From a virus, in IMG/VR virus record IMGVR_UViG_3300047392_000337, positions 1 through 43,771 of that record: 43,771 nucleotides of DNA. One strand, written 5' to 3'. The stretch's first letter is position 1. The number at the start of each line of letters is the position of its first letter. The notes below the pieces were generated by a model. The model searched no databases. It saw only the letters and a program-made list of their open reading frames with translations, and had not been told where the DNA came from. Of this stretch, positions 1 to 43,771 are shown one piece after another. A program made the position numbers and the translations under genes.

Positions 1-1
1 G

Positions 2-139
2 GAGTTAGTAGTAGAAATTATCAAACAGACGGCGGGACAATTTGATAATGCTTGGGAAGACGGTCTTACATCAGAAGGACTAATGATGGCTCAAAGACTA
101 AATGATATGATTGAAGCATTTGAACCATTGCCTGCATAG
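2..139 (+). CDS. C-terminal end of an unidentified + strand protein (partial)
   Basis: An open frame enters from the left edge and stops at TAG (137-139), giving 45 residues that end in AFEPLPA. It looks helical and acidic, and I do not recognise the family. It is the only + strand gene in the window, so the minus-strand genes and this one converge on the intergenic region that follows. A hairpin with a T-run lies about 65 bases downstream and fits as its terminator. Confidence 0.6.
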   Translation, partial: ELVVEIIKQTAGQFDNAWEDGLTSEGLMMAQRLNDMIEAFEPLPA

Positions 140-204
140 TTAAATATATAGATCAGACCGAACAGATATAACTATCTTAGTATTACTCTTGATCATATAG
201 CCCA

Positions 205-246
205 GATATCCACAGGATCTTCCACAGGTTCTGTGGATATCTTTTT
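205..246 (+). terminator. Rho-independent terminator with two alternative stems
   Basis: An 11-bp perfect inverted repeat (GATATCCACAG at 205-215, CTGTGGATATC at 231-241) encloses 15 bases and is followed by TTTTT. A tighter stem (CCACAG at 222-227 with CTGTGG at 231-236, 3-base loop) competes for the same right arm, because CCACAG occurs twice. Position and T-run fit termination of the + strand gene ending at 139. Confidence 0.7.
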
Positions 247-417
247 GTATGTGGGCTTGTGGGCAAAATTTTCTGTTTACGATAAGCTATAAAAATCCCT
301 GGAATTTGCAGAACATTATAATAAAATGAATATATTATCTATTAAAACATATAATGAATTAGGCATAATATAGCCAGAATCTGTCAGAATTTATATCAAA
401 TTGTTATACAAAATATG

Positions 418-538
418 TTGACAATGTGGGCCAAATATGCCATTTACGGGGCTATTGACAATATCGCTGGAATATGCTGCATATGTCTATATGAATCAAA
501 TGCCCCCTATTGACATTACGAGGCCTATTTGGTATGCT
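418..538 (+). promoter_or_regulatory. Three promoter-like TTGACA repeats in an AT-rich intergenic region
   Basis: TTGACA occurs at 418-423, 455-460 and 510-515, each followed by a TATGC element. For the third copy the spacing to TATGCT (533-538) is exactly 17, a good promoter pointing right. In the first two copies the TATGC element is only 12 bases away. CTATTGACA is repeated exactly at 452-460 and 507-515. The only gene ahead on the + strand is antisense, so the product, if any, is non-coding. The rest of 140-704 holds no gene I can support. Confidence 0.4.
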
Positions 539-600
539 CAATTACATAGATATGTTTAGATAGATATAACTATAGTATATGTATCTGAATTTATAGTAAA

Positions 601-635
601 TATTCTCCACTTTACTCCACAATACTCCACTTTAC
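601..635. repeat. Short tandem repeat, 10-bp period (CTCCAC core)
   Basis: CTCCAC recurs at 605, 615 and 625 with flanks alternating TTTA and AATA, giving about three 10-bp units, one helical turn each. A 5-bp inverted repeat (AGCCT/AGGCT, 637-651) and a G/A-rich stretch follow. Iteron-like spacing would suit a protein-binding site, but nothing else here proves an origin. Confidence 0.5.
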
Positions 636-704
636 AAGCCTTCTAGAGGCTCATACAAGGGAGATAAAAGGGAGGGGGATATAGGAGCTAGATCCCAAAA
701 TGAT

Positions 705-1217
705 CTATTTAGGCATAGCCTTTAGTTGATCAAATGGGACTATCCACGTCTTATTGTTGTATTGGGATAGATACTTATCTTGCATACATTCTCTACCGTA
801 TATCCATCCTATAGCTTTATAGGGAGTACTTCTTCTATCTTCATTCCGCCCCGTCCTATTCTTGATGGCCATGCCATCTATCATTAGGACATATCTTAAA
901 TCAGGATTATCTCTTGTAGTAAATCTAAGTCCACCCTTGGGATTAAATGAGTATCTTACTTCACCCACCCCAGGTACATCTAATTCAGTCTTCCATTTGT
1001 TGAAATGAGGGACAAAGTCAGTCTTGCCAAGCATTCTGGCAAATGCAAGCTCTGATCCAGCACATACTACATGCTGCCACATCTCCCAAAGATCACCTTC
1101 AGCATAGTTGATATTTCTGCTTGGATCGCCAAAATATGGCTTCTGACGCTGATACCCAACTTCTACACAAATGCCTTCTTCTTCAGCCGTTAGGCTGTAT
1201 TCCCATCTATTACTCAA
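705..1217 (-). CDS. Conserved phage protein of unknown function, possibly nuclease-like
   Basis: 170 aa, starting at TTG (1217-1215) behind GGGAG. A central pattern, with ELAFARMLG, then GEVRYSF, then DNPDLRYVLM, then IYGRE, resembles a group of actinophage proteins with an E...EVR...DxPDRxYVLV core. I know these only as hypotheticals and suspect a PD-(D/E)XK-like fold. It is the last gene of the minus-strand block, 5' of the convergent intergenic region in this orientation. The function is not established. Confidence 0.75.
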   Translation of the reverse strand: MSNRWEYSLTAEEEGICVEVGYQRQKPYFGDPSRNINYAEGDLWEMWQHVVCAGSELAFARMLGKTDFVPHFNKWKTELDVPGVGEVRYSFNPKGGLRFTTRDNPDLRYVLMIDGMAIKNRTGRNEDRRSTPYKAIGWIYGRECMQDKYLSQYNNKTWIVPFDQLKAMPK

Positions 1218-1275
1218 ATGTCTTCTCCCGCCGCACTTTTCGCACTAATTGCAATCAATATAGTTCTATATAATC

Positions 1276-1368
1276 CTAGTCAACTGCTTTATCTATATCT
1301 TCTTCTAAATCAAGATCCGCTAGTATATCTAAGTCAAGGTATCTCTCAAGGTTGTCTAGTATTCCCAT
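1276..1368 (-). CDS. 30-aa acidic mini-protein
   Basis: ATG at 1368-1366 overlaps the TAA of the upstream gene as TAATG, the commonest junction in this genome. The product is strongly acidic (LDLEEDIDKAVD) and probably one helix. No family recognised. Support comes from the overlap and from filling the gap between neighbours. Confidence 0.55.
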   Translation of the reverse strand: MGILDNLERYLDLDILADLDLEEDIDKAVD

Positions 1369-1556
1369 TATTTAGACCTTATCTTCTTTATTGAGTCTGA
1401 TACTATTCCTAGCTTAGCCGCCTGCTCTTCTATTGTCTTATTCATAGCCGCCTGAAATGACTCACACATCTTACATAGATCAAGCATCTCTGAGTATTTA
1501 GCCCAAGCTTCTCTATTGGTATTGATCGAGCAATTGTGACACATTGAAATGGTCAT
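1368..1556 (-). CDS. Small CxxC protein
   Basis: 62 aa if translation starts at the ATG at 1556, five bases after the upstream stop. A longer frame reaches 1610 but would overlap the upstream gene by 50 bases. CHNC near the N-terminus and CKMC about 20 residues later suggest one zinc-binding site. The C-terminus is Lys-rich and helical. Unknown function. Confidence 0.65.
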   Translation of the reverse strand: MTISMCHNCSINTNREAWAKYSEMLDLCKMCESFQAAMNKTIEEQAAKLGIVSDSIKKIRSK

Positions 1557-1560
1557 GGTT

Positions 1561-1770
1561 TTACTTTGCTTTGTTTCTAGGGATAAGGCTATGTGGTCCA
1601 TCTGTGCCAAATAGTGACTTACTTACTGGTACGCAATTAGGCACCTGCTTACCATTCTTGTCCTTCATGCCTCTTTGAGTATAACCCTTCCAACATGCTT
1701 TTTGGATATTGTCCCATTTGTCTAATTCTTCATCATCTGAGTAAAAATCTACTATATTGTCCATATTCAT
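1561..1770 (-). CDS. Small conserved phage protein with a CWKGYTQ-GMK-VPNCVP motif
   Basis: 69 aa from the ATG at 1770. A frame reaching 1875 would run deep into the oxygenase gene, so the later start is preferred. The acidic N-terminus is followed by KACWKGYTQRGMKDKNG and VPNCVP. I know this motif from many environmental phage proteins, often at the ends of structural or morphogenesis proteins, but its function is not assigned. Confidence 0.7.
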   Translation of the reverse strand: MNMDNIVDFYSDDEELDKWDNIQKACWKGYTQRGMKDKNGKQVPNCVPVSKSLFGTDGPHSLIPRNKAK

Positions 1771-1771
1771 A

Positions 1772-2521
1772 TTATAGCATTTCTCTAGTTTCTGGTAGCA
1801 GCTTACCTTCTTTAGGCTTTTCGTAATTACCATAATCTTTGATCTTCCCCCTGCTTCCTGGCAAGGTATCTCCATCTAACCAATACTTGAACCCATCCGA
1901 TCCAAATCCATTATCTGCTACATATTGAGCATCTGGTCTAGGTTGCTTAAAAAAATATGCAGATATCATATATCTGGTTCCCTCTTCAAGGTGAACGATC
2001 TCATGTGGTTCATGTCCTGGGAATATGAGCAATGAGCCTTCTGTTGGCTTAAATACTAGGTCATTGTTCTCAAACTTTAGCTCACCGCCTGTATAATCTT
2101 CATTTAAATAAAATAAACAAGTAAACCCACCCCCGTAGGATTTATGTACTGAATCCTCATGTCTTGGCATTATTGTGCCAGCTTTATACTTTCTGAATAA
2201 TATGCTAGCTGGCTGATCATATGCCATATACCTGCCATCAATCTTAGGTTCAACTAAAGCAATATCTAGATTATTTAAAGATATGTTTAGATCATGCTGC
2301 TTCATATAATCTGTAAGGCATTCATTATAAATTGCAACTACTTGATTATATGCTTCTATATTAGCTTCAGTTGGGAATATATAGATAGAATCGCCAATAA
2401 CATTATGGCCTTCAGAATATGATATCCAATTACCTTTGGATGCGATCAATTTAGATAATAACCCATCAATCGATAAATTGGTGTATGCCCATATATCATT
2501 GTTTAGCTTAGTTATATTCAT
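1772..2521 (-). CDS. 2OG-Fe(II) oxygenase, prolyl-4-hydroxylase-like (copy 1)
   Basis: 249 aa. The double-stranded beta-helix core carries the iron ligands H121 and D123 (RHED), H173 (EPHEI) and the 2-oxoglutarate Arg R183 (GTRYM), with the family signature FYLNEDYTGGEL between them. A ribosome site GAGG precedes ATG at 2521. Members hydroxylate protein or small-molecule targets with O2 and 2-oxoglutarate, and the substrate cannot be read here. It is one of six such enzymes in the window and shares most with the copy at 5913-6494. Confidence 0.9.
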   Translation of the reverse strand: MNITKLNNDIWAYTNLSIDGLLSKLIASKGNWISYSEGHNVIGDSIYIFPTEANIEAYNQVVAIYNECLTDYMKQHDLNISLNNLDIALVEPKIDGRYMAYDQPASILFRKYKAGTIMPRHEDSVHKSYGGGFTCLFYLNEDYTGGELKFENNDLVFKPTEGSLLIFPGHEPHEIVHLEEGTRYMISAYFFKQPRPDAQYVADNGFGSDGFKYWLDGDTLPGSRGKIKDYGNYEKPKEGKLLPETREML

Positions 2522-2603
2522 AATTGCCTCTTATCTGTCACGTAGTGACTGGATGCTTCTACTTTTCCGCTTCACTTTTTCGATTCACTAAATGGGGCCT
2601 ATA

Positions 2604-2750
2604 TTAGTCTATATAGTACATAGGAATATAATATTTACATCTATCGCAAAAATAATACTCTTGTCCCGTATAAGATTCATACTGCCAGTTAGACATATCC
2701 AGCTTGTGATCAAGTATACCACATAAAAAACCCCTTAGTTTATCTACCAT
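2604..2750 (-). CDS. 48-aa mini-protein with CDRC knuckle
   Basis: ATG at 2750-2748 overlaps the end of the upstream gene by seven bases, and TAA is at 2606-2604. The C-terminal half reads YYFCDRCKYYIP, a half zinc ribbon. An earlier Cys (residue 10) could contribute. Unknown function. Confidence 0.6.
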   Translation of the reverse strand: MVDKLRGFLCGILDHKLDMSNWQYESYTGQEYYFCDRCKYYIPMYYID

Positions 2751-3022
2751 TCTTCAGTTATATCAATCTCTGGGCCCAATGACTCATATATATATATCAT
2801 GGCATCTGATAAATGTTTTTCTGGAATGTCATTAAAGTAATATTTATTTCGTTCTTTACTATATGTCCATGAACGCCAACCATCTACATCATCCCAAAAT
2901 GCTGAGCCTGGAATACTATCTTTTAGGCTCTCTTTGATCATATCATACATATGTACTTCTGCTGTTACTGCTTCATACAGTGGTTTCCAGCTAAATATAC
3001 GATTAACTAACCAATCAATCAT
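2744..3022 (-). CDS. Conserved hypothetical protein, 92 aa
   Basis: The start is set at ATG 3022 (MIDWLVNR) because GGAGAA lies nine bases upstream. A frame open to 3055 would overlap the HNH gene further. The sequence is rich in Trp and Tyr (FWDDVDGWRSWTYSKERNKYYF) and ends acidic. Not recognised. It overlaps the HNH stop by eight bases, so it is translationally coupled. Confidence 0.65.
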   Translation of the reverse strand: MIDWLVNRIFSWKPLYEAVTAEVHMYDMIKESLKDSIPGSAFWDDVDGWRSWTYSKERNKYYFNDIPEKHLSDAMIYIYESLGPEIDITEEW

Positions 3023-3461
3023 TATAATAATTCTCCGTTTCTTCATACTCACCATTTTTATTTTGTCTCCAATATGTGCGATTTCTATGACAGTTTGAGC
3101 ATACTATGTCGCATTTGGCTATCTCTTCTTCAAGCTGTTGTAGAGTAAAATCTCTGGGCCTTCTACCACCAATAGTAAATAATTTATCATATTCTGGCAA
3201 ATGATCAAACTCTAGCATCCAATAAGGGTAGTCTTCTCTACAATCGGCACATCTCTTACCCTGTTTATGTTTTCTAATAAACGCAATATTACGGTGTCTT
3301 GATTGCTTTTGCCGATTCTTAGTTTTTTCTTTTTGGCCCTTACCGCAATGATATGATACAGTAGATTTAGAGCAACCTAAAGTTTCTGCAATTTGGCTAT
3401 ATGTTTTGCCTTCTTTATATAGCTTAAAGATTTGATCTGCTAAAGTTGGCTCATGCTTCAT
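3015..3461 (-). CDS. HNH endonuclease with N-terminal helix-turn-helix
   Basis: 148 aa. Residues 8-37 form a resolvase/HTH-like helix-turn-helix (YSQIAETLGCSKSTVSYH). A basic linker follows, then an HNH core: CADC, LEFDH and CSNCHRNRTYWR, with two CxxC pairs that hold the structural zinc. This layout is common in phage homing-type endonucleases that nick specific DNA sites. It sits among mini-genes, not next to terminase, so a packaging role is less likely. It is probably a free-standing homing endonuclease, but no disrupted gene is visible nearby. Confidence 0.85.
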   Translation of the reverse strand: MKHEPTLADQIFKLYKEGKTYSQIAETLGCSKSTVSYHCGKGQKEKTKNRQKQSRHRNIAFIRKHKQGKRCADCREDYPYWMLEFDHLPEYDKLFTIGGRRPRDFTLQQLEEEIAKCDIVCSNCHRNRTYWRQNKNGEYEETENYYND

Positions 3462-3555
3462 CTGAATTTTTTTCCCACTCTAATCTGCCATCTCTATAAA
3501 CAGGCAAATAACCTAGGCTACGCCAATCCATACGCATGATCTTAGGCTCTTTCAT
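3451..3555 (-). CDS. 34-aa mini-protein
   Basis: A strong ribosome site (GGAGGGG) precedes ATG at 3555, which overlaps the upstream stop as ATGA. Its own stop overlaps the HNH start by 11 bases. The sequence is rich in charged and aromatic residues (MDWRSLGYLPVYRDG). No family recognised. The ribosome site and both overlaps support expression. Confidence 0.6.
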   Translation of the reverse strand: MKEPKIMRMDWRSLGYLPVYRDGRLEWEKNSDEA

Positions 3556-3725
3556 CGCCCCTCCAATACCCAATTAATTGATCTAATACTTCTATATATG
3601 TTATAACGATCATCATCTAGTTGATATGATTTACCTAGAGATTCTAGTTCTTTCCATGACATTGCCGCCTTTTTAAGCAGGGATTCACGATATGCGATTA
3701 GTTCATCACTAGTTTTAATAATCAT
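3552..3725 (-). CDS. 57-aa helical mini-protein
   Basis: ATG at 3725 overlaps the previous stop (ATGA), and GGAG lies eight bases upstream. The product is mostly helical and charged (DELIAYRESLLKKAAMSWKE). Unknown function. Confidence 0.6.
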   Translation of the reverse strand: MIIKTSDELIAYRESLLKKAAMSWKELESLGKSYQLDDDRYNIYRSIRSINWVLEGR

Positions 3726-3976
3726 CCTAACTCCTTGTCAATAGCTTTGATAGTAGGGCAGGGGTATGGAACTCGGTCATATTCGTTAAATGCTCTACTG
3801 CAAGAACAAGCGGTCATAGTCGGGAAATAGGCTGGATTTCCAATTGCCGTGCTTCCCCCTGTTGCATACTCAACTGGCTTATGCAATTCCACTACTGCAC
3901 GAAGGGCTTTGACAGGTTCAGCAGAGTCTTTGAAAGAATAGTTATCACATATTGCCAGCAATTCATCGTGTGTCAT
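3722..3976 (-). CDS. Small Cys protein with YPCPTI motif
   Basis: 84 aa. The C-terminal half has CSCSRAFNEYDRVPYPCPTI preceded by ELHKPVE. An H...CxC...CP pattern like this recurs in small actinophage proteins and probably binds a metal. It is followed by an ATGA overlap and preceded by a TAATG overlap, inside a chain of coupled small genes. Confidence 0.7.
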   Translation of the reverse strand: MTHDELLAICDNYSFKDSAEPVKALRAVVELHKPVEYATGGSTAIGNPAYFPTMTACSCSRAFNEYDRVPYPCPTIKAIDKELG

Positions 3977-4194
3977 TACAAATCCTCAATTTTCTCAAAT
4001 GGTTGAAATGATAGGTATTTTTTTGCTGCTCTTTTGGCCATATGTTTAGCACCCCAATAAGTAAATGCATACCCGCCTCTTATTGAAGACCAATATCCAT
4101 CTTTCTTTTTATTTGGTTGACGGTAATTTTCTACATCCCAAAAATAACCACTATAAGTACGTGAGTTACGGATACTAATTCTGTATTGGCTCAT
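3976..4194 (-). CDS. 72-aa basic aromatic-rich protein
   Basis: Arg/Lys- and Tyr/Trp-rich (YFWDVENYRQPNKKKDGYW) with a basic C-terminal helix (AKHMAKRAAKKY). It could bind nucleic acid, but I recognise no family. ATGA overlap with the upstream mini-gene, TAATG overlap with the downstream one. Confidence 0.6.
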   Translation of the reverse strand: MSQYRISIRNSRTYSGYFWDVENYRQPNKKKDGYWSSIRGGYAFTYWGAKHMAKRAAKKYLSFQPFEKIEDL

Positions 4195-4310
4195 TGTTTG
4201 TGCCTTTTTTTATTGCCATACTTAGCTTTTACATCCGCCTTAGCTTGATCAACAATATTTTTAGTAATTGCTTCTAAATCAAACTCTTGATCAAATTGAT
4301 TTTCTGTCAT
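4191..4310 (-). CDS. 39-aa mini-protein, first gene of a leaderless operon
   Basis: Starts at ATG 4310, exactly where a TTGACT-N17-TATACT promoter would begin its transcript, so the mRNA is probably leaderless. The protein is acidic at the N-terminus and basic at the end (KAKYGNKKRHKQ). Unknown function. It opens the mini-gene run that continues through the HNH gene. Confidence 0.6.
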   Translation of the reverse strand: MTENQFDQEFDLEAITKNIVDQAKADVKAKYGNKKRHKQ

Positions 4311-4316
4311 TATCAA

Positions 4317-4345
4317 AGTATACTAAATGAAAAAAATTTAGTCAA
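4317..4345 (-). promoter_or_regulatory. Promoter for a leaderless transcript (4310)
   Basis: TTGACT (4345-4340), 17-base spacer, TATACT (4322-4317), then six bases to ATG 4310. It starts just after the stop codon of the oxygenase gene ending at 4350. Confidence 0.75.
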
Positions 4346-4349
4346 TAGT

Positions 4350-5015
4350 TTAATCTTCTAAATCAACAAATTTAGAAACATTTACATTGCCATTTTTTAC
4401 TTCATACTGTGGCGCTCTAAGCTCAAATGCTCGCTGCTCTTGAACGGTTGGATTCTTTGGATCAACTGCGCCCATATCTTTATAAAAAGCACGATTTTTA
4501 ATAAGGAATACACTAGCCATAGCTCTTGTACCAGAGTCTACTTGGTTTACTCCATGCCTTACTTTATATCCAAAAATAACTATGCTACCCTTTTTTGGTT
4601 TAATAGTAACATCATAATCTGGGAAAAATATTTCCCCTCCCTCGTATTCTTCTGGGTCACATAGATAAGCTAAAATAGTTGCAGTAACCTGTTCATATGT
4701 TCCGTCTGGCATGGCTGCAAAGTCGGTGTGAGGTCCGTAGCCATCTCCTGCCCCACGCTTATAAAGAAAAGTTCTTTGTGCTACCTTATGCTTAGACGGA
4801 TCTAAAGATTCATGGTTTTTGTACCAAATATCCAAGCACTTAAAGATTGCTTCGTCTGTTTGTTCTAAGTAATCTTTTGTTGGCAACATGGTAGTGACCA
4901 TGTATTCTTGATTTGGGTTTGGGCCCCAGTCATCAAAAGAATTTAAAAATTCATCGGCATTATCTATTGCGTCTTCAAAATACCATACTTCATCAGAAAG
5001 CTTAATTGGATTCAT
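4350..5015 (-). CDS. 2OG-Fe(II) oxygenase, prolyl-4-hydroxylase-like (copy 2)
   Basis: 221 aa from ATG 5015. The frame extends to 5051, but that would overlap the glutathione peroxidase more, and GGAT sits upstream of 5015. Ligands: H96 and D98 (PHTDF), H154 (VRHGV), R164 (GTRAM), and the EEYEGGEIFFP strand typical of P4H-like enzymes. It overlaps the peroxidase gene by 14 bases (ATGAATCCAATTAA), so the two are translationally coupled. Substrate unknown. Confidence 0.9.
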   Translation of the reverse strand: MNPIKLSDEVWYFEDAIDNADEFLNSFDDWGPNPNQEYMVTTMLPTKDYLEQTDEAIFKCLDIWYKNHESLDPSKHKVAQRTFLYKRGAGDGYGPHTDFAAMPDGTYEQVTATILAYLCDPEEYEGGEIFFPDYDVTIKPKKGSIVIFGYKVRHGVNQVDSGTRAMASVFLIKNRAFYKDMGAVDPKNPTVQEQRAFELRAPQYEVKNGNVNVSKFVDLED

Positions 5016-5481
5016 TTTTAATATCCAAAATTTCTGACACAGAGATATCAATTTTTTCTGGTGTAATGTCAGGGGCTAAAGCATAAAACTCATCTTCATT
5101 AACCAAGAACTTAGTAAAGTTCCATGGAATTACATTAAAGTCTGCTCTATCAACTAAATACTTAAATAAAGGATGAGCATCTGGACCATTTACTTCTACC
5201 TTTTCAGCTATGATAAACTCTACCCCGTAATTTGTCTGGCAGAATTCTTTGATCTCTGCGTTTGTTCCAGGCTCCTGCCCTCCAAATTGATTACATGGGA
5301 AACCAATTACAACCAAACCCTTATCTGCATACTTCTTATGAAGATCCTGTAGTCCCTTGTATTGCAATGTAAATCCGCACTTGCTTGCAACGTTGACAAT
5401 TAGCAATAGCTTATCCTTAAAGTTAGACAAATCTACATTATTTCCATTGTTATCTGTAAAGCTATAATCATATACTGACAT
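5002..5481 (-). CDS. Glutathione peroxidase-type thiol peroxidase
   Basis: 159 aa from ATG 5481 with AAAGGA upstream (an upstream in-frame ATG at 5505 has no ribosome site). The catalytic tetrad is visible: Cys in NVASKCGFT, Gln in FGGQEPG, Trp and Asn in IPWNFTKF. A second Cys in EFCQTNYGVEF matches the resolving Cys of thioredoxin-dependent members. It reduces peroxides to water or alcohols in the cytoplasm. The thioredoxin at 15674-15976 is a plausible electron donor. Full family length, no truncation. An auxiliary gene in a phage. Confidence 0.92.
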   Translation of the reverse strand: MSVYDYSFTDNNGNNVDLSNFKDKLLLIVNVASKCGFTLQYKGLQDLHKKYADKGLVVIGFPCNQFGGQEPGTNAEIKEFCQTNYGVEFIIAEKVEVNGPDAHPLFKYLVDRADFNVIPWNFTKFLVNEDEFYALAPDITPEKIDISVSEILDIKNESN

Positions 5482-5522
5482 GGGGGTCCTTTCAAATAAA
5501 AACATTGTGTTTATATAACATA

Positions 5523-5551
5523 ATGATACTATTTAAGATTGGATTTGTCAA
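5523..5551 (-). promoter_or_regulatory. Promoter for glutathione peroxidase and oxygenase copy 2
   Basis: TTGACA (5551-5546), 17-base spacer, TATCAT (5528-5523). The upstream gene's TGA stop lies inside the TTGACA. The predicted transcript has a leader of about 35 bases that contains the ribosome site. Confidence 0.7.
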
Positions 5552-5766
5552 GGTAAATATCTAGTTGAGTCCATTATTATTTCATAATATAGCATATCTG
5601 GCACTTGATGCCCCGCCTTTAAATGATCTTGGATATGTATAAATAGGTGCTCATCATCTTTAATAACTTCTGAATCTTCAGAAAGCAGACATGCAGCACA
5701 ATATATATATCCATCTACATGAGGGTATATGTATATATCGCTATCCCAGAATCTGCTGTAAGCCAA
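5548..5766 (-). CDS. Small conserved protein, 72 aa
   Basis: TTG start at 5766, just after the preceding stop, with GGGAT upstream. The motif YIYCAACLL with HLFIHIQDHLKAGHQVP resembles a zinc-binding hypothetical protein of actinophages. The stop TGA overlaps the -35 box of the peroxidase promoter. Confidence 0.65.
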   Translation of the reverse strand: MAYSRFWDSDIYIYPHVDGYIYCAACLLSEDSEVIKDDEHLFIHIQDHLKAGHQVPDMLYYEIIMDSTRYLP

Positions 5767-5769
5767 AAT

Positions 5770-5895
5770 TTATCCCATGTACTTAAAATGAAAATGGGTT
5801 TCGCATACATCTATAACTTTACCAGTTTTTAATTCTGGCTCAGTATATTTGCTTTCTTCTGGACAGTAAAAGCATGGAGGCATGTTTGTATTCAT
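5770..5895 (-). CDS. 41-aa zinc-finger-like mini-protein, leaderless
   Basis: ATG 5895 lies six bases after TATAAT. CFYC near the N-terminus and CETHFH near the C-terminus make a plausible CxxC...CxxH metal site. The stop is four bases before the next gene's start. Confidence 0.6.
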   Translation of the reverse strand: MNTNMPPCFYCPEESKYTEPELKTGKVIDVCETHFHFKYMG

Positions 5896-5901
5896 AGTTA
5901 C

Positions 5902-5907
5902 ATTATA
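5902..5907 (-). promoter_or_regulatory. -10 box for a leaderless transcript (5895)
   Basis: TATAAT at 5907-5902 followed by six bases and ATG 5895, the same geometry as the well-formed promoters elsewhere. No good -35 is visible, since it would fall in the end of the upstream coding region. Confidence 0.5.
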
Positions 5908-5912
5908 TCAGA

Positions 5913-6494
5913 TTAATCTTTATCATAAAATGATCTAGGCTTATCGTATACATAAGTCTGAACCATATATCTATTGCCTTTAGTTATTGTTAATACTTCA
6001 TGCTGCTTATTGCTTGGGAATACCACTAAAGACCCAGCTTTTGGTGTAATGCATAAATCATCGTGCACAAAATTTATCTGCCCGCCTTCATAATCTTCAT
6101 TTAAGTATAAAATGGCTGTTAATGATGGTGATACATTTTGTCCATTTTTTGTTAGATAGCTGTAAATGTCGCTATGCTCAAGCATGCTAGATCCGACTTG
6201 ATATTCTCTTATCATCAAACTATCTTGCCCAACATTTTCATCTAAAAAGCTTAAATTATTATTAATAACGTATTCATTTATGCCTTTTAAAAAAACTTCC
6301 ATAATTTTTTTGTGGATATTTGTACCTGGTTTAACAAAGTATGACCTACCAATAATGGTGCCACCGCCTTTGCCAAAATCATTGCTGTAGTAATTCCAAT
6401 CTTCGTTTTTTATAGATAAAAGCAAATCTTTTGGATCTGAAATCGAATTATGCCATTCCCAGATATCATTTTTTTTATTTACTAAATTACTCAT
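5913..6494 (-). CDS. 2OG-Fe(II) oxygenase, prolyl-4-hydroxylase-like (copy 3)
   Basis: 193 aa from ATG 6494, chosen for GGAGATATAAAATG. The frame stays open to 6533. Ligands: H107 and D109 (EHSDI), H165 (KQHEV), R175 (NRYMV), with ILYLNEDYEGGQI. Closely parallel to copy 1 (1772-2521), including IWEWHNSI versus IWAYTNLSI at the N-terminus, so the two look like paralogues. Substrate unknown. Confidence 0.9.
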   Translation of the reverse strand: MSNLVNKKNDIWEWHNSISDPKDLLLSIKNEDWNYYSNDFGKGGGTIIGRSYFVKPGTNIHKKIMEVFLKGINEYVINNNLSFLDENVGQDSLMIREYQVGSSMLEHSDIYSYLTKNGQNVSPSLTAILYLNEDYEGGQINFVHDDLCITPKAGSLVVFPSNKQHEVLTITKGNRYMVQTYVYDKPRSFYDKD

Positions 6495-6495
6495 T

Positions 6496-6621
6496 TTATA
6501 TCTCCAACATCTTGGTGCATCTCTTACAAACATTATAAGTTTTGCGAGTAAATGGGCATTCTCCAGCTAGGACAAGATCGTGCCCTTTTAGCCTACAAGT
6601 AATTAAATTAATTAGATTCAT
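6496..6621 (-). CDS. 41-aa zinc-ribbon mini-protein
   Basis: ATG 6621 overlaps the kinase stop by 14 bases (ATGAATCTAATTAA). Pattern C...KGHDLVLAGECPF...Y.VCKRC, a compact zinc ribbon like those in many tailed phages. Function unknown. Confidence 0.7.
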   Translation of the reverse strand: MNLINLITCRLKGHDLVLAGECPFTRKTYNVCKRCTKMLEI

Positions 6622-7153
6622 TAGCCAAGGCCAAATCAACTAGTTTGTAAAGATCAAGGATACTTTGGTTATTATCTAAAACTTTGTCAAATGTATAATC
6701 ATCTAAATCAACCTCTGAGCTATGTGCTGCAACTGGAGTTATTCCACTACGATTAACTCTCCAAATCTTCCCGCCTTGTGCTTTTATAGCATCTGCTTCA
6801 TTTTTAAATCTGACATCGCTAATTACAGTATGAAAGCTGTGAACCTCATCTAGTGTTAAGTTTACCCAAAAATCGTTGCCAAACATAGACCTTCCAACTT
6901 CTGTACCAAAAACTTGAAGAAGGCGCCTTGCCTCTGGGTAATGATCTTTAACATAGTCTAAGCCATAAACATCAACTAAACTTTGATAGCGCATTGGGCC
7001 AATTTCATCAGAATGGATTATTGGATTAAGGATATACATAGCCTCTTTCATTTTAGCTGCAAATGACTTCTGAGAAAACCCATAAACATTTACTAAGTGA
7101 TCTGCTACTGTATCTTTACCAGACCTAGCGTAACCAGATAAACCAATAATCAT
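6608..7153 (-). CDS. Deoxynucleoside monophosphate kinase
   Basis: 181 aa. P-loop GYARSGKDT (residues 7-15), then RRLLQVFGTEVGRSMFGNDFWV, the substrate-lid region of T4 gp1-type dNMP kinases, and VISDVRFKNEADAI, in which DVRF is characteristic. It phosphorylates dNMPs so that nucleotides from host DNA or modified synthesis can be used for phage DNA. Four-base overlap with the HAD gene upstream and 14-base overlap with the zinc-ribbon gene downstream. Confidence 0.9.
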   Translation of the reverse strand: MIIGLSGYARSGKDTVADHLVNVYGFSQKSFAAKMKEAMYILNPIIHSDEIGPMRYQSLVDVYGLDYVKDHYPEARRLLQVFGTEVGRSMFGNDFWVNLTLDEVHSFHTVISDVRFKNEADAIKAQGGKIWRVNRSGITPVAAHSSEVDLDDYTFDKVLDNNQSILDLYKLVDLALANESN

Positions 7154-7620
7154 CTTTTAACCCCATCCCATGTTCCTATTTTTGTAGTAGGAATTCCATT
7201 TTCCTCCCATAGCTGAATAATGCTTGGATTATCATCTACCGCATGCTTTACATTCCAATACTGATTTATATGCTCTAGGATATCTTTTTTAACATCGTAG
7301 TCTTCACGATAATCATTGTCTTGCCTCATAAATAAAGCAATGTGTGGTACATCGTTATCTACAAGCCATCGTGAAGTTAAAGCTCTGTACTTTTCTTTTC
7401 TAGCAGTAACAATTATAACATCTACATCGTTGCATACTTCCCACGCCATATCAACAACATCTTTATGTGGGCTACAATTTATTGAGTCTTGATGAAATTT
7501 ATCAAAATTCTTTTTAAAAGACTCAGTGGATCGGTCTTGATTTACAATATGATACAAAATTGGGTCAACATCTACCAAGGTACCGTCAACATCAAATATC
7601 CACGCTGGTCTTTTTAGCAT
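7150..7620 (-). CDS. HAD-family phosphatase, polynucleotide kinase 3'-phosphatase-like
   Basis: 156 aa. HAD motif I FDVDGTL (D10 nucleophile, D12), motif II VTAR, Lys region DVKKDI and motif IV DDNPSI. The pattern ALFMRQDNDYREDYDVKKDIL matches the 3'-phosphatase half of T4 PseT-like proteins, here without the kinase half. Likely role: trimming 3' phosphates at nicked nucleic acid, or a nucleotide phosphatase. Leaderless start at 7620. Confidence 0.85.
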   Translation of the reverse strand: MLKRPAWIFDVDGTLVDVDPILYHIVNQDRSTESFKKNFDKFHQDSINCSPHKDVVDMAWEVCNDVDVIIVTARKEKYRALTSRWLVDNDVPHIALFMRQDNDYREDYDVKKDILEHINQYWNVKHAVDDNPSIIQLWEENGIPTTKIGTWDGVKR

Positions 7621-7626
7621 AAGCTA

Positions 7627-7655
7627 ATTATCTCATTTCTAAATAAGTATGTCAA
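7627..7655 (-). promoter_or_regulatory. Promoter for a leaderless HAD/kinase transcript
   Basis: TTGACA (7655-7650), 17 bases, GATAAT (7632-7627), six bases, ATG 7620. It begins directly after the T-run of the ahpD terminator. Confidence 0.8.
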
Positions 7656-7684
7656 TAAAAATGAGCAGTTTAAAGTCATGCTCA
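7656..7684 (-). terminator. Terminator after ahpD
   Basis: TGAGCA (7684-7679) pairs with TGCTCA (7667-7662) across 11 bases and is followed on the minus strand by a T-rich run that leads straight into the next -35 box. Confidence 0.55.
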
Positions 7685-7693
7685 GGACATATG

Positions 7694-8206
7694 TTAAGCT
7701 GAAAGTATCTTTGCTAATGCGTTGATTGTTGCTGCAATTCTTCCGATATCACGCAATTGCTCAACTGTATAGCCTTCTTCCTTCAACGTCTCGTAATGTG
7801 CTTTGACACAAAAGTGGCATTTGCCAATAATAGAAGAAGCTAAAGAATATGCCTCAAACTTTGCTTTTGTTGTTCCGCCGTGAGATGCAATGGCATTCAT
7901 TCTTAATTGAGCTGGCAAGCCTTTAAGATTTACATCATCTGCCATTTCAATAAATGGATACCAAACATTATTTTGTGCCATGATTGCTCCAGCTGTAAGA
8001 GCCGCATTTTTTTCAACCTCATTCGTAGCATTTGCAACAATGAATGCAAGCAACTTAGAATTTCCAGTAGAAAAAGCTGCTGCTATTGAAAGATAGGTGG
8101 CATGCTCTGGATCAATGGCAGACCTATTAATTACTACATCAAGATTTAGCTTGATATCCTTTGCATACTCTGGTAAAGAGTCCTTTAGCTGGTCAACCCA
8201 TGACAT
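7694..8206 (-). CDS. ahpD: Alkylhydroperoxidase AhpD
   Basis: 170 aa, full family length, with an N-terminus (LKDSLPEYAKDIKLNL) very like mycobacterial AhpD. The redox site is KCHFC with His three residues after the second Cys (VKAH) and the relay Glu in FEAYSLA. In the M. tuberculosis protein, as I recall it, the His lies just before the second Cys. Here that place is Phe and His follows the first Cys. AhpD is the disulfide adaptor that reduces AhpC, and the two genes overlap here as TAATG, so the pair is complete and coupled. Confidence 0.93.
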   Translation of the reverse strand: MSWVDQLKDSLPEYAKDIKLNLDVVINRSAIDPEHATYLSIAAAFSTGNSKLLAFIVANATNEVEKNAALTAGAIMAQNNVWYPFIEMADDVNLKGLPAQLRMNAIASHGGTTKAKFEAYSLASSIIGKCHFCVKAHYETLKEEGYTVEQLRDIGRIAATINALAKILSA

Positions 8207-8742
8207 TATAGAGTTTCTCCGCCCAATGATCGATTACATGCACAAAGCTCACCTGTTTGAAGAGCATCTAGAACACGAAGAGTTTCATCTGGGTTTCGAC
8301 CAACATCTAGATTGTTTACAGTAACATGCTGAATAATATTATCTGGATCAATAATAAATGTAGCACGGTATGTAACGCCAGATGGGTGATGAACGCCAAG
8401 ATCATTAGCAAGTTGGTGCCCTGTGTCTGCGAATGACCATGAATTTGTTTTCTTAAGATCTTCATGGGCATTACGCCATGCAATCTTACAGAACTCATTA
8501 TCTACAGACCCAGTCATAAGTACTGCATCTCGATCATTAAAATCATTTACAAGTTTATCATATGCAACAATTTCAGTTGGGCATACAAATGTAAAATCCT
8601 TTGGGTAAAAAGCGATAATCTTCCATTTCCCTGGGAAAGAGTCTTGATTTAATACTTCAAAAGAACTGTCCTCATAGCTTAGTGCCCCTGGCTTTACGCC
8701 AGTAACTGCAAAGCTACCTAACTTATCTCCTACTGTCTTCAT
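8206..8742 (-). CDS. ahpC: Alkyl hydroperoxide reductase AhpC (2-Cys peroxiredoxin)
   Basis: 178 aa from ATG 8742, behind AAGGAGAAAA. A frame open to 8832 would run through a tRNA. Peroxidatic Cys in FYPKDFTFVCPTE, and C-terminal ELCAC with two resolving cysteines as in mycobacterial AhpC. It reduces alkyl peroxides, H2O2 and peroxynitrite. It lies 32 bases after tRNA-Lys, so it is probably read from the tRNA promoter. Together with ahpD this is a whole actinobacterial-type peroxide system in a phage. Confidence 0.95.
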   Translation of the reverse strand: MKTVGDKLGSFAVTGVKPGALSYEDSSFEVLNQDSFPGKWKIIAFYPKDFTFVCPTEIVAYDKLVNDFNDRDAVLMTGSVDNEFCKIAWRNAHEDLKKTNSWSFADTGHQLANDLGVHHPSGVTYRATFIIDPDNIIQHVTVNNLDVGRNPDETLRVLDALQTGELCACNRSLGGETL

Positions 8743-8774
8743 TTTTCTCCTTATATATAAGTGGGAATAACCCG

Positions 8775-8847
8775 TGCCCCCAGATGGTCTCGAACCATCG
8801 ACCCGCAGATTAAAAGTCTGCTGCTCTACCAACTGAGCTATAGGAGC
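8775..8847 (-). tRNA. tRNA-Lys (anticodon TTT)
   Basis: Full cloverleaf: GCTCCTA acceptor with GU-containing partner TGGGGGC, loop CTTTTAA, T-arm GGTTCGAGACC. Class I variable loop. CCA is not encoded. Last tRNA of the array, directly upstream of ahpC. Confidence 0.95.
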
Positions 8848-8888
8848 GTTAAAAACATAATATATTATAAAAATAAAACTGTCAATAG

Positions 8889-8959
8889 CTTCTCCCCTAG
8901 GACTCGAACCTAGATTGCTGGTGCCAAAAACCAGAGTCCTGCCATTGGACGAAGGAGAA
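8889..8959 (-). tRNA. tRNA-Gln (anticodon TTG)
   Basis: Acceptor TTCTCCT/GGGAGAA, anticodon stem CTGGT/ACCAG with loop TTTTGGC, T-arm CTAGG/CCTAG. Discriminator G. CCA not encoded. Four bases from tRNA-Ser. Confidence 0.93.
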
Positions 8960-8963
8960 ACAG

Positions 8964-9046
8964 CGGAAACAATAGGATTCGAACCTATGGATCTTTCAAT
9001 CTACGATTTAGCAAACCGTTGCATTCGACCACTCTGCCATGTTTCC
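8964..9046 (-). tRNA. tRNA-Ser (anticodon GCT)
   Basis: Acceptor GGAAACA/TGTTTCC, anticodon loop TTGCTAA, long variable arm as expected for Ser, T-arm ATAGGTTCGAATCCTAT. 83 bases, CCA not encoded. Confidence 0.95.
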
Positions 9047-9211
9047 TGGTGTCGGGTCAGTTTATAGATTCTACACTGTAAGGCCTTTACTCCGAGTGCC
9101 CCGACGACACTAGTACAGTAGGCTCCTAGTTGCCCCTGTATCTTGCGTAAACAGTCAACGTTCTGTTTAGTAGCTAACTAAACTATATACTGCAATACAA
9201 GAGGTTCCCTG
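9047..9211 (-). other. Structured spacer in the tRNA array (Trp to Ser)
   Basis: 165 bases without a gene. On the minus strand it can form CCTC(T)TGTAT with ATACAGGGG, a 7-bp hairpin GTTTAGT/ACTAAAC, an alternative AAACAG/CTGTTT, and GTCGGG with CCCGAC next to ACCA. The last element looks like a tRNA acceptor with CCA, but the roughly 59-base span between lacks a T-loop. It could be a processing element, a small RNA or a decayed tRNA. Confidence 0.45.
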
Positions 9212-9282
9212 CGCCGTTTCTAGGAGTCGAACCTAGGCTCACCGCTTTGGAGACGGTAGTGCTTCCGTAACACTTAAACGAC
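9212..9282 (-). tRNA. tRNA-Trp (anticodon CCA)
   Basis: Acceptor GTCGTTT/AAACGGC, anticodon stem ACCGT/GCGGT with loop CTCCAAA, T-arm CTAGG/CCTAG. 71 bases, discriminator G, no encoded CCA. Confidence 0.93.
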
Positions 9283-9407
9283 ATGTGATTAATAAGTCTA
9301 CGAGCAGACTAACTTATTAATCTGATATATGAGGATTTACATAAGCCCGTTGTCCTCCAGTTGTCCCCGTCGGGAGTCGGTCTTACCGCAACTCAACCTT
9401 AATATCG
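9283..9407 (-). other. Structured spacer in the tRNA array (Leu to Trp)
   Basis: 125 bases. A perfect 11-bp inverted repeat (GATTAATAAGT at 9287-9297, ACTTATTAATC at 9312-9322) abuts the 5' end of tRNA-Trp. An alternative inner stem AGTCT/AGACT shares its bases. Upstream, GGACAAC is repeated near GGGG/CCCC tracts. No coding frame or tRNA. Confidence 0.45.
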
Positions 9408-9481
9408 TGCATCAAGTAGGACTCGAACCTACAACCATCAGTTCCTAAGACTGACGCCTCTACCAGTTGGGCTATTGACGC
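9408..9481 (-). tRNA. tRNA with anticodon TAG (Leu), class I body
   Basis: Good cloverleaf: acceptor GCGTCAA/TTGATGC, anticodon stem TCAGT/ACTGA, loop CTTAGGA (anticodon TAG, reads CTA), T-arm GTAGG/CCTAC. The variable loop is only five bases (TGGTT). Bacterial tRNA-Leu normally has a long variable arm, as the other Leu tRNA at 19889-19972 does, so its charging is uncertain. Confidence 0.85.
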
Positions 9482-9650
9482 AATGCCAGCCACGGCTTTG
9501 GTTCTTAACCTAAACCACCTGCTGGCTGTTATACCTAGTCACGACCGCAGAGCAATCTCCATCGGCCTGAACGCCTTCGTATGATGCAGGTGACAGTGTA
9601 AGTTTCAGTATAACTATCTACATATAGATTGTTCAGACCTATACTTCGAG
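9482..9650 (-). other. Structured spacer in the tRNA array (Gly to Leu)
   Basis: 169 bases. Near the tRNA-Leu end, nested stems GCCAGC/GCTGGC, GGTTT/AAAGCC and GGTT-AAG-AACC stack into a hairpin of about 45 bases. Further upstream AGTATA/TATACT encloses ATCTA-TATG-TAGAT, and GTCAC pairs with GTGAC. No TTCGA-type T-loop, so not a standard tRNA. Possibly a small RNA or maturation signal. Confidence 0.45.
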
Positions 9651-9721
9651 AGCGGATGATGAGAATCGAACTCACCCCTTCTGCTTGGAAGGCAGAGGCA
9701 CTACCAATATGCAACATCCGC
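9651..9721 (-). tRNA. tRNA-Gly (anticodon TCC)
   Basis: Acceptor GCGGATG/CATCCGC, anticodon stem TCTGC/GCAGA with loop CTTCCAA, T-arm with GTTCGATTC. Discriminator T, no encoded CCA. Four bases after tRNA-Asn. Confidence 0.94.
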
Positions 9722-9725
9722 ATCG

Positions 9726-9798
9726 CTGCCCCACCTGGCCTCGATCCAGGGACATCCGAATTAACAGTTCGGCGCTCTACCAACTGAGCTATGGGGCA
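9726..9798 (-). tRNA. tRNA-Asn (anticodon GTT)
   Basis: Acceptor TGCCCCA/TGGGGCA, anticodon stem CCGAA/TTCGG with loop CTGTTAA, T-arm CCTGGATCGAGGCCAGG. First tRNA of the array, 13 bases after the -10 box. Confidence 0.95.
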
Positions 9799-9810
9799 CT
9801 GATTAATTAA

Positions 9811-9839
9811 AGTATATTATTTAATTAGCAGAAAGTCAA
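9811..9839 (-). promoter_or_regulatory. Promoter of the tRNA array and probably ahpCD
   Basis: TTGACT (9839-9834), 17-base spacer, TATACT (9816-9811), start expected a few bases before tRNA-Asn. No terminator is seen before ahpD ends, so the seven tRNAs and ahpCD are likely one transcript. Confidence 0.8.
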
Positions 9840-9842
9840 GGG

Positions 9843-10061
9843 CTACTTATCTTTTAATCTTGTCCATTTGCCATATTTATTTGGTTCTTTACTGCCAACG
9901 TACTCTTGACCTGTTTCTAAATCAATTAGTAGCCATTTTTCAGGTGCTTTAGTATGCACTGTTAGGTCAACGGCATAATCAAGCTCTTCTATTTCTACCC
10001 CTTGATACATTCTAGGTAAAAACGGATAAGCATTATCTAAAAGTTTTCTAAATTTTTTCAT
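9843..10061 (-). CDS. Conserved phage protein, 72 aa
   Basis: C-terminal half WLLIDLETGQEYVGSKEP..YGKWTRL matches a widespread small domain of phage proteins with WxLID..TGQ.Y.G....G.W.RL. Function unknown. It overlaps the PLP enzyme's stop by four bases and is the last gene of that operon. Confidence 0.7.
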   Translation of the reverse strand: MKKFRKLLDNAYPFLPRMYQGVEIEELDYAVDLTVHTKAPEKWLLIDLETGQEYVGSKEPNKYGKWTRLKDK

Positions 10062-11107
10062 GATTCCAATGCGTACTTAATATCATTCCATAAATCTTCT
10101 GGGTCTTCGCAACCAACAGAAAATCTAATTAAGTTTTCTGGAACTAATGGACTTTCAAGTGCCCATCTTCTTCTTCTTTCCCAGAGAGATTCAACCCCGC
10201 CAAGGCTAGTGGCATTTGCAATTAACCTAGAAGACGAGCATATATTTTCTGCTCCTGCTGCATCTGTATTAACCTCAAATGAGATCATTGCTCCAAATCC
10301 TGGGTAATAAACTTTAGATACCATTGGGTGATCTGATATTTTTTTAAGCAATACCTTAGCATTAGCTTGTGCTTTTTCAAATCTAATCGGAAATGTTCTA
10401 ATGCCTCTTAAAGCTAAATAAGCATCAAACGCCTGAAGTATGGTACCGCTGATTTTTCTTGAAAATTCTATTTGATTAAATAATTCTCCATTATTACTAG
10501 AAATAGACCCACATAAAACATCACTGTGGCCAGCCATATATTTTGTAACAGAATTCATAGAAATATCTGCACCCATTTTAAGAGGTTGCTGGAACAAAGG
10601 TGTAGCAAATGTATTGTCTACTCCTACAAACGTCCCCTGGGCCTTGCAAGCTCTTACTAATGCATCTATGTCAGCTACATCAAGTCTTGGATTTGTTGGC
10701 GTTTCTAGCCATAGCATATAAGCGCCATCTAACTCTGACAAAACTTCAGCTGTGTTAGATATATCAACAAATTTGGCAATTAATTTGCCTTGATCTTGCA
10801 TTTGTTTAAGGGTTGCATTGACTCCAGCGTATCCTTGATTAGATGCTATTATAATAGAGCCCATTGGTATATTGTCAAACACAGCTTTTATTGCTGACAT
10901 CCCTGAATTAAATACTAAAGTTTTTCCGCCTTCTAATTTTCCTATTACTTCTTCTAATGACGCTGCCGTGTCATTGCCATATCTTGAATACCCAATATCT
11001 CCTCCAGCATGAAATGTAGAGTTTAAAGAAACTGGAGTATTGATTGGGCCATCATTACTTGGCTTGGGTCTTCCGCTTGAGACTGCTATAGTATATGGGC
11101 TTGTCAT
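10058..11107 (-). CDS. PLP-dependent cystathionine gamma-lyase/synthase family enzyme
   Basis: 349 aa, slightly shorter than the usual 380-400. YSRYGNDT, NSGMSAIKAV, ETPTNPRLDVADI, VDNTFATP and the Schiff-base lysine K189 in SVTKYMAGHSD define the Cys/Met-metabolism PLP family. The end (GGVESLWERRRRW...IRFSVGCEDPEDLW) resembles actinobacterial cystathionine gamma-lyases, so host origin is likely. Possible reactions are cystathionine cleavage to cysteine or synthesis from O-acyl-homoserine. Residues alone do not decide. AGGATAAAA precedes the ATG. It follows a run of Cys-rich mini-genes and a radical SAM gene, so thiol supply to them is conceivable. Confidence 0.9.
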   Translation of the reverse strand: MTSPYTIAVSSGRPKPSNDGPINTPVSLNSTFHAGGDIGYSRYGNDTAASLEEVIGKLEGGKTLVFNSGMSAIKAVFDNIPMGSIIIASNQGYAGVNATLKQMQDQGKLIAKFVDISNTAEVLSELDGAYMLWLETPTNPRLDVADIDALVRACKAQGTFVGVDNTFATPLFQQPLKMGADISMNSVTKYMAGHSDVLCGSISSNNGELFNQIEFSRKISGTILQAFDAYLALRGIRTFPIRFEKAQANAKVLLKKISDHPMVSKVYYPGFGAMISFEVNTDAAGAENICSSSRLIANATSLGGVESLWERRRRWALESPLVPENLIRFSVGCEDPEDLWNDIKYALES

Positions 11108-11120
11108 TTTTATCCTATAA

Positions 11121-11210
11121 TTAAATAAAAGGTAGATCTAATATTTTATCTACCGCATCGTCAATTGTAGGTGCATGCTCCTTAGAGCATGCACCACAAT
11201 CTTTACACAT
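11121..11210 (-). CDS. 29-aa Cys-rich mini-protein (MCxxCGAC)
   Basis: ATG 11210 overlaps the upstream TAA as TAATG. Starts MCKDCGACSKEH, three cysteines in the first eight residues, then an acidic helix. It resembles the MCxxCGC starts of two neighbours. The middle of the gene is also a perfect 11-bp hairpin (11170-11195), so the segment might act as RNA instead. Confidence 0.5.
   Translation of the reverse strand: MCKDCGACSKEHAPTIDDAVDKILDLPFI
11170..11195. repeat. Perfect 11-bp inverted repeat inside a mini-gene
   Basis: GGTGCATGCTC, four-base loop, GAGCATGCACC. A very stable hairpin between the Cys-rich mini-genes and the PLP enzyme. No T-run follows on either strand, so it is not a simple terminator. 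Candidate RNA-processing or translation-control site. Confidence 0.7.
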
Positions 11211-11398
11211 TATATTTTCTTTCGTCCTGTTTTTTTAGGTGGTCTTGGAGTTGTATTAAGCTCACGTCTAATGCCGTGTCTATTAATATCTGTCTTTAAC
11301 CCCTGTCTAGGATTTTTTCTTGTTACCTCACGACTTGTTACAGCTCCTGCTGCAGCTCCGTTAGGCGGTGGTGTTGTACCTGTTCCGTCCATTGACAT
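11210..11398 (-). CDS. 62-aa basic, Pro/Thr-rich disordered protein
   Basis: Low-complexity N-terminus (GTGTTPPPNGAAAGAV) and basic tail (RPPKKTGRKK). TAATG overlap at both ends places it firmly in the operon. Could bind nucleic acid. No family recognised. Confidence 0.6.
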   Translation of the reverse strand: MSMDGTGTTPPPNGAAAGAVTSREVTRKNPRQGLKTDINRHGIRRELNTTPRPPKKTGRKKI

Positions 11399-11604
11399 TA
11401 ATCTATGTCCTCTCCCATTGGCCCTTTTGGCTCTGACATTTCGTGAGCTAGACCCTCTTCAGTTTCTGATCCAAGTGTATTCATAGAATCAGTTCCAAAC
11501 ATTATTTGGGAAGCTAGTTGTCCTGGGCCAACATCAAAAACATTTTGATTTGGCATTGCAGCACCCATAAAATCTTTGCTGCCACATCCACACATATCGC
11601 ACAT
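11398..11604 (-). CDS. 68-aa protein with N-terminal MCxxCGCG metal motif
   Basis: Begins MCDMCGCGSKDF: C2, C5 and C7 have the spacing of the N-terminal nickel site of HypB (MCTTCGCG), but no GTPase domain follows. The rest is Gly/Met/Glu-rich and probably unstructured. TAATG overlaps on both sides. Metal or thiol binding is inference. Confidence 0.65.
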   Translation of the reverse strand: MCDMCGCGSKDFMGAAMPNQNVFDVGPGQLASQIMFGTDSMNTLGSETEEGLAHEMSEPKGPMGEDID

Positions 11605-11744
11605 TAGTTACAGTTCTCGCAATCTTTAACTGCACAAGGTGAGTCGCCTCTTGTATCTCTTGTGCATTCAGCTTTAACAATAGTTGGCTTTGCAACTACT
11701 GGCTGTGCTGGTGCAGAAGGCTCGTTGTTATCAAAAATACCCAT
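11604..11744 (-). CDS. 46-aa protein with Cys-rich C-terminus
   Basis: Pro/Ala-rich N-terminus, then four cysteines in the last 20 residues (ECTRDTRG, PCAVKDCENCN). Stop overlaps the next start (TAATG). The layout, with leader-like start and Cys-rich end next to a radical SAM gene, recalls a modified-peptide precursor but could equally be a small zinc protein. Confidence 0.55.
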   Translation of the reverse strand: MGIFDNNEPSAPAQPVVAKPTIVKAECTRDTRGDSPCAVKDCENCN

Positions 11745-11747
11745 TTT

Positions 11748-11894
11748 TTACTTTGGCCCCTGTGCTGATGCCTGGTTAGAAACATCTGATGCAGCGTTTG
11801 CTGATCCTGGTGCTGCAGCATACTGCTCACCAATTGTGTGCTGTACTGCTGGCTTTACTTCATTAAATCCTGTTAAGTTCAATCCGTCTGTCAT
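11748..11894 (-). CDS. 48-aa Ala/Ser/Gln-rich small protein
   Basis: GGAG ribosome site before ATG 11894. No Cys. Contains TIGEQYAAAPGSANAASDVSNQ and ends QGPK. A mini-protein two genes upstream of the radical SAM gene's neighbour set (13169-13312) also ends KGPK. Unknown function. Confidence 0.6.
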   Translation of the reverse strand: MTDGLNLTGFNEVKPAVQHTIGEQYAAAPGSANAASDVSNQASAQGPK

Positions 11895-11940
11895 TTTATT
11901 ACTCCTATAGGTCGTTATTTAAGTAGTTCTAGAAATCTAC

Positions 11941-12042
11941 TCATTGTTCTATTATACCATCTGGTTGATTAGAATCTGAATCTTTATCATCTCTTTCATT
12001 ACCTAAGCCAACATGATCAGCACAACCGCATAGCCAGCACAT
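11941..12042 (-). CDS. 33-aa protein with N-terminal MCxxCGC metal motif
   Basis: Begins MCWLCGCADHVGLG (C2, C5, C7 plus a nearby His) and ends in a very acidic tail. ATG overlaps the radical SAM stop (TAATG), so the two are translationally coupled. Same N-terminal Cys spacing as the 68-aa protein at 11398. Candidate metal-binding partner or substrate of the radical SAM protein. Confidence 0.6.
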   Translation of the reverse strand: MCWLCGCADHVGLGNERDDKDSDSNQPDGIIEQ

Positions 12043-13043
12043 TATTTGCCCCAAATAGCCGCTGAGCAGCTCTTACACATATTGGAATAAGCCTCTTCAA
12101 CCATGTCTAGCCTTTCCTTGCTATGCCATATATCTTTTATTGATTTTTTAAAAACATTTCCATATACAGTTTCAAAATCATAGTCTGCACAACATATAAA
12201 TAGATCCCCATTTGGATTTATATGAACCCACTCGTTAGTCCTACTTCTAATTCCTAAACCACCGTTGCATCCAATAACCCTATCGCCATTAGGCATGAGG
12301 TATTTTTCAATTGCTGGGCCTTGCGTCATTACTCTATGAGTTTCTAGGTGTGCTGCCCTATCATATAAATGATGAGCAGTGCTTATGCTTAGTGTTGGAA
12401 ATATTGTTTTAAATCTATCATATTCTTTAGATAGGCTACCAGATTGAACATCTAAATCTACAATTGGAGCATTTTCTAGTAAATTAAGCCAGCCTCCATT
12501 TTCAGTTAAAGATAAATCATTTATGCCATTAATCATTAAATGAATAAATATTGGCTTATCTAGCTTATTATTTTCTTCTATAAAATACTTTACATTATCA
12601 ATGACTTTATTAAAAAGTTTAACATTCATATTTACGTATCTTGACCAAGTATCTGGATCAGAAGATGGAATATTTAGTAGAATACCTTGGATAGAATCAC
12701 GGTGTTTGATTAAAATTTCTGTTTTATCTTTAGTTAAATTTACTCCATTAGTTAATATATTAGTTTTAAAGTTATACTTAGAGTATAAGTCCATCATAGC
12801 ATCAAATTCTTTATACAGTAAAACTTCATTATAATTAGCAGAATAAACAATAGACAGCTCTGGATCGACAAAGTCGCCTTTGCCCTCTGTTAGCTGAATA
12901 AAAATATTTTCTATTTCTGATAAAGGCATGTCCCTTATTGCTGATTTTGGGTTGCCTGCATATGCAACTGGACAAAACCAACATGAAGAATTGCACAGCC
13001 CATTAACATCAAGCTGCACTGCTTTTATCATATATTTATTCAT
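12042..13043 (-). CDS. Radical SAM enzyme with SPASM-like C-terminal Cys cluster
   Basis: 333 aa. The 4Fe-4S cluster motif CxxxCxxC is C17, C21, C24 (LCNSSCWFC). The TIM-barrel part includes NILTNGVNL. The C-terminal part has GCNGGLGI, ICCADYDFETVYGN and CKSC, an arrangement like SPASM domains that hold extra clusters and often act on peptides. It lies in an operon of tiny Cys-rich proteins with TAATG overlaps on both sides. The substrate cannot be read. A peptide or protein target is a reasonable guess. Confidence 0.88.
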   Translation of the reverse strand: MNKYMIKAVQLDVNGLCNSSCWFCPVAYAGNPKSAIRDMPLSEIENIFIQLTEGKGDFVDPELSIVYSANYNEVLLYKEFDAMMDLYSKYNFKTNILTNGVNLTKDKTEILIKHRDSIQGILLNIPSSDPDTWSRYVNMNVKLFNKVIDNVKYFIEENNKLDKPIFIHLMINGINDLSLTENGGWLNLLENAPIVDLDVQSGSLSKEYDRFKTIFPTLSISTAHHLYDRAAHLETHRVMTQGPAIEKYLMPNGDRVIGCNGGLGIRSRTNEWVHINPNGDLFICCADYDFETVYGNVFKKSIKDIWHSKERLDMVEEAYSNMCKSCSAAIWGK

Positions 13044-13165
13044 TAGCTTTTATATAATTTCTGATAGCAATCTGCACACATGTCTATAATGCCAGATTCT
13101 GGTAAGCTGCCTATTCTGGAAGCTTTACCCCTACAGTCTTTTACTTCACATAAATCACTAAACAT
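13043..13165 (-). CDS. 40-aa zinc-finger-like mini-protein
   Basis: Four cysteines: LCEVKDC near the start and MCADC near the end, a likely zinc site. Its TAA overlaps the radical SAM ATG. Unknown function. Confidence 0.6.
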   Translation of the reverse strand: MFSDLCEVKDCRGKASRIGSLPESGIIDMCADCYQKLYKS

Positions 13166-13168
13166 GTA

Positions 13169-13312
13169 TTACTTTGGTCCCTTTGCAACTTGTCCTCTAT
13201 ATCCAGTTTTCTTTTTATTCATTGATCCTGGCTTTTTATAACCCGCTCCGTTTGGTGTGGCAGCTTGACGCTGCTCTAAAGCTTTTGCAATTTTATCGTG
13301 ATGTTTTCCCAT
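13169..13312 (-). CDS. 47-aa basic mini-protein
   Basis: Lys/Gly-rich (KKPGSMNKKKTGYRGQVAKGPK), TAATG overlap with the DUF2061 gene. Resembles small nucleic-acid-binding or virion proteins but has no recognised family. Confidence 0.6.
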   Translation of the reverse strand: MGKHHDKIAKALEQRQAATPNGAGYKKPGSMNKKKTGYRGQVAKGPK

Positions 13313-13530
13313 TATTTTACCTTACTTCCAAATTTGGCCCAAGCTCTTTCATGTAAGAAAAAGCCAATCATTTCACAAATAGTATAAAGAACTGCAAACC
13401 CACCAGCGTACTCCCAATGAGCTTCCCCAGTAATAGCTTTTTCAAAAAAATAAACTAATGTGCCTACAAATGACATATGCACTACTGGCCAAGTTACAGC
13501 TTTATACAGACTTCTTTTACTTGATTCCAT
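13312..13530 (-). CDS. DUF2061-like membrane protein (copy 1)
   Basis: 72 aa, two hydrophobic segments (about 12-30 and 42-58) and the HERxW signature (FFLHERAWAKFG). DUF2061 proteins are small inner-membrane proteins of unknown role. A second, more canonical copy is at 24814-25032. Confidence 0.8.
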   Translation of the reverse strand: MESSKRSLYKAVTWPVVHMSFVGTLVYFFEKAITGEAHWEYAGGFAVLYTICEMIGFFLHERAWAKFGSKVK

Positions 13531-13531
13531 T

Positions 13532-14314
13532 TTATTCCCCCATCATTTCTTTTATTAAATAATGTATTGAAACTACATTATCGTCTTCTGGATGTGGGCT
13601 AATTAAAAGATCAGTAGCCCCCAATTCCTTTAATGATCTTAACTGATCTTTAACGCTATCTTTACTTCCGTATATAGTCCATTGATCAGACCCCACGCTT
13701 TTAGACAACATATTGTTTACAGTTTCGGGAGAGTCATTAATGATAACGCTTAAAGAAAGCATTTGCTTCTTATTACGCAAAAATGAACTGCTATTTATTG
13801 CCTGCTTATGCATATTTAGCATAGCAAGATGTGTGGCATTATATTTTTCAGCCATTAATTTCGTTTCATTAGAATGCCCACCCATTACTATTTCTGAAAC
13901 TGTATTATTAGATAGCTCTAAAAATTTAGATAACCACTCATCTGTATATTTTAAACGCTTTTCTGGTGTATCCAGCTTATCTTTTAGCCATATTAAATCT
14001 TCAATTGAATTTTCATCTTTATGTATGTCGCCAGACACAACATTAAGCATTAGTCTATTTGGAGCTATGCTATAAAAAGCTTTACAAATCATTGCACAAT
14101 ACTCTGGGCTAATAGCATAAGTTCTAATGGCTGGCATATACTTAAACTTATGGTTTAAATCTAAAGCTCTGGCTGCTTTAATCCAGTTATCATCTATCTT
14201 AGAGTGATACACCAATAGAACTGATTCGTAGCCAAACTCATCTACAATATTAGATACATTTTTAAGATGGGAAATACTTGTATCTCCGCCTCTTTCCATC
14301 CAATGAAATCTCAT
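13532..14314 (-). CDS. Luciferase-like flavin monooxygenase (SsuD-related), short form
   Basis: 260 aa against roughly 340-380 for alkanesulfonate monooxygenase. The N-terminus MRFHWMERGGDTS, KYMPAIRTYAISPE and NRLMLNVVSGD are the SsuD/LLM signatures of the flavin-binding barrel, and a distinct C-terminal part (WTIYGSKDSVKDQL...LGATDLLIS) is also typical. SsuD uses FMNH2 and O2 to release sulfite from sulfonates. This one may do so or act on another substrate, and its shorter length speaks for caution. First gene of the radical SAM/PLP operon, leaderless start. Confidence 0.85.
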   Translation of the reverse strand: MRFHWMERGGDTSISHLKNVSNIVDEFGYESVLLVYHSKIDDNWIKAARALDLNHKFKYMPAIRTYAISPEYCAMICKAFYSIAPNRLMLNVVSGDIHKDENSIEDLIWLKDKLDTPEKRLKYTDEWLSKFLELSNNTVSEIVMGGHSNETKLMAEKYNATHLAMLNMHKQAINSSSFLRNKKQMLSLSVIINDSPETVNNMLSKSVGSDQWTIYGSKDSVKDQLRSLKELGATDLLISPHPEDDNVVSIHYLIKEMMGE

Positions 14315-14320
14315 ATATCC

Positions 14321-14349
14321 ATTCTATCATTTATATATTAAAGGGGCAA
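14321..14349 (-). promoter_or_regulatory. Promoter of the monooxygenase/radical SAM operon
   Basis: TTGCCC (14349-14344), 17 bases, TAGAAT (14326-14321), six bases, ATG 14314. The -35 lies inside the stem of the preceding terminator, so termination and initiation share DNA. Confidence 0.55.
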
Positions 14350-14371
14350 GACACAAGTCCTGCCCCTTTAA
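14338..14371. terminator. Bidirectional-looking terminator hairpin
   Basis: TTAAAGGGGCA (14338-14348) and TGCCCCTTTAA (14361-14371) pair perfectly over 11 bp, with an inner GAC-ACAA-GTC stem. It ends the transcript of the secreted protein at 14382-15473. Confidence 0.85.
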
Positions 14372-14381
14372 TCGAAGTTAT

Positions 14382-15473
14382 TTACTTCTTAAGTGCAACC
14401 TTAGCCTTTGGATTCTTGGCGTTCCACTTCTTAGCAAGGGCGTTATACTCTGCCTTGTAAGCTGCTGCTGCAAGATCTGCTGCTGCCTTTGCAGTTGCTG
14501 TTGCTGAATCAGATGCTGCCTTTGCGTCTGCAAGTGCCTTATCTGCTGCAACCTTATCTGCTGAACGTCCAGCCTTTTCTGCTGCAAGAACATTTGCTGC
14601 TGCCTGTGCATCAAGTGCACGTCCAGCCTTTTCTGCTGCAAGCTGTGCGGTAAGTGTAGCAACTGTTCCATTAAGATCAGATACTGTAAACGCTGCCTGT
14701 GCTGCCTTTGTTGGTGCTGTCAATCCAGCAACTGTTGCTGCTGATGTTGCTCCTGTTACAACAACTGTAACTGTTCCAGCAACTCCAACTGCAAGCGAGG
14801 CAGTCTTTGAGCCAGCAACTAGAGTTGTGTCTGCTGTTACTTCTGCTGCTGTAGAAGTAACAAGTGTCTTTGTAATTGTTCCATCTGCAAATGTCGAACC
14901 AAGTACTGTTGCAGTAATTGTTTCACCTGTAAGGATTGGGTTTCCAAATACGTCTGTAGCAGATACAGTTACTGTTGGAATAGTTCCAACTGCTGATGCT
15001 GCTGGGACTGCAACTGCAACATTAGACGCTGCTCCTGCTGTACCTTTAAGGTAAACAATAGTCGAATAAGCACCATTTGTAATGGTAACTGTTCCAACCT
15101 TTACGCTTGTTGTATAAGCATAAACAGTTACTGCTGATCCAGCAGATGTAACTGAAAGTGAAGATACACCAGACGCAATTGTTTTAGGCGCATCTGTTGT
15201 GTGCAGAGCAGTTACAAGCTTAATTGTATCTGATGCTACAAATGACACAGCTGTTCCTGTGTCTGCTGTTGCTGCTAATGCTACAGACGTTCCAGATGTG
15301 ATCTGGTTTGCTGATGGCACTGCAACTGTTGCAGGTGCTGCAGAAGTTGTTGCGTTAGTAACTGTTGCAACCGTGACGGCAAGCGGTGCTGCCGACGAAG
15401 GTGCTACAGAAATTCCAACGATTGCTAAAGCTGCAGCAGTAGCAATTGAGATTTTCTTAAATGAATTCATCAT
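14382..15473 (-). CDS. Secreted Ala/Thr/Val-rich surface-like protein with C-terminal coiled coil
   Basis: 363 aa. Signal peptide at 1-28 (KKISIATAAALAIVGISVAPSSAAP). Residues 30-265 are beta-rich and repetitive with an Ig-like stretch (VTVSATDVFGNPILTGETITATV). Residues 266-345 form an Ala-rich coiled coil with LAAEKAGR repeated twice. The basic end is KKWNAKNPKAKVALKK. Visibly richer in GC than its neighbours. It resembles abundant secreted surface proteins of freshwater actinobacteria, so host capture is likely. AAGGAG precedes ATG-ATG. Role unknown: surface disguise, adhesion or virion decoration. Confidence 0.8.
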   Translation of the reverse strand: MMNSFKKISIATAAALAIVGISVAPSSAAPLAVTVATVTNATTSAAPATVAVPSANQITSGTSVALAATADTGTAVSFVASDTIKLVTALHTTDAPKTIASGVSSLSVTSAGSAVTVYAYTTSVKVGTVTITNGAYSTIVYLKGTAGAASNVAVAVPAASAVGTIPTVTVSATDVFGNPILTGETITATVLGSTFADGTITKTLVTSTAAEVTADTTLVAGSKTASLAVGVAGTVTVVVTGATSAATVAGLTAPTKAAQAAFTVSDLNGTVATLTAQLAAEKAGRALDAQAAANVLAAEKAGRSADKVAADKALADAKAASDSATATAKAAADLAAAAYKAEYNALAKKWNAKNPKAKVALKK

Positions 15474-15512
15474 TCTCCTTATATTAATCCAACTCTTTAT
15501 CGAGTTAGAAAC

Positions 15513-15683
15513 TTAGTGTAGTTCTATTACTTTTACATGAAACGAACACGGATCCCCGCCTTTATCCCATTCTTGCATTTCTTCATCTGACATTGGAGGG
15601 CCATCATGTGTATCACAGAAAACATCTGATATCCATCCTTTATCAAATCCAAATCTCATCCACGCATCAAAATCTAGATCCAT
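15513..15683 (-). CDS. Conserved small phage protein, 56 aa
   Basis: Contains WISDVFCDTHDGPPM and GGDPCSFHVKV, two conserved Cys and two His, a pattern I know from hypothetical proteins of actinophages. Its ATG overlaps the thioredoxin stop by ten bases. Confidence 0.7.
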   Translation of the reverse strand: MDLDFDAWMRFGFDKGWISDVFCDTHDGPPMSDEEMQEWDKGGDPCSFHVKVIELH

Positions 15684-15976
15684 TCTGAAAGCTCCTCAAG
15701 CATTATATGCTTAGGCTTTGCCCCTGTAATTGTTTTGACTGGTTGACCAGATTTAAATAATATCATGGTTGGGATAGTCTTTACATCAAATTCATCCGAT
15801 TTTGCAGGATTCTCATCAACATTTAACTTTCCAACCCATAATCCACGCTCATCAGATATTTCATCTAGGATAGGAGACACCTTTTTGCATGGTCCACACC
15901 AAGGGGCCCAGAAATCAATTAAGACTAAGTCATGTGATTCGATTACTGTGTTAAAGTTTTCGTCTGTTACTAACAT
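15674..15976 (-). CDS. Thioredoxin
   Basis: 100 aa with the WCGPC active site, the Asp/Lys environment (DFWAPWCGPCKK) and cis-proline TIPTMI, full thioredoxin fold length. It reduces disulfides in the cytoplasm and could recycle the phage glutathione peroxidase. AAGGAG before ATG, TAATG overlap with the upstream gene. Confidence 0.95.
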   Translation of the reverse strand: MLVTDENFNTVIESHDLVLIDFWAPWCGPCKKVSPILDEISDERGLWVGKLNVDENPAKSDEFDVKTIPTMILFKSGQPVKTITGAKPKHIMLEELSEWI

Positions 15977-16182
15977 TATTCTCCTTGCAAAGCTTCCGCT
16001 GCTGCATTAAATTTATTCATAAAAGTTTGAATAACCCATAAAGCTGTTTCTCCAGCATTCTTAGACATTGCCTCAGATGCTTCTGGAGTACGATCTTCTT
16101 CTGCCAAACCGTTATACCATTTTTGATAGAGCTCAATTCCAATATCTTGAATAATTCCTTCTAGTACAGTTGTCTTATCCAC
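15976..16182 (-). CDS. Conserved hypothetical protein, 68 aa
   Basis: GTG start at 16182 behind AAGGGGG, overlapping the protease stop by eight bases. Helical, with ELYQKWYNGLAEEDRTPEASEAMSKNAG. No known function. Coupled to thioredoxin. Confidence 0.65.
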   Translation of the reverse strand: MDKTTVLEGIIQDIGIELYQKWYNGLAEEDRTPEASEAMSKNAGETALWVIQTFMNKFNAAAEALQGE

Positions 16183-17122
16183 GAGTAACCCCCTTAATAG
16201 TAGAAGACTGAATGTCTACAAGAGACAAAAGCTTAGGAAACTTTCCCTGTCTACCAGTTGTTGAAACTGCAATAGACTTTAGCTTATCAATAAGCTTCTG
16301 TCCACTATATCCAAATTTTGTAGTTGCATCAATATACTTAGCTGCTGCAACTTGTGTGGCAGAAGAAGTACCTGCAATATTTTTAGAAATATTGCCTGGA
16401 CCAACAGCTTGCAAATTACCTAGGGCAAAGAAATCTAGTAAAACTGGATCATTATTGCTATATGAAGTAATTTCACCAATCTGATCTACCGCTCCAACTG
16501 CAACCACATCTGGGATACATGAGGGCCAATCAATTCTTGAGTAATCACGTGCATTACCAACTGCTGAAAATACTGGGATAGACATTGACATAAGAGACTG
16601 AACTGCTGAAATTGTTCTAGGGAAAGTTGGGCAATACTGTGTACCAGCTTTACCTAGCATTCCGCTGCTTCCCTGTGACATTGATACTGCCTTTACATTG
16701 TACTTTGCAGCATTATCTCTTACCCATGCTAATGCTGCAGAAATAGTTGATTCTCCAGTAGGCTTTCTCAAACCAGCAGCAGTATTACCAATGATCTTAA
16801 CAAAAAGAATCTTAAGATTTGGATTATTGTTAACTGCAGTAGTAGCCATAAAAGTTCCATGGTCAAAGCCGTTAAGATTGATTAGATTTGCTGGCATAGA
16901 TGCAGCACCAGCCCCTTCTTGAAAGTTAGTACTATTTGGACAAAGAGCCCACTCAAGAATGCAAACTTCTCCTACAATCTTGCCTTGAAGACTTGGGACT
17001 GTTGTATCGATTGCTGTATCTAGAATAGCTAGAACTGGTGCATCTGCACCAGATGCCTGCGAAATTGCTACAGGTGATAGAAGTGATAAAGTAAGTACCG
17101 CCGTTATTAGTTTATTGTTCAT
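16175..17122 (-). CDS. Secreted subtilisin-like serine protease
   Basis: 315 aa. Signal peptide 1-27 (ALA/GLY end QASGADA). Catalytic triad D35 (LAILDTAID), H88 (GFDHGTFMA), S253 (GTSSATQ), oxyanion N190 (SAVGN). There is no long propeptide. Four cysteines may form disulfides outside the cell. A secreted subtilase in a phage is unusual. With the surface-like protein at 14382 and thioredoxin in the same operon region, processing of envelope or surface proteins is a reasonable guess. Leaderless start. Confidence 0.92.
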   Translation of the reverse strand: MNNKLITAVLTLSLLSPVAISQASGADAPVLAILDTAIDTTVPSLQGKIVGEVCILEWALCPNSTNFQEGAGAASMPANLINLNGFDHGTFMATTAVNNNPNLKILFVKIIGNTAAGLRKPTGESTISAALAWVRDNAAKYNVKAVSMSQGSSGMLGKAGTQYCPTFPRTISAVQSLMSMSIPVFSAVGNARDYSRIDWPSCIPDVVAVGAVDQIGEITSYSNNDPVLLDFFALGNLQAVGPGNISKNIAGTSSATQVAAAKYIDATTKFGYSGQKLIDKLKSIAVSTTGRQGKFPKLLSLVDIQSSTIKGVTRG

Positions 17123-17128
17123 GCCTTA

Positions 17129-17156
17129 AGTATACTAAATAGAATCAGGTTGTCAA
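17129..17156 (-). promoter_or_regulatory. Promoter for the leaderless protease transcript
   Basis: TTGACA (17156-17151), 16 bases, TATACT (17134-17129), six bases, ATG 17122. The TGA stop of the upstream gene lies within TTGACA. Confidence 0.75.
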
Positions 17157-17308
17157 GGCCTATCTTTGTACCATTTGCCAGAGTCTAAATCTAACTTATT
17201 ATTATTCTTTTCTACAACTTCATGCAGGATCACAAAAACTGTTTCCATAAGCAAAGTCAGAGCCTCAACCTTAACCTCTAATTCTTTAATTCTTTTAGAA
17301 TTCTTCAC
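17153..17308 (-). CDS. 51-aa coiled-coil mini-protein
   Basis: GTG start at 17308 overlapping the previous stop by 14 bases. KRIKELEVKVEALTLLMETV is a short coiled coil, and the end LDLDSGKWYKDR is a recurring tail in small phage proteins. Function unknown. Confidence 0.65.
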   Translation of the reverse strand: MKNSKRIKELEVKVEALTLLMETVFVILHEVVEKNNNKLDLDSGKWYKDRP

Positions 17309-17681
17309 TATTTGCCCTATCTATTGGTGTTGGTGCAGTTGCCAAACTTCCGCATTGCAGGCACTCCATATCTAAAAAGTAATTAGATATTTCATAGTCT
17401 GAGAAAGTTACTTTCAAAAGCCAAACTTGGGAGCCACATGGGCATGCATGAGTAGGTGTTCCTCTTAGATCCATTGCTTTATCATAGTCAATAGGTGGGA
17501 TGTAGTTTGGATCGCTTTGAACTATTGACATTATGGCGTCTTGAACTGCTTCTTCGTACTTGTCTATATAATAAAAACCAACTTTGAACCTTTTGAAAAA
17601 CATCCTCAAAAAGAAAGACAGTAGCACTATGCTAGTTATTAAAGACAAGATGAATGCAATTTTCATATTATCATTATACAT
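17295..17681 (-). CDS. Membrane-anchored protein with CxC...CLQC metal site
   Basis: 128 aa from ATG 17681 (TAATG overlap). A second start, Met6 at 17666, lies six bases after TATAAT and could be used from its own promoter. One N-terminal transmembrane helix (IAFILSLITSIVLLSFFLRMFF), then a cytoplasmic part with THACPCGSQVW and MECLQCGS, a zinc-ribbon-like site. Unknown function. It follows the proteasome-like gene. Confidence 0.7.
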   Translation of the reverse strand: MYNDNMKIAFILSLITSIVLLSFFLRMFFKRFKVGFYYIDKYEEAVQDAIMSIVQSDPNYIPPIDYDKAMDLRGTPTHACPCGSQVWLLKVTFSDYEISNYFLDMECLQCGSLATAPTPIDRANSEEF

Positions 17682-17701
17682 TAAATTTGAATGTATGTAT
17701 A
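17673..17701 (-). promoter_or_regulatory. Possible internal promoter for a leaderless start at 17666
   Basis: TATACA (17701-17696), 17 bases, TATAAT (17678-17673), six bases, ATG 17666. It overlaps the end of the upstream coding region. Confidence 0.5.
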
Positions 17702-18238
17702 GGGTGCAGCTACGCTCATATTGAATTCAGTTGCTGCTTCCAATGCTGCTTTTATTCTAAGCTTAGGGTTCTTTTGATTTTTAGTAGCATGAAGTGCACC
17801 TAAAGCTAACTGGCCACCGCTTCCTTCTGCCATATAATTAAACACACTTTCTCCAACGTGAAAGTCTTCATCTATAGTAAAGATTCTACCTTCTACTCCA
17901 ACTATAAAAATACCGCCAGTATCTTCATCTGAAGAAGATCCAATACTGCCATAACCACCGTCTTTAAATGCTTGTTTAACTGAATCTATGAACTTGGTTC
18001 TCATGAACTTATCTAGTCCAGAATTAGTTTTAGTTGGTGTGTACTTTGGAGGATTCCATGAGTACTGAAGGATCTGGCCCATTCTGAATGAATCCGTAAA
18101 AGCAATTCCATACTGACCAACTTTAAAACACTTGGGTTCTTTTCTTGATATGATCCACCCAGTTTTATCATCTGATGCGGCGTGATCGGAACCCATATAT
18201 ACAGTCCCATTTTGGGCAATAGCAACTATGCATGTCAT
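17681..18238 (-). CDS. Proteasome beta-subunit-like Ntn hydrolase
   Basis: 185 aa. After Met comes Thr2 (MTCIVAIAQNGTVYMGSDHAAS), the expected N-terminal nucleophile once Met is removed. Then KCFKVGQYGIAF, FRMGQ, GIFIVGVEGRIFTID and GSGGQLALGALHA match the 20S proteasome beta/HslV fold. No partner ATPase is seen. Possible roles are a self-compartment protease, processing of phage proteins, or modulation of the host actinobacterial proteasome. Leaderless promoter upstream. Confidence 0.85.
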   Translation of the reverse strand: MTCIVAIAQNGTVYMGSDHAASDDKTGWIISRKEPKCFKVGQYGIAFTDSFRMGQILQYSWNPPKYTPTKTNSGLDKFMRTKFIDSVKQAFKDGGYGSIGSSSDEDTGGIFIVGVEGRIFTIDEDFHVGESVFNYMAEGSGGQLALGALHATKNQKNPKLRIKAALEAATEFNMSVAAPYTYIQI

Positions 18239-18244
18239 GTTTTT

Positions 18245-18273
18245 AGTATACTATTTTAAAAATTCTTTGTCGA
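18245..18273 (-). promoter_or_regulatory. Promoter for the leaderless proteasome-like gene
   Basis: TCGACA (18273-18268), 17 bases, TATACT (18250-18245), six bases, ATG 18238. Confidence 0.75.
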
Positions 18274-18282
18274 TTTTGGTTA

Positions 18283-18588
18283 TTATTCGTGTTCAAAATG
18301 AAGGTCTACATGGCCTAATTTAATTAAAGATTCTTCTAAATCGGCTTTTACATGGATTAATTCTTGAAGAGCCTCATAGTATTTATGCTTCCACTCGTCT
18401 AAATCTTTTTCCAATTTATATAATTTAATTTGCAAATCCTTTAACTCAATTAAAAGACCATCATGCATTTTTTCTGCAAGCCTGACCTTTTCTTTTTTCT
18501 TTTCTTTTTTGTAGTTAAATAGGACGCCAACTAAACCGCTGGATACAGCAGCTAACATCGTTATTGCTAATTGTGTTAGATTAAACAT
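18283..18588 (-). CDS. Membrane-anchored coiled-coil protein
   Basis: 101 aa: N-terminal hydrophobic segment (AITMLAAVSSGLVGVLF), a basic hinge (NYKKEKKKEK), then a long coiled coil (LIELKDLQIKLYKLEKDLDEW). Layout like small phage proteins suspected of lysis or membrane roles, not diagnostic. TATAAT inside the palindrome GGTATAATTATACC (18593-18606) lies just upstream, so the leader would be only a few bases. Confidence 0.7.
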   Translation of the reverse strand: MFNLTQLAITMLAAVSSGLVGVLFNYKKEKKKEKVRLAEKMHDGLLIELKDLQIKLYKLEKDLDEWKHKYYEALQELIHVKADLEESLIKLGHVDLHFEHE

Positions 18589-18592
18589 TATA

Positions 18593-18606
18593 GGTATAAT
18601 TATACC
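18593..18606. promoter_or_regulatory. 14-bp perfect palindrome containing -10 boxes on both strands
   Basis: GGTATAATTATACC reads TATAAT in both directions. It may be the -10 of the gene starting at 18588 and also an operator. No good -35 is visible on either side. Confidence 0.4.
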
Positions 18607-18619
18607 TCAATAATAATCT

Positions 18620-18856
18620 TTATACGAGAAGTTCTGAGGCCTTTATTTCTTCTCCAACATATTTTTTCTTAGCAATATATTCTTTAACAGCTTCATGCCC
18701 ATGCTGTCTTCCAGTTAAAATAATGGTCCATCTTGGCTCAAACTTATTAGAAATGCATGTTTCGCACATAAGCAAGTTAATCGGTAGCAGGCTAGATCTC
18801 TTTAAATTAAGTTGCGCCTTGCTTTTATTACAGCAATAGCATAGTACTTTGTCCAT
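18620..18856 (-). CDS. Conserved phage zinc-binding protein, 78 aa
   Basis: CYCC near the start and CETCI mid-protein bracket a zinc site. EPRWTIILTGRQHG and YIAKKKYVGEEI are conserved in a group of phage proteins of unknown function. TAATG overlap with the upstream gene. Confidence 0.75.
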   Translation of the reverse strand: MDKVLCYCCNKSKAQLNLKRSSLLPINLLMCETCISNKFEPRWTIILTGRQHGHEAVKEYIAKKKYVGEEIKASELLV

Positions 18857-19050
18857 TAATTTTCCTCTTTATTTATAATTGTGATTTCATTTGAAACAAT
18901 AAAATCCTCTGTATCAAAAAGCTCAATAACTTCTTCAAATCCGTCGTGGTACTTTATAGTTGACATATAGGCCCCATAAGAGACTATCACGCCATATCTT
19001 TGTTCTGGTATGATATAAACAATTGATGCAACATCATTTTGTTCTTCCAC
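18856..19050 (-). CDS. Conserved hypothetical protein, 64 aa
   Basis: GTG start at 19050 chosen because GGAGG lies nine bases upstream. The frame stays open to 19113 but that would overlap the upstream gene by 80 bases. Beta-rich (SIVYIIPEQRYGVIVSYGAYMSTIKY) with an acidic C-terminus. Probably a small SH3-like or regulatory protein; not identified. Confidence 0.65.
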   Translation of the reverse strand: MEEQNDVASIVYIIPEQRYGVIVSYGAYMSTIKYHDGFEEVIELFDTEDFIVSNEITIINKEEN

Positions 19051-19357
19051 CTGGCTTTCCCTCCAACTCGACTCGTACCCCGTATGATTCCAGGATATTT
19101 TTAACCATTTCAATATACTCTATAACTTTTACTCTCATACTGCCGTCGTACTGTGCAAAATTATTTTCATATAATCTTATTGCTAAAAACTCAGGATATT
19201 TTACTATATCCATTTGTAAGTCGTGTGCAGGGCTTTTAAGCTCTCTCACTTTTTTTGCCATTTCTTTAGTGTAAAATACTGGCTTATTGGCTTCCCCAGT
19301 CCATTGATTAATTCCATATTTAAAATGATCTTTATTTTTATCTATGAAGTTAGCCAT
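19034..19357 (-). CDS. Conserved phage protein, 107 aa
   Basis: Contains HDLQMDIVKYPEFLAIRLYENNFAQY and a C-terminal VELEGKPGGR. The motif MDIV.YP.FLA.R.YE.N also occurs in hypothetical actinophage proteins. Overlaps the WhiB stop by eight bases. No function assigned. Confidence 0.7.
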   Translation of the reverse strand: MANFIDKNKDHFKYGINQWTGEANKPVFYTKEMAKKVRELKSPAHDLQMDIVKYPEFLAIRLYENNFAQYDGSMRVKVIEYIEMVKNILESYGVRVELEGKPGGRTK

Positions 19358-19658
19358 GTAAAACCTTTATTCTTTTATTTATTTCTTTTGTTTTATGTGA
19401 ATTTTTTGATTTATCTGGTGTACCAGAACTTAAATAAACTCCACCCCAAACGCCATAGTTGTCTGACTCAACACCATACTTATAGCACATAGCTATTACT
19501 GGACAAGACATGCATGCCTGGTCTATACTTTTTGCTATATTGGTATCTGTTTCATATAAATCAAAAAACAAATTAGTTTCCATGCCAAGGCATAAAGCTA
19601 GGTCTTGCCATTCAAAAGAATCTTTATCTAAACCTAGGCTATTTAAAATTTTTGACAT
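19350..19658 (-). CDS. WhiB-family Fe-S transcription factor
   Basis: 102 aa from ATG 19658; an earlier in-frame ATG at 19688 would overlap the upstream gene by 50 bases. Four cluster cysteines C23, C49, C52, C58 (ALC, CMSCPV, MCYKYG) and the turn GVWGGVYL are diagnostic. WhiB proteins occur only in actinobacteria and their phages, bind 4Fe-4S, sense redox or NO, and regulate promoters with SigA. With the redox enzymes here it could tune phage or host transcription, or act as superinfection control as in mycobacteriophage TM4. Confidence 0.93.
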   Translation of the reverse strand: MSKILNSLGLDKDSFEWQDLALCLGMETNLFFDLYETDTNIAKSIDQACMSCPVIAMCYKYGVESDNYGVWGGVYLSSGTPDKSKNSHKTKEINKRIKVLHG

Positions 19659-19872
19659 ATTGTGATGGTAGCTTCCAAAGCCCGTCATTAGCTATTGCAA
19701 ACTCTTCTGCAATACCCCATTGATTTTTTCTGAATAAACCTTTTTTATTTGTAAAACCAGAGTTATTCTTCTTCCATATCACAAGAGAATAATTATCCCA
19801 AAACAGATCCAAGTTATTGGACTGAGATTTTTTCATTAAAATCTCAACTCCTAGCTCAGTTAGATTAAGCAA
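19639..19872 (-). CDS. Conserved hypothetical protein, 77 aa
   Basis: TTG start at 19872 with AGGA upstream, 17 bases after tRNA-Leu, so read from the tRNA promoter. Motif GLFRKNQWGIAEEFAIANDGLWKLPSQYVK resembles other small phage proteins (DGxWxLP). Function unknown. An ATG at codon 13 is an alternative start. Confidence 0.6.
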   Translation of the reverse strand: MLNLTELGVEILMKKSQSNNLDLFWDNYSLVIWKKNNSGFTNKKGLFRKNQWGIAEEFAIANDGLWKLPSQYVKNFK

Positions 19873-19888
19873 TCTATTTCCTATCTAG

Positions 19889-19972
19889 TACCCATAGTCG
19901 GATTTGAACCGACACTCCAGTGTTGGAGGCAAATTTTAAGTCTGCTGCGTCTGCCGATTCCGCCATACGGGC
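19889..19972 (-). tRNA. tRNA-Leu (anticodon TAA)
   Basis: 84 bases with a normal long variable arm (CTCCAACACTGGAG), acceptor GCCCGTA/TATGGGT, anticodon stem GCAGA/TTTGC with loop CTTAAAA. CCA not encoded. First element of the whiB transcript. Confidence 0.95.
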
Positions 19973-19986
19973 ATGGTGCTAATACT

Positions 19987-20015
19987 ATTATACTATCACA
20001 ATTTGGACATGTCAA
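19987..20015 (-). promoter_or_regulatory. Consensus promoter for tRNA-Leu and whiB
   Basis: Perfect TTGACA (20015-20010), 17 bases, perfect TATAAT (19992-19987). Start expected about eight bases before the tRNA. Confidence 0.9.
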
Positions 20016-20159
20016 CTACTTTTGCAATATTTTTATAATTTTTACTGATTTTATCTCATCATCAACGTTAAAGATATCTGATATATAGTCTCTAGCATCT
20101 TCTACCGAAAATGCCTCCACCTCAGCAGATATCTCTAACTTGATGTTGTAATTATTCAT
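20016..20159 (-). CDS. 47-aa conserved small protein, leaderless
   Basis: ATG 20159 lies six bases after TATAAT. Sequence YNIKLEISAEVEAFSVEDARDYISDIF followed by DDEIKSVKI matches a recurring small phage protein with VEAF..EDARDY. Its stop abuts the -35 of the tRNA-Leu promoter. Confidence 0.7.
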   Translation of the reverse strand: MNNYNIKLEISAEVEAFSVEDARDYISDIFNVDDEIKSVKIIKILQK

Positions 20160-20165
20160 ATAGAT

Positions 20166-20171
20166 ATTATA
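20166..20171 (-). promoter_or_regulatory. -10 box for a leaderless start at 20159
   Basis: TATAAT six bases before ATG. Only a weak -35 (TAAACT at 17 bases). Confidence 0.5.
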
Positions 20172-20181
20172 CCATTTCCTG

Positions 20182-20496
20182 CTATTTTAGTTTAGAAGAT
20201 CTTACTTTATCTGAAAGTTGGCGTTCTTCAACCTCAACATCGGCCACTGTCTTAGCGCCCTTGTCTACTGTAGAAAATGCAGCATTAATTTCATCTGCTG
20301 TAAGCTTTCCGTCATCCATAAAAGCACGAGCTAATTTTTCAACAACTGCTGCTACTGCTGTTAGGCCAGCTACAGTTATTGCTTTTGCTGTTGAAATTCC
20401 TGCAATTGCTCCTGCTCCAATTACTGCTAGACCATTTGCTGCAAATACAGCTACGATTCTCATTAATATATTTTTTATATTTTTTACGCTATTCAT
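20182..20496 (-). CDS. Small hydrophobic protein, holin-like
   Basis: 104 aa with two hydrophobic segments (residues about 11-35 and 38-52: IVAVFAANGLAVIGAGAIAG and ITVAGLTAVAAVV) and a charged C-terminus (DDGKLTADEINAAF). This hydrophobic-then-EF-hand-like layout is common in actinophage membrane proteins near fibre genes and may be a holin. It pairs with the membrane mini-protein upstream. The endolysin is 7 kb away. Confidence 0.55.
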   Translation of the reverse strand: MNSVKNIKNILMRIVAVFAANGLAVIGAGAIAGISTAKAITVAGLTAVAAVVEKLARAFMDDGKLTADEINAAFSTVDKGAKTVADVEVEERQLSDKVRSSKLK

Positions 20497-20497
20497 T

Positions 20498-20668
20498 TTA
20501 TTCCTCGTTTCTATTTCTAATTGAATATGTTATTATCCATATAACTAAAGTCATTATAATTGCATATCCAACTATTGTTTTTGCTGATCCGTCTAGAACT
20601 ACCCAAGCAATAAACATGCCTAGGAGAGTCCAAAGTTGATCTATTATATCTTTGATTAACTTCATCAT
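20498..20668 (-). CDS. 56-aa two-helix membrane protein
   Basis: First ATG at 20668 overlaps the upstream stop (ATGA) with GGAGAAAGCC before it. Two hydrophobic helices (LWTLLGMFIAWVVL and TIVGYAIIMTLVIWIITY) and a charged end. Second candidate holin or antiholin. Confidence 0.65.
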   Translation of the reverse strand: MMKLIKDIIDQLWTLLGMFIAWVVLDGSAKTIVGYAIIMTLVIWIITYSIRNRNEE

Positions 20669-23085
20669 GGCTTTCTCCTTCTTATACCCTTGGATTCACC
20701 AGAGGATCCTCCTCCACCTGATCCTCCAGAATTACCCCCGCCTGAGCTTGAGCCTCCTGTAGATCCTCCAGTGGAACCTGCTGCAGCACCTACAGCATTC
20801 ATTGCTGCACCTGCTGCTACAACTGTTGCAACAACCATATCGGTTGCTTCTTTTCTTTCTCCTGGTGTCATATCTGCACCAATACTACCAAGGGCAGTAA
20901 ATGCTGCGCCTGGATCTGTAAATAAAGCTGTTGCTAATGCTCCTGGATCTTGCACCAACGCTACATTTGCAGCAACTTCTGCTGTTATGACTAATACTTC
21001 TCCGCTTTCTGAAGTTCTCATTTCAACTGGTGTTGATGGAGGCAAATCTTTAAATTCAACTCCAGATGATTTAATTTCTGCTGCTGATATAGATTCACCT
21101 GGTTTAAGATTTTCAACTAATGCTGCTACAACTGCAATCTTTTCTTCTTTAGTTAATTCTTTGCCATCTTCAGTAGCCTTTTTAGCATCTTCTACTGCTT
21201 TATCTTTAGCTGCTTGCTCTGCTTCTTTAGCAGATTTTTCTGCAGCAATTTTATCTGCTTCGGCTTTTTGTTTATCTGCTTCCGCTTTAGCATTTGCAGC
21301 TTCTTGTTCTGCTTTAGCTGCTTCATCTTTAGCCTTTTGCTCTGCTAATGCCGCATCTGCTGCTTCCTTTTCTTTTGCGGCTAACTCAGCTGCAGCCTTT
21401 TCTGCTTCTGTTTTTGCAGCATCTGCTTCTGCTTGTGCAGCCTTTTCTGCTTGAATTCTTGCATCTTCTGCTGCTTTATCTGCTGCTGCTTGGGCTTCTT
21501 TTGCAGCTTGTTCTGCAGCAATACGTGCTTCTTCTGCAGCTTTTGCATCTGCTGCTGCTTTTTCTTGTGCTGCCTTGGCTTCCGCAATTGCTGCTTCTGC
21601 TGCAATTCTATTTGCTTCTGCTTGTGCTGCTAATTCTGCAGCTCTTGCTGCTCTTGCTTCAGCCGCTGCTGCTTCCTGTGCTGCTTGTGCTGCCGCAGCT
21701 TCTGCAGCTCTTTGTGCAGCTAACGCTGCCGCTGCTTGCTGTTCTGCATAATAATTAACTGTAACATGTGCTGCATTTGTCATTGCAGTTACTGCCTCAT
21801 TTACCTTTGTTGTTGCTGTATTAGCAAGAAAATCCGCTGTTTGAATAGCAATTGTTAGGTTTTGATTTGCTGTTGTTAAGTTTTGCTGCTCTGTTGTTAG
21901 ATTTGTTTGAGCAGTTGTTAGGTTTTCATTAGCTATTGTTAGGTTTCCTTGCAAATTTGTTAGAGTTTGTTGATCGCTTGTAAGGTTTTGCTGTGCAGCA
22001 TTTAATGCCGCAATTGAAGCGGGATCTATAATAGTTGTAATTGTACCGAATGCTGATGCCCCAGGGGTAGTAAAATAACCAGTACCATCTGCTCTAAATA
22101 TCGCCCATCCTAAAATGCATGCTGCTCCGCCACCATTTTCATAATACCAAATAACAAAATCCTGACTTTTATCTGTTGTAACATCATATGTTGGTGAATA
22201 TTGACTCCAAGCAGTTCCTTGATCTCTCCAATTTGATATTGCTAATTGCCCATCGATATACATTTTTGCACCATCATCTGATGCAATGGCATATTTAACT
22301 GCGACTGCTTCATCTGGAACAGTAATAGTACCTTCATACTTTACAATAACATGGTCTGCTGGTCCTCCAGCAACTGACCCGCTTCCCCATTGTGATGCTA
22401 TATTAGGCACTGTAGTTACCGATATTGGTGTCTGATTGGCTATTTGAGGTGATCCTCCGCCAGTAGCGTAGTAAACTGTTTGAGTAACTCCATTGGTTAC
22501 CGTTTCAATAGTTGAAGATTCAACAGATGCTTGAGCTTGTTGTACTTCTGCAGTATCATCAGCAACTTTAATAGTTTGTGATTCTACCTGTGCGGCAGTT
22601 TCTACAGCTATATTTTGAGCAGTTTCAACTACTGCTGTTGCTGAATCTACAACTGCTGTTTGTGATTCAACCGTAGCTTGAGCTATTACTGCAACTGTAA
22701 CTGCTGACTCAGCAGACTGTATTGCAGATGTTGCTTCCTGCACCTTAACTGTTGCATTTGATATTGCAGTAGCAATTGGTTCTTGTGTTGTAGCAATTGT
22801 TGTGGCTGCTTGAGTGTCAGTATTTGGTACATTAGATTGAATTGTTGTTATTATGGTAGTTGATTGAGTTTGAGCTGCTTCTTGCAAAGCTGCTGCTGCC
22901 GTCTCTACTTTATTGGCAACTATCTCAACTGTTGTAGGAGTGGTTACTGTGGCGGTGTCTGAAGATGCATTGGCTGGTGTTACTTGAACTGTAACCTCGT
23001 CAGCATTAGCTACACTAGGTCCAAAAAGGAAAAGCCAGCCGATTATAAAAAGGCTGGTTAAATAGTACTTAAACTTTCTAGTCAA
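20665..23085 (-). CDS. Large secreted protein: PA14-like domain, long coiled coil, Gly/Ser tail
   Basis: 806 aa from a TTG start with GGAG upstream. Signal peptide 1-28 (LTSLFIIGWLFLFGPSVANA). Residues 35-205 are Thr/Val/Ala-rich helical repeats. About 205-345 is a PA14/GLEYA-like carbohydrate-binding fold (VKYEGTITVP, SDDGAKMYIDGQLAI, NWRDQGTAW). About 360-425 has LTxAxxNLTT heptads, 430-660 is a TolA-like Ala/Glu/Lys coiled coil, then a compact domain and a Gly/Ser tail ending in RRRKP. Signal peptide plus binding domain suggest export to the infected cell surface or an adhesin. Reverse-strand frames through it are artefacts of low complexity. Confidence 0.85.
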   Translation of the reverse strand: MTRKFKYYLTSLFIIGWLFLFGPSVANADEVTVQVTPANASSDTATVTTPTTVEIVANKVETAAAALQEAAQTQSTTIITTIQSNVPNTDTQAATTIATTQEPIATAISNATVKVQEATSAIQSAESAVTVAVIAQATVESQTAVVDSATAVVETAQNIAVETAAQVESQTIKVADDTAEVQQAQASVESSTIETVTNGVTQTVYYATGGGSPQIANQTPISVTTVPNIASQWGSGSVAGGPADHVIVKYEGTITVPDEAVAVKYAIASDDGAKMYIDGQLAISNWRDQGTAWSQYSPTYDVTTDKSQDFVIWYYENGGGAACILGWAIFRADGTGYFTTPGASAFGTITTIIDPASIAALNAAQQNLTSDQQTLTNLQGNLTIANENLTTAQTNLTTEQQNLTTANQNLTIAIQTADFLANTATTKVNEAVTAMTNAAHVTVNYYAEQQAAAALAAQRAAEAAAAQAAQEAAAAEARAARAAELAAQAEANRIAAEAAIAEAKAAQEKAAADAKAAEEARIAAEQAAKEAQAAADKAAEDARIQAEKAAQAEADAAKTEAEKAAAELAAKEKEAADAALAEQKAKDEAAKAEQEAANAKAEADKQKAEADKIAAEKSAKEAEQAAKDKAVEDAKKATEDGKELTKEEKIAVVAALVENLKPGESISAAEIKSSGVEFKDLPPSTPVEMRTSESGEVLVITAEVAANVALVQDPGALATALFTDPGAAFTALGSIGADMTPGERKEATDMVVATVVAAGAAMNAVGAAAGSTGGSTGGSSSGGGNSGGSGGGGSSGESKGIRRRKP

Positions 23086-23095
23086 TTAGGATCTC

Positions 23096-23133
23096 CTAAG
23101 TAATGCAATACTTTTGCTTACTTAGTAATTATA
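23096..23133 (-). promoter_or_regulatory. TATAAT box and 5' hairpin before the 806-aa gene
   Basis: TATAAT at 23133-23128, then an inverted repeat CTAAGTAA-GCAA / TTGC-A-TTACTTAG (23125-23096, 12 pairs with one bulge) that runs up to the GGAG ribosome site. The transcript would start within the left arm, placing a hairpin at the very 5' end next to the ribosome site. Confidence 0.5.
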
Positions 23134-23151
23134 GCAGAGTGTTAGTTTAAA

Positions 23152-23709
23152 TTACCAGTTACCTGAGCTGTTAGATGCTATTCTATACCATATCTTAGTA
23201 TTGTCATTTACATAGTTGCTATTGCATATGTATAGATAACTTGAGTCTAAAAATGCATCGTATTTTTTGTGTCCCGCCTGACCATGATCATGAAGTGGGG
23301 CAGAAGCAATAAAGCTTAGATGTGTATAGTGTGCTTCTGGAAGGTATGCAGTTGTTTGAACTGTATTGTCACCAAAAGTTAAGTCTGTAACTTTAATATG
23401 AGGTAGTTGTGCCTGAGCGATACCATCTAAAAAGAAAATTCCATTTGATACGGTGATACCAACTTGATCTCCTGTTACTGTATCTGTAATATAAATGGTT
23501 CCGCCACCTATTGAAATAGACTGCCATCTTTTTTGAGATGTACCAAGCGTGTACTGGTTATCAACTGAAGGCACGATGTTATGCGGGATAGAGTTAAAAT
23601 CTGGTATAGCTTCCGCTAACTCTTTAATAGAGTTTAAGTTTGATGGGGCGGCAGCAAGCTCTAGCTCCTGTGGAGTAACTGCTCTATATGCGTATGTTTC
23701 TTGTGCCAT
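23152..23709 (-). CDS. Tail-fibre-like structural protein
   Basis: 185 aa. PSVDNQYTLGTSQKRWQSISIGGGTIYI and DLTFGDNTVQTTAY are signatures of the repeating fibre module seen in many environmental phages. The end is likely a small knob (DSSYLYICNSNYVNDNTKIWYRIA). Leaderless start. Only clear virion protein in the window. Confidence 0.8.
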   Translation of the reverse strand: MAQETYAYRAVTPQELELAAAPSNLNSIKELAEAIPDFNSIPHNIVPSVDNQYTLGTSQKRWQSISIGGGTIYITDTVTGDQVGITVSNGIFFLDGIAQAQLPHIKVTDLTFGDNTVQTTAYLPEAHYTHLSFIASAPLHDHGQAGHKKYDAFLDSSYLYICNSNYVNDNTKIWYRIASNSSGNW

Positions 23710-23715
23710 ATTCTT

Positions 23716-23721
23716 ATTATA
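23716..23721 (-). promoter_or_regulatory. -10 box for the leaderless fibre gene
   Basis: TATAAT six bases before ATG 23709; no strong -35 in the expected place. Confidence 0.5.
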
Positions 23722-23733
23722 CCCTATTTAATT

Positions 23734-24645
23734 TTAATTGACTGTTTTTAATTTAATATACTCATAAAATGCTTCTGCAACATGCATATGCTTATGAGTT
23801 CCCCAATGCGAAAGCATCCCATCTATTCTATCTGCTGCACGATAAAACAACGGATCATCCCTATACTCTAGGTGGCATTCTAATGAGTTATAATTTCCAA
23901 ATCTATCGTCCTCCCCCGTTTCAGGTATGACCCAATCAAACGCATCTATATAGCAATATCCTTCATGGTGTTCTGGGTAAAAGCTATTAATCTTATGATA
24001 AAATTGATTTTGATACCTATGCTCCCAGTTGCTCCAGAAAAATTTTATCCCATTAGATTTACAATATTGCCTTAACATATCAATAAAAAGTTTTTCATAA
24101 AAAAATACAAATTCTTCTGTTAAAACAGCTCCTGGGTCATATGGTGCTTTGGAATACTTATCAAATTTGCCCATTATTTCTGTATACTCTATTATGGGCA
24201 TATCTTTATTATTTTCAAAGTAGCCCTTTCTAAATCTATTTGATGCTTCCATCTTTCCCTTTACATATGGAGTTGGCATCCTAAAAGAAGGAAATAAAGC
24301 TATAACCATTTTTGGATGTCCAAATTTTTCAAAATAATAAAATGCTTTTGAAACCTGCCCAATAATTGAATCCCCACTAGATCCCAAGTTAGCACTACTT
24401 ATATTTAATTTTTTAGCAAGCAAGCTTTTCCAAATATACTCCTCTGGAAGTCCATCCCCATGAGTCATTGAACACCCTAAGAATAAAGCATCTGCTTTGC
24501 CATCAAACTCTTTATCTCTATAGCCAAGGCTATTTAAGTTATAATCAATATCAATAGCATCGTTTTGTTTTTTTAAAGTATGCGGGATTTGCATTGGGTG
24601 TTCACGCATATTATTAACAAACAATCTTTTAATATCTTGTATCAT
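23734..24645 (-). CDS. SGNH/GDSL-like hydrolase
   Basis: 303 aa. Block I FLGCSMTHGDGLP with the candidate nucleophile Ser, block II NLGSSGDS with Gly, and HWGTHKHMHVAEAF near the end as the catalytic His block. Members are esterases or acetylxylan-type deacetylases, and in phages often act on surface glycans. The block I Ser sits in GCSMT instead of GDS. Neighbour of fibre and FmdB genes. Substrate unknown. Confidence 0.75.
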   Translation of the reverse strand: MIQDIKRLFVNNMREHPMQIPHTLKKQNDAIDIDYNLNSLGYRDKEFDGKADALFLGCSMTHGDGLPEEYIWKSLLAKKLNISSANLGSSGDSIIGQVSKAFYYFEKFGHPKMVIALFPSFRMPTPYVKGKMEASNRFRKGYFENNKDMPIIEYTEIMGKFDKYSKAPYDPGAVLTEEFVFFYEKLFIDMLRQYCKSNGIKFFWSNWEHRYQNQFYHKINSFYPEHHEGYCYIDAFDWVIPETGEDDRFGNYNSLECHLEYRDDPLFYRAADRIDGMLSHWGTHKHMHVAEAFYEYIKLKTVN

Positions 24646-24827
24646 TATTTAGGATTATCTGTTTTGTAAAAGCCATTTCCTTTAAACTGAATTCCTGTTG
24701 GAGTATAGTGTCTGCCCATCTCTTGTCCACATTTTTTGCAAACTTGTTTTGGCTGGTAATCGGCAATAGACATAGTTACTGGAACTACAGCATCATCACA
24801 TTCACACCTATATTCATATACTGGCAC
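24645..24827 (-). CDS. FmdB-type zinc-ribbon protein
   Basis: 60 aa. MPVYEYRCECDDAV and CKKCGQEMGRHYTPTGIQFKGNGFYKTD match the FmdB regulatory family (YEY.C..C...C..C...F.G.GFY.TD). Metal-binding, role unclear. TAATG into the hydrolase gene. Confidence 0.9.
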   Translation of the reverse strand: MPVYEYRCECDDAVVPVTMSIADYQPKQVCKKCGQEMGRHYTPTGIQFKGNGFYKTDNPK

Positions 24828-25032
24828 GGCGACCCCATTTCACTTTATCCCAAACTCTTTCATGCCAGTAGTAAACACCAACCTTTACTACTGTTTCCCA
24901 AAAAGCAATTAAAGTAGCAAGGCTACCCTTATTGGTTATGGCATACACAACAGCAAACGATGTTAGTGTACCAAATATACGGTAGCTTAATGATTTTATA
25001 AAAGATCTTGCTTTAGTTACTTTCATCGCCAT
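24814..25032 (-). CDS. DUF2061 membrane protein (copy 2)
   Basis: 72 aa with SFIKSLSYRIFGTLTSFAVVYAITN and YYWHERVWDKVKWG, the canonical DUF2061 signature, two transmembrane segments. Paralogue of 13312-13530. ATG at 25032 or two codons later. Confidence 0.9.
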   Translation of the reverse strand: MAMKVTKARSFIKSLSYRIFGTLTSFAVVYAITNKGSLATLIAFWETVVKVGVYYWHERVWDKVKWGRRASI

Positions 25033-25138
25033 CCCTTTCTTTAAACATTGCTAATGCCGCCCTATCTTCAGCGTCAGCTATTCCTTGACCAAAATTAAAT
25101 ACCCAATTCTTTACGTTTTTCAGTAGCTGAAATAGCAT
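25013..25138 (-). CDS. 41-aa mini-protein
   Basis: Starts at ATG 25138 inside the end of the kinase gene (GGGGGC upstream) and fills the gap to DUF2061. MLFQLLKNVKNWVFNFGQGIADAEDRAA resembles tiny amphipathic actinophage proteins. The 44-base overlap with the kinase gene is longer than usual here. Confidence 0.45.
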   Translation of the reverse strand: MLFQLLKNVKNWVFNFGQGIADAEDRAALAMFKERDGDESN

Positions 25139-25856
25139 GTATTGTTGCCCCCAAATCTATTTGCTCAATTTTATATCCTACATCGCGGCCATATACAATG
25201 TTGGTAATATTTGGCATTCTTAATACCAGCGCTCCATCCATGAATTCATCTTTAGCAATATATTCTTTTACCTCATCAAACTTCAATGGGTCTTTTGCGC
25301 TAGTATTATATGTATTCCGTACACCAAGCAAGACCTGCTCTGTTCTTTTGCCAGCCTCTTCATACAAAGCATGGTGCCCTTCGTGCCATGGCTGATACCT
25401 ACCAAGCATTAATGTTGTTGGAGCAGACCAGTCATGTAAACCAAACTGATTAATTATTGTTGATGCTTTTTGATTTGGATCAAGCAGGTGGCTTGGGAAG
25501 CCAATGTCGTACTTATCTGGAGCTTCAAACATTTTATTTGTATCTTCAAATCGGCTTTCAGGTATTGTGTACATATATACCAATACATCTGGTTTGCCAA
25601 AAGCTGCACGGGTTAAATCTGTTGGGCATACAAAATCTACAATAACTGGTGCGACCCCTTGTTTAGAGATAAGTCTTGCCATTTCCCCCATACGTCTTGC
25701 CTGCTCAATTCTATCTTCAGGGCTAAATCCTAGATCTGAATTTACTGTAGCACGTACTTCATCTGCATTTAAATGGATGGCATTAATTCTTTCCTTTAAA
25801 GCTTTTGCTAACTCTGTTTTACCAGAACCTGGAAGACCTATAATCTGAATAATCAT
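25095..25856 (-). CDS. APS-kinase-like / nucleotidyltransferase fusion
   Basis: 253 aa. N-terminal P-loop GLPGSGKT (7-14), LNADEVR and DLGFSPEDRIEQARRMGEMA match adenylylsulfate kinase. The C-terminal domain starts near 148 with LGRYQPWHEGHHAL, the HxGH of class I nucleotidyltransferases, and ends HAISATEKRKELG, the ISxTxxR equivalent. Such fusions are known to me only from phages and the product is not established. PAPS synthesis, or making an activated sugar or cofactor, are both possible. ATGA overlap with the thermonuclease gene. Confidence 0.85.
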   Translation of the reverse strand: MIIQIIGLPGSGKTELAKALKERINAIHLNADEVRATVNSDLGFSPEDRIEQARRMGEMARLISKQGVAPVIVDFVCPTDLTRAAFGKPDVLVYMYTIPESRFEDTNKMFEAPDKYDIGFPSHLLDPNQKASTIINQFGLHDWSAPTTLMLGRYQPWHEGHHALYEEAGKRTEQVLLGVRNTYNTSAKDPLKFDEVKEYIAKDEFMDGALVLRMPNITNIVYGRDVGYKIEQIDLGATIHAISATEKRKELGI

Positions 25857-26272
25857 TTGCTGGATTTCTTATCATATGCAGCTCTTGCTTTTGAAAGCGC
25901 TTCAAAATCTTTTATTTTTGTTTCACCTAGATACCCCCAGGCATGGCCAACCTCAATCATTTTTTCATTTAATGATTGATTAGACTCATCAAGGTAGACC
26001 CAGCCTAGAATTCTTCCATATTTTTCTGAGCTATCCATTTTTTCTGTTTTTATTACCACAGATTTAGCAGCTTCAATTTCATGCTTTAAAAAAGCTTTTG
26101 CTTCAAGGCCCAAAGCTTTTTCCATTTTGTCAGACGTTCTAGACTCTGGAGTATCTATGCCAGCTAATCGCACCCTTGAGCTAAATGATATATCAAAACC
26201 TAGGTCTATGTCTACATCTATTGTGTCTCCATCAACGACCTTGTTTACTTTTTTAACATAATACTCAAACAT
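25853..26272 (-). CDS. Thermonuclease (staphylococcal nuclease family)
   Basis: 139 aa. VDGDTIDV, RVRLAGIDTPES, KYGRILGWVYLD and a HAWGYLGE end are the SNase fold with its catalytic Arg, Asp and Glu. No signal peptide, so it acts inside the cell, probably on host nucleic acid. Confidence 0.92.
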   Translation of the reverse strand: MFEYYVKKVNKVVDGDTIDVDIDLGFDISFSSRVRLAGIDTPESRTSDKMEKALGLEAKAFLKHEIEAAKSVVIKTEKMDSSEKYGRILGWVYLDESNQSLNEKMIEVGHAWGYLGETKIKDFEALSKARAAYDKKSSK

Positions 26273-27289
26273 TTAAATTCTACTTCCTGATTCTTTCATT
26301 GACTGTGGAGAAACCTTTATGTACTCCACTGTATCCTGCAAGCCCTTAATATTATCTGATCCAGCATAAGTAAAAGCGCTTCTAACATTATTAAGTATAT
26401 TATAAATTCCTTGCAAAGCTGGTCCTTTAGGGCTTACCTCGCCAGTAACTCCCTCAAAACTAATTATAACATTATCTTTTTTATCAATATTTCTTTCTTT
26501 AAGAATGTATTCTTTTGAAGCTAAACCGCTTAAATAATATTTGCCATCCACACTATCACATTCATCGTGGCCAGCTAACATAGATCCTAGCATTACTGCG
26601 CTAGCGCCTGCACCTAAAGCCTTTACAATGTCTCCAGAATTTTTAATTCCTCCATCTGCAATTATGCCATTTACAGGATCATTTTTTACATAATCATATA
26701 TGCTCATTACAGAACTAAGTGTTGGTGCCCCAAAGCCCGTCATTACTCTAGTAGTACAGGCAGCCCCTCCGCCAATTCCAACTCTAACAGAATCAGCTCC
26801 TGAATCCATTAACATTTTATATGCACCATATGAAGATACATTACCGCACATTATATGCAAACTATTTGGAACCATTTTTCGTAAATCAGAAATTGCATCT
26901 GCTACTAACTTTAAATGACCATTGGCCACATCTAAAAGTATAATCTTAATGCCACTTGATACAATTTTATCAATAGACGACCCGTCATAAATATCTGCAA
27001 TATTTATTGAAACTCCAACTCTATTAAAATTTATATCAATAGACTTTTTAATTTTTGTATCTATGCTCTCTGATCTACATGTCATTCCTATAGAACCAGC
27101 TTCACTTATAGCGCTTAACATTGCATAAGATGATATAGACTCCATTGGAGCAGAAATTATTGGGTTGTATAACTCCAATATACCTTCTGGGTTATTTGGA
27201 TTGCCAATTTTTATAGAAAGGTCAATTTTAGATCTACTCAATATTGGTGATTTGTCATGAGGCATTAACAAGATGTCATCAAAGCACAA
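26273..27289 (-). CDS. IMP dehydrogenase / GMP reductase family enzyme
   Basis: 338 aa, no CBS domains. Active-site loop GIGGGAACTTRVMTGFGAPTLSSV with catalytic Cys-Thr, and IIADGGIKNSGDIVKALGAGASAVMLGSMLAG for phosphate binding. The short form without CBS favours GMP reductase, but the reaction is not certain. The TTG start at 27289 leaves out part of the usual GLxFDDxLL block. An ATT codon at 27298 behind AAAGAG would restore it (see findings). Confidence 0.85.
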   Translation of the reverse strand: MCFDDILLMPHDKSPILSRSKIDLSIKIGNPNNPEGILELYNPIISAPMESISSYAMLSAISEAGSIGMTCRSESIDTKIKKSIDINFNRVGVSINIADIYDGSSIDKIVSSGIKIILLDVANGHLKLVADAISDLRKMVPNSLHIMCGNVSSYGAYKMLMDSGADSVRVGIGGGAACTTRVMTGFGAPTLSSVMSIYDYVKNDPVNGIIADGGIKNSGDIVKALGAGASAVMLGSMLAGHDECDSVDGKYYLSGLASKEYILKERNIDKKDNVIISFEGVTGEVSPKGPALQGIYNILNNVRSAFTYAGSDNIKGLQDTVEYIKVSPQSMKESGSRI

Positions 27290-27320
27290 ACCACTAATAT
27301 TGGTATTCTCTTTAATTGGA

Positions 27321-27917
27321 CTACTTCTTAGCTACTGGCTTAGCTGCTGGTTTTGCAACTTTTTTAGCTACTGGCTTAGCTGCTTTTGGTTTAACTACTT
27401 GGCCAAATGCTGGGCGTCCAAATCCTACAATGAATACAGGCTGGCTCTTGCGAAGCTTTGAGCCATTCTTCTTCTTGTATGCACGGTTCTTGAGGCATGC
27501 CTCTCCACCATTTCTTTGGTCTCCCTTTTTATCTGCGCTAGTATTTCCTTCAACGACGTCAACTGTTCCATCTGCATTTACTGCAGCAACAATTCCTACG
27601 TGAGAAATTCTATCGACGCCATCATTTGGGAAATCAAAATAACATATGTCTCCAACTGCAGGTGCTGCTGTTTCTACTGGCTGCCATGTACCAGCCTTAA
27701 TGAATGCTTGTGCTCCTGCTGGAGTGTAAACTGTGTTAGGCATCTTTACTCCTGCCTCATTAGCACACCACATTACAAAACTTCCACACCATGGTTGAAA
27801 GTTTGCTTTTGTAAATGCACCATATTTTGTCTCATTATCTTTTGGTCCTTCAATAGTACCAACTTCTGCTAATGCTACCTCTACGAGTCTTGCTGCTGAT
27901 CCTTGTACTTCTGCCAT
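27321..27917 (-). CDS. CHAP-domain endolysin with basic Lys/Pro/Ala tail
   Basis: 198 aa. CHAP amidase/endopeptidase: C44 (PWCGSFVMWC), H106 (RISHVGIV), E123 and N125 (VVEGNTS). After about residue 170 comes a tail of PVAKK/PAAKP repeats like histone-H1-type or wall-binding segments. It would cleave peptidoglycan at lysis. GGAG before ATG. No signal peptide, so a holin is needed. Confidence 0.9.
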   Translation of the reverse strand: MAEVQGSAARLVEVALAEVGTIEGPKDNETKYGAFTKANFQPWCGSFVMWCANEAGVKMPNTVYTPAGAQAFIKAGTWQPVETAAPAVGDICYFDFPNDGVDRISHVGIVAAVNADGTVDVVEGNTSADKKGDQRNGGEACLKNRAYKKKNGSKLRKSQPVFIVGFGRPAFGQVVKPKAAKPVAKKVAKPAAKPVAKK

Positions 27918-27927
27918 TTTATTCTCC

Positions 27928-28398
27928 TCAGTCCTTTAGTGATTTCCATGGATTTGGTGGCAATTTTAGACTTGACTCTAAGTACCAATTCCATTCTTTA
28001 TGTTTTTTAGTTGCTGCATTTAAATGTTCAAGCAATGCAAATTCTTTTTGTATAAAAGCTTGCTCTGATAAAACCTTTAAGTCCTCAATAATTTTTTTAT
28101 TAATAGGTACCAAATGCATTGCCATCTCAACTCCGCAGTATGTGTCTGGTTTTACATTACCAAGCGTTTGATGATATGAAAACTCTTCTATTGTATAAGG
28201 AGCTTCTTCTCCAAGTCTTCTTAGCCATAAAGAAGTTTCCAGCAATAGCTCATCCGCAGACAAATAAATTTCTTTATATACTATTTGAGACTGTCTCATC
28301 AATACAGACTCGGTATTAAGCCAAAACCCTTTAACGAGATTAGTAAACACAAAAGAGTTAGCCTGAAATGCCTTTAAAGAATTAATTAAATGTTTCAT
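27928..28398 (-). CDS. Degenerate Dps-like ferritin paralogue
   Basis: 156 aa from ATG 28398, which aligns with the start of the neighbouring Dps; a TTG at 28407 is also open. It shares LKxxQANS and EAPYTIEEF with that protein, but HWN is FWLN, the second His is Gln, and DAIAE is LLLET, so the ferroxidase ligands are gone. Could be a structural subunit or a neofunctionalised copy. Confidence 0.75.
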   Translation of the reverse strand: MKHLINSLKAFQANSFVFTNLVKGFWLNTESVLMRQSQIVYKEIYLSADELLLETSLWLRRLGEEAPYTIEEFSYHQTLGNVKPDTYCGVEMAMHLVPINKKIIEDLKVLSEQAFIQKEFALLEHLNAATKKHKEWNWYLESSLKLPPNPWKSLKD

Positions 28399-28408
28399 CG
28401 TTCCCAAC

Positions 28409-28858
28409 TTAATTTATAGTTGATTTAATACTAGATTTTAGCCACCATGACCAAAATTGTAATTTGTCTTGTCTATCTGCGACAAAGTTTGCTAATCCCT
28501 GCTGTTTAGCAGACGTTGATTGATCAAAAATAATTATTAAATCCGCCTGCATTTTTTCAATCATATCTAAAAGCTGTTTTGACATTGCAATTGGAGAGTT
28601 AGAATCTAATTGAACATCACCATAAGTATTGTTAGCTGTAAATTCTTCTAAAGTGTAAGGTGCTTTTGCATCAAATTTTCTGATCCATTCTGCAATTGCA
28701 TCTATTGTGCCATATACATCTGAGTATATTTCTTCAAAAAAGGCATGGTACTGTGTGAACAATGGCCCTTCTACATTCCAGTGGAATCCATGTGCTGTGC
28801 TGTAAAGAACAACTGAATTTGCCTGAAGTTTTTTTAAAGCTGCTATTAATTCCATCAT
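28409..28858 (-). CDS. dps: Dps family ferritin-like protein
   Basis: 149 aa. Ferroxidase ligands intact: GFHWNVEGPLF (His), QYHAFFEEIY (His, Glu), TIDAIAEWI (Asp, Glu), then APYTLEEF. Dps shells oxidise Fe(II) with H2O2, store iron and may coat DNA. In a phage it could protect the genome or starve Fenton chemistry. No Lys-rich DNA-binding tail. Leaderless start with TATACT. Confidence 0.88.
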   Translation of the reverse strand: MMELIAALKKLQANSVVLYSTAHGFHWNVEGPLFTQYHAFFEEIYSDVYGTIDAIAEWIRKFDAKAPYTLEEFTANNTYGDVQLDSNSPIAMSKQLLDMIEKMQADLIIIFDQSTSAKQQGLANFVADRQDKLQFWSWWLKSSIKSTIN

Positions 28859-28864
28859 AATCTC

Positions 28865-28870
28865 AGTATA
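28865..28870 (-). promoter_or_regulatory. -10 box for leaderless dps
   Basis: TATACT six bases before ATG 28858. The -35 equivalent (TAGCAA) is weak. Confidence 0.5.
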
Positions 28871-28901
28871 CCATTTCTTTTAAATAATTGCTAATTTACC
28901 G

Positions 28902-28974
28902 TGCCTTTGGCAGGAGTCGAACCTGCGACCTTACGGGTAGAAACCGTTTGCTCTGTCCTCTGAGCTACAAAGGC
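28902..28974 (-). tRNA. tRNA-Arg (anticodon TCT)
   Basis: Acceptor GCCTTTG/CAAAGGC, anticodon loop TTTCTAC, T-arm GCAGGTTCGACTCCTGC. 73 bases, CCA not encoded. Four bases after tRNA-Met. Confidence 0.94.
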
Positions 28975-28978
28975 GTAG

Positions 28979-29052
28979 TGTGCCAGGTAGGACTTGAACC
29001 TACGATTACCGAATTATGAGTTCGGGGCTTTAACCAACTAAGCTACTGGCAC
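28979..29052 (-). tRNA. tRNA with anticodon CAT (Met, or Ile if modified)
   Basis: Acceptor GTGCCAG/CTGGCAC, anticodon stem CCGAA/TTCGG, loop CTCATAA, T-arm GTAGGTTCAAGTCCTAC. Not an initiator by its first pair (G-C). Its first 23 bases also encode the C-terminus of the carbamoyltransferase. Confidence 0.92.
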
Positions 29053-30478
29053 CAGTTAGTATATTATAGCTATAATATTGCTGCCAGTCAATAGCATCTT
29101 GATGATCATTTAATAATGGTTGCCCTTTTATGTTTAAACTTGTATTTAATAATACTGGACAGCCAGTGTCCCAATACCATTTACGCAAGAGCATATGTAA
29201 TCCAGGGTGCTGATCCCTATTTACTGTTTGCACTCTAGATGTGCCATCTTTATGCACAACTGAAGGAATCTTATCTGGTTGTTTACATTTTACTGTATAT
29301 TGCATATATGGGGAAGTAAAATCCATATCAAACCATTCGCTTGCAAATTCTTCTAAAACTACTGGTGCGAAAGGTCTGAACTGTTCTCTCTGCTTAATCA
29401 TATTAACTTTATTTTTAATATTTGGATCTCTAGGATCCGCAAGTATACTCCTGTTACCTAAAGCTCTTGGACCATATTCTGCTCTACCAGTTGCAACTGC
29501 CGCAATTTTATTTGTTTTTAGCTGCTCAAGTATTTCATTGATAGGGTACTTCCCACCCATGTCGTATCCAAGATATGGGGTCTTCCATTTTATATGTTTA
29601 CCGTATAAAGCTGCTGCTGCACCCAATGAGGATCCTGCATCACCTGGGTTTGGCATAATCCAGATATCTTTAAATATTTTCCAGAGCAAAGTGTTAGCTG
29701 ATGAATTTAATGCACAACCACCCATAAAAACTAAATTTTCTTTTTTAGTAATTGATTTGGCCATATGCATAAAATCAGTTAGCCTTTGCTCATATATAAA
29801 TTGCACTGAAGCAGCTATATCAAACCTATCTTGTTCTGAAGTTATCGGACCCCAATCGCTAATCCCTTGATGAAAATTATATTTTTGCTTATAATACTTA
29901 GGGAAATATTCATTTACTTTATCGTAGTATTTTTTCCAGTCTCCATAAGCCGCCATGCCCATCATAATGTATTCTTCTTGATTTGGTTTTAATCCGATAA
30001 GATCAGTAAAAGCAGAATAAAATAAGCCAAAGCTAGCTGGGTAATTCTGCTTATACTTTATTTTAATGTTTTCTCCTTCACCAACCCATATTGTGGATGT
30101 ATTGTACTCTCCAATTGCATCCAGCACCACTATAACCGCATCTTTAAATGGGCTAGTATAATATCCAGCAGCAGCATGAGAATAATGATGGCTAAATGAT
30201 TTTCTTGGGATGCCATCAATGTTAAAGCGAGGTTTCCAGTCTCCTGAACCACCCTTTAAAAATAGCCTAGAGGCCTTTAGAAGGGGTTTCTCGTAGTAGG
30301 CTATACAATCTGGTTGACCGTAAGACAAAGCGTCCTCAATCAGGCTGCTATTGACATACCAATCATTTTTTTCTTTACTATATCTTTCAGCATGTCCTGC
30401 AAAAAGTATTGATCCATCTTTGATTAAAGTAACCGAAGCATCATGAGACGTTTCGTTTATCCCCAATATTGTTTTCAT
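29030..30478 (-). CDS. Carbamoyltransferase (NodU/CmcH/TobZ family)
   Basis: 482 aa, shorter than the usual 550-600. N-terminal Kae1-like part: GINETSHDASVTL, HHYSHAAAGYY (metal His pair), YIMMGMAAYG. C-terminal part: TGRAEYGPRALGNRSILADPR and QFRPFAPVV. The family transfers carbamoyl from carbamoyl phosphate via ATP to hydroxyl or amine groups of antibiotics, glycans or, possibly in phages, modified DNA. The target is unknown. The end of the gene contains the promoter and 5' part of tRNA-Met. Confidence 0.88.
   Translation of the reverse strand: MKTILGINETSHDASVTLIKDGSILFAGHAERYSKEKNDWYVNSSLIEDALSYGQPDCIAYYEKPLLKASRLFLKGGSGDWKPRFNIDGIPRKSFSHHYSHAAAGYYTSPFKDAVIVVLDAIGEYNTSTIWVGEGENIKIKYKQNYPASFGLFYSAFTDLIGLKPNQEEYIMMGMAAYGDWKKYYDKVNEYFPKYYKQKYNFHQGISDWGPITSEQDRFDIAASVQFIYEQRLTDFMHMAKSITKKENLVFMGGCALNSSANTLLWKIFKDIWIMPNPGDAGSSLGAAAALYGKHIKWKTPYLGYDMGGKYPINEILEQLKTNKIAAVATGRAEYGPRALGNRSILADPRDPNIKNKVNMIKQREQFRPFAPVVLEEFASEWFDMDFTSPYMQYTVKCKQPDKIPSVVHKDGTSRVQTVNRDQHPGLHMLLRKWYWDTGCPVLLNTSLNIKGQPLLNDHQDAIDWQQYYSYNILTGASSLVG
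29063..29091 (-). promoter_or_regulatory. tRNA-Met/tRNA-Arg promoter inside the carbamoyltransferase gene
   Basis: TTGACT (29091-29086), 17 bases, TATAAT (29068-29063), about ten bases before the tRNA. Confidence 0.85.
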
Positions 30479-30564
30479 TAGTATATATACCTAGGCCCGT
30501 CTTTATCTTTTTTACGAAAAATTGCCTGCTTTATCTTATATAGATAGTATTTAATTCGTATCAT
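30478..30564 (-). CDS. 28-aa basic mini-protein
   Basis: ATG 30564 overlaps the previous stop by 14 bases, and TAA overlaps the carbamoyltransferase ATG (TAATG). Basic amphipathic (YYLYKIKQAIFRKKDKDG). Unknown. Confidence 0.55.
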   Translation of the reverse strand: MIRIKYYLYKIKQAIFRKKDKDGPRYIY

Positions 30565-30790
30565 TTTCAATTTGTTTTTCAACTATACCTTGAACATATT
30601 CTGAAAAATGTTTTCTTAAACTACCAGCTGGCCTTGAGCCATGGAGATCCCAAATTCTTTTATATTCTATTACATTATAATATGTTGTTGGGCACAATAC
30701 TAGCCCGCTATACTCTTTAAATGTTGTAGGCAAAGGCACATGCTTAGTGCAGCATTTACAATCTTTTGCTTTTTCTTGGTACTCGCTCAT
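30551..30790 (-). CDS. Conserved terminase-adjacent zinc-binding protein, 79 aa
   Basis: CKCCTKHVPLPTTF...LCPTTYYNVIEYKRIWDLHGSRPAGSLRKHFSEYV. The GSRPAGSxRKHFSEYV block is conserved in phage proteins I associate with terminase neighbourhoods; the function is unknown. ATGA-type overlap with the terminase stop. Confidence 0.75.
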   Translation of the reverse strand: MSEYQEKAKDCKCCTKHVPLPTTFKEYSGLVLCPTTYYNVIEYKRIWDLHGSRPAGSLRKHFSEYVQGIVEKQIENDTN

Positions 30791-32592
30791 ATTATCTCCA
30801 TATTTTCTATTGATTTTGCTAAGCTTTCAGGCATCCTTGGAGCACGTATCATATTTTGAACATACTCAACTTCTGCATCAGAATTATTTGCAAAATCGTT
30901 ATCGTAACTCATTGACTCATAATCGTGAATTTTAATCTCTTCGTCTCTTCTCATTCTAGTTCTACTAATTGAATTATATATGGCTCCGCATACAGCATCT
31001 GCTAAGTCCTTGGATCCTTTTCTTGGGTGATCTACTTTGTCTCTCATAATTCTAAGCTGTAGTAATTCATCAATAAGTAAAGGTATGTGTGGTCCAGAAA
31101 GCCTTTCTTCTAGAACTACCATCGCCATATCATCGTAATGTTTTTTTGCCACAGACAAAATTTCAGTATTGATCCCGTACTGCTTTAATTGCTGCATCAT
31201 ATCATGAGAATTCCAGCGGTCAAATGTGCACATCTTAATGTTAAACCCTCTAGTTCTTAGGGCGAGTATGTAATCTTTTACTTCTGTAAAGTCTACTGAT
31301 TTGTCTGGGGTAGGAGTCCAAAATCTTACTGCGTCTACCTCTACAATTGGTGCTGGCTGAGAGTATGTGTCTGTAACTTTAACATCTACCCATTTATCAA
31401 CATGTCCCATGGCCACTGCACAATGGTCATGCTTTTGTGCAAGGTCGACGTGTATAAAATAATCTTTGCCCTCTTCTGGCTTAAACCATTCTTCTAGTCT
31501 GCCAAATGAATCGATTGCAAGAGGCATTCTATTAAATGCACTTTCAATTTTAGTTCTAGATTTAAAGAATGCATCTACTGCGTCTGATGGCATGCATGCG
31601 AAACGGCCGAGTGCGTCTGCTGGATTTTTATGAAAAGCAACTGTAAAATCTGTAATTTTTTTTGTTGGATTAATTTCCCATGTTGGTCTTTTTAATGCGA
31701 ATACTCTTGGGTAAACATAAGATACAATATGGTCTTCTTCCCATGCAACCTCAAACTCGTTCCCTTCTATCCCGTCTGGAAGGTCTTGGTTTAATTTTAA
31801 AAGTTGGGTTCTAATTACAGTTTCTTTTTCTGCAATCACTGACTCATAAAATTTTTGGATTGGATCATTTTTAAAACGAGGAAAAGAAAGCAATATGACT
31901 TTACCAAAATCTGGGAAACGTGAATCTACTGATGCACGATACATGTCATAAATAGCATCAGCAGTTTTAGCTTGATCATGGCCAGTTGTGTTTTCTGTAG
32001 CAAAACCAGAAATTTCATCGAGGATGACAACTAGAACGTTATACCCTTCCCAAGCTTCTCTTTCAGAGTGGCCAGAGTGAACTGTGATTGATTTATCAAA
32101 TTTGATTTCAGAGGCTTTATCAGTATATTTGCCAGCAAACCAAGGTGAGCTTTCAATTCTCATCTTAAAGCCTTTAAAAAAAACATTGTTTGCTTGCTGT
32201 GCGTTAATAGCAATGTTAAGAATATCTATGGCGTCTCTTGGTGGCTTGCCATAATATGCTGCTGGATCTTTTAAGCAAAGCAGTAGGTATACGATATATG
32301 ATACCGCAATAGTTGAAGAGTAATCTTTACCAGATCCCTTACCTAACTGTGCAATAACTTCTACGCATGTTTTTTTAAACATGTCTTTACCAAGCTCTTC
32401 ACCATAAAGTTTTATCAAAGTGGACTCTTTATAAATTTGAGAGCTTCTTTCAATCAGTGTATACTGATGCTCAGACAAAGGTGGGAGTCCCAGGTAGTCT
32501 GGGCTAGTAACAAATGCACGTAGATCTACTGGCTTTTCTTCAAACTCATCGCCATCTAGTATCTCTATAAAATCAGAAAAATCAATGGACAT
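30787..32592 (-). CDS. Terminase large subunit
   Basis: 601 aa. ATPase: Walker A-like LGKGSGKD (83-90), Walker B VLVVILDEISG. Nuclease: VDLAQKHDHCAVAMG, TFDRWNS and KDLADAVCGA carry the metal acidic residues. It pumps DNA into proheads and cuts concatemers. Downstream of the small-subunit candidate with a 201-aa oxygenase between them, all overlapping. Confidence 0.93.
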   Translation of the reverse strand: MSIDFSDFIEILDGDEFEEKPVDLRAFVTSPDYLGLPPLSEHQYTLIERSSQIYKESTLIKLYGEELGKDMFKKTCVEVIAQLGKGSGKDYSSTIAVSYIVYLLLCLKDPAAYYGKPPRDAIDILNIAINAQQANNVFFKGFKMRIESSPWFAGKYTDKASEIKFDKSITVHSGHSEREAWEGYNVLVVILDEISGFATENTTGHDQAKTADAIYDMYRASVDSRFPDFGKVILLSFPRFKNDPIQKFYESVIAEKETVIRTQLLKLNQDLPDGIEGNEFEVAWEEDHIVSYVYPRVFALKRPTWEINPTKKITDFTVAFHKNPADALGRFACMPSDAVDAFFKSRTKIESAFNRMPLAIDSFGRLEEWFKPEEGKDYFIHVDLAQKHDHCAVAMGHVDKWVDVKVTDTYSQPAPIVEVDAVRFWTPTPDKSVDFTEVKDYILALRTRGFNIKMCTFDRWNSHDMMQQLKQYGINTEILSVAKKHYDDMAMVVLEERLSGPHIPLLIDELLQLRIMRDKVDHPRKGSKDLADAVCGAIYNSISRTRMRRDEEIKIHDYESMSYDNDFANNSDAEVEYVQNMIRAPRMPESLAKSIENMEII

Positions 32593-33187
32593 CTACAAAA
32601 CCTTTGGGTACCTTTATGTAATCAAATAAATTATTAGAATGAGAATATCTTATTTCACTTTTTAATTTTTTGACCTGATGCTTGCAGTGATCTTCTGAGC
32701 TATGAATAACTAAATCACCAGCTTTTGGTGCATAAGTTACATCTTGATTTGAATAGTATATCTCGCCACCCTCAAAGTCATTAAAATAAACTATGAGTCC
32801 AGCGATATTATTTTTTGCTAGATCAAAATCTTCGCCTGGGTTAAGCTGATTGCTTGCCTTTCGTATTTCTAAAAACTCAAAATTATCAGAATGATGTGGG
32901 CCTTCTGTGCCAAGCTTCATTCTTATAGCAGCCAAGCCTCCAGAAAGATATACATTTTCATCTAGCAAAGACTTGATCTTTTCATGGACAGGTATAATTT
33001 TATTTATCCATATCAATGTTCTTTCATTTCCCTGAAGACCCTCATTAAATTGACCTACCCATTTGTCTTCTGGGATAGATTCAATTTCTTCAATTATTTC
33101 TTTACAGTCGCTTTCTGAAACAAAGTTTGGGTAAACATATATATCTTCGCCTAAATTAATGAATCCATCTTTATTGAACATTGGCAC
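32582..33187 (-). CDS. 2OG-Fe(II) oxygenase (copy 4), between the terminase genes
   Basis: 201 aa from GTG 33187, or 199 from ATG 33181. Ligands H99 and D101 (HHSDNF), H170 (CKHQV), R180 (IRYSHSN), with YFNDFEGGEIYYS. Its stop overlaps the terminase ATG by 11 bases. Location inside the packaging operon is unusual for an enzyme of this family. Confidence 0.88.
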   Translation of the reverse strand: MPMFNKDGFINLGEDIYVYPNFVSESDCKEIIEEIESIPEDKWVGQFNEGLQGNERTLIWINKIIPVHEKIKSLLDENVYLSGGLAAIRMKLGTEGPHHSDNFEFLEIRKASNQLNPGEDFDLAKNNIAGLIVYFNDFEGGEIYYSNQDVTYAPKAGDLVIHSSEDHCKHQVKKLKSEIRYSHSNNLFDYIKVPKGFVDVH

Positions 33188-33713
33188 TTTTTTCTGATAT
33201 TATAATTGGCTCAACAACACCAGTAATCTGAGAAAGTCTTTTAGCTACTTCAATTTTACAATGGTTACATGTTGAAGTAACTTCTTTTAAGATACCAACT
33301 AGCATCTCTTGTTTTCTTTCATTCTCCAATATCTGTGAAGCAATTTCATTATTTTCAAGTACGCCTACAGCTTGAAGCATCCCTATTCTTTTTGCTTCTA
33401 TGTCTGCAATAAGCTTAAGTGTTCCAGATTTTACGCTGAGCTGCCCTTGAGTATCTGCATCTTCTACAGTTTTCCAAGCTTCTTTAATTAATATATCGTA
33501 ATGCTGATCTGCACCCATCAGGGCTTCTCTAGCACGATCTCTAACATTAGTATCGTTATGGACTACCGTCTTCCATTCATCTATGTATGCCAAAACATCT
33601 TTTCTAGTCATACCAGTTATTGTTGCAATTTGAGTAGCAGAATTGCCCTTTAATAGCTCTGAAACAACTTTATTCATCTTGTCAAAGTGGACTGTTGGCT
33701 CTATTTCTGTCAT
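33171..33713 (-). CDS. Terminase small-subunit candidate
   Basis: 180 aa. N-terminal HTH (ATQIATITGMTRKDVLAYIDEW), then helices with ALMGADQHYDILIKEAWKTVEDA and a C-terminal CNHC. The HTH plus position just before the large subunit support the call; the family is too diverse to be certain. Leaderless start from a consensus promoter. Confidence 0.7.
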   Translation of the reverse strand: MTEIEPTVHFDKMNKVVSELLKGNSATQIATITGMTRKDVLAYIDEWKTVVHNDTNVRDRAREALMGADQHYDILIKEAWKTVEDADTQGQLSVKSGTLKLIADIEAKRIGMLQAVGVLENNEIASQILENERKQEMLVGILKEVTSTCNHCKIEVAKRLSQITGVVEPIIISEKSANVQ

Positions 33714-33719
33714 AAAACA

Positions 33720-33748
33720 AGTATACTTCTAGTCAACTAAAATGTCAA
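33720..33748 (-). promoter_or_regulatory. Promoter of the terminase operon (leaderless)
   Basis: TTGACA (33748-33743), 17 bases, TATACT (33725-33720), six bases, ATG 33713. It follows directly after the stop of the upstream mini-gene. Confidence 0.9.
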
Positions 33749-33895
33749 TTAACGCTTAATTTTTAAACTAAACTTATCTATATACCTTTGGATTGTCATT
33801 ATTGAAACCCCGCACTCCTTGGCAATCTCAACAATATTTTTTTTCTGTATAATATATCTGTTATATAGCCAAGCTTTGTCCTGATACAATTTCAT
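33749..33895 (-). CDS. 48-aa helix-turn-helix mini-protein
   Basis: ATGA overlap with the resolvase stop. WLYNRYIIQKKNIVEIAKECGVSIMTIQRYIDKF is a complete HTH of the type found in homing or terminase-like proteins. Could be a small regulator. Confidence 0.75.
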   Translation of the reverse strand: MKLYQDKAWLYNRYIIQKKNIVEIAKECGVSIMTIQRYIDKFSLKIKR

Positions 33896-34458
33896 CTTTT
33901 TGTAAGCTCCTTATTTGCATAATGTGCAATACCAAATGAATCTGCCACATCAAAATCATTTAGGGAAAGGCCGTATTTTAAATTAAAATAATCTACTGTC
34001 CTTTGCTTTCTCATATTTCTAATATTATTTTTATACCATGAGTCCGCATAACCTGGATGAGCTAACCTTACTGCCTGCTTTTCTGCTTTAGTTGGGTTTT
34101 TATTGCCTATGTATGACTGCCATGATGTTGGTGATATAGTTATAACCTTTGCCCCTGTAGACATTAATTCAGCAATAACTACCCCATACACATAAGAAAG
34201 CTTTATAACAGCATCTGGAGATCTAACCAAAACTGCACCCTCAACTGCAATATAATCTGCTTTTAACTCTTCTAGCATTACATTCATCTTAACTTTGGCG
34301 TCATACATTTTTTCATATATATCGTTGCCTATTAAATTAATCTTGCCCCATTTTAATGGAACATCATTTTCCATCAAACAGAATGCAATTGAGTTTGTAG
34401 ATGCGTCTATGCCTAAAACCCTAGAGGCTTTAGTCTTAACTAAACTAGCCAATGTCAT
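33892..34458 (-). CDS. RuvC-like Holliday junction resolvase
   Basis: 188 aa, RNase H fold: D18 in LGIDASTNS, Glu in AVEGAVL, and FDVADSFGIA for the last acidic residues. It resolves recombination or replication branches before packaging. TAG/ATG overlap with the zinc-ribbon gene upstream by 14 bases. Confidence 0.88.
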   Translation of the reverse strand: MTLASLVKTKASRVLGIDASTNSIAFCLMENDVPLKWGKINLIGNDIYEKMYDAKVKMNVMLEELKADYIAVEGAVLVRSPDAVIKLSYVYGVVIAELMSTGAKVITISPTSWQSYIGNKNPTKAEKQAVRLAHPGYADSWYKNNIRNMRKQRTVDYFNLKYGLSLNDFDVADSFGIAHYANKELTKR

Positions 34459-34723
34459 TTATGATATCCATTAAATCTTTTTTATGTTTTGCATGCTTAG
34501 ACTTTATGCATTTAGAGCAGTATGGTTCTGAATTATATCTGCTTAAAAATCCTGGGCAACCCTTACATTTTCTTGGAGCGCCATTTTTTATAGCTTTTTT
34601 CTCATAATACTTTTCCATTATTCTTTTATTTGTTGCAACCCTGCAACATTCATCTGAACAATATTTTTGATTATGAGTTTTAGCTTCAAAATGCTTTTCG
34701 CATTCAGAATTTAAGCATTTCAT
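34445..34723 (-). CDS. Double zinc-ribbon protein, 92 aa
   Basis: Two Cys clusters: CLNSEC...NQKYCSDECCR and CKGCPG...YCSKC. The QKYCSDEC element is the FCS/zinc-ribbon type often found in phage HNH-associated or transcription-like proteins. Abuts the exonuclease gene. Confidence 0.75.
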   Translation of the reverse strand: MKCLNSECEKHFEAKTHNQKYCSDECCRVATNKRIMEKYYEKKAIKNGAPRKCKGCPGFLSRYNSEPYCSKCIKSKHAKHKKDLMDIINDIG

Positions 34724-35511
34724 TATTTATGCACCTTCATCAATTCTATTTCAACTGTTCCAGGATTAGATCCCTTAGCCCAACATTCTTTTTTAACTGG
34801 GCAATAGGTGCATGGCAGCTTATATTTTGTAGCTCCTTCTGGACGTTTTGGAAGATCGCCTTCTTTAAAATTATCCCAAACATCTCTCATCCATTGAAAA
34901 GCTTCTTCAATTATAGCTTTGTTCTTCTCATTCATTGAAATTGGAATAACTAATACCTCTTGGGTGTTTTTATTTTCATATAAGAAAAAGCCTTCTTTGG
35001 CATCCTTTAGCTTCATATATGTAAGTAATTGTAGCATGTGATTAGGGGAAGATTTCATTTCTGCCTGCCTTGTATCCCATACTTCCTGCTTAGCAGTTTT
35101 AATTTCTCCAATTACAGTCTCGCCATCATACTCCATGATAAGGTCAATAAAGCCACGAATTGGTGGGTACTCATTGATAATTTCTTCTTCTTCGGCCCGC
35201 CATTCAGGCATTGTCTTAATAAGATTTTGCAATCTTTCATGGGCTTGAGTTCCTTGAGCCATATTAGCTACAGCTACAGCATCATTATCATCAATAAATA
35301 CTGCACCAGTAAATGCCATATACCAATATCTTGGACACGTTCCATGACCATATCCTAATGAACTGGGACTAAAAGATTTTTTAATAGTATCTCCATCTGG
35401 CCTTTTTGTATTTCTATACGACTCATCAAGGAGTTGTGCAAATCTTTCTGGATCAAAAAAATTACCTGTATGTTTTTTAAATTTAAGGTTCTTTACAATA
35501 TCTCTAGCCAT
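34723..35511 (-). CDS. Cas4/RecB-like PD-(D/E)XK exonuclease with Fe-S cysteines
   Basis: 262 aa. Nuclease core: IRGFIDLIMEYDG then GEIKTAK (motif D...ExK). A first Cys in GHGTCPRYWYM and CTYCPVKKECW at the end give the four-Cys 4Fe-4S arrangement of Cas4/AddB-type nucleases. Likely end-processing partner of the phage recombinase. No CRISPR array is present. Confidence 0.88.
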   Translation of the reverse strand: MARDIVKNLKFKKHTGNFFDPERFAQLLDESYRNTKRPDGDTIKKSFSPSSLGYGHGTCPRYWYMAFTGAVFIDDNDAVAVANMAQGTQAHERLQNLIKTMPEWRAEEEEIINEYPPIRGFIDLIMEYDGETVIGEIKTAKQEVWDTRQAEMKSSPNHMLQLLTYMKLKDAKEGFFLYENKNTQEVLVIPISMNEKNKAIIEEAFQWMRDVWDNFKEGDLPKRPEGATKYKLPCTYCPVKKECWAKGSNPGTVEIELMKVHK

Positions 35512-35668
35512 TCATAAACCTCAAGACTAGATCTGCTCCTAACCATATGCCAACAATACCCATAACTGCTGGGAAATATGGTGGAGCTGGAACTGGAAGT
35601 TTAAATGCTGCAAAGATGCCGCCTAAAATAGCTCCAGTAAAAGTTGACAGTAATATATCTTTTATCAT
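35504..35668 (-). CDS. XapX-domain membrane protein, 54 aa
   Basis: LLSTFTGAILGGIFAAFKLPVPAPPYFPAVMGIVGIWLGADLV is the XapX domain (DUF1427), two transmembrane helices with the KLPVPAPP turn. Function unknown. Overlaps both neighbours. Confidence 0.85.
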   Translation of the reverse strand: MIKDILLSTFTGAILGGIFAAFKLPVPAPPYFPAVMGIVGIWLGADLVLRFMNG

Positions 35669-36003
35669 TATGAGTTGTACCTAACTACGTATTTAAGTGC
35701 ATCTACAAGTTTGTCTATGGACTCTTTTACTGAATAATAAATATTCTTTTTATTGTTATTGACCGTTCCTGCTTTATCTTTAGCAATTGTAGAATAAACA
35801 GATGCCAAAACTGCAAACTTGGTAGACATAGCTTGAAGCTCCATAATTAAATGCGGAGCCTTTGCTGAAGGTACATCAGGGTTCATTAATAGCTTTACTA
35901 CAATGGCAAGGGCTCTGTCGAGATGCTCGTCATGCATAAATTCATGCAAATCATTAAACTCTGTAATATCACTTATTAGTTCCAGTGTATTTTTATCTTC
36001 CAT
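35668..36003 (-). CDS. Conserved phage protein, recombination-gene neighbour
   Basis: 111 aa, helical: DRALAIVVKLLMNPDVPSAKAPHLIMELQAMSTKFAVLA and KKNIYYSVKESIDKLVDALKY. This P-VP..KA..LI..LQA pattern is widespread in phages near recombination genes; no function is known to me. Confidence 0.75.
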   Translation of the reverse strand: MEDKNTLELISDITEFNDLHEFMHDEHLDRALAIVVKLLMNPDVPSAKAPHLIMELQAMSTKFAVLASVYSTIAKDKAGTVNNNKKNIYYSVKESIDKLVDALKYVVRYNS

Positions 36004-36073
36004 TTTTAATATCCTTGTCTATTTTATCAACGAACAACCCCAGCCCGTAGCCGCACACAAAAGCAATTAACAT
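35993..36073 (-). CDS. 26-aa single-helix membrane mini-protein
   Basis: ATG 36073 overlaps the preceding TAA (TAATG); another in-frame ATG is at 36091. LIAFVCGYGLGLFV is one transmembrane helix, followed by a charged tail. Confidence 0.5.
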   Translation of the reverse strand: MLIAFVCGYGLGLFVDKIDKDIKNGR

Positions 36074-36858
36074 TAGTAGTATAGTAACCATTCTCCATCT
36101 TTCTTTACTCCAACACCCTGCAATGTTATTCTATCGTCATGGCTAGTAACATCTAGCCCAATAATCGCTTGGTGGTATATTTCACCTATTTGGTATACCA
36201 TTGATCCAGGATAATACTTAATAAATTTAGGATCATCCCAATCATGACTAGCTAAAATTGGAATATTAACTTCCCCTCCATCATGCGGTGTGCTTGAAAT
36301 GTCAATAAATACTTGATCGTCTTCATCGCATGCTCCATCAACAAAGTCCTCTCCGTATACAAATAGACCAGCACCTCTTTTTGGAGTACTAATGCTCAAA
36401 GTAAAAGTTATATGCTCTAAATACTCGTGGCCAAAATAATCTTCTTGATACTGATGCATATCATCGTGATGTATTTTAAATTGATAATTAATATCAGGGA
36501 CACTAACTATTTCTTTTTTATCTTCATCTTTATTTGAAAATATCATAAACATTGGTAACGCCCGCCCAGAATCATATCTAGTTGGGCCTAACTCTTTATT
36601 AAAAAAATCCAAAACTTTATCATAAAGCTCTGAAAAATTTTCCTTTAGTATTTTGTTAGTAGCTTCAAGCTTATCTACATAAACTGTGCTGCCATCCATT
36701 TTGTCTGGAACAGTGCCAACCCCAATAGTATAAAAAGGTAGAGCGCCAGGTATTCTCAAAATCCATTCGTTTTGTAAAGACATAACCCTATTGTATACAT
36801 TTTTTGCTTCTTCTGTAGAAAGAAGTTTTACAGTTTTTTGTATTTTATTCATTTTCAT
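36073..36858 (-). CDS. 2OG-Fe(II) oxygenase-like protein (copy 5)
   Basis: 261 aa. FKIHHDDMHQ gives the HxD, YHQAI the second His and HDDRITLQG the Arg. EYLEHITFTLSIS precedes a long insert rich in Asp. Most divergent of the six. Coupled by overlap to the DUF6065-like gene. Confidence 0.7.
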   Translation of the reverse strand: MKMNKIQKTVKLLSTEEAKNVYNRVMSLQNEWILRIPGALPFYTIGVGTVPDKMDGSTVYVDKLEATNKILKENFSELYDKVLDFFNKELGPTRYDSGRALPMFMIFSNKDEDKKEIVSVPDINYQFKIHHDDMHQYQEDYFGHEYLEHITFTLSISTPKRGAGLFVYGEDFVDGACDEDDQVFIDISSTPHDGGEVNIPILASHDWDDPKFIKYYPGSMVYQIGEIYHQAIIGLDVTSHDDRITLQGVGVKKDGEWLLYY

Positions 36859-37534
36859 AATTCACATTCAACACTATATTTTCCACTTCATGTTTACCAA
36901 CACTTCTTCCAGTATGATCTATTGCTTTTTTGTACATTCTTGGTCTTATTCCTTCAGCGTTTAAACCTTTTAAATACTTAATATAATCTTCACTATCTTG
37001 AACTCTTTCAAAAGGGAACGGGGTGGACTTGATATTTATATTTGAGTCTTGAATTGCACCTAAAGAAATTGGCAATATGCAAGCAATATTGGTTCCAGCT
37101 GGAATAAAATACTCTTTATTTGGAGTATCTAGCTTTAATACAATTGAAAATGTTCCAGTAAAAACAGAAGTAGAAAGAATTGTACTAAGCACTTGAGTGC
37201 CTTCTATACTTTCATTTGGCACTGGCATAGTTATTAAGCTAGTATTTTCATCTGTTTTAAAAATAAGATTAGTGATAAAGCTTACGGTACCTTCGCCTCT
37301 TCCTACCCAAACATTTTCAGCCCCAATTTTACCAACTGCTCCATCTGAACGTAATCCATCCCATACAAAAGATATGTCGTGATCAAAATATACCCCATAG
37401 CCAAATGTGTTTGCAAGAGCAATCGGGTGGCAGTTGTATGTATTTGGATGCATCCATTCTCTTTTAATAGACAATGGTCTTATTTTTGCCGATGGAATTG
37501 TAGGGTTATCTATATATACGTCTACATTATGCAT
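36845..37534 (-). CDS. DUF6065-like protein
   Basis: 229 aa. YIDNPTIPSAKIRPLSIKREWM and the block YNCHPIALANTFGYGVYF match DUF6065, whose members often sit beside 2OG oxygenases. No catalytic residues known. GGGAGG six bases before ATG. The coupled oxygenase suggests they act together. Confidence 0.65.
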   Translation of the reverse strand: MHNVDVYIDNPTIPSAKIRPLSIKREWMHPNTYNCHPIALANTFGYGVYFDHDISFVWDGLRSDGAVGKIGAENVWVGRGEGTVSFITNLIFKTDENTSLITMPVPNESIEGTQVLSTILSTSVFTGTFSIVLKLDTPNKEYFIPAGTNIACILPISLGAIQDSNINIKSTPFPFERVQDSEDYIKYLKGLNAEGIRPRMYKKAIDHTGRSVGKHEVENIVLNVNYENE

Positions 37535-37832
37535 TATTATCCTCCCAAAATCTAATTAGTTCTTCTAAAATTGCCCACTCTATTATACCAAGACGGACCT
37601 TGCTTTCCTTGCCTATAATAATTTTTAAAGCTGGGTGCATATCCCTATTTACCTTAAAGGTGTCTGTGCATATCTTAGACCAAACATCTTTATTCAAAGT
37701 AAAGGTTGAACCAGCTTCTTTATAATCTACCAAAAATTGATTCCATTGGGCATCACCTTTTTGATAATCGCCCCTGCCACTATTTTTTTGTGCTTTTGCA
37801 CCGTCTCTTTTAACTTCTGCTCTTTCAGACAT
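37527..37832 (-). CDS. Putative PD-(D/E)XK nuclease-like phage protein, 101 aa
   Basis: SGRGDYQKGDAQWNQFLVDYKEAGSTFTLNKDVWSKICTDTFK resembles small phage proteins annotated as Holliday-junction or restriction-like nucleases (GDA...DYK as the acidic/Lys motif). The call is tentative. Confidence 0.5.
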   Translation of the reverse strand: MSERAEVKRDGAKAQKNSGRGDYQKGDAQWNQFLVDYKEAGSTFTLNKDVWSKICTDTFKVNRDMHPALKIIIGKESKVRLGIIEWAILEELIRFWEDNNA

Positions 37833-37834
37833 CG

Positions 37835-38677
37835 TTAACCTTTTATTTCTATTAAATTAGAAGGTATAGACAGCTTTATGATTTGTAAATCTTTTTTAAC
37901 GTAAGACTCTTCTGTAGTAATATTATCTAGAATAGAGGTATCAGAGAATAGATCATATTGCTTTTCCCACGTAACTTCTTTATTTACTTCAGAGTCAATA
38001 AAAGCTCTTAAGAAATATCTGTCTGCTTTATCAAAGTGCCTTACTCCATGGTAAAACGGCTCAGTAGAAGGCATTATGACTGCATCACCAGGCAAAGGCT
38101 TATACATATAGCTATTGTTAGACACAGAATCATACACACAAATTTCTCCGCCTTCATAGTCATCATTTAAATAAAAATTAACAGTAGCTACATGCCTTGT
38201 ATTTTTTATTTCTCCAGGTATTGGGAACTCATCAACATGGTATTCCATAAATAATTCAGAATCTTTAAGTTTATTATGCATACTAACATCATACCTAAAG
38301 AAATCAATCCAATATTTTTTATTAGTATCTGCTAACAGATCCCAGTCCTTAATAAATGGCGGCCAAATACCATTGTCTTTAAACTCACCTAGGTAATCTT
38401 GCCTTATAAATTTCATGCAATTATTAATCTCATCAAGATACTGTTTTTCCAAAATAAGATTTTGATCTTCTTTTGGATCTAAAGTTTCTAAAAGATTGAA
38501 ATCTGCATCCCGTCTAAAACCTTGACCATACCAATCTCTCCATGGGTCAAAAAATGAAGGGTCTCTACTTTCTTTTAATAAATTTATTATTTCTTTGCTA
38601 TGTTTAAAAATGTTTTTATACACAACAATTTGTGGTGCAATAATTATTTTTTTAACATCATTAAAATTTGAAGTCAA
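37835..38677 (-). CDS. 2OG-Fe(II) oxygenase (copy 6)
   Basis: 280 aa from a TTG at 38677, right after the upstream stop, with TTGGAT upstream. The frame reaches 38728 but overlaps by 50 bases. Ligands H147 and D149 (EYHVDEF), H210 (FYHGV), R220 (DRYFL), with FYLNDDYEGGEICVYD. Probably acts with its neighbours at 36073-37534; substrate unknown. Confidence 0.85.
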   Translation of the reverse strand: MTSNFNDVKKIIIAPQIVVYKNIFKHSKEIINLLKESRDPSFFDPWRDWYGQGFRRDADFNLLETLDPKEDQNLILEKQYLDEINNCMKFIRQDYLGEFKDNGIWPPFIKDWDLLADTNKKYWIDFFRYDVSMHNKLKDSELFMEYHVDEFPIPGEIKNTRHVATVNFYLNDDYEGGEICVYDSVSNNSYMYKPLPGDAVIMPSTEPFYHGVRHFDKADRYFLRAFIDSEVNKEVTWEKQYDLFSDTSILDNITTEESYVKKDLQIIKLSIPSNLIEIKG

Positions 38678-38678
38678 T

Positions 38679-38867
38679 TTATCCAACCTTAACCTGATTA
38701 GCATGCCCATCTGGGCATTCCCACGCAAGGATCATTGAATCTGGGTCCCAAAAAGCTTCCTCTGCATCTTTATCGCATTTTGAACATGGCTTTGTGCCAT
38801 GTATAGCTTCGAGGTTTTTCTTTCTAATAATCTCTGGCTTACTAAAAAATTCATTAAGCTTTGGCAT
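38679..38867 (-). CDS. Conserved small zinc protein, 62 aa
   Basis: KPCSKCDKDAEEAFWDPDSMILAWECPDGHAN: CxxC and C...H, a zinc site seen in recA-adjacent phage proteins. Overlaps the RecA stop by 14 bases. Confidence 0.75.
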   Translation of the reverse strand: MPKLNEFFSKPEIIRKKNLEAIHGTKPCSKCDKDAEEAFWDPDSMILAWECPDGHANQVKVG

Positions 38868-39858
38868 TTATCTCCTCAATTAAAGCTCGTGTTACATTTG
38901 GATTCTCTTTTAAATATGCAACAGCCTTTGCTCTGCCTTGAAAACGTTCTCCGTTAATAGTATACCAGGCTCCGCCTTTTTCAATAAGGCCAAACATTTC
39001 AGCAACATCCAGTGTCTCTCCTACTCTATCTACTCCGAGTGATTCTCCTTGGTAATAGAAATCGTATTGTCCTGAAAGATTAGGGGGGCCGAGCTTGTTG
39101 TAATCAATAATCCAATTGACTGGTCTGCCAACTCTTTGTTCAATGATTTTGTCACCAACCGCAACGCCCGCTTTAATCGCATTAGCCTCAGCTTCCGAAG
39201 ACCATAGCTTAATGACAGTGGAAGAAAAGAACTTAACTGCCATTCCCCCTGTCGGGATATGGGAGGCATGCATAGATCCAAATTGATTTCTTTGCTGTGA
39301 GATGAGAACCAGTAGTGTATTTTTGTTTGCATAATTTAACATCTTGACTGCATGAGTCATATCCTTTGCTTCTGCTCCGATTTGCTTAGTGTCTTGCAAA
39401 TCCTTCATTTCATTTCCATCTTTTTCAAAATATATGCCTGGAAGCAAAGCAGATATAGAGTCTACTACGATAAGGTCTACTCCAGCTTCCATTAATTTAA
39501 CGCCTACATCTACCATGTCATTGACTGTTTTTGCAGGAGAATAGATAAGAGAAGATGAATCTACTCCCAGTTGCTCAGCCCATTTTTGATCATACGATGC
39601 TTCTGCATCAATCCATGCACATGTTTTACCTTCTTGCTGTGCTAACGCAATCATCTGTAAACAAAAAGAAGATTTACCAGCAGACTTATTCCCCCATACT
39701 AAAACTTGACGTCCATATCCAAGCCCACCTTTTAGTGCAACATTAAGGCCAATGCTAGGCGTTAGCTGCTTGTGAACCTCTACATTCTGTGCAGATTGTA
39801 CTCTTGCTCGTGTTTTTGGGTCAAGCTTCGCCATGATATCTTCTAATGAAATAGTCAT
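38854..39858 (-). CDS. RecA/UvsX recombinase
   Basis: 334 aa. Walker A GNKSAGKS (56-63), Walker B LIVVDS, and SQQRNQFGSM in loop 1 with PTGGMAVKFFSS near loop 2. Catalyses strand exchange for recombination-dependent replication and repair. It lacks the long acidic C-terminus of bacterial RecA. Own promoter (39882-39910). Confidence 0.93.
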   Translation of the reverse strand: MTISLEDIMAKLDPKTRARVQSAQNVEVHKQLTPSIGLNVALKGGLGYGRQVLVWGNKSAGKSSFCLQMIALAQQEGKTCAWIDAEASYDQKWAEQLGVDSSSLIYSPAKTVNDMVDVGVKLMEAGVDLIVVDSISALLPGIYFEKDGNEMKDLQDTKQIGAEAKDMTHAVKMLNYANKNTLLVLISQQRNQFGSMHASHIPTGGMAVKFFSSTVIKLWSSEAEANAIKAGVAVGDKIIEQRVGRPVNWIIDYNKLGPPNLSGQYDFYYQGESLGVDRVGETLDVAEMFGLIEKGGAWYTINGERFQGRAKAVAYLKENPNVTRALIEEINAKA

Positions 39859-39881
39859 ATTTATTCTTTCTCTTCTCTCTT

Positions 39882-39910
39882 AGTATAGCATTTAAATTGG
39901 GCTGTGTGAA
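39882..39910 (-). promoter_or_regulatory. recA promoter (with a leader)
   Basis: TTCACA (39910-39905), 17 bases, TATACT (39887-39882), then a purine-rich leader of about 20 bases (AAGAGAGAAGAGAAAG) acting as the ribosome site for ATG 39858. Confidence 0.75.
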
Positions 39911-39919
39911 GGGCATAAA

Positions 39920-40117
39920 CTAGTTTTTATATTTAAGCTTAAAAACAAATGAACCATCTTCTTGATTGTAATCAACTTGCAACTCTTTATCTTCATTAGT
40001 GGCATTTAAAAAGTCTGTAACTGGCAATCTTATCTCGCCAATTTTTTCAAGTGTAGCAACAAGAATTTTAGCTACATTTAACTGAGCATAAACTTCTTCA
40101 ATATTTAAATCACTCAT
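39920..40117 (-). CDS. Small conserved protein, 65 aa
   Basis: Follows dnaE with an ATGA overlap. EIRLPVTDFLNATNEDKELQVDYNQEDGSFVFKLKY is beta-rich and of unknown function; recurs beside phage polymerase genes. Confidence 0.65.
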   Translation of the reverse strand: MSDLNIEEVYAQLNVAKILVATLEKIGEIRLPVTDFLNATNEDKELQVDYNQEDGSFVFKLKYKN

Positions 40118-43100
40118 TTTATTTCCTTTACGTTTAAAGTTCCATCATCAAGTGTAGACAGAACAACTTTACATTTCATTCCCTCACGCATTTTTGCAAG
40201 AGTCATTTTATACATCGTAGGGAAAGCAATAACTCTTGTAAGCTCTTTATCTTTATTTGAAAGAACTATATGACTCATTGTTTTACCAGCTTTTGTTGTA
40301 TAGGGAGTAAAATTAACAACCATATACTCATCATCTTCAAGATCATATTGTTTCCTATAAAGATAGTCGACAAACATATCGTTTGAAGATGGGTCAATAT
40401 CTGAGACCTTAATGTATCTAGCAATTCGATTATCCCCGACAAGGATGAAGTACATTTGTCCTACTTCAATTTGAGTCTGTTCATTATGAAATAAACCAAT
40501 TGATCCTGTTTCATCTACCAGCTCAACTCTTGCCCAGCCAGTACCACGCTTGATGCCCTTAACCATTCCAAACATAACAAATGATCCTAGGTCGTCAAAC
40601 TCTTCAATTGGCCTTGCCTGTGCTTTTACTCTAGGAGGAATACCTTCTAAATTAAATGTAGGTATTCCTAAGTATTCGTAGTAGTTATCTTTTTCATTTC
40701 CGTCTCGTGGGTTGTCTTTAAATGCCGCACCACCAATAGCGTTGAGAGCACTAACAGCCCTGCTATTAATGCCGCTACCTTTTGTAGAAGAGATTCTGAT
40801 AAACTCATCATAGGTTTTGTATGGCCTCTTTTCAATTATTTTATTTGCTATATTATCAGATATAAATTTGATATCAGTTAAACCAAATCTAATTGCATCT
40901 TGCTGCAATGAAAAATAAAGATCTGACTCATTGATATGTGGAAGCAAAACTTTTAGCCCCAGCCGCTTTGATTCAATCAAGTATTCTGTTCTAGCATCTT
41001 TATCATTTTCATTCTTAAGAATTGAAAACATAAACTCAAGCGGGTAATAAAACTTAAGCCAAGCAGTATAATAACTGAGCATAGAGTAAGCAACAGCGTG
41101 GGAACGGTTAAAAGAATAACCAGCATGAGCTTCAAAATCATGCCACAGCTCTTCTGCTTTTTTCTTAGTAATATGTTCTGAAGCACCAGCAACAAATTTA
41201 TCTTTGAACTGGTCAAACTCTTTTGCATCTTTTTTCTTTCCAATAATCTTACGGACCTTATCAGCCTCTGCCCAAGTCATACCGCCTAGGTGTACGCATG
41301 CCTGCATAACCTGCTCCTGATATATGATAACACCATATGTGTTTTCAGTAAAAGGCTTCATGATTGTATGGGTGTAGTCTACGGCTTCATTGCCGTGTTT
41401 ACGATTAATATAAGAAGCTCCAACTGTATTCATAGCGCCTGGCCTTACAAGTGCATTAGATGCGACAAGGTCTTCAAATTTATCTGTGCCCATCTTAATA
41501 AGAAGGTTGGTGTATGGCGTAGCTTCTGCTTGGAACACACCCTTGGTATATCCTTCGCTCAACATTTTATAAACTTCTGGATCATCTAAAGATATCTCAG
41601 ACAAGACTATATCTTTACCAGTTCTTGATCTAATTGATTTAATCGTATCTGATATAACAGACAAAGTTTTTAGACCAAGTGCATCAAGCTTAATAAGACC
41701 AATGTCTGCAACTGTATCCATATCGTATGCTACGACAGGGATGCGTCCTGAAACTTTATCTTGTGCGTCTTCTCTGGATTCAACTGGAGCAAACTTTCTA
41801 ATGTCATCTTTTGCAACAACTACACCAGCAGCATGCACACCAACTGAACGAATTCGTCCACGCAGTCTATCTGCTAGCCAAACAACCTCTGGGTACTTAG
41901 CTCTAAATTCTTTTGTATTTGGCGAGCTAATAAAATCTTCAAACGTATCAATTGATTTCATTGCACGATTTACTTCCTGAAGAGGAACCATAAAAATTCT
42001 TGCTGCATCACGGATAACACCTTTGTCTTTAAAATAGGTATAGGTAGAAATCGAAGCTACGTGCTTAAATTTTTTCTTTAAGTATTCCTTAACTTCTTTT
42101 CTGCGACGGTCTTCAAAGTCTGTATCAATATCTGGAAAGTCATTACGCTCTGGATTAATAAAACGGAAAAACAATAAATCATATTTAATTGGGTCTACAT
42201 CGGTAATACCAAGCGAATAGCAAACTAAAGAACCAGCTGCAGAACCACGGCCTGGACCTACCCGAATATCGTTTGTTTTTGCCCAGTTAATCATATCAGC
42301 AATTACAAGGAAGTACGACGCAAAGTTCTTTGATGCAATAACCTCTAGCTCTTCTTCTACTCTGTCTATGTACTTTTGATCTTCAATGAAACCAAGCTTC
42401 TTTAAACCTTCGTAAGACATTTCACGCAATTTGTCGTCAGCATCTGTTTTGGGAACAGGAAGTAAGTCTAAGTTTTGATTAAACTCATACTCGCCAACCT
42501 TGTTAGCAATCTCCATTGTATTTTCATAAATGTCTGTACGAGAAATACCAGCAGCATTAAAATCTTTTTCAATTTCTTCTCGTGATTGAATAAAAAGATT
42601 ATAGTCTTGAAAAGATATTCTACGGTCTGGATATAAATAATTAAATCTTTCCATCATGTCTTTAATATTTCTAGACATTTCAAAATCAGAATCTTTATCA
42701 ATCTTTGGCGATGTAGAAAGAATTAGCAGCGCTTCTTCTAATATTCTATCTTCTTCTTTTGCAAAATGTGCGTCTCCAGTTGCAACTGCTTTAATATTTA
42801 ATTCATCTGCTAATTCTAAAAGGGCGGAGTTGATTTCCATAGGATTATGTGATTGGACTTCCACGTAAAAGTCATCTTTAAACATCTGCTTAAAACTTTT
42901 GAGCAGGATCTTAGCCTCATCATTATTGCCTTTTTCAATAGCTTTACTAATAAGTCCGTTAAGGCATCCACTGAGAACGATAATACCTTCCTTGTAATCA
43001 TTTAATACCTCTCTATCAATACGTGGCTTATGATAAAAACCTTCATTCCAGGCAAGCTCTTGTAGGGTATTAATATTCTCCAACCCCTTCTTATTTTTCG

Positions 43101-43383
43101 CTAGCAAAATAATATGGTTGTAGGCTTGAATAGATTTATCTGTTTTAGAAGATCTATCAAACCTATCAGTTGGAGAAATATACGCCTCAACACCAAGAAT
43201 TGGCTTAATGCCAGTTTCCTTTGCGGCAATCTGCATATCTCTGTGTGACGAGAGAGTACCATGGTCTGTGATTGCAATCGCTGTTTGTCCAGCATCTAAC
43301 GCCGCTTGACATAATTCTTTAGGTGAATTTAGTCCATCCATTAATGAATAATAGGAGTGAACATGTAGGTGCGTAAAACTCAT
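40114..43383 (-). CDS. dnaE: DNA polymerase III alpha subunit (DnaE-type, with PHP domain)
   Basis: 1089 aa from ATG 43383 (AGGCGG upstream; TAATG overlap). PHP domain at the N-terminus with metal residues intact (HLHVHS, ITDHGTLS, GVEAY, GDAHF). Polymerase catalytic PDIDTDF at 417-423, GPGRGSAAGSLVCY before it, YQEQVM and SHAVAYSMLSYYTAWLKF after it, and an OB-fold C-terminus. An intact PHP domain may supply proofreading, as in mycobacterial DnaE1. A phage encoding a full DnaE replicase is uncommon. Confidence 0.94.
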   Translation of the reverse strand: MSFTHLHVHSYYSLMDGLNSPKELCQAALDAGQTAIAITDHGTLSSHRDMQIAAKETGIKPILGVEAYISPTDRFDRSSKTDKSIQAYNHIILLAKNKKGLENINTLQELAWNEGFYHKPRIDREVLNDYKEGIIVLSGCLNGLISKAIEKGNNDEAKILLKSFKQMFKDDFYVEVQSHNPMEINSALLELADELNIKAVATGDAHFAKEEDRILEEALLILSTSPKIDKDSDFEMSRNIKDMMERFNYLYPDRRISFQDYNLFIQSREEIEKDFNAAGISRTDIYENTMEIANKVGEYEFNQNLDLLPVPKTDADDKLREMSYEGLKKLGFIEDQKYIDRVEEELEVIASKNFASYFLVIADMINWAKTNDIRVGPGRGSAAGSLVCYSLGITDVDPIKYDLLFFRFINPERNDFPDIDTDFEDRRRKEVKEYLKKKFKHVASISTYTYFKDKGVIRDAARIFMVPLQEVNRAMKSIDTFEDFISSPNTKEFRAKYPEVVWLADRLRGRIRSVGVHAAGVVVAKDDIRKFAPVESREDAQDKVSGRIPVVAYDMDTVADIGLIKLDALGLKTLSVISDTIKSIRSRTGKDIVLSEISLDDPEVYKMLSEGYTKGVFQAEATPYTNLLIKMGTDKFEDLVASNALVRPGAMNTVGASYINRKHGNEAVDYTHTIMKPFTENTYGVIIYQEQVMQACVHLGGMTWAEADKVRKIIGKKKDAKEFDQFKDKFVAGASEHITKKKAEELWHDFEAHAGYSFNRSHAVAYSMLSYYTAWLKFYYPLEFMFSILKNENDKDARTEYLIESKRLGLKVLLPHINESDLYFSLQQDAIRFGLTDIKFISDNIANKIIEKRPYKTYDEFIRISSTKGSGINSRAVSALNAIGGAAFKDNPRDGNEKDNYYEYLGIPTFNLEGIPPRVKAQARPIEEFDDLGSFVMFGMVKGIKRGTGWARVELVDETGSIGLFHNEQTQIEVGQMYFILVGDNRIARYIKVSDIDPSSNDMFVDYLYRKQYDLEDDEYMVVNFTPYTTKAGKTMSHIVLSNKDKELTRVIAFPTMYKMTLAKMREGMKCKVVLSTLDDGTLNVKEIK

Positions 43384-43592
43384 TAATATCCGCCTGTGCA
43401 TTCATTTCTAGTATGATAAAGTCTAATCTTTGTCATAGTTTTTTTATTTGGTGCCGTCAATAATTCATTGCAACATCCGCAATTCATATCCCATTCACCA
43501 GAAAAGAAATCGTATCTATACCCAAATTTCTGATTGCTATACTTCTTAATTCTAAACTCAGTAAATGGATCTGGTATTTCGTATGAAATCAT
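43383..43592 (-). CDS. 69-aa CxCC protein, leaderless
   Basis: MISYEIPDPFTEFRIKKYSNQKFGYRYD followed by DMNCGCCNELL and a late Cys; probably metal-binding. TAATG into dnaE, so it is first in the replication operon. Confidence 0.65.
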   Translation of the reverse strand: MISYEIPDPFTEFRIKKYSNQKFGYRYDFFSGEWDMNCGCCNELLTAPNKKTMTKIRLYHTRNECTGGY

Positions 43593-43598
43593 GTTGTT

Positions 43599-43627
43599 AT
43601 TGTACTAAATAAAGCAAGGGCAGTCAA
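43599..43627 (-). promoter_or_regulatory. Promoter of the dnaE operon, fused to a terminator
   Basis: TTGACT (43627-43622), 17 bases, TACAAT (43604-43599), six bases, ATG 43592. The -35 spans the loop and downstream arm of the terminator. Confidence 0.8.
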
Positions 43628-43643
43628 TAGACTGCCCTTGCTT
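43606..43643 (-). terminator. Strong terminator
   Basis: A perfect 14-bp stem (43612-43625 with 43630-43643), 4-base loop, T-rich tail TTTATTT on the minus strand. Ends the gene at 43652. Confidence 0.92.
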
Positions 43644-43651
43644 ATTAGTAA

Positions 43652-43771
43652 TTACCAGACTAAATTGCTGTCTGAATCGGAAGAAGCAGAAGAAGACTCC
43701 TGGCTTCCGCTTTCTCCATTAAAGAAAGCTTCTTGTTCTGTGTAAGGAAGATCACGCACAGCGGTAGTCTC
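43652..43771 (-). CDS. C-terminal end of a protein with Ser/Asp-rich tail (partial)
   Basis: 39 residues visible: RDLPYTEQEAFFNG, then a Ser/Glu/Asp-rich stretch ending SDSDSNLVW. The gene starts beyond the window. An acidic disordered tail with a hydrophobic tip recalls single-stranded DNA-binding proteins, and the neighbourhood is replicative, but the evidence is slight. Confidence 0.6.
   Translation of the reverse strand, partial: ETTAVRDLPYTEQEAFFNGESGSQESSSASSDSDSNLVW

Follow-up and report, generated by a model that had tools for sequence, protein, structure and literature searches.

Which, if any, of the short Cys-rich peptides encoded beside a phage radical SAM gene does the enzyme act on? 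The question arises at 10058–14314 of the window, the 43,771-nucleotide stretch of viral DNA analyzed here. The original prediction read this segment as one coupled operon and a peptide-modification locus, with a radical SAM enzyme, a string of candidate substrates, a flavin monooxygenase and a thiol-metabolism enzyme. Gene content and order are as predicted: all of the named ORFs lie on the minus strand in the order given, and Pfam supports the DUF2061, radical SAM and PLP enzyme assignments. The features are listed below; the term island refers to a mini-gene group described further on.

13532–14314, minus strand: luciferase-like monooxygenase, alkanesulfonate-monooxygenase-like, weak PF00296 match; unlinked to rSAM.
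13312–13530, minus strand: DUF2061 small membrane protein (PF09834); island gene.
13169–13312, minus strand: m47; island gene, present in rSAM-less loci.
13043–13165, minus strand: m40, small protein with a CxxC motif; island gene bordering the rSAM-mC33 cassette on the left.
12042–13043, minus strand: rSAM, 333 aa, radical SAM enzyme, apparently of twitch type; scores above the PF04055 and PF13186 cut-offs, has CNSSCWFC and five invariant Cys; module core.
11941–12042, minus strand: mC33, 33 aa, MCWLCGCADHVGLGNERDDKDSDSNQPDGIIEQ; start overlaps the rSAM stop; module core.
11950–11972, minus strand: promoter-like element of extended −10 type, CTAATCAACCAGATGGTATAATA, within the final mC33 codons; in rSAM-less loci this DNA is conserved although non-coding.
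11921–11942, minus strand: leader stem-loop with a CUAG loop and covarying stem, upstream of m48.
11748–11894, minus strand: m48; island gene bordering the rSAM-mC33 cassette on the right.
11604–11744, minus strand: mC46, Cys-rich island gene; unlinked to rSAM and found in rSAM-less loci too.
11398–11604, minus strand: mC68, MCDMCGCG peptide; its island slot is taken by an MCxECGC type in other viruses.
11210–11398, minus strand: m62, basic island protein; unlinked to rSAM.
11121–11210, minus strand: mC29, MCKDCGAC peptide; island gene, unlinked to rSAM.
10058–11107, minus strand: PLP-dependent enzyme of Cys/Met metabolism, 349 aa, resembling cystathionine gamma-lyase; often the third module member.

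The mini-proteins are real genes, conserved in relatives with median dN/dS values of about 0.06–0.46, and four of the six behind rSAM are Cys-rich, as had been claimed. MCxxCGC heads occur above chance: the pattern has 37 matches, spread over 18 of 19 records from relatives, and a reversed control pattern has none.

Only mC33, of the six mini-genes behind rSAM, is tied to the enzyme. It is the first of the six, starts MCWLCGCADHVGLGN, and is 33 aa long from its ATG (23–41 aa in relatives). Among the 48 viral contigs that carry rSAM, 46 have an intact mC33, one (L105) has a truncated remnant and one (L106) has none. A search of 2.9 million viral contigs with the pattern MCWxCGCxxH gave 46 matching contigs, every one of which carries rSAM; that is, no contig has the mC33 pattern without the enzyme. 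In cellular genomes the pattern hits a HypB and what looks like a chance frame, and nothing else. The pair stays together in two unrelated gene contexts and in loci of differing gene order (rSAM-mC33, rSAM-PLP-mC33 and rSAM-mC33-PLP). In this group of viruses, which infect actinobacteria, rSAM almost never occurs without an mC33 gene alongside, an indication that the virus produces a small peptide and completes it chemically within the host.

Strong protein-level selection on mC33 is limited to the first 15 or so codons (MCWxCGCADHxGxGN). In the head codons pN is 0.086 versus a pS of 0.84, and nine positions are fixed, including W3 and H10, both lacking in other MCxxCG peptides. The conserved C-terminus, DPNQLN[AD]II, was rejected as a protein feature, since its DNA is kept as non-coding sequence in rSAM-less loci and is promoter-like. 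Natural short forms of 23–25 aa exist, e.g., MCWICGCADHVGPGNEKEDKDEE, and modification of mC33 is therefore directly testable.

The segment probably does not form a single operon: a sigma-70-like extended −10 element sits within the last codons of mC33, and the genes from m48 on have a promoter-like element, covarying leader hairpin and Shine-Dalgarno sequence of their own. Covariation of the hairpin was assessed on 19 hand-picked leaders and then again on all distinct leaders. The remaining mini-genes appear to form a separate island under a putative promoter of their own. Island genes are carried by 104 loci that have no rSAM, mC33 or PLP enzyme, and 19 whole rSAM-less records are free of radical SAM genes altogether. 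These loci hold m40, m48, the MCxECGC type, m62 (100 of 104), DUF2061 (62), mC29 (53), m47 (45) and the luciferase-like gene (20). The spacing between m40 and m48 in them is usually about 75–80 nt; rSAM plus mC33 is a cassette sitting at the m40/m48 junction. About ten rSAM contigs have no island minis in the flanks examined, and in three of these, taken as whole records, the single MCxxCGC gene is mC33. Thus, the island minis are independent of rSAM, and rSAM can do without them. MCxxCG mini-proteins are encoded by over 100 viral contigs, downstream of a conserved promoter-like element and covarying leader hairpin; they have no family match above chance in Pfam, PHROGs or NCBIfam, and they merit study in their own right. 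The mini-genes had been expected to accompany rSAM homologs in relatives; mC33 does so, whereas DUF2061, the luciferase-like gene and the remaining minis are kept where the enzyme is absent. The original grouping needs redrawing, as most of the minis are not linked to rSAM; a module of enzyme and short peptide is supported, with mC33 as its one peptide.

The luciferase-like gene is also absent from many rSAM loci. The gene itself stands, but its family match is weak (PF00296, 19.5 bits against a cut-off of 27.9, with a partial TIGR03565 match), and it does not travel with rSAM. A QhpD-like cross-linking pathway (rSAM, subtilase and flavin monooxygenase) was set aside for the same lack of linkage of the luciferase-like gene; the subtilase gene is about 3 kb upstream. 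The DUF2061 match has an E value of 6e-9.

What kind of enzyme is rSAM? Its CxxxCxxC cluster motif (CNSSCWFC) and match to PF04055 (E 8.8e-9; 36.2 bits against a cut-off of 29.5) place it in the radical SAM superfamily. The predicted SPASM-like Cys cluster holds in part: Pfam SPASM (PF13186) scores above cut-off (E 2e-11), but the seven-Cys pattern with a Cx2-4Cx5Cx2-3C stretch that marks a two-auxiliary-cluster SPASM domain is absent. There is only a CX19GX4C and a final CX2C, shortly after which the chain ends. C259, C284/C285, C323 and C326 are invariant; these C-terminal Cys would suffice for a single auxiliary cluster, and the domain looks like a one-cluster twitch. A scan of genome contigs with the rSAM alignment found no cellular relatives, and a scan of 398 genomes of one phylum, run without a positive control, also found none. 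Among annotated phages and plasmids, all rSAM matches were distant (20–23% identity).

Among the closest known systems are the twitch/SPASM peptide maturases SkfB, EpeE/YydG, SuiB and ChlB, which share with the phage pair a radical SAM barrel, a C-terminal auxiliary-cluster domain and a small peptide gene adjoining the enzyme. As in RiPP-type loci, a conserved short peptide gene adjoins the modifying enzyme in nearly all of the contigs. In contrast to these maturases, rSAM is at most about 20% identical to them and phage-carried, its peptide has an MCxxCGC head, and its reaction is putative. The accessory RiPP features are missing: Pfam finds no RRE domain in rSAM, mC33 has no obvious leader, and no leader peptidase or exporter is conserved beside the pair. 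Many radical SAM enzymes act without an RRE domain, leader peptidase or exporter. Since no export or leader-processing gene is conserved in the module, the product probably acts intracellularly.

The head of mC33 resembles the N-terminal nickel site of HypB (MCxxCGC), with Cys2, Cys5 and Cys7 at the extreme N-terminus, and there is a weak NF053667 match. Unlike HypB, mC33 is free-standing and has no GTPase domain, being 23–41 aa in all relatives; Trp3 and GxGN are fixed, and the peptide is strictly tied to a radical SAM gene.

The thiol-metabolism enzyme does accompany rSAM: the PLP gene is present in 14 of 25 rSAM records, the 11 without it including some fragments, versus 0 of 19 rSAM-less records. 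The 'noPLP' labels of L022 and L060 are contig-end artefacts, as both contain the start of the gene. Trees imply repeated exchange among rSAM phages. The protein belongs to the Cys_Met_Meta_PP family (PF01053; E 9e-83, 278 bits) and has the catalytic Lys motif TKYMAGHSD. Actinobacterial cystathionine gamma-lyase (PRK07582 type) matches it over its full length, with TKYxxGHSD and the PLP-site residues kept. The phage enzyme differs in its length of 349 aa, its score below the equivalog cut-off (293.6 versus 440 bits) and its linkage to a phage radical SAM gene; its substrate is putative.

We propose, at about even confidence, that a twitch-type rSAM modifies mC33, a HypB-like-headed peptide acting inside the infected cell, and that the PLP enzyme supplies cysteine or sulfide. 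The unit would be a phage cassette of rSAM and mC33, a peptide of 23–34 residues, often with the cystathionine-lyase-like enzyme. Modification would take place in the infected cell at a Cys, Trp3 or Val/Ile11; candidate radical reactions are a thioether or carbon cross-link, or epimerization. The HypB-like, putatively metal-binding head may then yield a fixed metal- or redox-active peptide, and cysteine or sulfide from the PLP enzyme would serve both the Cys-rich peptide and the Fe-S clusters. Counted against the proposal are the missing RRE and leader, a small-molecule enzyme (BtrN) as nearest solved sequence, a tie in the structure comparison (see below), the exceptions L106 and L105, and the 11 records without a PLP gene. 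If rSAM does modify mC33, this would be phage-borne radical-SAM peptide maturation, apparently intracellular, on a defined substrate that is very small and has a head like a metal site; we found no description of such a pathway in the literature searched. It is possible, though on the doubtful side, that actinobacterial phages encode an intracellular radical-SAM-matured metallopeptide (HypB-like head and invariant Trp, dedicated twitch enzyme, phage cystathionine-lyase-like helper), used as a cofactor or host-manipulating agent and not as a secreted antibiotic.

Alternatively, mC33 may be a helper and not a substrate, that is, a small metal-, Fe-S- or electron-carrying activator of an rSAM that acts on a phage or host protein or on a small molecule. 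The HypB-like head fits such a role. Since MCxxCG heads are frequent in these phages even where rSAM is lacking, and one of them is joined to a 2OG-Fe(II) oxygenase, handling metals may be the general function of this module. However, only the rSAM-linked peptide has Trp3 and ADHxGxGN fixed, and these exceed what a metal site needs; nor is a requirement for such a peptide generally known among radical SAM enzymes. We consider the helper role unlikely.

Less likely again is that rSAM is a small-molecule enzyme, a BtrN- or DesII-like dehydrogenase or deaminase serving, e.g., virion glycan or nucleotide decoration, with mC33 linked to it yet separate in function. BtrN, the twitch dehydrogenase of butirosin biosynthesis, is the nearest solved sequence (E 2e-7; common CNxxCWxCP stretch); rSAM differs from it in having 333 aa versus about 250 and an mC33 partner, and no aminocyclitol pathway is seen here. 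The neighbors of the rSAM structure model, which is of moderate quality (pLDDT 74, catalytic loops poor), include the peptide maturases SuiB, SkfB and ChlB and also DesII and BtrN; BtrN, DesII, SuiB and ChlB tie, and peptide and small-molecule enzymes are not separated. A TylF-like methyltransferase lies upstream in several relatives. Against this reading, the methyltransferase is absent from window-type loci, and mC33 accompanies rSAM across contexts.

The original version, in which rSAM together with the monooxygenase modifies the entire string, draws on the MCxxCG heads of several minis adjoining rSAM; it is very improbable, given the same minis in the rSAM-less loci, the rSAM records with mC33 alone and the promoter-like element dividing the units. 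A last reading is scarcely credible, namely that mC33 imitates the N-terminus of HypB and draws nickel away from the maturation of host hydrogenases, with rSAM unrelated: MCxxCGCADH matches the start of a bacterial HypB in form, but so short a motif could be convergent, the rSAM linkage is left unexplained, and hosts using nickel hydrogenases, of which there is no sign here, would be needed.

DNA hypermodification was set aside, as no such partner gene is seen in the window's ORF list. Dps genes are found elsewhere in the window, and a Dps-like ferritin gene stands beside rSAM only in some relatives.

The radical SAM gene is paired with a single peptide gene, mC33, whose start overlaps its stop. 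The minus-strand gene order is luciferase-like gene, DUF2061, m47, m40, radical SAM, mC33, m48, mC46, mC68, m62, mC29, PLP enzyme and m72, where m denotes mini-proteins and mC Cys-rich ones. The features analyzed are:

10058–11107, minus strand: PLP gene, encoding a cystathionine gamma-lyase-like enzyme of Cys/Met metabolism
11921–11942, minus strand: leader hairpin with an invariant CUAG loop
11941–12042, minus strand: mC33, encoding a 33-aa peptide
12042–13043, minus strand: radical SAM gene

The elements named in the original prediction are thus present; Pfam backs DUF2061, radical SAM, SPASM and Cys/Met PLP, and the luciferase-like match falls under the family cut-off. The scanned mini-proteins have no Pfam match and only chance-level PHROGs matches. 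The genes are kept in relatives, and their median dN/dS ranges from 0.06 (m47, mC29) to 0.46 (m48).

In the viral-contig scan, the radical SAM profile matched 48 contigs, 46 of which have an intact mC33. Conversely, the patterns MCWxCGCADH (45 viral contigs) and MCWxCGCxxH (46) occur only where radical SAM is present, and mC33 immediately follows either that gene or the PLP gene. One radical SAM contig, L105, has lost the mC33 head, keeping the promoter-coding tail alone; another, L106, lacks any MCxxCGC gene. The predicted peptide–enzyme module is therefore supported, though for mC33 only. A scan for the island peptide MCxECGCE gave at least 120 matches; the 104 newly found loci among the matches listed include m62 (100), m48 (86), DUF2061 (62), m40 (57), mC29 (53), m47 (45), the luciferase-like gene (20) and mC46 (18), and none has radical SAM, mC33 or the PLP gene. 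Likewise, 19 island records lacking radical SAM, several near 110 kb, gave no match to the window's enzyme or any PF04055 protein whereas four radical SAM-bearing records scored in that PF04055 search. Neither the string of mini-protein substrates nor the role of the monooxygenase, both originally proposed, is supported. The MCxxCG-headed mini-protein family, with m48, m62, m47, m40 and DUF2061, is found unannotated in more than 100 viral contigs (L142–L245; window 9843–11894 and 13043–13530).

The m40–m48 junction is directly readable in its empty state in loci lacking radical SAM, where the spacing is 71–86 nt in most having both genes and 146–166 nt in others. In the window it is 1148 nt, occupied by radical SAM and mC33. 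The junction is a cargo site, because other viruses (L154, L232, L220, L183, L225) hold 2OG-oxygenase-like genes or an 84-aa gene there. About 10 relatives have radical SAM in another context, with a TylF-like methyltransferase upstream and the retrieved flanks free of island genes; mC33 accompanies it in all but L106, evidence that the two genes travel as one unit.

The apparently conserved mC33 C-terminus, DPNQLN[AD]II[DE], is encoded by CTAATCAACnnnATGnTATAATA, an extended -10 promoter-like element. Its conservation as a protein feature is ruled out, since the same DNA is equally conserved as non-coding sequence in loci without radical SAM. Between this element and m48, in the window and many relatives, lies the CUAG hairpin, whose six pairs form in 77 of 79 distinct leaders. 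Its stem covaries (100% of cells paired, two-sided changes in 4 of 6 pairs; shifted controls, 29–61% paired), and it matches no Rfam family. The m48 Shine-Dalgarno sequence, CCTATAGGAG, follows. Judged from these sequence signals, the island from m48 onward is probably a separate transcription unit, contrary to the single operon first envisaged.

Protein-level signal in mC33 is confined to the first 15 codons (pS 0.84, pN 0.086 over 31 distinct nucleotide heads), where M1, C2, W3, C5, G6, C7, A8, H10 and G12 are invariant; natural forms are as short as 23–25 aa. The head shares the form of the HypB N-terminal metal site (E 0.012 to HypB-type NF053667), and an Azohydromonas HypB starts MCVVCGCADH. 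E. coli HypB binds Ni with a subpicomolar Kd through its amino terminus together with Cys2, Cys5 and Cys7 (PMC7055735). Of the MCxxCG peptides in these phages, mC33 is the only one with Trp3 and ADHxGxGN. In addition, L018 (1848–2564) and L034 (2488 onward) fuse an MCxxCGC head to a 2OG-Fe(II) oxygenase. These other peptides and fusions suggest that the head serves generally as a metal-handling module. The fusion sits where other phages carry mC29 and then a stand-alone oxygenase gene.

The enzyme has CNSSCWFC and five more invariant Cys (259, 284, 285, 323, 326), and its chain terminates shortly past Cys 326. By the definitions in PMC9012708, this Cys set and early end fit a twitch domain, with its single auxiliary cluster, rather than a full SPASM domain. 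We observe directly that radical SAM and mC33 co-occur and are adjacent, that the mC33 head is under selection and that the other mini-proteins are independent of the enzyme. The most likely reading, which we put at about even chances, is that the enzyme modifies mC33 inside the cell. mC33 would be the substrate, one of its residues would be altered, the product would bind metal, and the PLP enzyme would supply cysteine or sulfide. A main rival, in which mC33 is an activator or metal carrier, accommodates the HypB-like head, and we consider it rather improbable. Action on a small molecule is less probable still. The closest solved sequence is BtrN, and the AlphaFold model (pLDDT 74) ties peptide maturases (SuiB, SkfB, ChlB) with small-molecule enzymes (BtrN, DesII).

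The PLP gene occurs in 14 of 25 radical SAM records versus 0 of 19 records lacking radical SAM. Because viral records may be fragments, absences of genes, here and in the counts above, are strong only in aggregate. Its tree conflicts with that of radical SAM: in L009, L017 and L027, PLP clusters with L044/L046 and radical SAM with the window, and L104 combines an L058-type radical SAM with L025-type PLP and mC33. Thus, the PLP gene joined, or was exchanged among, radical SAM phages more than once.

The 43.8 kb viral record contains a WhiB gene, and its terminase shares 62% identity with the one in Stanwilliamsviridae phages of Streptomyces; the host is therefore probably an actinobacterium. 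A peroxide/thiol-redox set (5002–5505, 7694–8832, 15674–15976, 27928–28858) comprises glutathione peroxidase, AhpC-like, AhpD-like, thioredoxin and two Dps-like ferritins. At 16175–17122 lies a subtilase that appears to carry a signal peptide, and at 17681–18238 a protein that resembles a proteasome-type hydrolase by eye but lacks a Pfam match; both are kept beside the island in relatives. A carbamoyltransferase and an IMP dehydrogenase/GMP reductase-like protein are at 29030–30478 and 26273–27289. Ten tRNA genes are present (8774–9798, 19888–19972, 28901–29052), seven clustered just downstream of the cassette.
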